A stretch of DNA of 34,718 nt from Deltaproteobacteria bacterium (GTDB taxonomy: Bacteria; Desulfobacterota; GWC2-55-46; DRQE01). A program made the position numbers and the translations under genes. The number at the start of each line of letters is the position of its first letter. Within the stretch, counting starts at the first letter, position 1. Of this stretch, positions 1-34,718 are shown piece after piece. The notes under the pieces were generated by a model. That model had not been told where the DNA came from, ran no database searches, and worked only from the letters and a program-made list of their open reading frames with translations. The DNA lies in assembly GCA_015492495.1 (NCBI GenBank), contig WGEY01000077.1, positions 1 to 34,718 of the forward strand, in the 5' to 3' direction.

Positions 1-274
1 CCCAAGAGCGCGTGGATATCGGCAAGCCCGCTAATGTGGCCGCAAGTACCGTTGTGCCTGCCCCTGCCGCCACCGAGACGAGAAAGGTCGGGTCGGATGC
101 GACAGTGGCCGGCACGAGGGACTTGCCGGAAAATGCGCTTACAAGCCCCTCGGCGAGGTAGACCGACGCCGCCGAGCCGGCAAGCGTTGTGACGGTGGCC
201 CATGCAAGCGCACCCCTGTAGCTCAGGGTGCGGCTTCTAAAGAGCGTTGCGAGAAAAAGGGTAACGGTGATCAT
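1..274 (-). CDS. PiT-family inorganic phosphate transporter, 5' part only, probably defective
   Basis: The minus-strand frame opens with ATG at 274 and runs off the left edge, so the ORF track missed it. The visible 90 residues contain YRGALAWATVTTLAGSAAS, AFSGKSLVPATV and GLPIST, which match the start of PiT-type phosphate permeases (multi-pass inner membrane proteins moving phosphate with a cation). Two things are odd. Family members normally have a GANDNFKG-like signature between the first hydrophobic stretch and the ATLFGS-like segment, but here LFLA runs straight into TLFRS as if about 13 residues were lost. At the edge, the expected PISTTH motif reads PISTRSW, as if about 7 bases were missing. 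Either the gene is decayed or the sequence near this contig edge is wrong. Family assignment is from memory of homologues. It diverges from the radical SAM gene at 455. Confidence 0.6.
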   Translation of the reverse strand, partial: MITVTLFLATLFRSRTLSYRGALAWATVTTLAGSAASVYLAEGLVSAFSGKSLVPATVASDPTFLVSVAAGAGTTVLAATLAGLPISTRSW

Positions 275-361
275 AATCAGACAAGAATAGCATCCGGGAC
301 GGCGCTGTCAATGGTAAATACGTTTGTGCGGCGGTACCGGCGGCCGGGAGGTTACGGCAAT

Positions 362-379
362 GCGGGTCCTGATACCCGC
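362..379 (+). other. GC-rich hairpin upstream of the radical SAM cassette
   Basis: GCGGGT and ACCCGC form a perfect 6-bp stem around a 6-base loop, about 75 bases before the radical SAM start at 455. It is not followed by a T run, so it is not a standard terminator. It could be a leader structure for the plus-strand cassette. Function is unknown. Confidence 0.3.
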
Positions 380-454
380 CTGGGTGCTTTCTTCTCCAGG
401 CCGATTGGATATTTGAATTGTAAAACCCCCTGTTTTTTGATACTTTTTAATATT

Positions 455-1285
455 ATGCCGAATGATTTCCCCCTCCAGGTAAGGATTGAAAATACGAACC
501 TCTGCAACGCCTTTTGTACGATGTGCCCGCGCGAGCAGCTTACAAGGCCCAAGGGCACGATGAGCCTCGACTTCTTCAAGAAGATAGTGAAACAGCTTGC
601 CCGGGGCGGCACCAGGGAGCTTCATCTGCAGGGCTACGGCGAGCCTTTTCTCGATAAGACCATAATCGAGAAGATACGCGCGGCAAAGGATGCGGGCATA
701 CCCTATACATTCATGGTCACGAACGCCTCGCTCCTGAACGACAGGATAAGCAGGGAGCTACTCGAGTCCGGGCTGGACAAGCTGAAGATAAGCTTTTACG
801 GCGTTGACAGGGAAGGGTATGAAAAGGTGCACAACGGGCTGAGCTTTGACGAGGTCAAGCGGAACATCGAGAGGCTCCTGGAGCTCAAGAAGGCCATGGG
901 CACAAAGACCCCTGTCATAGACGTCAAGTACATAGGGAAGGTCTCCGAGTTCCTCGTCTTCATGCTCCAGTGGGGGCTCAAGGCGCGGATCTCCTATGCA
1001 AGGCTGCACAACTACGGCTACGGCAGGCGTTTCAACGCCCCCAAGGTGAAGAAAAGGAACAGGAAGTGCCCGATAGTGACCAGGCCGATCATGCAGGTTC
1101 TGTGGGACGGGCTCGTGGTTCCGTGCTGCTACGACTTCGACGGCAAGGTCATTCTGGGCAGGCTCGGGAATGAATCGGTATCCGATGTGTGGAACGGCGA
1201 GAAGTACAACAGGTTCAGGGAGATACACCGCAGGAGGGAGTACGAAAAGATCCCCATGTGCTACAACTGCGACAAGTTGCGGTAA
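455..1285 (+). CDS. radical SAM protein with SPASM-like C-terminus
   Basis: This is a 276-residue radical SAM enzyme, counted from ATG 455. The track ORF begins at 311, but its first 48 residues (GGYGNAGPDT...) do not resemble the family, and the AT-rich stretch before 455 looks intergenic. The iron-sulfur motif CNAFCTMC (C17, C21, C24) follows a short beta strand, and GYGEP is the usual SAM-contacting GGE-type motif. The C-terminal part has further cysteines (KCPI, PCCYDFDG, CYNC) in a SPASM/twitch-like arrangement that probably holds one auxiliary cluster. Such enzymes cut S-adenosylmethionine to a 5'-deoxyadenosyl radical; the substrate here cannot be told. Its stop overlaps the start of the GT9 gene (TAATG), and a second radical SAM gene of the same type follows, so a role in modifying a core sugar or lipid is a reasonable inference only. 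Confidence 0.88.
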   Translation: MPNDFPLQVRIENTNLCNAFCTMCPREQLTRPKGTMSLDFFKKIVKQLARGGTRELHLQGYGEPFLDKTIIEKIRAAKDAGIPYTFMVTNASLLNDRISRELLESGLDKLKISFYGVDREGYEKVHNGLSFDEVKRNIERLLELKKAMGTKTPVIDVKYIGKVSEFLVFMLQWGLKARISYARLHNYGYGRRFNAPKVKKRNRKCPIVTRPIMQVLWDGLVVPCCYDFDGKVILGRLGNESVSDVWNGEKYNRFREIHRRREYEKIPMCYNCDKLR

Positions 1286-2307
1286 TGTTTGAAGGTTTGA
1301 ACCTCCTCGTAATCAAATACAGTTCACTCGGTGACGTCATAAACGCCGTGCCGGCGGTGAGGCTCCTTAAGCGTAACTGCCCGGATTCCCGTATATACTG
1401 GCTGCTGAACAGGGAGTATGAGGGGCTGCTCTCGGGGGCCCGGTACATAGATGAGATCGTGGTCTACGGGGGAAGGGGCCTCGGTGCCACGCTCGACGTC
1501 GTCCGCAAGATACGTTCACTGAGGATAGACGTCGTTATTGACCTCCAGGGGCTCTTCAAGAGCGGACTCATAGGGTATCTCTCCGGTGCGCGCGAGAGGG
1601 TCTGTTTTCCACACACCAGGGAGTTCAGCTCCATCTTCTATACAAGGAGGCTCGGCCTCGAAAGGGGCTCCGGTGTCCATGCGGTGGTGGAGAACGCCTC
1701 GGTGGTTGAGGAGCTTGTGGATGGAAGAGCAGGCGCAACATACGAGTTCGATCTGCCGGTGGACGAGGCGGCAATAGAGCGCGCCGGTTGTATGGTAAAG
1801 GACGGGACCGGCGGGGACGGGCCACTGGTCGTAATAAGCCCCACCTCGAGGTGGGCAACCAAGCGGTGGGGCGCCGAGAGGTTTGCAAGGCTCGGTGACC
1901 TCCTTGCAGGAGACGGCGGGGCGCGTGTGGTCTTCACCGGGGCGGCCGGGGACTTGGACTACATAGAGGGGATCAGGGAGGGCATGAAAAACCCCGCCCT
2001 GAACCTTGCGGGGAAGACCGACATAAAGACCCTTGTCGCCGTTCTCAAGGCGGCGGACCTCGTCGTGAGCTGTGATTCGGGTCCCATGCACATTGCCTCG
2101 GCCGTGGGCACGCCCGTGGTCGCAATCTTCGGCCCCACCGACCCGGGTTACACCGGGCCGTTCGGTAGAAGATCGGTGGTCATAACATCCGGGGCCGAGT
2201 GCTCACCCTGCCGCAGGAGGAGGTGCGAGGATATGAGGTGTATGAAGGATATCCGGGTGGAAGAGGTATATGAGAAGGTCGTGAGGTCTCTGGAGGGTGA
2301 TGAATAG
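1285..2307 (+). CDS. glycosyltransferase family 9 (ADP-heptose:LPS heptosyltransferase-like)
   Basis: A 340-residue GT9 enzyme. The ATG at 1285 overlaps the stop of the upstream gene and gives the expected N-terminus (LLVIKYSSLGDVINAVPA); the longer track ORF from 1189 only adds out-of-family residues that overlap the radical SAM gene. Family hallmarks are the N-terminal SSLGDVI acceptor-side loop, SPTSRWATKRW, and the nucleotide-sugar binding block CDSGPMHIASAVGTPVVAIFG. A C-terminal cysteine cluster (CSPCRRRRC) is shared with the second GT9 gene in the window. GT9 enzymes transfer L-glycero-D-manno-heptose from ADP-heptose to the inner LPS core on the cytoplasmic face of the inner membrane. 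Whether this one is heptosyltransferase I, III or uses another sugar cannot be decided. It is sandwiched between two radical SAM genes with overlapping or abutting ends, so the three are probably co-translated. Confidence 0.88.
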   Translation: MFEGLNLLVIKYSSLGDVINAVPAVRLLKRNCPDSRIYWLLNREYEGLLSGARYIDEIVVYGGRGLGATLDVVRKIRSLRIDVVIDLQGLFKSGLIGYLSGARERVCFPHTREFSSIFYTRRLGLERGSGVHAVVENASVVEELVDGRAGATYEFDLPVDEAAIERAGCMVKDGTGGDGPLVVISPTSRWATKRWGAERFARLGDLLAGDGGARVVFTGAAGDLDYIEGIREGMKNPALNLAGKTDIKTLVAVLKAADLVVSCDSGPMHIASAVGTPVVAIFGPTDPGYTGPFGRRSVVITSGAECSPCRRRRCEDMRCMKDIRVEEVYEKVVRSLEGDE

Positions 2308-3202
2308 GCTTGTATACAGGACGGAGGTGGCGGCGGCAAGGAGCGTTCTGCCGCTGCTCGAAAGGTGTGGGGTCTTCCGGTTCCCGCGTACCGTGAGGAT
2401 AGAGTCCACGGACATATGCAATGCGAACTGTGTCACCTGCACGAGGGAGATCATGACGCGCCCCAAGGGTGTGATGGACATGGCCCTCTACAGGAAGATA
2501 GTGGACGAGTGCTCGCACTACAGGGTAAGCTCCATACACCTGCACAACTTCGGCGAGCCGCTCATAGACAAGGCCCTCTTCGAAAAGATACGGTATGCCT
2601 CGGCGAAGGGCATGAAGACCCGGCTTTTTTCAAACCTGTCGCTTCTGGACGAGGAGAAGGCCGCGATGCTCGTGCGCTCGGGTCTGAGCAGGATAAAGGT
2701 AAGCATAGATGGCAACTCAAGGGAGACCTTCGAGGCGATCCGAAGGGGGCTCAGCTTCGATAGGGTGGTGGAGAACCTTGAGGTGCTCATAGAGGCCAAG
2801 AAGAGGCTCGGCTCACGGACCCCCGAGATAGGGCTGGTATTCGTGGAGACAGATGAGAACCGTCACGAGAGGGAGGGTTTTCTCAAAAAATGGAAGGGCA
2901 GGGTGGACTCCATAGACATAAGCTCCTACCACAACTGGGCCGGCGGGCTCAGGGACTCGGACGGCAAAGACATGCGGGCCCTACCGTGTCTCAGGATCTG
3001 GCAGACCTTCACCATACTGTGGAACGGCGAGGTGGCGCTCTGCTGCATGGACTATGACGGCAGGGTCAAGCTCGGTAATGTCAGGGAGGATACCATCTAC
3101 GGGATATTCAATGGCCCGAGGCTCAACAGGATAAGGGAGTATCACCTAAGAGGCGCGTTTGAGAGAATACCCATATGCCTGAAGTGCGAGGCGAGGCGGT
3201 AG
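2300..3202 (+). CDS. radical SAM protein with SPASM-like C-terminus (second copy type)
   Basis: About 300 residues. The track starts at GTG 2297 and an ATG follows at 2300; both sit inside the end of the GT9 gene, directly behind TGGAGG, so the exact start is open. The radical SAM motif is CNANCVTC (C41, C45, C48 counted from GTG), followed by HNFGEPLID as the GGE-type motif. The C-terminal domain carries PCLRIWQ, LCCMDYDGRVKLG and CLKC, the same layout as the gene at 455 (including the shared pattern DG-V-LG and IPxCxxC), so the two are paralogues. It differs by an extra N-terminal stretch of about 25 residues. The gene ends the cassette, and a strong terminator follows within 65 bases. The substrate is unknown; the context suggests an envelope glycan or glycolipid. 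Confidence 0.87.
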   Translation: MNRLVYRTEVAAARSVLPLLERCGVFRFPRTVRIESTDICNANCVTCTREIMTRPKGVMDMALYRKIVDECSHYRVSSIHLHNFGEPLIDKALFEKIRYASAKGMKTRLFSNLSLLDEEKAAMLVRSGLSRIKVSIDGNSRETFEAIRRGLSFDRVVENLEVLIEAKKRLGSRTPEIGLVFVETDENRHEREGFLKKWKGRVDSIDISSYHNWAGGLRDSDGKDMRALPCLRIWQTFTILWNGEVALCCMDYDGRVKLGNVREDTIYGIFNGPRLNRIREYHLRGAFERIPICLKCEARR

Positions 3203-3264
3203 CCCGCCTCGTAGCCCCGGGGCACGCCGGGCGGCTGATGGGTATCCTGCCGATCGGTGTGGAG

Positions 3265-3299
3265 CCGCAACCCCGTTACGGGGTCTGCGGTGTTTTTTT
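3265..3299 (+). terminator. Rho-independent terminator after the radical SAM/GT9 cassette
   Basis: CCGCA-ACCCCG and CGGGGT-TGCGG form a long GC-rich stem with a tiny loop and one small bulge, followed by TGTTTTTTT. This ends transcription of the 455-3202 cassette and separates it from the LPS region that starts at 3485. Confidence 0.85.
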
Positions 3300-3425
3300 G
3301 CGGCGTGCGGACCGTGCCTCCCGGCGGGTCCTCCACGCAGTGAAACGTGACGTGCATGGATGCCCGGCCTGCACCTCCCCCGCATCACCGATGGGATCTG
3401 AAGCATTCCCTGCTCTCGTAACCAG

Positions 3426-3455
3426 TTGCAATTGTGTTGATTTCTGTGATAGATT
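3426..3455 (+). promoter_or_regulatory. candidate sigma70-type promoter for the LPS region
   Basis: A local AT-rich island just before the waaF-like gene contains TTGCAA and, 18 bases on, TAGATT (each 4 of 6 matches to consensus). It lies downstream of the terminator at 3265-3299, where a promoter is needed. The match is modest and other hexamers nearby (TTGATT) are possible. Confidence 0.35.
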
Positions 3456-3484
3456 AAATAATTAGGCATAAAAGTACCGGAACC

Positions 3485-4543
3485 ATGCACGGACATGAAG
3501 ACATAGAGAGGATACTCCTCAGGGTCCCGAACTGGATAGGGGATGCCGTCATGTCGCTCCCCGCCCTGGACGCGCTAAAGGGACACTTCCCTGAGGCCGA
3601 TATAACCGTATTGGCCAAGCCCAGGACGATGCCCTTTTACGGAAAGAACAACACGTCCGTGGCCGATGTCATAGAGTATGATTCAAAGGGCAGGCACTCG
3701 GGTATCGGCGGAAAGATGAGGCTTGCGGCCGAGCTCAAGCGTAGAAAGTTCCAGATGGCGGTGCTCTTTCAGAACGCCTTTGAAGCGGCCCTCTTGAGTT
3801 ACCTCGCGGCGATACCGGAAAGGGTCGGATATGCCAGGGACTTAAGGACCCCGCTCCTAACGAGACCCGTTGAGTTCACCGAGGAGATAGGCCGCAGGCA
3901 CCAGGTGTTCTACTACCTGAACATAATCAGGGAACTCGGTGCGGATGTGCCGATGGAGGAGTACCCGCTTCCCAGAATCCGCGTCGGTGAAGACGAGCTC
4001 GGCAGGGCCTGTGGGATACTGAGGGAGAACGGCGTGGATCCTGGAAGGGACCTCGTTATAGGAGTGGCGCCCGGGGCAAGCTACGGACCCGCCAAGAGGT
4101 GGTCCACGGAGGGGTTCAAGGAGGTCCTGGAGGCCCTTTCAAAGGAGCTCGACGCCACAACCGTGATATTCGGCGGAGGGGATGACGTCGAGATATGCGC
4201 CGCACTCTCCGTGAGCCTTGGTTCTCGGCACGTCAACCTTGCCGGGAGGACGACGCTCAGGGAGTTCATCGCGCTTGCGAGCATGGCGAGGCTCTTCTTA
4301 ACCAACGATTCGGGGCCCATGCACGTCGCCGCAGCACTCGGTGTTCCGACGGTCGCGGTCTTCGGCTCTACAGAGCCGGCGCTTACCGGACCGCTCGGCC
4401 CGAGGGTGCGGGTGGTGAGAAGGAAGGTGGACTGCAGCCCCTGTTTCAAAAGGGAGTGCCCCTACGGCCATTACAACTGCATGACAGGGGTGACGCCCGC
4501 GGATGTGCATGGAGCGGCGGTCGAGATGCTCGAGGTGGTGTGA
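3485..4543 (+). CDS. waaF: lipopolysaccharide heptosyltransferase II-like (GT9)
   Basis: A 352-residue GT9 enzyme that would add the second heptose of the LPS inner core from ADP-L,D-heptose. The N-terminus ILLRVPNWIGDAVMSLPAL is the typical WaaF opening. GVAPGASYGPAKRW and NDSGPMHVAAALGVPTVAVFGSTEP form the donor-binding C-terminal half. A cysteine-rich tail (CSPCFKRECPYGHYNC) is present, as in many WaaF proteins outside Enterobacteria. It is the first gene after a terminator, and its stop lies 4 bases before gmhB, which makes a precursor of its donor sugar. Together with hldA at 16237 it supports a heptose-containing core. The exact linkage made cannot be seen from sequence. Confidence 0.88.
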   Translation: MHGHEDIERILLRVPNWIGDAVMSLPALDALKGHFPEADITVLAKPRTMPFYGKNNTSVADVIEYDSKGRHSGIGGKMRLAAELKRRKFQMAVLFQNAFEAALLSYLAAIPERVGYARDLRTPLLTRPVEFTEEIGRRHQVFYYLNIIRELGADVPMEEYPLPRIRVGEDELGRACGILRENGVDPGRDLVIGVAPGASYGPAKRWSTEGFKEVLEALSKELDATTVIFGGGDDVEICAALSVSLGSRHVNLAGRTTLREFIALASMARLFLTNDSGPMHVAAALGVPTVAVFGSTEPALTGPLGPRVRVVRRKVDCSPCFKRECPYGHYNCMTGVTPADVHGAAVEMLEVV

Positions 4544-4547
4544 CGGT

Positions 4548-5093
4548 ATGGTACGGGCCGTGGTCTACCTCGACAGGGACGGTACGATAAACGAGGATGT
4601 GGGCTACATCGGGGATCCGGACCGCATAAGGCTCCTTGAAGGCGCTGCTCGTGCCATAAGAAGACTCAACACCGAGGGCGTAAAGGTCATTGTCATAACC
4701 AATCAGTCCGGCGTTGCAAGGGGATTTTACACCGAAGACGAGCTCGACGAGGTCAACAGGAGACTGGTCGGGCTCCTCGAGGCCGAGGGGGCGCACCTCG
4801 ACGGGGTGTACTACTGCCCACACCACCCGGACGACGGGTGCGGCTGCAGGAAGCCGGAGGCCGGTCTTGTAAAGAAGGCCGCTGCCGAGCACGGGCTTTC
4901 GGCCCTGCGCTCATATGTGGTGGGAGACAAGGCGTCAGATATCGAACTGGCCGCCAATATAGGCGCAGAGGGGATACTGGTGCTGACCGGCATGGGAAAA
5001 GGCCAGCTCGAAGGGCTTCGCCGCCGGCCTGCGTTCATCGCCAGGGACCTCGGGGAGGCCGTGGACTGGATAGTGAATGACCTTGAAGAATGA
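4548..5093 (+). CDS. gmhB: D-glycero-D-manno-heptose 1,7-bisphosphate 7-phosphatase
   Basis: A 181-residue HAD-superfamily phosphatase, starting at ATG 4548 rather than at the track start 4503, which lies inside waaF. YLDRDGTIN gives the catalytic aspartates D9 and D11; ITNQSG is HAD motif II. CPHHPDDGCGCRKP (C90, H92, C98, C100) is the zinc-binding loop typical of GmhB and histidinol-phosphatase relatives. KPEAGL and VVGDKASDIELA are the later HAD motifs. It removes the 7-phosphate in the ADP-heptose pathway, between the HldA kinase step and the nucleotidyl transfer step. The tight spacing to waaF supports co-expression. Confidence 0.92.
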   Translation: MVRAVVYLDRDGTINEDVGYIGDPDRIRLLEGAARAIRRLNTEGVKVIVITNQSGVARGFYTEDELDEVNRRLVGLLEAEGAHLDGVYYCPHHPDDGCGCRKPEAGLVKKAAAEHGLSALRSYVVGDKASDIELAANIGAEGILVLTGMGKGQLEGLRRRPAFIARDLGEAVDWIVNDLEE

Positions 5094-5123
5094 GGGGCGG
5101 TCCGGGCGCAGCCGGCCCCTTTT
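5094..5123 (+). terminator. weak terminator-like hairpin after gmhB
   Basis: GGGGC pairs with GCCCC right after the gmhB stop, followed by only four T residues. The loop is large and GC-rich. It may cause partial termination; readthrough into the GT2 gene is likely. Confidence 0.3.
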
Positions 5124-5175
5124 GGCGCGGGGCCTTGGCGCTCCGATCGCTTTAGAACGACCGACGAATATATCC

Positions 5176-5182
5176 AAGGAGG
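5176..5182 (+). promoter_or_regulatory. strong ribosome binding site that fixes a TTG start
   Basis: AAGGAGG lies 7 bases before TTG 5190. No in-frame ATG near the conserved N-terminus is available, so this site decides the start of the GT2 gene. Confidence 0.8.
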
Positions 5183-5189
5183 TTTTTGT

Positions 5190-6176
5190 TTGCCAGATTC
5201 CGTATCCATAGTGATACCCGTTTACAATGAGAGGGAGAGCCTTCCCGTACTTTACAGCTCCATAAAGAAGGTGATGGACGACCTTGAAAACCCCTATGAG
5301 ATCGTCTTCGTGGACGACGGGAGCAGGGACGGTTCGCTGGAGATACTCGAGGAGATACAGGCCAGCGACGAAAACGTCGTGGTCGTCTCGTTCAGGAAGA
5401 ACTTCGGTCAGACCGCAGCCATGGCCGCCGGGTTCGAGTACTCAAAGGGGGATGTGGTCGTTACGATGGACGCGGACCTGCAGAACGACCCGGCTGACAT
5501 ACCGATGCTTCTTGAGAAGATAAAGGGGCGTGACATAGTAAGCGGGTGGAGGAAGAACAGGAAGGATCCGTTTCTTTCAAGGAGGCTCCCTTCGATGATG
5601 GCCAACTGGCTGATATCGTTCGTGACCGGTGTTAAGCTCCACGACTACGGCTGTACGCTGAAGGCATACAGAAGGGATGTCATAAGGAACATCAAGCTGT
5701 ACGGCGAGATGCACCGTTTCATTCCGGCGATTGCGAGCTGGGTCGGTGCGGAGATCGTGGAGGTCGAGACCCGCCACCATCCCCGGCGTTACGGGACATC
5801 GAAGTACGGCATATCCAGGACCATAAGGGTGGTCCTGGACCTGATAACGGTCAAGTTTCTGCAGAGTTTTTCGACGCGCCCCATCCATGCCTTCGGCCCC
5901 CCGGGGCTCGTCATGGCCGGGGTTGGCTTTCTGATATCGTTGTATCTAAGCTATGAAAAGTTCGTGCTCGGCGAATCCATCGGCACAAGGCCGCTGCTTC
6001 TGTTGGGGGTGCTCCTCATCATACTCGGGGTGCAGATCATAGTCATGGGGCTTCTCGGTGAGATGCTGGCAAGGGTCTACCACGAGTCTCAGGACAAACC
6101 CATCTTTGTCGTAAAGAAGGTGCTCGGCTCTTCGGCCGACATCTCCGGGGGGTACAGGGCCGGCGGCAAACCATAA
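5190..6176 (+). CDS. membrane-anchored glycosyltransferase family 2 (DPM1/ArnC-like)
   Basis: A 328-residue GT2 enzyme with a TTG start supported by a perfect Shine-Dalgarno sequence. The catalytic domain opens with VSIVIPVYNERESLP, has FVDDGSRDGS and the metal/donor motif MDADLQNDP, and carries WRKNRKDPFLSR as in polyprenyl-phosphate glycosyltransferases. Two membrane helices close the protein (roughly residues 232-257 and 268-294). This layout matches enzymes that load a sugar onto undecaprenyl or dolichyl phosphate on the cytoplasmic side (DPM1, ArnC, GtrB types). The lipid-linked sugar would then be flipped and used outside, which fits the flippase-like gene that follows 7 bases downstream. 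The sugar is unknown. Confidence 0.85.
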   Translation: MPDSVSIVIPVYNERESLPVLYSSIKKVMDDLENPYEIVFVDDGSRDGSLEILEEIQASDENVVVVSFRKNFGQTAAMAAGFEYSKGDVVVTMDADLQNDPADIPMLLEKIKGRDIVSGWRKNRKDPFLSRRLPSMMANWLISFVTGVKLHDYGCTLKAYRRDVIRNIKLYGEMHRFIPAIASWVGAEIVEVETRHHPRRYGTSKYGISRTIRVVLDLITVKFLQSFSTRPIHAFGPPGLVMAGVGFLISLYLSYEKFVLGESIGTRPLLLLGVLLIILGVQIIVMGLLGEMLARVYHESQDKPIFVVKKVLGSSADISGGYRAGGKP

Positions 6177-6183
6177 GGGGCAG

Positions 6184-7179
6184 ATGTCGAAAAGATGGGG
6201 CATGCCCATACTGAAGGTTGCGGTAAGCGCCGCACTCCTGTACATCCTCTTCAGCAAGGTGGATGCACGCCTGGTATGGGACTCGGTATCCTCTGTGGGC
6301 GCAGGCTGGATCGTCTCCGCGGCGCTCTTGTTCGCGGCGCTGCAGTGCATATCGACCTACCGCTGGTCGATAGTATTGGGGAGGGACGTCCATGTGCCGT
6401 ATCCGAGGCTCCTTTCGATGTACTTTGTCGGCATGTTCTTCAACAGCTTCCTGCCCACGATAGTGGGCGGTGACGTTGTAAAGGGGTACTACCTGTACAG
6501 GGAGACCGGGAGGGGAGGGGCGGCCTTCGCCTCTATCCTCATGGACAGGTACTCGGGCTTCGCGGCGCTCATGACCATAACCTTCGTCGCCCTGCTCATA
6601 GGAGGCGGGGCGGTCCATGCAACCGGCGGTACGGGGCTTGTGGTCGTGTTTGCGGCACTTGTCGGTGGGTTCCTCGGAGCGAGCCTTTTTTTGTGGTTTG
6701 AAAGGCTGCATCAATGGCTCGTAAGTGCCCTGTCAGGGATACGCCTCATGGGGCTCAACGAGAAGGTGGACGCCTTCTACAGGACCTTCACGGGCTACCG
6801 GCAGAGCCCCTCCATGCTCGTAGGCGTCTTCCTCATCTCCCTCGCCATCCAGTGCGGCGTGATCACCGGCTACTTCATGCTCGGCAGGGGCATGGGGGTG
6901 GGCGTGCCGATTGGTTACTTCTTTCTCTTCGTGCCGCTTGCAACGACCGCCTCCATGATCCCGCTCTCGCTCTCCGGGCTCGGCATAAGGGAGGGGGTCT
7001 TCGTGTTCCTGTTTTCCAGGGTGGGCATGGACCGCGAGGATGCGCTGGCCCTGAGCCTTCTCTGGTTTCTTGTTACGGTCGTCGTGAGCTTGCCCGGTGC
7101 GGTGGAGTACATAAGAAGGGGGCCCCCAGGAGATGTGCCGGCGGATAGCAACGGGGATCATCACAAGCGAAAAAATTGA
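6184..7179 (+). CDS. flippase-like membrane protein (UPF0104 / lysylphosphatidylglycerol synthase TM family)
   Basis: A 331-residue integral membrane protein with about eight hydrophobic segments. FFNSFLPTIVGGDVVKGYYLYRETG and the late SLSGLGIREGVFVFLF block are characteristic of the YbhN/AglD-like family (also called flippase-like domain or LPG_synthase_TM). Members are thought to move or bind lipids or lipid-linked sugars, but the biochemical role of most is unproven. It directly follows a polyprenyl-phosphate glycosyltransferase-like gene, a pairing that suggests handling of the lipid-linked product. Start ATG 6184 has GGGGC upstream. The stop is followed almost at once by the RBS of the Trm112 gene. 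Confidence 0.85.
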   Translation: MSKRWGMPILKVAVSAALLYILFSKVDARLVWDSVSSVGAGWIVSAALLFAALQCISTYRWSIVLGRDVHVPYPRLLSMYFVGMFFNSFLPTIVGGDVVKGYYLYRETGRGGAAFASILMDRYSGFAALMTITFVALLIGGGAVHATGGTGLVVVFAALVGGFLGASLFLWFERLHQWLVSALSGIRLMGLNEKVDAFYRTFTGYRQSPSMLVGVFLISLAIQCGVITGYFMLGRGMGVGVPIGYFFLFVPLATTASMIPLSLSGLGIREGVFVFLFSRVGMDREDALALSLLWFLVTVVVSLPGAVEYIRRGPPGDVPADSNGDHHKRKN

Positions 7180-7189
7180 GGAGGTCTTT

Positions 7190-7363
7190 ATGGCTTTAGA
7201 CAGTGAGCTTCTATCAATCCTTGCCTGTCCGGGATGCAAGGGAAAGGTGCGTCTGGGCGACGAAGGGGACGGGATCATCTGCGACAGGTGCCGGCTCCTT
7301 TTTCCCATAAGGGACGGCATCCCTACCATGCTCGTTGACGAGGCCATAAGGCTCGATGACTGA
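7190..7363 (+). CDS. Trm112-family zinc-ribbon protein
   Basis: A 57-residue protein starting at ATG 7190, with GAGGAGG five bases upstream. The track's longer version from 7133 overlaps the previous gene and is not needed. ACPGCKGKV and CDRC supply four cysteines (C13, C16, C31, C34) for one zinc site, and FPIRDGIPTML is the conserved C-terminal signature. Eukaryotic and archaeal Trm112 activates methyltransferases; the bacterial YcaR-type proteins are uncharacterised but often lie next to lpxK and kdsB in lipid A/LPS loci. Its place here between membrane-lipid genes agrees with that pattern. Confidence 0.9.
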   Translation: MALDSELLSILACPGCKGKVRLGDEGDGIICDRCRLLFPIRDGIPTMLVDEAIRLDD

Positions 7364-7391
7364 GTACGGCCGTATGTGAGCTGGAGACACA

Positions 7392-8273
7392 GTGGACTTT
7401 GCGGCTTATATCGTCTTCAAGGGTTTCGTATGGTTCGTGAACCTCCTGCCTCTTCACGCTTCGCTCGGGCTCGGAAGCCTCATTGGGTCCGTTGCATTCA
7501 GGCTCGGCGGAAAGAGGAGGCGCAGGGTGGTCGAGTCGATCCTCAGGGCCTTTGGCGGTGACAAGTCCGAAGAGGAGGCCACGGCCATAGCCGCATCCAT
7601 GTACCGTAACCTCGGCATGTCGCTCGTGGAGTTCGCGAGGTTCAGCAGGCTCGACGAGGGATATGTCGAAAGGTACGTAAGCTTCGATGGCCTCGAGCGG
7701 ATCGACACGGCGCTTGAGAAGGGAAAGGGGGTCGTCCTTCTTGCCGCACACTTCGGCAACTGGGAGCTCCTGAGCGCCGCGCTGGCGTTGAAGGGGTACA
7801 GGCTAAGCGCCGTGGCAAGGCCCCTGGACAACCGGTATATCAACGCCTGCACCGAAGGGTTCAGAACCGCATTCGGCAACGAGATCATAGAGAAGAAGAA
7901 TGCCCTCAGAAAGATGATGGAGCTTCTGAGGCGTAACGGCATCCTCGGCATCCTGCTCGACCAGCGCTCGTCGAGAAAAGAAGGGGTGATGGTTCGTTTC
8001 TTCAACATCCCGGCCCCCACGAGCAAGGGGCTCGCCGCGGTCGTTGCAAAGACCGGCTCCGAGGTCCTTCCCGTATACATCCACAGGGTGGAGGGGCCCA
8101 GGCACAGGGTGGTCTGCTCGCCCCCCATCGAGCTTGTCCGCAGCGGTGACAGGCAGAGCGACATAAGGGAAAACACGCAGAGGTTCACCGCGGCGATAGA
8201 GGAGTTCATAAGGAGGCATCCGGACCAGTGGTTCTGGTTCCACTCGAGGTGGGAGAGGAGGAAGAAGGCATGA
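7392..8273 (+). CDS. LpxL/HtrB-type lipid A lauroyl (acyl) transferase
   Basis: A 293-residue lysophospholipid acyltransferase-family protein. GTG 7392 is chosen because GGAG lies five bases upstream and no ATG fits. One N-terminal membrane segment (about residues 5-35) is followed by the catalytic HFGNWE motif (H120, E125; the HX4D/E motif), VARPLDN, GILLDQRSSRKEGVMVRFF and a C-terminal HPDQWFWFHSRWE, all typical of LpxL/LpxM. These enzymes add a secondary acyl chain from acyl-ACP to Kdo-lipid A at the inner membrane. The acyl chain length cannot be inferred. It lies inside the core biosynthesis region, so lipid A finishing and core growth are probably co-regulated. Confidence 0.9.
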   Translation: MDFAAYIVFKGFVWFVNLLPLHASLGLGSLIGSVAFRLGGKRRRRVVESILRAFGGDKSEEEATAIAASMYRNLGMSLVEFARFSRLDEGYVERYVSFDGLERIDTALEKGKGVVLLAAHFGNWELLSAALALKGYRLSAVARPLDNRYINACTEGFRTAFGNEIIEKKNALRKMMELLRRNGILGILLDQRSSRKEGVMVRFFNIPAPTSKGLAAVVAKTGSEVLPVYIHRVEGPRHRVVCSPPIELVRSGDRQSDIRENTQRFTAAIEEFIRRHPDQWFWFHSRWERRKKA

Positions 8274-8328
8274 GACGGCAGGCCCCTGCTCCGATGGTCG
8301 CCGGGTGTGCGCCGTGGTGCTTCGAGCA

Positions 8329-9516
8329 ATGAAGATAGCGCTTGTAGGCAGAGGTTTTTCAACGTCATGGGGAGGGGCCGAGAGGTTCGGATTGACGCTT
8401 GCCAGGGCCCTGGAGGAGGCCGGCCATTGCGTGGAGGTCTACGCAGGGCGGGTGGAAGGGGGCGGTGCATCCGGGTTCACGATAAACAGGGTGCCTGTTG
8501 TGACAGTGTCCTCTGCGCTCAGGCTTTTGAGCTTCAACAGGAATGTAAGGAGGATGCTCGATAAAGGGGACCACGACGTCGTGCTCGGGCTCTGCCAGTT
8601 CTTCCCGCTCGACATATACAGGGCCGGCGGCGGTGTTTACGCTCACTGGATGAGGCTCAGGTACGCCAACCCCCTCGTGCGGGCGGCGAAGTACGTGACC
8701 TCACCCGTGCACATAGCCATGCGCTGGCTGGAAAAAAAGATCATGGAGCCCGGAAACCACCGCTTTGTCGTTGCGAACTCGAGGCTCGTCAAGGAACACC
8801 TCAAAGAAGACTTCGACCTCGATGACTCTGACATAAGGGTCATATACAACGGCATCGACCACGCACTCTTCAATCCCGGCGCAAGAAGCCACAGGGATAA
8901 GGTGAGGAAGCGGCTCGGTGTTGGAAAGAACGACCTGCTTCTGCTCTTCGTGTCGAACAACTGGAAGAGGAAGGGGCTCGGTACGATAATAAGGGCGCTG
9001 GCTCCCGGAGGCGGCTTCAGGGCGGTCGTGGTCGGAAGGGGCAGGCAGAGGGGGTTTTCGAGGGCCATAGAGGCTTCGGGCCTCGATGAGGGAAGGGTGA
9101 TATTTGCCGGAACCACGGACAGGGTGGAGGAGTTCTACGGTGCCGCCGATGCCTTCGTCCTTCCCACGCAGTATGACCCCTGCAGTAACGCGTGCCTAGA
9201 GGCCATGGCATGCGCACTTCCCGTCATCACGACGGATACGAACGGTGCCTCCGAGTTCATAGAGCACGGAAAAAACGGCTTCGTGCTCCACGACTGGGCC
9301 GACCATGAAGCGCTCAGGGGATTCCTCCATGAACTCGAGGTCAGGGAAAGGAGGGAGCTCATGGGCCGGAGGGCGCACGAGGCGGTAAGGGGGCTCACGG
9401 TGGAAAGGACTATGAGGGAGTTCGTGGAGGTCTGCGAGGCCGCAATCGAGCTTGGAGGAGGCCGGAGCGCACACGCCGGTGTTGCGGAGCATTCGGGTCT
9501 TGAGACAGGACGATGA
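8329..9516 (+). CDS. glycosyltransferase family 4 (WaaG-like)
   Basis: A 395-residue GT-B fold enzyme. ATG 8329 gives the family N-terminus MKIALVGRGFSTSWGGAERF; the track start at GTG 8305 adds eight unrelated residues and cannot be fully excluded. The C-terminal donor domain shows VSNNWKRKGL, VVGRGRQRGF, FAGTTDRVEEFYGAADAF and LPTQYDPCSNACLEAMACALPVI, which is the EX7E-type region with Asp in the first position. The C-terminus is that of GT4 retaining transferases such as WaaG, which adds the first hexose of the outer core from a UDP-sugar. Substrate assignment is tentative. The stop overlaps the next start by four bases (ATGA). Confidence 0.87.
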   Translation: MKIALVGRGFSTSWGGAERFGLTLARALEEAGHCVEVYAGRVEGGGASGFTINRVPVVTVSSALRLLSFNRNVRRMLDKGDHDVVLGLCQFFPLDIYRAGGGVYAHWMRLRYANPLVRAAKYVTSPVHIAMRWLEKKIMEPGNHRFVVANSRLVKEHLKEDFDLDDSDIRVIYNGIDHALFNPGARSHRDKVRKRLGVGKNDLLLLFVSNNWKRKGLGTIIRALAPGGGFRAVVVGRGRQRGFSRAIEASGLDEGRVIFAGTTDRVEEFYGAADAFVLPTQYDPCSNACLEAMACALPVITTDTNGASEFIEHGKNGFVLHDWADHEALRGFLHELEVRERRELMGRRAHEAVRGLTVERTMREFVEVCEAAIELGGGRSAHAGVAEHSGLETGR

Positions 9517-10400
9517 GCGAGATCCCGCTTGTAAGTGTAGTCATACCCACTTACAACCGTCGGAGCAAGGTCACCGATGCCATAGACAGCGTGCTCTCGC
9601 AGGACTATCCTGCCATAGAGGTCGTGGTGGTGGACGACGGCTCCACCGACGGTACCGGGAAGCACGTTCAAGAACGTTACCACGGCCGGGTACGCTACAT
9701 ATACCAGGAGAACAGGGAAAAGAGCGCGGCGAGGAACAGGGGCATAAGGGAGGCACGGGGTGAGCTTCTCTCTATGCTCGATTCGGACGATCTCATGCTC
9801 GCCGGTGCCGTAAGATCCATGGTCGACTGCTTCCGCAGACACCCGGACGCCGATGCGGTCTACGGCTCGTCCCTGCGCCAGAGGGCCGGCACGGTGAAGG
9901 AGGAGGTAGACCGCAGGAAGTACCCCGACGGCGACATACTGCCCTTCTACCTCGAGGAACGGATCATAAACAACAATTCGTTCATGATAAAGAGGGGGCT
10001 CATGCTCAGGTACGGCATGTACCGCGAGGAGCTTACTAACCACGAGGACTTCGAGATGCTCCTGCGGCTTACGTCGAGGCTCAACTTCTACTTCTGCGGT
10101 GCGCCCGTCTGCATGGTGCGCAGGACCGAGGGCAGTGCGAAGGACGATTACGGAAAGATAATCGCACAGGGTGTAAGGGCCATGGACTGTCTGTTCTCGA
10201 CACCGGGCCTTCCAGGGAGACTGCTCCGGATGAAGAAGAGGCTTTATGCGGGCGAATGCCTGACCGTTGCGGCGGCATGCTACCGTGCCGGACGATACAG
10301 GCTCTTCCGTGACTACTACAGGATGGCGCTTTCGTATGATCCCAGGACGCTCTTCCGTCCGAGGTTCCTGAGGCGCTATATCGTAAGCCTAGCCAGATGA
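9513..10400 (+). CDS. glycosyltransferase family 2
   Basis: A 295-residue GT-A enzyme with the standard opening LVSVVIPTYNRRSKVTDAIDSVLSQDYP, VVDDGSTDGT, ENREKSAARNRGIREA and the metal-binding LDSDD. ENREKSAARN is the conserved donor loop of this subfamily. The C-terminal part is soluble, with basic patches that may dock to the membrane. It would add one sugar to the LPS core or O-unit from a nucleotide sugar; donor and linkage are unknown. It is joined to both neighbours by 4-base ATGA overlaps, so the genes at 8329, 9513 and 10397 form one translationally coupled set. Confidence 0.87.
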   Translation: MSEIPLVSVVIPTYNRRSKVTDAIDSVLSQDYPAIEVVVVDDGSTDGTGKHVQERYHGRVRYIYQENREKSAARNRGIREARGELLSMLDSDDLMLAGAVRSMVDCFRRHPDADAVYGSSLRQRAGTVKEEVDRRKYPDGDILPFYLEERIINNNSFMIKRGLMLRYGMYREELTNHEDFEMLLRLTSRLNFYFCGAPVCMVRRTEGSAKDDYGKIIAQGVRAMDCLFSTPGLPGRLLRMKKRLYAGECLTVAAACYRAGRYRLFRDYYRMALSYDPRTLFRPRFLRRYIVSLAR

Positions 10401-11350
10401 AGGAACTTTCAATTGTCATCGTAAACTGGAATACAAGGGACATACTCCTCAACTGCCTCGCCTCGGTCTATGAGACCGTCGGATCCACACTCGGAGACGG
10501 CCTCGAGGTCTGGGTGGTTGACAACGGTTCTACAGACGGGAGCGCCGCCGCCGTAAAGGAGCGCTTTTCTCGGGTGAGGCTCATAGAGAATACGACCAAC
10601 CTTGGTTTCGCAAGGGCCAACAACCAGGCGTTGAGGCGTGCCGGTGGAAGGTACGTAGTACTTCTGAACAGCGATACGGTCGTCACACATGGCGCGTTCG
10701 AGGAGATGATGGGGTTCATGGACAGGACCCCCGGCGCCGCTGTCTGCGGCCCGCAGCTTCTTAACGAGGACGGAACCAGGCAGAACTCCATCGCCAATGC
10801 GCCGACGCTTGCCACCGAGCTTCTTAACAAGAGCCTCTTGAGGAGGCTCTCTCCCGGAAGGTACCCGGGCAAGGAGCTTGATATCAAGGGGCCGATAGAG
10901 GTCGAGTCGGTCATAGGCGCGTGCATGGTCGTGAGAAAGGAGGCCATGGACCGGGTGGGCCTGCTGGACGAGGACTACTTTTTCTTTCTCGAGGAGACCG
11001 ACTGGTGCGAGAGGATGCGTAAAGACGGCTGGAAGGTGTTTCACCTTCCCGATGCCAGGGTATATCACCTCCAGGGGGCGAGCGCCGGAAAGGTCAATGT
11101 TAGGGCGAGGGTCGAATACTGGAGGTCGCGTTATACCTTCTTTGCCAAGCACAGGTCCGCCGCGGCGAGGGCGGCTCTCAGGGCGGGGCTCCTTGCAAAG
11201 CTTTTGATGAACATGCCGGCATCGGTGCTTCATAACGTACTAACGCTCTTCACCTCGGCAAAGGCCAGGGGAAGGCTCAATCTCAACGCAACGCTTGTTG
11301 CGTGGCACATCCTTGGTTGCCCCAAGCGGTGGGGGCTTAAGGGGATGTAG
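10397..11350 (+). CDS. glycosyltransferase family 2, rhamnosyltransferase-like
   Basis: A 317-residue GT2 enzyme of the WbbL/RfbF type. The start LSIVIVNWNTRDILLNCLASV, the NTTNLGFARANNQALR block, LLNSDTVV (metal motif) and FLEETDWCERMRKDGWKV are the hallmarks of the subfamily that includes dTDP-L-rhamnose transferases. The C-terminal 60 residues are hydrophobic and basic. No rhamnose synthesis genes lie in the window, so the sugar is a guess by family. It ends the coupled glycosyltransferase set; about 190 bases separate it from the next GT2 gene. Confidence 0.86.
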   Translation: MKELSIVIVNWNTRDILLNCLASVYETVGSTLGDGLEVWVVDNGSTDGSAAAVKERFSRVRLIENTTNLGFARANNQALRRAGGRYVVLLNSDTVVTHGAFEEMMGFMDRTPGAAVCGPQLLNEDGTRQNSIANAPTLATELLNKSLLRRLSPGRYPGKELDIKGPIEVESVIGACMVVRKEAMDRVGLLDEDYFFFLEETDWCERMRKDGWKVFHLPDARVYHLQGASAGKVNVRARVEYWRSRYTFFAKHRSAAARAALRAGLLAKLLMNMPASVLHNVLTLFTSAKARGRLNLNATLVAWHILGCPKRWGLKGM

Positions 11351-11540
11351 CCGTACGGTTCCTGGAGGGGCACCGGGTGTAACGAAGGCAAGGGCCGTTC
11401 CGGCGTACGACCGGCGCGCCGTCCTTCGGTCTTCGGTGGTGTGGTTTTTACAGCCGGGATGTGTTAAATTGTCAAGAGGTTGGATGGTGTTTCGGCTTGG
11501 AATGGCGATACAGCATTAAGCAGGTCGGATTGGAAAGAGT

Positions 11541-12470
11541 ATGGAACGGTGCGATCCGCTCGTAACGGTGGTAGTCCCTGCTTACAATCATGAGGACTAT
11601 GTGACAGAGTGTCTTTCCAGCATAGTCGAACAGGACTATCCTAGCCTGGAGCTGATAGTCATCAACGATGGTTCAACGGACTCTACCGCTGCAAGGATAA
11701 AGGAGTTCATGGCAGGGAGATGTGCTGGCTTCAGATACATCTCCAAGGAAAACGAGGGTCTCGTCAGAACACTGAACATGGGGCTTTCGCTCGCAAAAGG
11801 GAAGTACTTCTGTCAGATCGGCTCCGACGATCTTCTTGTGCCCGGCAGTATACGCAGCAGGGTTGAGTTTCTGGAGACCCACCCGGATGTGGACGTCGTG
11901 TTTGCGGATGCCTATCTCATGTACGGCCGCAAGAAGACCACGGAGCGACTTTACGGCACGGCCAAGCGTGGATACAGGAGCGCCGAGCACACGCTTAAGG
12001 ATCTTTTGACAAGGGATGCAAGGATATTTCTACCTACGGGCATGTTCAAAAGGACCCTGCTCAAAGCCCTCGGCGGCTTTGACGAGGACTTCACCTGGTG
12101 CGAGGATACCTTCATGAAGTACATGGTGGCGCTTCATGCGCGGGTGGAGTATCTCGACAAGGTGGTGATGTACCACCGTAAGCACGACTCGAACGTATCG
12201 GGCAGTTGGTTGAGGATAATGCCCGATAAGATACTGGCTATGGAGAAGCTCCATGCCATGGTCGAGAGAGGGCCGCTCAAAAGACTTGTGGAAGACAAGC
12301 TATACAAGTACAACTTAAAGTACTTCGAGAAAGGAATGAAGAGTGAAGTGGACAGCGACAGGCTCACGGCGGCGCTTGAAAATGCGATCAGGATACGCCC
12401 CTATGCCTCCAAGTCCCTGTACTACAGGTTGTTTGTTGCGTTGGGAAGGATCTTCAGTAGCGGCCCTTGA
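11541..12470 (+). CDS. glycosyltransferase family 2
   Basis: A 309-residue GT2 enzyme starting at ATG 11541, behind GGAAAGAG. It has LVTVVVPAYNHEDYVTECLSSIVEQDYP, INDGSTDST, KENEGLVRTLNMGL and QIGSDDLLVPG, the last being the donor/metal motif in place of DSDD. The C-terminal half holds FTWCEDTFMKYMV, typical of glycan-extending enzymes with a conserved ED pair as catalytic base. Gaps of about 190 and 280 bases on its two sides set it apart from the tightly packed genes around it, and its codon use looks slightly less GC-rich. It may have been inserted later into the region. Donor and acceptor are unknown. Confidence 0.86.
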   Translation: MERCDPLVTVVVPAYNHEDYVTECLSSIVEQDYPSLELIVINDGSTDSTAARIKEFMAGRCAGFRYISKENEGLVRTLNMGLSLAKGKYFCQIGSDDLLVPGSIRSRVEFLETHPDVDVVFADAYLMYGRKKTTERLYGTAKRGYRSAEHTLKDLLTRDARIFLPTGMFKRTLLKALGGFDEDFTWCEDTFMKYMVALHARVEYLDKVVMYHRKHDSNVSGSWLRIMPDKILAMEKLHAMVERGPLKRLVEDKLYKYNLKYFEKGMKSEVDSDRLTAALENAIRIRPYASKSLYYRLFVALGRIFSSGP

Positions 12471-12601
12471 CTTGATATGGTTGCCGCCAATATCGTCCGT
12501 TGTTATGCCTGAATGGTGCTGTCCCTCGGTGTTCCTTATTTAGATCCGGGGCTGTAAAGGTGCGTTAATAGACATATATCTTCAACAGTTTACAGGTCTG
12601 T

Positions 12602-12742
12602 ATGGCAGATTCATTCGAAAAGGCTCTGAGAGAAGTCCGCCATGGAAGTTACAGCGCGCCTGCACACCCCGGCACAGTGCCTTTGGACAGGCGCGGATAC
12701 AATGGTCGTCTTACCATGCCGTCGCGGCCGGACCGGCGGTAA
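12602..12742 (+). CDS. possible small ORF of 46 codons, doubtful
   Basis: ATG 12602 opens a 46-codon frame ending at TAA 12742 in the gap between the GT2 and kinase genes. The product starts MADSFEKALREV and ends in a basic PSRPDRR tail. There is only a weak GGT-type ribosome site and no recognisable family. It may be chance; listed because it is the only frame with a plausible start in this gap. Confidence 0.12.
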   Translation: MADSFEKALREVRHGSYSAPAHPGTVPLDRRGYNGRLTMPSRPDRR

Positions 12743-12753
12743 AGCTTTGTCGG

Positions 12754-14316
12754 ATGCGTAACGATCTTGGAAAGATTCCCTGTAGACCCCCTTCCTTGTC
12801 GCCGACCGAAAGCATAACCCGGATCATGGAGTCCATCGACAAGAACGGCTCCTGCGTAAGAAGGCTGGGAGACAAGCGGGAGGTATGGAGGGTCGGATGC
12901 GGAAGCCGCGTCTTCTATGTCAAGCGTTCATTTTACAGGGGATGGGTGCAGAGGATCCGGGCGCTCTTCCGGCGTACGGGTACGAGGCGCGAGGCCGACC
13001 TCATAGGCGAGCTCCATGAAAGGGGGATACCGGTTCCGACCCTCGTCGCCACAGGGGTGGAGAGATCCGGCGGACTGATCACCGGGGAGTACATCATCAC
13101 CGAGGAGGTCGCCGGCAGCGAATCCTTGAGGGATTTTTTCTTCACCACCTTCAGAAAGCTTCCCAGGGCCGAGAAAAAGAAGGCGGTGGAGGACTTCGCT
13201 GTGTTCATCCGCCGCCTGCACGACAGCGGTGTGGTGCACAAGGACCTCCACATGGGCAACGTGCTCATCGGGCGCGACAGGGACCGTTACGGCTTCCACC
13301 TTCTCGACTTGAACGAGGTCGAGCTCAAAAGCGGAATCACCCTTGCCCAGCGCTGGGAGAATCTGGTCCTCGTAAACATCAACTTCATCAACAACGTCGA
13401 GGACTCGCTCAGGTTCCATTTCCTCAAACACTACTCGAGTGGGCTTTTGAACGGGAGGGAGGAGCTCAGAAAGGTCGCTGCCGAGATAGAGAAGGGTTCG
13501 CTTTCACTCGCCTCCTCCGTATGGAAGAAGAAGGCAAAGAGGTGCATGGGGACGAACAGGCTCTTTGTCGCCACCAGGTACGGCGGGCTCAGGGTCAACC
13601 TCAAGAGAGACTGGGACGGGGTCGAGGGGCTTTCGCGGGTGATTGCCTCGCCGGATGCATTCCTGGACGGCGGGGATTCGGTCATATACAAGGACGGCAG
13701 GACGGTGAAGGCGGCCATGGTCGAACTGGACGGGGGCGGGAAGGTGTTCCTCAAGCGCTACAACAGAAAGGGTGCCTTTCATACACTCAAGAACGTCTTC
13801 CGCAGCTCGAGGGCGAGGAAGGTATGGCAGAAGGGTTATGCAGCGGAACTCAGGGGGTTGAGGATACCCGCCCCTGTTGCATTGATCGAAGAGAGGAGGT
13901 TCAGGCTCCTTTTGAGAAGCTACGTGATAACCGAGTTCATAGACGATGCAACGAGGCTGAACGACTTCGTGGAGCAGGGCATGAAGGAGCGGGTCGACTG
14001 CGGGGTGCTCATGCATGCGCTGGGCCGCGAGATAGGCGGCATGCACAGGCTCGGCTGGTTTCACGGGGACCTAAAGTGGAACAATATACTCGTCGGTCCT
14101 GGCACGGTGTTCTGGTTCCTCGACATAGACGGAAGCATGGTGAAGGGCGGTCTTACGGACGCCGATGTCGCAAAGGACCTCGGTCGTTTCATGCGCGACA
14201 TGGACAAAAGTCCGCTCGGGAAGGAAGAAAAGATAAGGTTCATCCATGGTTACCTGGCACGGAATCCGTCGTCCAGCCGTGCCGTACTGAGACTCCTCGA
14301 AGGAGCGGTGCAATAG
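12754..14316 (+). CDS. protein with two tandem LPS-kinase-type domains
   Basis: A 520-residue protein holding two complete protein-kinase-like folds of the InaA/KdkA/WaaP group. Domain 1 (about 35-245) has the ATP-binding lysine in VFYVKR (K57), the catalytic loop HKDLHMGN (D164, N169) and LLDLNE (D185) in place of DFG. Domain 2 (about 305-515) has VFLKRY (K334), HGDLKWNN (D439, N444) and FLDID (D457). All catalytic residues appear intact in both halves. Such enzymes phosphorylate Kdo or heptose in the LPS inner core at the cytoplasmic face. The fusion could add two phosphates or use one half as a scaffold. ATG 12754 has no clear ribosome site; ATG 12826 is an alternative start. A WaaP-like kinase gene follows two bases later. 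Confidence 0.85.
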   Translation: MRNDLGKIPCRPPSLSPTESITRIMESIDKNGSCVRRLGDKREVWRVGCGSRVFYVKRSFYRGWVQRIRALFRRTGTRREADLIGELHERGIPVPTLVATGVERSGGLITGEYIITEEVAGSESLRDFFFTTFRKLPRAEKKKAVEDFAVFIRRLHDSGVVHKDLHMGNVLIGRDRDRYGFHLLDLNEVELKSGITLAQRWENLVLVNINFINNVEDSLRFHFLKHYSSGLLNGREELRKVAAEIEKGSLSLASSVWKKKAKRCMGTNRLFVATRYGGLRVNLKRDWDGVEGLSRVIASPDAFLDGGDSVIYKDGRTVKAAMVELDGGGKVFLKRYNRKGAFHTLKNVFRSSRARKVWQKGYAAELRGLRIPAPVALIEERRFRLLLRSYVITEFIDDATRLNDFVEQGMKERVDCGVLMHALGREIGGMHRLGWFHGDLKWNNILVGPGTVFWFLDIDGSMVKGGLTDADVAKDLGRFMRDMDKSPLGKEEKIRFIHGYLARNPSSSRAVLRLLEGAVQ

Positions 14317-14318
14317 GC

Positions 14319-15158
14319 ATGCGTCTGGTGCGACATAACGGACTTGTGGTAAACGAGGAGTTCCTCGATGTGTTGAAGGATGCCGGGCTCGACGGTTTTT
14401 CGAGCCTCATGGGCTTCAGCGGCGGCATGCTCTTCAAGAGAAAGAAGACGAGGTCCATCGTAAGGTTCGAGGCGGGCAGGGGGGAGCGTAAGAGGGCGTT
14501 TTACCTCAAGCGCCATTACCGTTCGAGGGGTGAGAGGATGAAGAGGCTTATTCCCGGGGCCCTGGTCGAGGATGGACTGAATGAATGGGAGAAGATGATA
14601 CTCCTCTCGGAACTCGGTTTTCCCACGATGGTCCCTGTAGCCTATGGAGAAGGGAACGAGAACGGGCGGCCCGCCTCGCTAACCCTTACCGAGGAGCTCT
14701 ATGACACCGTAAGGGTCGAGGAGTTCATACCCACGCTCTCCTTCGAGCGTTCGGGCATGGAAGGGGTGATGGAGAAGAGGAGGCTCATAAAGAGGATAGC
14801 CAGGCTTGCCAGGAGGTTCCATGACATGGGATTCAACCACCAGGACTTCTACCTCGGCCACTTCTTCATAAGGCCCGCAACCGGAGAGCTCTTCATGGTA
14901 GACCTGCAGAGGGTCCAGAGGAGGAACAGCCCGCGCAGGAGATGGATCATAAAGGACCTTGCACAGCTGGTCTTCTCTGCGCAGGGCATTGAAAACTTCA
15001 CCGCCTCAGACCTTGTACGTTTCGGACACGCCTATGCCGGAAGGAGCAGGTTCAACGACGAGGACAGGGAGATGATCAAAAGGATACTCGAAAAGTCCAG
15101 GAGGATCGCGGAACATACGGTAAAGCTCTTGGAGCGCAGGGCGAGGGAGGGACGGTGA
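14319..15158 (+). CDS. waaP: WaaP/RfaP-like LPS core heptose kinase
   Basis: A 279-residue kinase. The track ORF runs from 13521, but its first 266 codons are a shadow frame inside the tandem kinase gene; ATG 14319 gives a normal-length WaaP. FYLKRHY supplies the ATP-site lysine, EEFIPTLSFERSG the hinge region, HQDFYLGHFFI (H174, D176, H181) the WaaP-type catalytic loop, and MVDLQRVQ (D195) the metal-binding aspartate. E. coli WaaP phosphorylates the first heptose of the core, stabilising the outer membrane by binding divalent cations. The gene lies between the double kinase and an epimerase, overlapping the latter by four bases. With the upstream gene this gives three kinase domains in a row. 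Confidence 0.85.
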   Translation: MRLVRHNGLVVNEEFLDVLKDAGLDGFSSLMGFSGGMLFKRKKTRSIVRFEAGRGERKRAFYLKRHYRSRGERMKRLIPGALVEDGLNEWEKMILLSELGFPTMVPVAYGEGNENGRPASLTLTEELYDTVRVEEFIPTLSFERSGMEGVMEKRRLIKRIARLARRFHDMGFNHQDFYLGHFFIRPATGELFMVDLQRVQRRNSPRRRWIIKDLAQLVFSAQGIENFTASDLVRFGHAYAGRSRFNDEDREMIKRILEKSRRIAEHTVKLLERRAREGR

Positions 15159-16156
15159 ACTACGAGGAGTTGGAGGGAAGAAGGTACGTCTTCCTGGTTA
15201 CAGGAGGGGCCGGCTTCATAGGTTCGAACCTTGCAATAAGGCTCCTTGAAAAGGGGCAGGCGGTGGTTTTGCTCGACAACTTCTCGACCGGGAGGCGCGA
15301 GAACATCCGGGATATCGAGGAGTTCATGGTCGAAAACGGTATCCCAGGGGAAAGCTTCCGTCTTATCGAAGGCGATATAAGGGAGCAGGAGGTGTGCCTT
15401 CACGCCGCACGGGGTGTGGACTTCGTCCTGCACAACGCGGCCCTGGGCTCCGTGCCGCGTTCCATAGAAGACCCCGTGGCCTCAACCGAGGCGAACGTCG
15501 TCGGTACGGTGAACATGCTTGTTGCCGCAAAAAAGAACCGCGTGAAGAGGTTTGTGTATGCATCGAGCTCGTCCGTCTACGGAGACGCAGAGGGGCTGCC
15601 GAAGCGCGAGGGCGAGGAGGGCAGGCCCCTTTCACCGTACGCCGTAACCAAGGTCGCCGACGAGCTGTACGCAACATGTTTCCAGGATGTGTACGGGCTC
15701 GAGGTGGTGGGGCTCCGCTACTTCAATGTCTTTGGTCCGAGGCAGGACGCCTCTTCGCCGTACGCCGCCGTGATACCCATATTCATAGGGAAGCTACTGC
15801 GCAACGAGCCACCGACCATAAACGGCGACGGAGAGACCACGAGGGACTTTACATACGTAGAAAACGCGGTCCAGGCCAACATAAAGGCCGCCCTGGCGGG
15901 TAGAGAGGCAACAGGAAAGGTCTACAACATAGCCTGCTCCAGGAGGGTGTCGCTGAACGAGCTCTATCAAAAGATAGCCGACCTCCTGGGAAAGGATATA
16001 GCACCGGTTTACGGTCCCGAGAGGAAGGGGGACGTGCGCCACAGCCTTGCGGATATCACCATGGCAAGAACCCTCTTAGGGTACGAACCCGAAATAGACT
16101 TCGAAAGGGGCCTCGAGCTTTCCATAGACTGGTACAGGAAGAACCTCGGGGCGTGA
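15155..16156 (+). CDS. NAD-dependent UDP-sugar 4-epimerase (extended SDR)
   Basis: A 333-residue extended short-chain dehydrogenase, starting with GTG 15155, which overlaps the waaP stop and has GGGAGG upstream. LVTGGAGFIGSNLA (G17-G23) binds NAD, DNFSTGRREN selects the cofactor, and SSSSVYGDAEG plus the YAVTK motif (Y162, K166) form the active site. YFNVFGPRQD and TRDFTYVENAVQANIKAA are substrate-binding signatures of the WbpP/TviC/Gne group of UDP-GlcNAc(A) 4-epimerases. It would supply a galacto-configured UDP sugar to the nearby glycosyltransferases. UDP-Glc versus UDP-GlcNAc specificity cannot be settled by eye. It closes the coupled run that starts at the kinases. Confidence 0.88.
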   Translation: MNYEELEGRRYVFLVTGGAGFIGSNLAIRLLEKGQAVVLLDNFSTGRRENIRDIEEFMVENGIPGESFRLIEGDIREQEVCLHAARGVDFVLHNAALGSVPRSIEDPVASTEANVVGTVNMLVAAKKNRVKRFVYASSSSVYGDAEGLPKREGEEGRPLSPYAVTKVADELYATCFQDVYGLEVVGLRYFNVFGPRQDASSPYAAVIPIFIGKLLRNEPPTINGDGETTRDFTYVENAVQANIKAALAGREATGKVYNIACSRRVSLNELYQKIADLLGKDIAPVYGPERKGDVRHSLADITMARTLLGYEPEIDFERGLELSIDWYRKNLGA

Positions 16157-16161
16157 TCGAT

Positions 16162-16191
16162 TTGTAAGTACGGCGTGGAATATGTTATAAG
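16162..16191 (+). promoter_or_regulatory. candidate promoter for hldA and the genes after it
   Basis: TTGTAA and TATAAG (4/6 and 5/6 to consensus) are separated by 18 bases just after the epimerase stop. This is the only AT-rich stretch in the area and would place a start about 40 bases before hldA. Confidence 0.45.
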
Positions 16192-16199
16192 ACATCTTC

Positions 16200-16216
16200 G
16201 CGGCCAGCCGGGCCGC
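16200..16216 (+). other. hairpin in the hldA leader
   Basis: GCGGCC and GGCCGC form a perfect 6-bp stem with a 5-base loop, 20 bases before the hldA start. No T run follows. It could be a leader structure affecting translation or mRNA stability; no function is shown. Confidence 0.35.
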
Positions 16217-16236
16217 ATATCCACGACCGGGCGTAT

Positions 16237-17250
16237 ATGCAGAGACTTCTAAGCACAAAGAAGGCACGTTCCATAATAGGAAGGTTCAGTGATTCAGGGG
16301 TGCTTGTAATAGGCGACCTCATAATGGATCACTTCATATGGGGCAGTGTGACACGCATCTCACCCGAGGCCCCGGTGCCGGTCGTCGAGGTGACAGAGGA
16401 AACTCTCCTTCTCGGCGGGAGCGCCAACGTGGTGAACAACGTCCACAGCCTGGGCGGAAGGTGTTACGTCGGCGGGGTCGTGGGAAGGGATGAGGACGGT
16501 CGACGGATGATCAGGGAGATCAAGCGCAGGGGTATATCGGCAAACGGTGTGATAGTTGATCCCGGACGTCCAACGACCATCAAGACACGTGTCATAGCCC
16601 ACCACCAGCAGGTCGTGAGGTTCGACAGGGAGAGGAAGGCCCCCCTGCGAAGTGAGGCGGTCGCAAGGGTGCTCGACTACATAAAGAAGGTCATAAGGTA
16701 TGCCGATGTGGTTGTCGTATCCGACTATGCAAAGGGGCTGGTGACCGAGGAGCTTGTCTCAACGGTAAGGGGGCTGTGCGAGAGGCTCAGAAAGCCGCTC
16801 GTGGTGGATCCCAAGGTCGAGCACTTCGATTTTTATAAAGGGGCCACAGTTGTAACACCGAACAACATCGAGGCGAGCCTCGCCTCGGGTATTGAGATAA
16901 AGGACGAGACAAGCCTCAGGAAGGCGGGGCGTGCGCTCATTGAAAGGTTGGGCTGCAGGGCGCTTCTCATAACCAGGGGCGAACACGGGATGAGCCTCTT
17001 CGAGGACGGCTCTGAGACGCACATACCGACGGTGGCCAAGGAGGTCTTCGACGTCAGCGGGGCCGGGGACACGGTCGTCGGGGTGATGGCGCTGGCCCTC
17101 GCTGCGGGGGCGAGCTTCAGGGAGGCGGCGGTGCTGGCCAACCTGGCCGCCGGTTGCGTGGTGGAGAAGGTCGGTACGGCGACCGTAAGCCCGGACGAGC
17201 TCATGGACGCCGTCTCTTCAGGGCTTGTGCCGCGCGACATGGGTGACTGA
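16237..17250 (+). CDS. hldA: D-glycero-beta-D-manno-heptose-7-phosphate kinase
   Basis: A 337-residue PfkB-family kinase corresponding to the N-terminal half of HldE (RfaE domain I). VIGDLIMDHFIWGSVTRISPEAPVPVVEV is the family opening, LLGGSANVVNNVHSLGG (around 58-74) the sugar-binding block, VSDYAKGLV a conserved mid-section, and FDVSGAGDTVVGV (D278 as catalytic base) the ATP-site signature. It makes heptose-1,7-bisphosphate, the substrate of GmhB encoded at 4548. The adenylyltransferase half (HldC/RfaE2) is absent from the protein and from the window, so it must be encoded elsewhere. The gene follows the epimerase by 80 bases that hold a likely promoter and a hairpin. Confidence 0.92.
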   Translation: MQRLLSTKKARSIIGRFSDSGVLVIGDLIMDHFIWGSVTRISPEAPVPVVEVTEETLLLGGSANVVNNVHSLGGRCYVGGVVGRDEDGRRMIREIKRRGISANGVIVDPGRPTTIKTRVIAHHQQVVRFDRERKAPLRSEAVARVLDYIKKVIRYADVVVVSDYAKGLVTEELVSTVRGLCERLRKPLVVDPKVEHFDFYKGATVVTPNNIEASLASGIEIKDETSLRKAGRALIERLGCRALLITRGEHGMSLFEDGSETHIPTVAKEVFDVSGAGDTVVGVMALALAAGASFREAAVLANLAAGCVVEKVGTATVSPDELMDAVSSGLVPRDMGD

Positions 17251-17252
17251 TC

Positions 17253-17795
17253 ATGCGTCCGGCCAAGGTCGATCCGGTAAAGCTCGTTTCTAGCGTCATT
17301 TCAGGTGACCCGGCTCTCATGGAAGTTGCGCTCGGGAAGCTGGAGAGTAGCTTCGGCAGGCTTGATTACCTCAGCCCTATCCTGCCCTTTGACAGGACCG
17401 GGTATTACGAGGCCGAAATGGGCAGGGATCTCTTAAGAAGGATCGTCTCGTTCGAAGAACTCATCGAGCCGGGGGAGCTTGCGGAGATAAAGCTTCGCAC
17501 GAACTCCGTTGAAGACGACTTTCTTTCGCAAGGAGGCAAGAGGCGGGTGAACGTGGATCCGGGATATCTGACGCTTCATAACCTTGTTCTCGCATCGTGC
17601 AAGAACTTCGCGCACAGGGTGTATATCGGCCGTGGCGTATATGCCGAGGTCACTCTTCTTTACCGCAAGGACTGCTACAGGCCGCTTGAGTGGACATACC
17701 CGGATTACCGTGACGGGACCATGAGAGGGATATTCAAGGAGATAAGGGCCCTTTATGCAAGGAGGCTCGGGAGGGGAGGCAAGGGTGTGCAGTAG
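17253..17795 (+). CDS. DUF4416 family protein
   Basis: A 180-residue soluble protein of unknown function. Recognisable parts are the N-terminal VKLVSSVISGD, YLSPILPFDRTGYYEAEMG, and the highly conserved RRVNVDPGYLTLHNLVLASCKNF, followed by YAEVTLLYRKDCYRPLEWTYPDYR. This matches DUF4416, seen mainly in Deltaproteobacteria, Nitrospirota and related groups. The DPG-LTLHNLVLAS motif is too conserved for a structural protein and suggests ligand or nucleic acid binding, but nothing is established. The start ATG 17253 lies 2 bases after the hldA stop, and the end overlaps yicC, so it is co-expressed with both. Confidence 0.85.
   Translation: MRPAKVDPVKLVSSVISGDPALMEVALGKLESSFGRLDYLSPILPFDRTGYYEAEMGRDLLRRIVSFEELIEPGELAEIKLRTNSVEDDFLSQGGKRRVNVDPGYLTLHNLVLASCKNFAHRVYIGRGVYAEVTLLYRKDCYRPLEWTYPDYRDGTMRGIFKEIRALYARRLGRGGKGVQ
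17773..17779 (+). promoter_or_regulatory. ribosome binding site fixing the GTG start of yicC
   Basis: GGGGAGG lies five bases before GTG 17785, inside the end of the DUF4416 gene. This favours GTG 17785 over the earlier ATG 17755 used in the ORF track and gives the normal YicC N-terminus. Confidence 0.75.
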
Positions 17796-18681
17796 CATGA
17801 CAGGTTACGGCAGGGCCGAGTTTTCATTGGCGGCCGGGGAAGGGTACGGGGCTGCGCAGGGCTGCGTCGTCGAGGTGAAGTCCCTGAACCACCGGTACCT
17901 CGACATAAACGTGCGCATGCCGGAGAGGTTTTATCCGCTCGAATGGCGCATCAGGGAGCGTATAAAGAAGAGGTTTTCCAGGGGATCCTTCTCCGTCTAC
18001 ATAACCTATGCCTCCTACGCCGCGGAGGCGTTGAGGCTGAATGTACCTGCGGCCGAGGCGTACCTTGACGCAGCCAGGGTGCTGAAGGAGAGGTTCGGGG
18101 TCCCTGGCGAGGTCGATGTATCCGTGCTCCTCAGGTTGAAGGAGGTCTTCTCTTCGGCAGAGGCACCGGGGGCTAGCGTCGAAGATGACTGGAAGGCCCT
18201 TGTCGCGGCACTCGACGAAGCGCTGGATGCGCTCTCCGCGATGAGGAGGAGGGAGGGCGAGGCGTTGAGAGAGGATATAGATGCGAGGCTCAAGGTCCTG
18301 GAAGGGCTTTCAGAGCTCATAGAAAGGCGGGTGCCGGAGGCGGTGGTCAGGTACAGGGAGAGGCTTGCGAGGGAGATAAGGGCGCTTGTTGAGGGCGGGG
18401 ATGTGGATGATGCGAGGATACTAACCGAGGCGGCCGTCTTTGCGGAAAGGACCGATGTGTCCGAGGAGCTGGTGAGGTTTTCAAGCCACATAAAACAGAT
18501 GCGCCGCTACATAGGCCGGGACGAGGCCGTGGGCAGAAGGCTTGACTTCTTGTGCCAGGAGCTGCTGAGGGAGGCGAATACAATAGGGGCGAAGTCGCAG
18601 GATGTGGAAATAACGCAGACCGTGGTGGAGATAAAGGGGGAGCTTGAAAAGATAAGGGAGCAGGTCCAGAACATAGAGTGA
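17785..18681 (+). CDS. yicC: YicC family endoribonuclease
   Basis: A 298-residue protein with the standard YicC opening SSMTGYGRAEF, then VEVKSLNHRYLDINVRMPE and a long helical middle. The C-terminal DUF1732 part reads RLDFLCQELLREANTIGAKSQD and ends VEIKGELEKIREQVQNIE. YicC proteins are RNases reported to act in mRNA and small-RNA turnover. The helical middle (about 140-230) is rich in charged residues and likely forms coiled coils in the oligomer. The gene overlaps DUF4416 by 11 bases and lies 31 bases before gmk, a widely conserved yicC-gmk-rpoZ order. The small remA-like gene that often sits between yicC and gmk is missing. Confidence 0.92.
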   Translation: MCSSMTGYGRAEFSLAAGEGYGAAQGCVVEVKSLNHRYLDINVRMPERFYPLEWRIRERIKKRFSRGSFSVYITYASYAAEALRLNVPAAEAYLDAARVLKERFGVPGEVDVSVLLRLKEVFSSAEAPGASVEDDWKALVAALDEALDALSAMRRREGEALREDIDARLKVLEGLSELIERRVPEAVVRYRERLAREIRALVEGGDVDDARILTEAAVFAERTDVSEELVRFSSHIKQMRRYIGRDEAVGRRLDFLCQELLREANTIGAKSQDVEITQTVVEIKGELEKIREQVQNIE

Positions 18682-18702
18682 GCCCTGGACCTGTGGCCAG
18701 CT

Positions 18703-18709
18703 GGAGGAG
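18703..18709 (+). promoter_or_regulatory. ribosome binding site for the TTG start of gmk
   Basis: GGAGGAG sits directly upstream of TTG 18713 (3-5 bases spacing), and no ATG precedes the P-loop region. This supports a genuine TTG start. Confidence 0.7.
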
Positions 18710-18712
18710 ACG

Positions 18713-19327
18713 TTGCGGAGGAGCGGAAAACTATTCGTTGTGTCAGGACCGTCTGGTGCCGGTAAGAGCACGTTGAGCAAAAAGGTGGTTGACTTTTTTG
18801 ATGATTTGAGGTTTTCTATATCCTACACTACCAGGAGACCACGCCAGGGCGAGGTCGACGGTGTTGACTACCGGTTCGTCGACGACGAACGGTTTGAAGA
18901 AATGGTCGAGAGGGGCGAGTTCATCGAGCACGCCTGCGTGCACGGCAAAAAATACGGGACGGCCGAAAAGGACATAAAGGAGATACTCGCAAATGGCATG
19001 GACGTCCTGCTCGATATAGACGTCCAGGGCGCCGAGCAGCTCGCAGAAAAGATAGGCTCCGGCGTATACATATTCGTGCTGCCCCCTTCCATGGAGGAGT
19101 GCAGAAAGAGGCTCATGAAAAGGGGTGACATCGGGCCGGAGGATATCGAGAAGAGGTTACGGACCGCATTTGAAGAGATAAAGAAGGCTGCTGACTACGA
19201 CTACATAATAATCAATGATGACCTTGACGGCGCCTTCGAGAGGTTGAAGGCCATAATAATAGCCGAGAGGTCGAGAAAGGAATCGCTCATTGAAGATGTC
19301 GAGCGGATCCTGAGATCAGCCAAGTGA
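18713..19327 (+). CDS. gmk: guanylate kinase
   Basis: A 204-residue enzyme converting GMP to GDP with [19 protein letters not shown] contains the P-loop at residues 12-19. [22 protein letters not shown] is the GMP-binding region, HGKKYGT and DIDVQGAEQ complete the nucleotide site, and [16 protein letters not shown] is the lid. Length and motif order are normal. Translation begins at TTG. The gene is part of the yicC-gmk-rpoZ block and is followed by rpoZ after 19 bases. Confidence 0.96.
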
Positions 19328-19346
19328 AGTAAGGGAGGTACGTTAC

Positions 19347-19601
19347 ATGGCAAGGATTACCATAGAGGATTGCCTGAGGGAGGTTCCGAGCAGGTTCGCC
19401 CTCGTACACCTTGCATCCGGAAGGGCAAGGCAGCTTCTCAAGGGCGCGCCGAAGCTTGTCGACTCTGACAACAGGGCGATTGTCACCGCATTGAGGGAGA
19501 TCGCGGCCGGAAAGGTGTTCATAAGTCAGGGGGATGAACCCGCTCCTGCCGAGGAACACGCCGAAGAGAAGCGCACCGAAGAGGGGAGCGAGGTGTCATA
19601 A
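19347..19601 (+). CDS. rpoZ: RNA polymerase omega subunit
   Basis: An 84-residue protein with [30 protein letters not shown] and [16 protein letters not shown], the conserved omega fold that chaperones the beta-prime subunit. The C-terminal 20 residues are acidic and variable ([14 protein letters not shown]). GGGAGGT lies eight bases before ATG 19347. Its position directly after gmk is the usual one and secures both assignments. Confidence 0.95.
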
Positions 19602-19676
19602 GGCATCCGGGGCTTTATGCAGGAGTCCGGGATCAGCCGTTTTTTTTACCACACAAAAAACTGCACGGAGACGACC

Positions 19677-20066
19677 ATGGGTGCATACGGTATTTCCAAG
19701 AGGCTTGACTGTTCCTACGAAGATGCGGTGGAGAAGGTGAGGGAGGCCCTCTCCAGGGAGGGTTTCGGCGTGCTCACCGAGATCGACGTCAAGGCAACGC
19801 TTAAGAAGAAACTCGACAAGGACTTCAGAAAGTATGTGATCCTCGGGGCCTGTAACCCGCCCTATGCATACGAGGCCTTGTCGGCTGAGCTCGAAATAGG
19901 CCTGCTTCTGCCATGCAACGTGATAGTCTATGAGAACGGCGACGGGGGCAGCACTGTTTCGGCCATCGATCCCGTTGTCGCAATGGGCATGGTCGACAAC
20001 CCCGAGGTCTGTACGGTTGCAGGGGAGGTGAAGAAGAAGCTCGAGCGCGTGATAGCCGGGCTTTGA
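19677..20066 (+). CDS. DUF302 domain protein
   Basis: A 129-residue protein. The track begins at 19617, but ATG 19677 has GGAG six bases upstream and gives the family N-terminus (GISKRLDCSYEDAVEKVREAL). The core FGVLTEIDVKATLKKKLD, YVILGACNPPYAYEAL and GLLLPCNVIVYE is the DUF302 signature. Members form dimers with a conserved cysteine pair (here in GACNPP and LPCN); a role in redox or metal binding has been proposed but not shown. It follows rpoZ by 75 bases and may still belong to the same transcript. No terminator was found after it. Confidence 0.88.
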   Translation: MGAYGISKRLDCSYEDAVEKVREALSREGFGVLTEIDVKATLKKKLDKDFRKYVILGACNPPYAYEALSAELEIGLLLPCNVIVYENGDGGSTVSAIDPVVAMGMVDNPEVCTVAGEVKKKLERVIAGL

Positions 20067-20508
20067 TGCACGTTTTCGAAAAAGTATTCTGCGGGGAGTC
20101 CGACTCCGTTGGCAGGGTTCTTTCCCGGGTGATTTGTGTGTGCCGTGCGTGGCGCTAATCTCCGTTTCCGTCCGGCTCTTCCATCCAGAGTCCGCATCCA
20201 CCTTGATTCCCGGGTCTGTTGTAGGATGGTCTTCCGGAACCCCTGGCATCCATGGCGTATCAACGTGAGTGTTCCGGTATATCCAGAGAGCGGTATCGTG
20301 TGTGTTCGCAATCGAAGCTTACCGCAGGGTCGGCGCCCGGTAGCGCAGGTTCTGTAGTACTCGCTCGCTTTGCACCCGCTGGAACACCTCCTACTAATGG
20401 ACCTTTATCGATTGAAGCCCACCGCGGCAAGACACGGCGCATTTTTCACCGTACCGCCATCGCGGACGGAGTGAAAGGTCTAAGGAAACTCTGACTTACT
20501 GCCTGTTT

Positions 20509-20537
20509 CGTCATTGCGAGCGCAGCGAAGCAATCCC
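20509..20537 (+). repeat. REP-like intergenic repeat (CGTCATTGCGAGCGCAGCG...)
   Basis: The string CGTCATTGCGAGCGCAGCG AAGCAATCCC is of a widespread intergenic repeat type seen in many bacterial genomes. ATTGC and GCAAT form the ends of a short hairpin. Only one copy was noticed in the window; its status as a dispersed repeat rests on general knowledge of similar sequences. Confidence 0.6.
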
Positions 20538-20782
20538 TCGATCCATAATCAGCGGCTTAGATATGCTTCGGCGCTCCCTCCTTTGTTTCGCTCCGGTCTG
20601 CGACTCACCCTTGAGGTGACATGAAAGAACGGGATTAACGAGCCTTCCCGAGCGTGGAGCCTGTTATGGTCTATAGTCTCTCGGGCGGGTCGGCTGAGAG
20701 GACGTTGTCTTGTTGTCGGGAGAGGGTCGGGGTATTGGACATTGCTGTGGGGGCGCGACGTCCTATCCCCTCCCCCTCCCGC

Positions 20783-20809
20783 CTTCCCCTTCCGCCATGA
20801 AAGGGGAAG
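20783..20809 (+). repeat. 9-bp inverted repeat forming a hairpin
   Basis: CTTCCCCTT and AAGGGGAAG pair perfectly around a 9-base loop, followed by TTTGATTT. It follows a pyrimidine tract (CCCCTCCCCCTCCC) and resembles the degenerate hairpins common in intergenic repeats. It could act as a weak terminator, but no gene directly precedes it. Confidence 0.45.
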
Positions 20810-20976
20810 TTTGATTTCAGATTGTCGTGGCGGTGCCTGCAGACCGCAGGTCTCTTTGATGCGTAAGGTGGGTGCCGGATACGTCCTTGATCCCCGAAGT
20901 ATGCTGGTCGCTGCGGGACCGCGGACAGTTATTGATGATGCCACATATAGTATGTTTATTCTAAAAATACTCACAT

Positions 20977-20998
20977 ATATTGAACGATTTGTCAATAT
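20977..20998 (+). promoter_or_regulatory. inverted repeat, possible operator of the XRE regulator
   Basis: ATATTGA and TCAATAT form a perfect 7-bp inverted repeat with an 8-base spacer, in an AT-rich stretch about 80 bases before the regulator gene. TTGTCA within it could be a -35 box, with GATATA or TATATT near 21014-21021 as a -10 at longer than ideal spacing. Self-binding by the XRE protein is inference. Confidence 0.4.
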
Positions 20999-21078
20999 GT
21001 TTTCCTTGTGGCGGATATATTTGTAGTCCAGGCATCCGGGTTTAACCGCAGGGTATGGCGAACAGGCAGGGATGTTCT

Positions 21079-21402
21079 ATGAAGGAGTTTCAGAAGTTGT
21101 TCGGGATGAGGGTCAAGGAGCTGAGGGAGAAGCTCGGGCATACCCAGGAGGAGCTAGCCAGGATGGTCTGTATCAGCCCGAAGTACCTCAGCAGGATAGA
21201 GCTGGGCTATAACTTCCCCACCTTCAAGAACCTCATGAGGCTCTCTGGTGTCCTGGATGTCGAGCTCAGGGAACTTTTTGAGTTTAACCACCTCTCCGGC
21301 AACAAGGAGGATGTGAGGGAGGACCTGAAGACCATGCTCGACAGGGCGGACGAAGAGACCCTGAGATTGCTTGCCAAGATGGTGAATGCTGTGGTGAGGT
21401 AG
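21079..21402 (+). CDS. XRE-family helix-turn-helix regulator
   Basis: A 107-residue DNA-binding protein. ATG 21079 has AGGGA six bases upstream; the track start 21055 lacks a spaced ribosome site. The HTH_3 domain covers about residues 8-68: FGMRVKELREKLGHTQEELARMVCISPKYLSRIELGYNFPTFKNLMRLSGVLDV, with TQEELA as helix 2 and SPKYLSRIE as the recognition helix. The C-terminal 35 residues are a charged helix probably used for dimerisation. There is no effector domain, so it is likely a simple repressor. It converges with the ABC importer operon and stands alone; the inverted repeat at 20977 is a candidate binding site. Confidence 0.88.
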   Translation: MKEFQKLFGMRVKELREKLGHTQEELARMVCISPKYLSRIELGYNFPTFKNLMRLSGVLDVELRELFEFNHLSGNKEDVREDLKTMLDRADEETLRLLAKMVNAVVR

Positions 21403-21432
21403 AGGCGGACTCCTGGAGAGGCTGCCGCGTTG

Positions 21433-23295
21433 TCAGGACCTTTTACAGTCTGGTCCTTCCTCTATCCTCGGCACGGCGGAGAGGAGCCTCTTCGTGTACG
21501 GATCCCGCGGGGAGGTGAAGATATCCTCCACCGTGCCGCTCTCGACTATCCTGCCGTTGTGCATAACCGCGACCTCGTCGGCTATGTATTCGACGACACC
21601 GAGGTCGTGGGTTATGAAGAGGAAGGACAGACCGAAGTCCCGCTGGATGGATTTGAGGAGGTTCAGTATCTGCGCCTGGACCGAGACGTCGAGTGCGCTT
21701 GTGGCCTCGTCGCAGACTATGAACCTGGGGTCCACGGCGAGGACCCTGGCGATCCCTATCCTCTGGCGCTGGCCGCCGGAGAACTCGTGCGGGTAACGGT
21801 GCATCATGTCAGGGGTAAGCCCCACCATCTCGAGGGTGGCGGCCACCTTGTCCGCACGCTGTTGCCTGGTCATCCCGGGCTTTAGGCTCTTAAGCCCCTC
21901 TTCTATGATCTGCCCCACCATGAGGCGCGGGTTAAGCGCCGAGTAAGGGTCCTGGAAGATTATCTGTACGAGGCTGCGGAGCGGCTTGAGCTCCTTCGGG
22001 CCGAGCCTGCAGAGGTCTTTTCCCTCGAACAGGACCTCACCGGCCGTGGGCCTTAGAAGCTGCAGGATGGCCTTGCCTGCGGTGGTCTTTCCGCAACCCG
22101 ACTCCCCCACAAGCGCAAGTGTGGAGCCTTCCCTCACGGTGAGGTCTATGCCGTCGACCGCCCTGACGTGGTCCACGGTCCTCTTGAAGACACCCTTCTT
22201 GACGGGATAGTAACACTTGAGCCCCCTTACCTCGAGAAGGACGGGCCTTTCCCTGTGAGGAAGGTCGAGCCTCGCTCTTCCCCCGGCGGTCTCGTGCTGG
22301 GCCTCTGCAACAGGTGCCGACACGCCGCTTCTCTTGTAGAGGTGGCAGGCCACGAGGTGTCCTTCGTCCCTTTCGACAAGCGGCGGTTCCGTCGTCCTGC
22401 ACAGATCGAGCTCCCTGTCGCACCTGCCCGAGAACCTGCATCCCGGCGGGAATTCCGTAGGCGGTGGGACGGTTCCGGGGATCGTATCGAGCGGCCTGCC
22501 CCTTTTTTCCATGCCCGGTATCGAGCGCAGAAGCTTGAGCGTGTAGGGGTGCATGGGGTTTCGGAATATCTTCCCGGTCGGGGCCTTCTCCACTATCTTG
22601 CCCCCGTACATGACCCCGACCTCTTCGGCGTTCTGGTAGACCACCGCGAGGTTGTGGCTTATGAAGAGCACGGCCATGCCCATCTCTTCGCGCATCTCCT
22701 TTATGAGGTCGAGTATCTCCTCCTGTATGGTTACATCCAGTGCGGTCGTGGGCTCGTCGGCTATGAGAAGGTCGGGCCTGCACGAGAGGGCGATGGCGAT
22801 CATCACCCTCTGGCGCATCCCGCCTGAAAGCCTGTGCGGATACTCGTTGAAGATCCTTTCGGGAGAGGGCAGGTGCACCCTGTCGAGCATCTCTATTGCA
22901 ACGGCCCTGGCCTCCCGCCTGGACCTTCCCTGGTGCAACATCACCGCCTCGACTATCTGTTCGCCGACGGTGAACACTGGGTTGAGCGAGGTCATGGGCT
23001 CCTGGAATATCATGGAGATGTTGTTGCCGCGTATCTTCCTTTTTTCGGACTCCTTGAGTGTAGTTATCTCCATCCCGTTGAGGAGGATGGATCCTCCGGC
23101 CAGGAAACCCTGCGGCTGGGGGATGAGCTGTATTATGGACAGTGCGGTCACGGACTTTCCGCAGCCCGACTCCCCCACGAGCGCGAGCGTCCTGCCCCTT
23201 TCGATGGAAAAGGAGACACCGTCGACGGCCCGTCCTATCCCATGCGGGGTCCGGAAGTAGGTCTTGAGCTCTCTTACCTCTATCACTGGTCTCAT
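21433..23295 (-). CDS. peptide ABC importer, fused double ATPase (YejF-like)
   Basis: About 620 residues with two complete ABC cassettes in one chain. Positions below count from the track start TTG 23322; I prefer ATG 23295 (MRPVIEVRELKTYF), though neither has a well-placed ribosome site. Cassette 1: Walker A GESGCGKS (50-57), signature LSGGMRQRV, Walker B LLIADEP. It is followed by the oligopeptide-type extension, with four cysteines (C295, C301, C308, C326) in CRFSGRCDRELDLCR...AC. Cassette 2: GESGCGKT (407-414), FSGGQRQRIG, FIVCDEA. It powers the two permeases encoded upstream. Separate DppD and DppF ATPases are the norm in Dpp/Opp systems; the fused form is typical of YejF. It is the last gene of the operon. 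Confidence 0.93.
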   Translation of the reverse strand: MRPVIEVRELKTYFRTPHGIGRAVDGVSFSIERGRTLALVGESGCGKSVTALSIIQLIPQPQGFLAGGSILLNGMEITTLKESEKRKIRGNNISMIFQEPMTSLNPVFTVGEQIVEAVMLHQGRSRREARAVAIEMLDRVHLPSPERIFNEYPHRLSGGMRQRVMIAIALSCRPDLLIADEPTTALDVTIQEEILDLIKEMREEMGMAVLFISHNLAVVYQNAEEVGVMYGGKIVEKAPTGKIFRNPMHPYTLKLLRSIPGMEKRGRPLDTIPGTVPPPTEFPPGCRFSGRCDRELDLCRTTEPPLVERDEGHLVACHLYKRSGVSAPVAEAQHETAGGRARLDLPHRERPVLLEVRGLKCYYPVKKGVFKRTVDHVRAVDGIDLTVREGSTLALVGESGCGKTTAGKAILQLLRPTAGEVLFEGKDLCRLGPKELKPLRSLVQIIFQDPYSALNPRLMVGQIIEEGLKSLKPGMTRQQRADKVAATLEMVGLTPDMMHRYPHEFSGGQRQRIGIARVLAVDPRFIVCDEATSALDVSVQAQILNLLKSIQRDFGLSFLFITHDLGVVEYIADEVAVMHNGRIVESGTVEDIFTSPRDPYTKRLLSAVPRIEEGPDCKRS

Positions 23296-23322
23296 GGTCA
23301 AGGTACAAGGCCTCCCGGGCAA

Positions 23323-24504
23323 TCAGCGTCTTCCGAGCCGGAGCCTCGGCTCCAGCGCGTCCCTTACGGCGTCTCCGAAGATGTTTGCAGGGAGTACGAG
23401 GCCGAACATGAACACAAATGCGCCGAGGAGGTTCCACCACACAACCGGGTCCCTGGAGAGCTCGAGCCTCGCCGTGTTGATCATGTTGCCCCAGCTTCCC
23501 ATCTCCGGCCCCACGCCTATCCCTATGTAGCTCAGGACGGCCTCGGCCAGGACGAGCCCGCTGAACTGCAGCACGAAGGTTATCAGCACCAGGTGCATGA
23601 GGTTTGGCACTATGTGCCTGAATATTATCATGAGCCTCGGAACCCCGAATGCCTTTGACGCCTGGACGTATTCGAGCTCCCTGAGCTTGAGGGTTTCGCC
23701 CCTGATGATCCTGCATAGATCGGTCCACGAGGTTATGCCCATTATCATGCACAGCCAGAAGAGCCTGTCCGTGGGCACGAACACGCCCATGAAGAGGTCT
23801 TCGTCGGTTACGAGGCCGCCCTGGTACCCCTCGGTGCCGAAGATGAGCATGAAGGCCACTATCAGGAGGACCCCCGGGATGGACGAGAGGGTGGTATAGA
23901 TGTACTGGATTATGTCGTCTACCACCCCGCCGAAGTAGCCGGCGAGCACGCCGAACAGTATGGCGAAGGGGATGATTATTATGGTGGTGCCGGTGCCTAT
24001 GACGACCCCGGTGCGTATCCCCTTTATCGCCTCGAAGAGCACGTCTGAGCCGACCTTGTCGGTGCCGAGCCAGTGTTTGCCGGGATACCTCAGGGGCGGG
24101 TAGTCACGCACCACCGTGCCGTCCGGCCTTTCAATGGACTCCTTGACGTAAAGGCGGGTGGCGAAGGGTGCGGAAAAGGTCTTCTCGGTCCTCTCGCGCA
24201 TGCCCGAGAGCGCCCTGTCAAGCAGGCTCAGGGCCTGCGGGCTGTAGATCCTCTTTCCGGATTCGGTACGCGCCTCCGAGCCGTCTTCCATGAAGACCGG
24301 ATCGCGCCAGCGTATGCTGTCCATGAGCGCCACAGTACCGTACAAAAGGAGTATGAACATGCAGACCAGCGCCACCCGGTCGTTCCGCACGTGACGCCAG
24401 ACCTGCGCAACATAGCCCTCGCCCCTTCCAGCCGTGGCCGCGACCACGGCCACCGTGATGAAGACGAGGTATATGATTATGTCGGTAGCCAGTATTACAG
24501 GCAT
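23323..24504 (-). CDS. peptide ABC importer permease, DppC/YejE-like
   Basis: A 393-residue inner membrane permease. Two N-terminal hydrophobic segments (about 3-25 and 42-62) precede a hydrophilic insert of some 100 residues (RWRDPVFMEDGSEARTES... to KHWLGTDKVGSDV). The usual five-helix core follows. WLGTDKVGSDVLFEAIKGIRTG is the DppC/OppC entry signature, and YVQASKAFGVPRLMIIFRHIVPN is the EAA loop that contacts the ATPase. The extra N-terminal helix and periplasmic-type insert make it longer than a standard DppC (about 300 residues) and more like YejE. AAGGTGA precedes ATG 24504. It lies 15 bases after the partner permease. Confidence 0.92.
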   Translation of the reverse strand: MPVILATDIIIYLVFITVAVVAATAGRGEGYVAQVWRHVRNDRVALVCMFILLLYGTVALMDSIRWRDPVFMEDGSEARTESGKRIYSPQALSLLDRALSGMRERTEKTFSAPFATRLYVKESIERPDGTVVRDYPPLRYPGKHWLGTDKVGSDVLFEAIKGIRTGVVIGTGTTIIIIPFAILFGVLAGYFGGVVDDIIQYIYTTLSSIPGVLLIVAFMLIFGTEGYQGGLVTDEDLFMGVFVPTDRLFWLCMIMGITSWTDLCRIIRGETLKLRELEYVQASKAFGVPRLMIIFRHIVPNLMHLVLITFVLQFSGLVLAEAVLSYIGIGVGPEMGSWGNMINTARLELSRDPVVWWNLLGAFVFMFGLVLPANIFGDAVRDALEPRLRLGRR

Positions 24505-24519
24505 CTTCGCGTCACCTTC

Positions 24520-25500
24520 TCATTCGAGCCTTATCCTCGGGTCCACGAGCGTGTAGCTTATGTCGGTCAGTATCAACCCGGCTATGTAAAGGAGCGAGCC
24601 CAGGTAGACCATCGCCCTTACGATGGCGAAGTCCTGGGCGTTTATGGCGTCTATGGTGAAGCTTCCGAGCCCCGGTATGGCGAAGAAACTCTCCATTATG
24701 AGGCTTCCGTAGAAGAGAAATGGTATCGTCACCACCACGTTCGTGAGTATGGGGATCATGGCGTTCTTGAGGGCGTGCTTGAAGAGGACCGTGGTCTCCG
24801 GCAACCCCTTAGCCCTCGCCGTCCTTATGTAGTCCTTTCCCATCTCCTCGAGGAACACGGTCCTGTAGAAGCGCACCCCGCCGCCTATGGAGCCTACAAC
24901 CCCTATTATCACCGGGAGTATGACGAACTTGATCGCGTGCACGCCCGTGTCGTAACCCGAGATGGGGAATATCCTCAGGAGCTTTCCGAATAGGTACTGG
25001 CCGCCTATTATGTAGAAGAGGGAGGATATGGACATCATGACGACACACGTCACGACCCCCCACGTGTCCACGTACGTACCCCGCAGGAAGGCCAGGATCA
25101 TCGCGAAGGTGAGGTATACGGCAACCCCTATGATGAAGGTGGGCAGCGCCACGGCAAGGCTCGCCCACATGCGCGTCTTTATCTCGCGCGCTATGTCTAT
25201 GTTGTTCCGGTCGGACCTTCCGAAGTCGAGCCACAGAAGCGGCGCCGACTTCTGGAAGAAGATCGTCTGCGTGAGCTTGGCCATGCCCTTCTCCTCCCTG
25301 TTGAAGAAGACCGGAAGGTCGTAGCCGCGGTCCTTCTTCCACTCCTCGATCATCTCCTGCGTTACGTTCTTTTCGCCGAGGATCTTCCTTGCCATGTCGT
25401 CCGGCGTGTTGACGTAGAAGAAGAGCACCGCGGTGATCAGGTTCACGCCGACGACGATCGGTATGGCGTAGAGTATCCTGCGGATTATGTAGGCGAGCAT
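24520..25500 (-). CDS. peptide ABC importer permease, DppB/YejB-like
   Basis: A 326-residue permease starting at ATG 25500, behind GGAGGG. The N-terminus MLAYIIRRILYAIPIVVGVNLITAVLFFYV is the classic DppB first helix. YDLPVFFN is the conserved loop after it, DYIRTARAKGLPETTVLFKHALKNAMIPI is the EAA coupling loop, and the last helices end in SYTLVDPRIRLE. About six membrane segments are seen. It forms the channel with the 23323-24504 product. In this family the substrate is usually a peptide; nickel or antibiotic peptides are alternatives. It lies 13 bases after the binding-protein gene. Confidence 0.93.
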   Translation of the reverse strand: MLAYIIRRILYAIPIVVGVNLITAVLFFYVNTPDDMARKILGEKNVTQEMIEEWKKDRGYDLPVFFNREEKGMAKLTQTIFFQKSAPLLWLDFGRSDRNNIDIAREIKTRMWASLAVALPTFIIGVAVYLTFAMILAFLRGTYVDTWGVVTCVVMMSISSLFYIIGGQYLFGKLLRIFPISGYDTGVHAIKFVILPVIIGVVGSIGGGVRFYRTVFLEEMGKDYIRTARAKGLPETTVLFKHALKNAMIPILTNVVVTIPFLFYGSLIMESFFAIPGLGSFTIDAINAQDFAIVRAMVYLGSLLYIAGLILTDISYTLVDPRIRLE

Positions 25501-25513
25501 CGCTTGACCCTCC

Positions 25514-27721
25514 TCAGAGCCCCAGCCTCTTTCTTATGGTCATGAAGGCCGGGAGCAGGGCGATTATCACGGCGACCGCCAGGGCCGCGATCGGCCAGAG
25601 TACGGGCCTGTTCCACTCCCTTCTGAGCTCGGCCCGCTCCCTGGCGTCTATCCTTATGTACTTCATGGTGTTGTTGGCCATGGCGTTGGGTTTGAGGTTG
25701 TGCACCCAGCGGTGGACGAGTGTGAACGAGACCGGGTAGTAACCCCAGACCCAGGGTGCGTCCTCCTGTACTATCCTCGTCATCCGTTTTATTATGTCGA
25801 GCCTCTCCGGGGTGTTGTCCATGTTTTCCATGATCCTGAAGAGCCGGTCGAACTCAGGGTTGGAGTAGTTCGCCGCGTTCTCGCCGCCGTACCTGACCTT
25901 GCTGTTTCTTCCGACAAGGAGGAAGAGGAAGTTCTCAGGGTCCGGGTAGTCGGCGTTCCATCCCCATGAAAAGAGCTGGAAGTTGCCCTTGAGCATCTTG
26001 TCCTGGAAGCGGTTGTAGTCGGTCGTCCTGTTTTCGAGCTGGATGCCGAGCAGCTTGAGCCTCTTTATATACCAGCTTATCATCTGCTTTGCGTCCACGC
26101 CCGTCCACGCGTTGTCAAAGGTTATGACAAGCGGCCTTCCGTCCCTGTCCCTGCCGCCCGGGTACCCGGCCTCCGAAAGGAGCCTCCTTGCCTCGTCGAT
26201 CGACCTTCTCTCCGGCCTCGCCTTCTCGGCGTTCCACCTGTAGACGAACGGGTTTATGCCCTCTTCGCCTTCGAGGTGGCCGAATATGCCCGGCGGAACA
26301 GGCCCCATGGCCGGAATGCCCCTGCCGTTTGTGAATATCTCTATGTACTCCTCGTAGTCGATGGCTATCGAGACCGCCTGCCTGAGCTTTTTTTTCGCCT
26401 CGGTGTACCCTCCGACCGTGTCGTCGAGCATGTTGAACCCCATGTAGTATATCGAAGGGCGCACCGAGGTCAAAAGGGATATGCCCTTGTCCTTCATGAA
26501 CCTGGTGAGCTCCGCCCCTCCCTCCGGGGTTATGGTCACGGCCTGGTCGAAGCTGTCCGAGGTTATGCCCGAGACGTCATAGTAGCCCTGGAGGAACTTG
26601 TTCCATCGCGGGATGGCCTCCTTTTCGAGCTTGAAGACGATCCTTTCGATGAAGGGCATGGGGCTTCCGGCGTCGTCGAGAAGACCCGCCTCCCTGTCAC
26701 CGGGTTCGCCCTCCGAGGGGTAGGGTTCGCCGTGGAAGTTCTCGTTTTTTACGAGCACTATCTCGCGCTGGGGGCTGTAGACCTCGATCCTGAAGGGGCC
26801 TGTTCCCACCGGAAAGCGGTCGAGCGTTATGTTCCTTTCTATGAGCGGAGGCTGCTTGTAGAAGAGGTCCGCCTCCCGGGGCATGGGCGAGAAGAATGGC
26901 ATGGCGAGCCAGTAGACGAACTGGGGATACTTTCTTTTGAGTATGATCCTGAATGTGTACCTGTCCACCCGCTGTACGCCGGGTAGCGGATACTTGGAGT
27001 AGTCCAGTATTATGGGATCCCCCGCCCGGCCGGATCCGGCATCGCCGCCGTTCCGCCTCTTTTTCCGGATCTCTTCGACCTCTCTTCGCAGAGAATCGGC
27101 GTACTCGTCGAGGCCCAGGATGTACTTTTCCAGTATCGGCAGTATGGGGCAGTGAAGCTGCGGGTCCGCAAGGCGCATGATCTGGTATATGAAGTCGTCC
27201 GAGACAAGCTCCCTCGTACCGGTCGCCTCGAAGTCCTTTATCTCCTCTATGCCGTCGAGGTCTTCCTCCTCGAGCCCTGCATAGAGGAGGCGGCCGTCCG
27301 GTCCCCTTGCAAACGCCGGGTGGTTCTGGTACATGATCCCCTTCTTTATCCTTATCTCGTAGACCACGCGGTGTATCTCTTCGGCCGGCGCATCGCCATT
27401 AAGCCTCCTGCCGTTCCGGTCCAGGTACACGGGCTCCGGGACGCTCTCGGCCGAGAGCGGTATGAGCTCGTAGGGCCTTTTCAGGTAGTGGTACTGAAGG
27501 AGCGGCTCGTATATCTGTCCTATGAGGCTGTATTCGTTGGAGCTGTAGGAGCGTGCCGGGTCAAGGTGCTTCGGGGGCTCGTCGAAGGTCGTGTAGTATA
27601 TGTTCCTGTACCTTTCGGATGCGCGGTAGGGGTTGTTGAGTGTGCATCCGTTGAGCAGAATGATAAGGATTGTAAGCAGAAGCAAACGGGTGTATGGAAA
27701 TGACCGGAAGTGTCCCTTCAA
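25514..27721 (-). CDS. peptide ABC importer substrate-binding lipoprotein with a C-terminal membrane helix
   Basis: A 735-residue family 5 solute-binding protein, longer than DppA/OppA (about 540). TTG 27721 is the only usable start. The signal sequence ends in the lipobox LNGC (C26), so the mature protein is lipid-anchored; residue +2 is Thr. The binding domain includes DPPKHLDPARSYSSNEYSLIGQIYEPLL, YRNIYYTTF, and the late WNADYPDPENFLFLL and QEDAPWVWGYYP motifs of SBP family 5. A low-complexity charged stretch (EEIRKKRRNGGDAGSGRAGD) lies in the middle. Unusually, the last 25 residues (WPIAALAVAVIIALLPAFMTIRKR) form a membrane helix ending in a basic tail. Expected role: capture peptides for the two permeases. 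First gene of the operon. Confidence 0.9.
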   Translation of the reverse strand: MKGHFRSFPYTRLLLLTILIILLNGCTLNNPYRASERYRNIYYTTFDEPPKHLDPARSYSSNEYSLIGQIYEPLLQYHYLKRPYELIPLSAESVPEPVYLDRNGRRLNGDAPAEEIHRVVYEIRIKKGIMYQNHPAFARGPDGRLLYAGLEEEDLDGIEEIKDFEATGTRELVSDDFIYQIMRLADPQLHCPILPILEKYILGLDEYADSLRREVEEIRKKRRNGGDAGSGRAGDPIILDYSKYPLPGVQRVDRYTFRIILKRKYPQFVYWLAMPFFSPMPREADLFYKQPPLIERNITLDRFPVGTGPFRIEVYSPQREIVLVKNENFHGEPYPSEGEPGDREAGLLDDAGSPMPFIERIVFKLEKEAIPRWNKFLQGYYDVSGITSDSFDQAVTITPEGGAELTRFMKDKGISLLTSVRPSIYYMGFNMLDDTVGGYTEAKKKLRQAVSIAIDYEEYIEIFTNGRGIPAMGPVPPGIFGHLEGEEGINPFVYRWNAEKARPERRSIDEARRLLSEAGYPGGRDRDGRPLVITFDNAWTGVDAKQMISWYIKRLKLLGIQLENRTTDYNRFQDKMLKGNFQLFSWGWNADYPDPENFLFLLVGRNSKVRYGGENAANYSNPEFDRLFRIMENMDNTPERLDIIKRMTRIVQEDAPWVWGYYPVSFTLVHRWVHNLKPNAMANNTMKYIRIDARERAELRREWNRPVLWPIAALAVAVIIALLPAFMTIRKRLGL

Positions 27722-27825
27722 TCTATGCGCCCTGTTTCGTTTAAGGGTACGTGAGCGTGCCGGATTCTACAACTTAGCACAGTCACAGGGCAGGGTCAAG
27801 ATTTACCCGGGCTTAGCCGGTTGTG

Positions 27826-27840
27826 CCGGGCAGTGCCCGG
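27826..27840 (+). repeat. near-perfect palindrome CCGGGCA-G-TGCCCGG
   Basis: Two 7-base arms separated by a single base, about 105 bases upstream of the ABC operon start on the minus strand. It could be an operator for that operon or a chance GC-rich palindrome. Confidence 0.35.
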
Positions 27841-27966
27841 TTGGCGGCTTGCCCGAATCTTTCCATGGATATGCGGGTGTTTCCGTATCTCTTCGATTGC
27901 ATCGTCATGCCTTGTAGCAGAGTTCCATTCATTGGGCACACCCTCTTTCGGCCGCGGTTATCCCGT

Positions 27967-27990
27967 ACAGTCTGCGCCTCGGCGGACTGT
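27967..27990 (+). repeat. hairpin with ACAGTC/GACTGT arms followed by a T run
   Basis: ACAGTC pairs with GACTGT, and the interior CGCC/GGCG adds to the stem; TTTTT occurs 10 bases later on the plus strand. No plus-strand gene lies upstream, so its meaning as a terminator is doubtful. Confidence 0.3.
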
Positions 27991-28280
27991 GCCAGGGCCT
28001 TTTTCTCCGGGCGGGTGGAACCGGGAGAAAGGTGTCGGAAAATTTTACAGTTTCGTGGTGGAGGAGATCGCTTTCCTGTGGCTGATAGAAAAAGCTCTTT
28101 AAGATCAAGGCGATGCAGAGGCGGGAGATGGTTGGCACTGTTTTTGCATAAAATTAATTGCTAAGTGCCATTTCACCCTTTGTATACAGAATCGTGGTGA
28201 TGGCCGCTTTTACGGCAGAGGCTTGATCGCCTTGTATCTCTAAGGCCTGATAGGTGTGGTGGAACCAGCCAGCGATGTTG

Positions 28281-28303
28281 GGCATGCATGGCGAGCGCAT
28301 GCC
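28281..28303 (+). repeat. 7-bp inverted repeat GGCATGC/GCATGCC
   Basis: A perfect 7-bp inverted repeat with a 9-base spacer, 85 bases before the visible end of the PEP-CTERM remnant frame. It may be a regulatory site or part of the decayed gene. Confidence 0.3.
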
Positions 28304-28387
28304 GCAGGCGGCTTAGGAGCCGGCGAGCGATGCGTGATCGGGTATTCCCCTCTCGTGGTTTTGCGGATTACTCGAATTTGACTACGA

Positions 28388-28591
28388 GTGGACATATACG
28401 GAGCTGATTTTGAAACAGGGGCCATGGCAGCGGTTGGCGATCCTTTAAACCTTACGAGTACCGTAACCCTCAATATAGTAAGCGGGGCCGCACCGGTCCC
28501 GGAACCGTCAACCGTACTTCTTTTGAGTAGCGGGGTCCTTGGGCTGGCGGTAGCGGTGAGACGCAAGAGGTTCAAGGATGCGAGGGATTAA
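28388..28591 (+). pseudogene. C-terminal remnant of a PEP-CTERM protein
   Basis: The open frame codes for only 67 residues from a GTG, without a signal peptide, yet ends in a full PEP-CTERM sorting signal: VPEPSTVLLLSSGVLGLAVAVRRKR. The preceding NLTSTVTLNIVSG is the beta-rich tail usual in such exported proteins. Just upstream, another frame reads LEFDYEWTYT, which would join smoothly to GADFETG if one G were added near 28400, so a frameshift probably broke a longer gene. A PEP-CTERM protein without a signal peptide cannot be exported and sorted. Read as a pseudogene or sequencing frameshift; a short functional protein is less likely. An intact PEP-CTERM gene follows 21 bases later. Confidence 0.65.
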
Positions 28592-28612
28592 CCGTTTTTC
28601 AAGGAGGAAAAA

Positions 28613-29431
28613 ATGCATACGATTAGGTTCAGAATCAAGTTTATGTTGATCTTGTCGGTGGTCTTTGCCCTCGCGTCCGTCTCTGGCCCCGGCACGGCTT
28701 ACGCAAGCAGCATATATGACGGGCTGGTAGCCTACTGGCCGTTCGAGGGGAATGCCCTGGATGTGAGCGGGAACGGACACCACGGTACTGTCAACGGGGC
28801 GACCCTGGCCCAGGACAGGTTCGGCAATCCGGACAGCGCCTATGATTTTTCGAGTGGGGCTTATATCGACGTCGCAACAAGCAGCCTTTTGGAGATAACC
28901 GGCTCCATGACCATAAGCGTCTGGGTCAAGTACGACACCCTGCCAGTGAACCCACGGATAATAAGCTTCGGCCCGGACAACAACGGCTATGAACTGTACG
29001 TGGGCGGCGGCATATGGAGCACCAAAGACAAGGTCTACTTCTTATACGATGGATTGGGTATAGCATCAAATACCACCCTTTCTCCCGGTACCTGGAACTC
29101 CATCACCGCCATAGGCACCCCTTCGGGGCTGGAGATATGGATCAACGGGGTGCTGGATGCTCAGCTTTCAGCAGCCACTACAGGCTTCAACTACTTTCCC
29201 CCTTTCAATATCGGGAGAAAGGCGACATCGGGTTACGACGCCTGGGACGGGGTAATAGACGACGTGATGATATACAGCAGGGCACTGGGTGTAGACGAAG
29301 TGGACTACCTTTACAACCTCAAAGAGACCCTTCCCTCTCCAGTCCCCGAGCCGTCCACTCTCTTCCTCCTCGGCTCCGGCCTTTTGGGCATGTACCTTGC
29401 CAGGAAGAGGTTCGGGCGGCGGGATGGATGA
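28613..29431 (+). CDS. secreted LamG-domain protein with PEP-CTERM sorting signal
   Basis: A 272-residue exported protein, with AAGGAGG just before ATG 28613. A signal peptide (1-31, cut after AYA) is followed by a LamG/concanavalin-like lectin fold at about 36-230: DGLVAYWPFEGNALDVSGNGHHGTVNGAT, FSSGAYIDV, MTISVWVKYDT, GTWNSITAIG, GLEIWINGVLD, GVIDDVMIYSRALGVDEV. The C-terminus PVPEPSTLFLLGSGLLGMYLARKRF (243-267) is a PEP-CTERM signal, recognised by exosortase EpsH/XrtA in exopolysaccharide-producing Gram-negatives. The protein is probably processed at the inner membrane and released into the envelope or matrix, binding glycans. No exosortase lies in the window. A good promoter was not found. 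Confidence 0.92.
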   Translation: MHTIRFRIKFMLILSVVFALASVSGPGTAYASSIYDGLVAYWPFEGNALDVSGNGHHGTVNGATLAQDRFGNPDSAYDFSSGAYIDVATSSLLEITGSMTISVWVKYDTLPVNPRIISFGPDNNGYELYVGGGIWSTKDKVYFLYDGLGIASNTTLSPGTWNSITAIGTPSGLEIWINGVLDAQLSAATTGFNYFPPFNIGRKATSGYDAWDGVIDDVMIYSRALGVDEVDYLYNLKETLPSPVPEPSTLFLLGSGLLGMYLARKRFGRRDG

Positions 29432-29646
29432 CCAGAGGCATAGAAGCCGGTTGTGGTATGCCGCCTTCATGTCTGGTTGGGTGACGGATGGAGGGTCTGG
29501 GTATGTCGTCAATCACGTTGCGGCAGGAACTCTTAGGGTCTCGCCTCTTCGGACGAGCAAGCCGTCTGCTTTCCGCTATTGATACCGAAATGTTACCTTG
29601 CCGGGAAAAGGGTTTTTTCGCTTGGAAGGCCTCTGATTCCTTGCGA

Positions 29647-29680
29647 GAAGCCCCACCAGATGCTTGCTGCGCGGGGCTTC
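29647..29680 (+). repeat. 8-bp inverted repeat GAAGCCCC/GGGGCTTC
   Basis: A perfect 8-bp inverted repeat with an 18-base spacer. It lies about 215 bases after the LamG gene and is followed by a few scattered T residues. A late terminator for the PEP-CTERM genes is possible but not clear. Confidence 0.35.
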
Positions 29681-29892
29681 AACCGCTGCTGTATTTTCCC
29701 CGTACGTAGCCCCTTTTCCGAAGAACCACGGCATGGCCGGTCCTGCGTAGGGAACAGCCGTGTCGTCCTTAAAACAGGCGGCGGCCGGCCGACCACACGC
29801 CTTCCGATGCCCGGGAAGCGTTGGGCCGCACTGTGCATCCATTGCCACCGGCACATGTGGCGGTATGCTTTGAGAAAATGCAAGGCCGAAAC

Positions 29893-29920
29893 TTGACATC
29901 GTTTTTGTTGCGTATATAAT
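29893..29920 (+). promoter_or_regulatory. consensus sigma70 promoter
   Basis: TTGACA and TATAAT, both perfect consensus hexamers, are separated by 16 bases within an AT-rich island. It is the strongest promoter in the window. Transcription would begin near 29927 and read toward the PAS-domain gene about 215 bases away, or produce a small RNA. Confidence 0.85.
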
Positions 29921-29965
29921 TTATTTGTTCGCCGGTAATAACATGGATTGTTAAGGTCAGGTTGA

Positions 29966-29990
29966 GCCGCGCTTCATGCGAAGTCGCGGC
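29966..29990 (+). other. strong leader hairpin
   Basis: GCCGCG-CTTC and GAAG-T-CGCGGC form a 10-bp stem with one bulged T and a 4-base loop (ATGC), starting about 40 bases after the predicted transcription start. No T run follows directly. It may be an attenuator, an RNA-stabilising element or part of a small RNA. Confidence 0.5.
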
Positions 29991-30143
29991 GTTACTTACG
30001 GTTTTACTTCGAATTTTCTTCAACGGTTCATCCTCGGGACCAACTCCGCACCACGGAACTTCTCCGACCACTTCTTCGCATTAACCCGGTAATCATCCTT
30101 CACGAGACAGCCCAGCAGGCAACGTTAACGGGGGGTGTTTGTC

Positions 30144-30719
30144 ATGCTCAAAGTCAGGAATGAAGCGGGGACTGGAAGGGGGCGCACAGGCAGGGTCAAG
30201 GGGGCCCCGTCGGGGGAAGGGGTTACAACGGTAGAGGCCGTCCAGGTTATGCTGGACCGAAACGGCCGTATAGTCGACCTTAACAGGCAGGCCGTGGAAC
30301 TTCTTGGAGTAAGGGCTCAGGAGGCGATCGGAAGGGACTGGTTCAGCCTTTTTATTCCGGGCAGGGAGAGGAAGGTGATCAAGGAGGTCTTCAAGGACCT
30401 CGATGCCTTCAAGGCCGTTGTCTTTAAGTGCCCCTTTGTAAGGCGCGGCGGAACAAAGAGGGTTTTTCAGTGGGAGGTTGTAGGGATGAAAGCGAACGGC
30501 AGGGATGAGCCGCAGGTGATATGCCTGGCACAGGATGTGACCGAAAGTGAGAAGGCGCTGGAGCTTATCGAGAAGTACACGGAGGAACTGGAGCGCTTCT
30601 CAAAGGTACAGATATCGAGGGAGTTGAGGATGGAGGAGCTAAGAAGAAAGATCAGGGAGCTTGAGAGGAGGCTCGCCGAGTGCAGGGCCAGGGGCTCGCG
30701 AGGCGTGCGGAAGGGATGA
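30144..30719 (+). CDS. PAS-domain protein with C-terminal coiled coil
   Basis: A 191-residue cytoplasmic protein starting at ATG 30144, with GGGGGG eight bases upstream (the track uses GTG 30135). After a basic, glycine-rich N-terminus comes one PAS domain (about 30-133): VMLDRNGRIVDLNRQAVELLGVRAQEAIGRDWFSLFIP, then KRVFQWEVVGMK and VICLAQDVTESEKALE. The last 60 residues are a charged coiled coil (LELIEKYTEELERFSKVQ...RRKIRELERRLAE). There is no kinase, GGDEF or other output domain, so it must signal through a partner. It stands downstream of the consensus promoter and before a receiver-only protein and an HD-GYP protein, which are candidate partners. Confidence 0.83.
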   Translation: MLKVRNEAGTGRGRTGRVKGAPSGEGVTTVEAVQVMLDRNGRIVDLNRQAVELLGVRAQEAIGRDWFSLFIPGRERKVIKEVFKDLDAFKAVVFKCPFVRRGGTKRVFQWEVVGMKANGRDEPQVICLAQDVTESEKALELIEKYTEELERFSKVQISRELRMEELRRKIRELERRLAECRARGSRGVRKG

Positions 30720-30970
30720 CCCCAGCACATTTAATGCGCGCGCTTCTGCAGAGACAGAAGGCTTTCCGGTATGCCGTGGCTCCGGGTCCCGGGCGCGAAG
30801 TTTCGATATGCTGATCGATGCTCCATGCGGTGACCCCAGGGAATATTCTCGCCCATGGAATCGACCGGCAGCACCTCGTTCTCTGCTCCCGCAGGCTGCT
30901 GCTGTGCATGCGCTTTTCGTACAAGTAGTTCATCGTGTGCTGATCACTATTTTCCGGAGGCTTTTGTGCG

Positions 30971-31348
30971 ATGAAAAACGACAGGAAGAGCATACTCGTT
31001 GTGGACGACGAGGAGACGATCGGACTCGGCATAAGCGAGATACTCAAGGACGAAGGCTTCGAGGCCGCCTATGTCATCAACGGGCCTCAGGCCATAGAGG
31101 AGATCAAGAAGAAGAACTACAACATCGTATTCATGGACATCGTGATGCCTGGCATGAACGGGCTCGAAACCTACAGGGAGATAAAGAAGATAAGGCCGTC
31201 AGCGAAGGTCATACTATTTACCGGCTACTTCAAGGACGCCGAGGCCGTTATAAACCAGGGCATAAAAGAGGGAATGATAGAGGAGTTTATCAGAAAACCC
31301 TACTTTGCCGACGAGATAGTGCGCACGGCCAGAAAGTATGCGCAATAG
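30971..31348 (+). CDS. single-domain response regulator (receiver only)
   Basis: A 125-residue CheY-like receiver. LVVDDEE provides the acidic pair D12/D13, FMDIVMPGMNG the phosphorylation site D56, LFTGY the switch threonine T84, and RKPY the conserved lysine K109. There is no output domain. GGAGG lies 11 bases before ATG 30971. It precedes the HD-GYP gene by 20 bases, a pairing that suggests the receiver controls, or works beside, the c-di-GMP phosphodiesterase. The cognate kinase is not in the window. Confidence 0.92.
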   Translation: MKNDRKSILVVDDEETIGLGISEILKDEGFEAAYVINGPQAIEEIKKKNYNIVFMDIVMPGMNGLETYREIKKIRPSAKVILFTGYFKDAEAVINQGIKEGMIEEFIRKPYFADEIVRTARKYAQ

Positions 31349-31368
31349 ACAGGTGGTGAAGATGCACG

Positions 31369-33558
31369 GTGGCCTGGGTTGAAGGCGCCGTGGCATCAAA
31401 TCTTGGCTACGCCGGGATCATGGCTGGTCGAAAGAACAGGACCAAAGGGTACGATTTGAACGAGAAGGCTGTATTGGGGCTGGACAGCGCAAGTCTCTCT
31501 TCCGGTGAGACCAAGAGGGCGCTCCTGTATATACTCGAGGACTACAATGAGATCTTCAACGTCCTCGAGAAGGCCAAAGGAGAGTGGGAGGCCACCTTCG
31601 ACGCGATAGCCACACCCATATTCATCCATGACAGGAAGTTGAAGATAACCAGGGCGAACACCGCCTGCAGAACAGAGGCCGGCCTCTCTTTCCTGGAGCT
31701 GATAGGACGGCCGTATCCGAGGGTCTTTCCCTGGATGGGAGAGTCGGTCAAGGATTGCAGGGAAAGCTCGCTAAACGGATGCGAGGGGATGTGCGAGATC
31801 ACGCGTCGCGACAACGGCAGGGTCTATTCCGTGCGGTTTTACCCGGTAAAGATGGGAGCGGATTCTAACCATTGCCTTCACATAGTGGATGACGTCACAA
31901 AGGAGCGGCGGGCCCAGAGAAAACTCAAGGAAGAGATCGAGGCCACAACCAACCTGCTTTCTGTGGCCGAGGCTACGGCCAACATAAGAGACATAGACGT
32001 GTTCATGGATAGGATCATCAGGAGCGTCAAGAACATCATAAAGTGTGACGTGTGTGTCGCCTATCTGTGGAACGCAAGGCTCAAGGAGTTCACGCCGGCG
32101 GCACACAACGGGCTCGGCTCCGACAAGGTGCCGTTTTTCCGCATGACGCGGCTCAAGCCGGCGGGCCTTGAGTTTGTAACGCAGGTTTTCAAGGCCGGCG
32201 TACCGCAGGTCCTGAACGGCGAGGGGGTCCTTCCACGGGACTTCCTCAAGCTGGACAGGGTTATAAGGAGTGTCGTAGCCATGCCCTTCAGGTCGAACGA
32301 AGGGTACCTGGGGCTCATACTGGGCTTGCATACAGACGAGCTGCGCTTCAAACAGCGCGAAGTCGCGCTCCTCAAGGGCATACACCACCAGATATCCATC
32401 GCCCTTGAAGAGGCGAGGCTCTTCAGGCAGTCCATAGAAAAGACGATCGAGCTGAGTAACAGGGTCGAGATGATAAGCGTCATGCATGAGATCGACAAGA
32501 CGCTTCTGTCGACGCTCAACCGCGCCGACATGCTCGGAACGACCGCCTGCATGATAGAAAGAATTCTGCATGCGGAGAACGTATCGGTCTGCATAGTGGA
32601 CAGGGAACGTTCGGGCTTCATCTTCGCCGCCGGTGCGCGTGAGTACGTGGAGGACGACGCCCTTGTGGAGTTCGAAAGGACAAGCGCCACAGAGGTGTAT
32701 GCGAACGGCAGGCCGCAGTACCTGCCGAACATGCAGAACATAAAAGAGCTTCTGCCCTTCGAGGCGCTCTTGCTCTCGAGGGGATACCTTTCGGTCATGA
32801 GGGTGCCGTTGATGATAAAGGGCGAGGTCAACGGTGTGCTTTCAGCGGCCAGCCGTCACCCTTCGGCCTTCACGCCGGCCGACCTGTCGCTCTTCGAGGG
32901 CCTCTCAAGGCAGATATCCGTTGCGCTCGAGAACACGAAGCTCGTTGAAGACCTCGAGGAGCTCTTCATGAGCACCATAAGGGTTCTTTCCGGCGCCATA
33001 GACGCCAAGTCCCCCTGGACCGCGGGCCATTCCGCAAGGGTGACACACTGCGCCATAAAGATAGGGGAGGCCATGGGGTTGAAGGAAGAGGAGCTCAAGA
33101 ACCTCAGGCTTGCCGGCATACTCCACGACATCGGCAAGATCGGGGTGAGCGAGGAGATACTGGACAAACCTATGAAGCTTTCCCCCGAGGAGGTGGCCGT
33201 CATGAGGAGCCACCCGGTGAAAAGCGACCAGATACTCAGGCCCATAAGGCAGCTCAAGGACGTCCTGCCCGCCATAAGGCACCACCACGAGCACTATGAC
33301 GGCGCAGGCTACCCGGACGGGCTCAGCGGGGAAGAGATACCGTACATGGCCAGAATACTCGCCGTGGCCGATACGGTGGATGCCATGGCTTCGGACAGGC
33401 CGTACCGCGCCGGCATGCCGATGGATGTGATAATCAGCGAGCTCAGAAGGTGTTCGGTCTCGCAGTTCGACGCCGACGTGGTGGACGCCTCGGTGAAGGT
33501 GAAAAAGGATCTCACGGATATATACAGGCGGTACCGGTCCAACAAATCACTTGCCTGA
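31369..33558 (+). CDS. PAS-GAF-GAF-HD-GYP protein, probable c-di-GMP phosphodiesterase
   Basis: A 729-residue cytoplasmic sensor-effector. The start is uncertain: GTG 31369 in the track, or ATG 31420. Order: PAS (about 65-175, WEATFDAIATPIFIHDRKLKI, cysteine-bearing DCRESSLNGCEGMCEI), GAF 1 (about 205-355), GAF 2 (about 380-530, ISVMHEIDKTLLSTLNRADM), HD-GYP (about 540-715). The last has LRLAGILHDIGKIGV (H586, D587), HHHEHYDGAGYPDGLSGEEIP (GAGYP at 645-649) and VADTVDAMASDRPYR. All metal-binding residues look intact, so hydrolysis of cyclic di-GMP is likely. The CX5CX3C in the PAS domain (DCRESSLNGCEGMC) could bind a metal or iron-sulfur cluster, which would make it a redox or gas sensor (inference). 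It ends the signalling group. Confidence 0.92.
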   Translation: MAWVEGAVASNLGYAGIMAGRKNRTKGYDLNEKAVLGLDSASLSSGETKRALLYILEDYNEIFNVLEKAKGEWEATFDAIATPIFIHDRKLKITRANTACRTEAGLSFLELIGRPYPRVFPWMGESVKDCRESSLNGCEGMCEITRRDNGRVYSVRFYPVKMGADSNHCLHIVDDVTKERRAQRKLKEEIEATTNLLSVAEATANIRDIDVFMDRIIRSVKNIIKCDVCVAYLWNARLKEFTPAAHNGLGSDKVPFFRMTRLKPAGLEFVTQVFKAGVPQVLNGEGVLPRDFLKLDRVIRSVVAMPFRSNEGYLGLILGLHTDELRFKQREVALLKGIHHQISIALEEARLFRQSIEKTIELSNRVEMISVMHEIDKTLLSTLNRADMLGTTACMIERILHAENVSVCIVDRERSGFIFAAGAREYVEDDALVEFERTSATEVYANGRPQYLPNMQNIKELLPFEALLLSRGYLSVMRVPLMIKGEVNGVLSAASRHPSAFTPADLSLFEGLSRQISVALENTKLVEDLEELFMSTIRVLSGAIDAKSPWTAGHSARVTHCAIKIGEAMGLKEEELKNLRLAGILHDIGKIGVSEEILDKPMKLSPEEVAVMRSHPVKSDQILRPIRQLKDVLPAIRHHHEHYDGAGYPDGLSGEEIPYMARILAVADTVDAMASDRPYRAGMPMDVIISELRRCSVSQFDADVVDASVKVKKDLTDIYRRYRSNKSLA

Positions 33559-33619
33559 CCATGCGGTATTGTTGTAACCTTATCCTGCCGTAAAAGCATT
33601 CACTATAAGCCGCGGCTTC

Positions 33620-33655
33620 GGGACTCCGGGGATGAGACGACCCTCCGGAGCTCCC
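33620..33655 (+). other. hairpin upstream of cobQ
   Basis: GGGA-CTCCGG pairs with CCGGAG-C-TCCC (10 bp, one bulged C) around a 15-base loop, about 20 bases before the cobQ start. No T run follows, and the leader is too short for a cobalamin riboswitch. It could be a weak terminator of the HD-GYP transcript or a translational control element. Confidence 0.4.
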
Positions 33656-33674
33656 CGCGTGCATCCTCGGAGAC

Positions 33675-34718
33675 ATGAAGGATCAACCATACGCCGGTGC
33701 CAGGTCCGTTATGGTGCAGGGCACGTGCTCTCATGCGGGCAAGAGCATCATAACAGCGGCGCTGTGCCGGATACTCTCGGACAAGGGGATAAGCGTTGCG
33801 CCGTTCAAGGCGCAGAACATGGCGCTCAACTCCTGTATCGCCGTTGATGGCGGCGAGATAGGAAGGGCGCAGGTCCTGCAGGCCGAGGCGGCGCGGTGCG
33901 TTCCCACGGTCGACATGAACCCCATACTCATAAAGCCCACCGGAGAGCGTTCGGCCCAGGTGATCGTGCACGGCAGGGTCCACTCCACGATGAGCGCAGC
34001 GGAGTACCATGCGTTCAAGAAGCAGGCGGCCGGCTTTGTCATGGAGAGCTACTTGAGGCTCTCGGCCCAATACGACGTGATCGTAATCGAGGGGGCCGGC
34101 AGCCCCGCCGAGATAAACCTCAGGGAGAACGACATCGCGAACATGGGGATGGCCGAGCTCAGCGACAGCCCCGTCATCCTTGTCGGAGACATAGACCGCG
34201 GCGGAGTCTTCGCATCCATAGTCGGGACCATGGAGCTTCTCTCAGAGGCCGAGAGGAGGAGGGTTAAGGGGTTCGTGATCAACAAGTTCAGGGGCGACCT
34301 CTCGCTCCTGGAACCAGGCCTTGATTTTCTCGAGGAGAGGACAGGGGTACCGGTGCTGGGTGTGGTGCCCTACGTGCGGGAGTTGAACCTGCCTGATGAA
34401 GACGGGCTGTCGCTCGAGCACAGTGGAAGGGCTGCGCTGAATCGACGTGATAAAGTGCTCAGGATAGTCGTTCCGAGGCTCCCGAGGATATCCAACTTCA
34501 CGGACTTCGACGCCCTTTCCCTGGAACCCGATGTCTCGGTCGAGTACGTGGAAACTCCGGCGGCCCTCGAGGGCGCCGACATGGTGGTTCTTCCTGGGAC
34601 GAAGAACACGATCGAGGACCTCCTGTGGCTGAGAGAGAAGGGGTTTGAGCCCGGGCTCAAACCCCTTCTCTCTCAGCCACAGGAGGTCCTCGATCGTGTT
34701 CTTCGTCCCAGGAAGAAC
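33675..34718 (+). CDS. cobQ: cobyric acid synthase, 3' end missing
   Basis: The N-terminal two thirds of CobQ (CbiP), which amidates side chains b, d, e and g of adenosyl-cobyrinic acid a,c-diamide with glutamine and ATP. MVQGTCSHAGKSIITAALCRIL is the ATP-binding P-loop-like start, APFKAQNMALNS and GRAQVLQAEAARCVPTVDMNPILIKP the family core. VIVIEGAGSPAEINL and VILVGDIDRGGVFASIVGTMELL follow. VLPGTKNTIEDLLWLREKGFEP marks the linker before the glutamine amidotransferase domain, which is not present. Genuine sequence stops near 34652, because the last 66 bases are a reverse-complement copy; residues read from there (GLKPLLSQPQ...) are artefact. The start ATG 33675 has GGAG unusually close (2 bases). 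Confidence 0.93.
   Translation, partial: MKDQPYAGARSVMVQGTCSHAGKSIITAALCRILSDKGISVAPFKAQNMALNSCIAVDGGEIGRAQVLQAEAARCVPTVDMNPILIKPTGERSAQVIVHGRVHSTMSAAEYHAFKKQAAGFVMESYLRLSAQYDVIVIEGAGSPAEINLRENDIANMGMAELSDSPVILVGDIDRGGVFASIVGTMELLSEAERRRVKGFVINKFRGDLSLLEPGLDFLEERTGVPVLGVVPYVRELNLPDEDGLSLEHSGRAALNRRDKVLRIVVPRLPRISNFTDFDALSLEPDVSVEYVETPAALEGADMVVLPGTKNTIEDLLWLREKGFEPGLKPLLSQPQEVLDRVLRPRKN
34587..34718. repeat. perfect 132-bp palindrome at the contig end (fold-back artefact)
   Basis: Bases 34653-34718 are the exact reverse complement of 34587-34652, with no loop and no mismatch, and the right arm ends exactly at the last base. The left arm is normal cobQ coding sequence; the right arm would break the protein. 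This pattern is expected from a fold-back chimera or an assembly-graph hairpin at a contig end. Confidence 0.97.

Follow-up and report, generated by a model that had tools for sequence, protein, structure and literature searches.

Introduction

Among the closest described systems is BtrN, the 2-deoxy-scyllo-inosamine dehydrogenase of butirosin biosynthesis, which oxidizes a ring hydroxyl (PMC9012708) and in which the auxiliary cluster, being fully ligated, is proposed to accept the second electron as the sugar hydroxyl is converted to a ketone (PMC9012708, PMC6231123). NeoN is a radical SAM sugar epimerase in which the returning hydrogen is donated by a cysteine (PMC10991966). The SPASM domain is defined by a motif of seven cysteines, CX9-15GX4C-gap-CX2CX5CX3C-gap-C, and within this radical SAM subfamily function is hard to predict from sequence clustering (PMC6231123). 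On the glycosyltransferase side, the described relatives are WaaC and WaaF of family GT9.

Here, we analyze a 34,718-nucleotide stretch of DNA from a Deltaproteobacteria bacterium (hereafter the window), in which two radical SAM genes (rSAM1 and rSAM2) enclose a GT9 gene (GT9a). The components of this trio are of known kinds; their combination and the role proposed below are new within the open-access literature searched, which mostly leaves subscription journals outside. This literature, 5.39 million papers, contained no relevant link of radical SAM enzymes to heptosyltransferases or to the LPS core, and no relevant paper on O-antigen and SPASM.

Organization of the locus

The trio and the LPS genes that accompany it are listed in Table 1. 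An earlier note on this DNA had described two radical SAM genes flanking a GT9 gene at positions 455-3202, with overlapping ends and a shared terminator, and this layout is borne out by the coordinates and Pfam domains. The genes run head to tail and overlap by 1 base (rSAM1/GT9a) and 11 bases (GT9a/rSAM2). The hairpin located 3' of rSAM2 (3264-3291; -18.7 kcal/mol, z -2.69, with 2 of 200 shuffles equally good) was not picked up by a simple consensus terminator scan; with its T7 tail it fits an intrinsic terminator, and the trio is therefore probably a transcription unit of its own. A recent foreign island could be rejected by base composition, as GC and GC3 of all three genes match those of their neighbors.

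Table 1. Positions of the three-gene unit and neighboring LPS genes in the window.
Feature	Position	Strand	Assignment and evidence
rSAM1	455..1285	+	276 aa, Twitch-type radical SAM enzyme; Pfam PF04055 and PF13186 above curated cut-offs
GT9a	1285..2307	+	340 aa, GT9 heptosyltransferase; Glyco_transf_9 PF01075 167 bits, above curated cut-off
rSAM2	2297..3202	+	301 aa, Twitch-type radical SAM enzyme; Radical_SAM and SPASM Pfam above curated cut-offs
Intrinsic terminator-like hairpin and T7 tail	3264..3299	+	closes the three-gene unit
waaF	3485..4543	+	heptosyltransferase II; TIGR02195 237 bits, cut-off 134.6; syntenic in relatives
gmhB	4545..5093	+	heptose-1,7-bisphosphate phosphatase; PRK08942 (NCBIfam) 173 bits, just below cut-off 178; synteny
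GT2	5190..6176	+	polyprenyl-phosphate sugar transferase, ArnC-like; domain matches; conserved neighbor
Flippase-like gene	6184..7179	+	membrane protein; PF03706, TIGR00374; conserved neighbor in most
lpxL-type gene	7392..8273	+	lipid A acyltransferase; PF03279; synteny
Kdo/WaaP-family LPS core kinases	12754..15158	+	PF06293; RfaP-like 127 bits, below cut-off
hldE kinase domain	16237..17250	+	heptose-7-phosphate kinase; TIGR02198 389 bits, cut-off 345

Several glycosyltransferase genes also lie downstream of the trio in this LPS region. The waaA gene is present on another contig of the same genome, and a Kdo-containing LPS is thus expected. The left neighbor, considered as a possible part of the system, was rejected because it varies among relatives (PHO4, PfkB, Radical_SAM_C protein, HPPK or UPF0047); the conserved block therefore starts at rSAM1.

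The two radical SAM enzymes

Both proteins belong to the radical SAM superfamily, with Radical_SAM Pfam matches above cut-off and the CxxxCxxC motif formed by C17/C21/C24 in rSAM1 and C41/C45/C48 in rSAM2. Their tails carry four further cysteines (C205, C224, C269 and C272 in rSAM1; C231, C249, C294 and C297 in rSAM2) with the spacing C-x17/18-C-x44-C-x2-C. All of these rSAM1 cysteines are invariant across the seven trio-bearing genomes, those of rSAM2 are likewise invariant in the family sequences, and the four tail positions are conserved in all 14 family sequences as well as in 49/49 wider homologues aligned. An additional cysteine adjoins the second tail cysteine in both enzymes (CC pair); its presence in 32 of the 49 wider homologues means that it is not a specific marker. 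Invariant cysteines outside the clusters are C225 in rSAM1 and C72 and C250 in rSAM2. The tails had been called SPASM-like, and both do match the SPASM Pfam family; however, a full SPASM domain with two auxiliary clusters can be rejected, since only four tail-cluster cysteines and one adjacent to them, not seven, are found. Both tails are of the Twitch type, with one predicted auxiliary cluster site fully ligated by four cysteines. Structure models of the two enzymes were of moderate quality (pLDDT 76 and 79), with the tail domains partly among the weakest regions, and that of rSAM2 shows an extra N-terminal helix of ~25 aa.

BtrN was the best sequence relative of solved structure (PDB) for both rSAM1 (E 1e-20) and rSAM2 (E 1e-17). 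The profile matches extend across radical SAM core and tail alike, and BlsE or DesII came next. Foldseek placed SkfB, a peptide enzyme, first for the rSAM2 model, followed by BtrN, DesII and BlsE, and returned SuiB, BtrN, MoaA and DesII for rSAM1, so that the BtrN-type relationship over both domains is seen by sequence and by fold. The trio enzymes share with BtrN the radical SAM core, the Twitch tail and the four-cysteine auxiliary cluster; in contrast, identity in the fold comparison is only ~17%, the CC pair is missing its second cysteine in BtrN, and BtrN serves an aminoglycoside pathway, whereas rSAM1 and rSAM2 adjoin a glycosyltransferase in an LPS locus. BlsE and DesII, which act on nucleoside- or nucleotide-linked sugars, differ from the trio enzymes in their tail domains and in their reactions (decarboxylation or deamination).

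The closest solved structures are thus those of enzymes of aminoglycoside and nucleoside-sugar pathways, which is consistent with epimerization or dehydrogenation. Both reactions appear possible for the trio enzymes, given the full predicted cluster ligation and the spare invariant cysteines; the latter recall the cysteine hydrogen donor of NeoN-type epimerases, compared here by description. The earlier note had proposed these two reactions along with cross-linking, and a sugar or its lipid carrier as substrate; cross-linking and the lipid carrier found no support of any kind.

The note had also regarded the two enzymes as paralogous. They share 38% identity across 276 residues (E 7e-65), but in a 63-row tree they fall into different subfamilies. 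The rSAM2 clade (97/96) includes genes of Nitrospirota, Planctomycetota, Omnitrophota and Alpha- and Betaproteobacteria, and the rSAM1 clade (98/95) those of Syntrophaceae, Desulfobacteraceae, Lentisphaerota and others; a single clade for both was rejected (p 0.017). A recent tandem duplication is therefore rejected as well, the trio joined two enzyme types, and rSAM1 and rSAM2 can be called paralogues only in a broad sense.

Conservation of the trio

A search of 59 related genomes found the same trio, in the order rSAM1-GT9a-rSAM2, in six of the eight remaining members of the GTDB family, in each case inside the same inner-core LPS locus; conserved gene order was a check suggested in the earlier note. 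Downstream, waaF-gmhB-GT2-lpxL-GT4 follow in this order on every contig of sufficient length. The records of the trio-bearing relatives are labeled as Deltaproteobacteria MAGs. Identity to the window ranges over 59-73% for the rSAMs, 49-59% for GT9a, 50-64% for waaF and 54-60% for gmhB; with the higher values of the rSAMs, the pair is under firm constraint. Recurrence of the trio order in six further genomes, whose rSAMs are 59-73% identical to those of the window, is beyond chance. Among 297 sampled genomes of the phylum, none outside the family showed the paired cassette. A scan of the genome collection with two peptide patterns only could miss more distant trios. The trio is confined to one family and so may go back to a single evolutionary event.

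GT9a in place of the heptosyltransferase I-like gene

The genome of the window contains only two GT9 genes, GT9a and waaF. GT9a is a GT9 protein by its Glyco_transf_9 match and its catalytic and donor-site residues, and retains the residues matching D13, K192, D261, G263 and H266 of E. coli WaaC; with the catalytic and ADP-heptose-site residues intact, it should be active. It shares the family and these active-site residues with WaaC and WaaF, but it forms a clade of its own and falls under the curated cut-offs for heptosyltransferases I, II and III (122.5 bits against 185.3 for TIGR02193, heptosyltransferase I).

Scores of 523-597 bits against a GT9a profile were reached by all seven trio-bearing genomes and by these alone; the other genomes of the order did not exceed 295 bits. 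Nearly all of these other genomes carry a heptosyltransferase I-like (hepI-like) GT9 beside waaF, and the profile search found no GT9 match in the hepI-like range in the seven trio-bearing draft genomes; the replacement is exclusive. At the loci examined in sister families and in G003 and G004, the two family members that lack the trio, this second GT9 type stands beside waaF and gmhB, and in most trio-less loci examined it is followed by the same GT2 and flippase genes. One hepI-like GT9, at 195.8 bits, exceeds the heptosyltransferase I cut-off of 185.3 bits, and others come near it.

In the tree, GT9a forms a clade (100/99) distinct from that of the hepI-like genes (91/92) and from WaaF. Grouping of GT9a with the hepI-like genes of G003 and G004 was rejected (p 0.0003), grouping with a Nitrospirota GT9 that lies directly 3' of an rSAM2 orthologue was allowed (p 0.51), and grouping with all hepI-like GT9s was not rejected (AU test, p 0.18). 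Because of this last value, we base the term replacement on the narrower test and on co-occurrence. Together, the data suggest that GT9a took the place of the usual hepI-like GT9 of the lineage. The link between the radical SAM genes and the GT9 gene, which the earlier note had drawn from adjacency, is strengthened by this exclusive replacement. It should be noted that the genomes are drafts and that gain and loss were possibly one event; trees of gmhB and GT2 had too little support to show in which sequence gain and loss took place inside the family.

Relatives outside the family

Of the 12 genomes with the closest outside relatives, 11 hold one strong homologue and one holds three, none arranged as the trio. 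A planctomycete locus reads hldE-gmhB-rSAM2-waaC-waaF-GT4-kinase, with the rSAM2-clade gene directly 5' of an undoubted waaC (340 bits against a cut-off of 185). An rSAM1-clade gene lies directly 3' of waaA in a Syntrophaceae MAG, an alphaproteobacterial rSAM2-clade gene is followed by an lpxL-like gene, and in Nitrospirota the rSAM2 orthologue is followed directly by a GT9 gene. Among 112 neighbors of wider homologues were methyltransferases, other radical SAM proteins and B12-binding proteins, asparagine-synthase-like proteins, aminotransferases, cytidylyltransferases, GT2, GT9 and ABC-2 exporters. The wider homologues thus occur mostly in surface-glycan clusters. A prevalence of peptide precursors or of tRNA or cofactor genes beside them, which would have spoken against a role in LPS, was not seen; however, some rSAM2-clade members, in Omnitrophota and Thermoguttaceae, are without LPS neighbors. 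Most of the distant homologues are in O-antigen-type clusters, and other glycans may be their substrates.

A possible role in the LPS inner core

We give an even chance to the reading that the trio is a dedicated unit for inner-core LPS modification, composed of a sugar-acting radical pair and a matched GT9a, and the earlier interpretation in terms of an LPS sugar is in this sense partly supported. The substrate, the reaction type and the order of steps we infer as follows. The 5'-deoxyadenosyl radical generated by rSAM1 or rSAM2 would abstract hydrogen from a sugar C-H; the radical intermediate would then either be oxidized to a ketone via the fully ligated auxiliary cluster or be quenched from the opposite face, resulting in epimerization. 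The modified sugar would most likely lie at the junction of Kdo and heptose I, as the loss of the hepI-like enzyme and the gain of GT9a point to a change at the first-heptose step, the step also indicated by the waaA neighbor in Syntrophaceae and the planctomycete waaC neighbor. The Kdo acceptor side is more likely to be the altered partner than the ADP-heptose pool, because WaaF draws on that same pool and is unchanged from sister lineages. GT9a would be fitted to the altered substrate and stand in for the hepI-like enzyme.

It is conceivable, though unlikely, that the donor is modified instead, i.e., that the radical SAM enzymes epimerize or oxidize ADP-heptose or another NDP-sugar and that GT9a then uses this unusual sugar to begin the core. 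In favor of such a role, GT9a belongs to a GT9 clade of its own and has its donor-site residues intact, and DesII and BlsE, with their nucleotide- and nucleoside-linked substrates, are among the closest structures. However, WaaF, which uses the same ADP-heptose pool, is an ordinary orthologue of the WaaF of sister families, and the trio is not accompanied by nucleotide-sugar genes dedicated to it. We also considered that the pair replaces a missing HldD, a radical 6-epimerase making L-glycero-D-manno-heptose in place of the NAD-dependent epimerase. No HldD above the curated cut-off is present in this genome or in 12 relatives, hldE and gmhB are there, and radical SAM sugar epimerases such as NeoN are known (PMC10991966). 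Yet trio-less relatives equally lack an HldD above cut-off, so that the trio does not track its loss; moreover, a divergent HldD could escape the cut-off and one enzyme would suffice. HldD replacement is thus highly improbable.

Another glycan (outer core, O-antigen or a lipid-linked sugar) might be made or decorated by the trio, with heptose I either absent or attached by an enzyme from a different transferase family. The O-antigen-like clusters around most wider homologues (with GT2, aminotransferase, CTP-transferase and epimerase genes), the polyprenyl-phosphate GT2 and flippase genes within the conserved block and the terminator-like hairpin between the trio and waaF are in line with this. 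We regard it as rather improbable, since the genome has no GT9 other than GT9a and WaaF, GT9a and the hepI-like GT9 exclude each other, and clade relatives adjoin waaC and waaA. Finally, maturation of a peptide or metallocofactor by enzymes that lie near LPS genes by chance is suggested by SkfB as the top fold match of rSAM2 and by the top NCBIfam matches, a tungsten-cofactor maturase (TIGR04317) and a putative metalloenzyme maturase (TIGR04311). At 118 and 93 bits, however, these matches fall well short of the cut-offs of 380 and 400, and either assignment was rejected. In addition, the overlapping genes leave no gap for a precursor gene, a peptide-recognition domain is not evident in the models, and the order is kept in seven genomes within the LPS locus; a maturase role is very unlikely.

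Returning to the inner-core modification unit, its most specific form is a tentative proposal to which we assign somewhat less than an even chance. In this form, a radical SAM route rewrites the Kdo-heptose junction: the two Twitch enzymes change a core sugar, which is then recognized by a dedicated first heptosyltransferase that replaced the usual one, and the resulting inner core would differ from all those described. It involves a small testable set of three genes and a short list of substrates. The LPS inner core is usually seen as the conserved part of the outer membrane, and the enzymes of its assembly are taken as known. If the proposal is true, it would explain the loss and replacement of the ordinary heptosyltransferase I-like gene, the radical step would be new to LPS biology, and BtrN-like chemistry would extend from antibiotics to the cell envelope. 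Relatives with a single radical SAM gene beside waaC, waaA or a GT9 gene in Planctomycetota, Syntrophaceae and Nitrospirota would then represent a wider theme.

Heptose precursor and core-modifying genes

Although hldE and gmhB are present, no ADP-heptose 6-epimerase (HldD) was detected above the curated cut-off in the window's genome or in 12 relatives. In the window, the gene nearest to HldD encodes a TviC/GalE-like epimerase. It may be that the core heptose is in the D,D form, or else that HldD is divergent.

The first of the two LPS kinases encoded in the window has 520 amino acids, and two stretches of it match the Kdo/WaaP kinase model. The second resembles RfaP (heptose I kinase), with a score below the RfaP cut-off. 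One trio-bearing relative has a PAP2-family phosphatase gene within its core locus (L041:9786-10364), and a trio-less relative encodes a small, similar membrane protein (L123:5027-5599). No gene of this type was called at the corresponding point of the window. The ABC transporter operon encodes a binding protein and two permeases; its ATPase is a fused double form.

Other genes of the window
Feature	Position	Strand
Two consecutive LPS-kinase genes	12754-15158	
TviC/GalE-like epimerase, nearest gene to HldD	15155-16156	
Dipeptide/oligopeptide ABC transporter operon	21433-27721	minus

Relatives of the radical SAM genes in other loci

In a Syntrophaceae MAG (L068:6481-8849), a gene of the rSAM1 clade immediately follows a waaA-like Kdo transferase gene, and in another locus (L111:7632-9629) genes for an ELM1-like protein (PF06258) and GT4 glycosyltransferases adjoin a gene of the rSAM2 clade. 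Distant rSAM homologs recur in the phylum as tandem or near-tandem pairs (L106, L108, L107, L109 and L113), several of which are housed in surface-glycan clusters. In addition, four related Twitch-like radical SAM genes were found on a single 12 kb contig (L054, G053:C343:1-12487); this set perhaps serves a glycan that contains several radical-made sugars.
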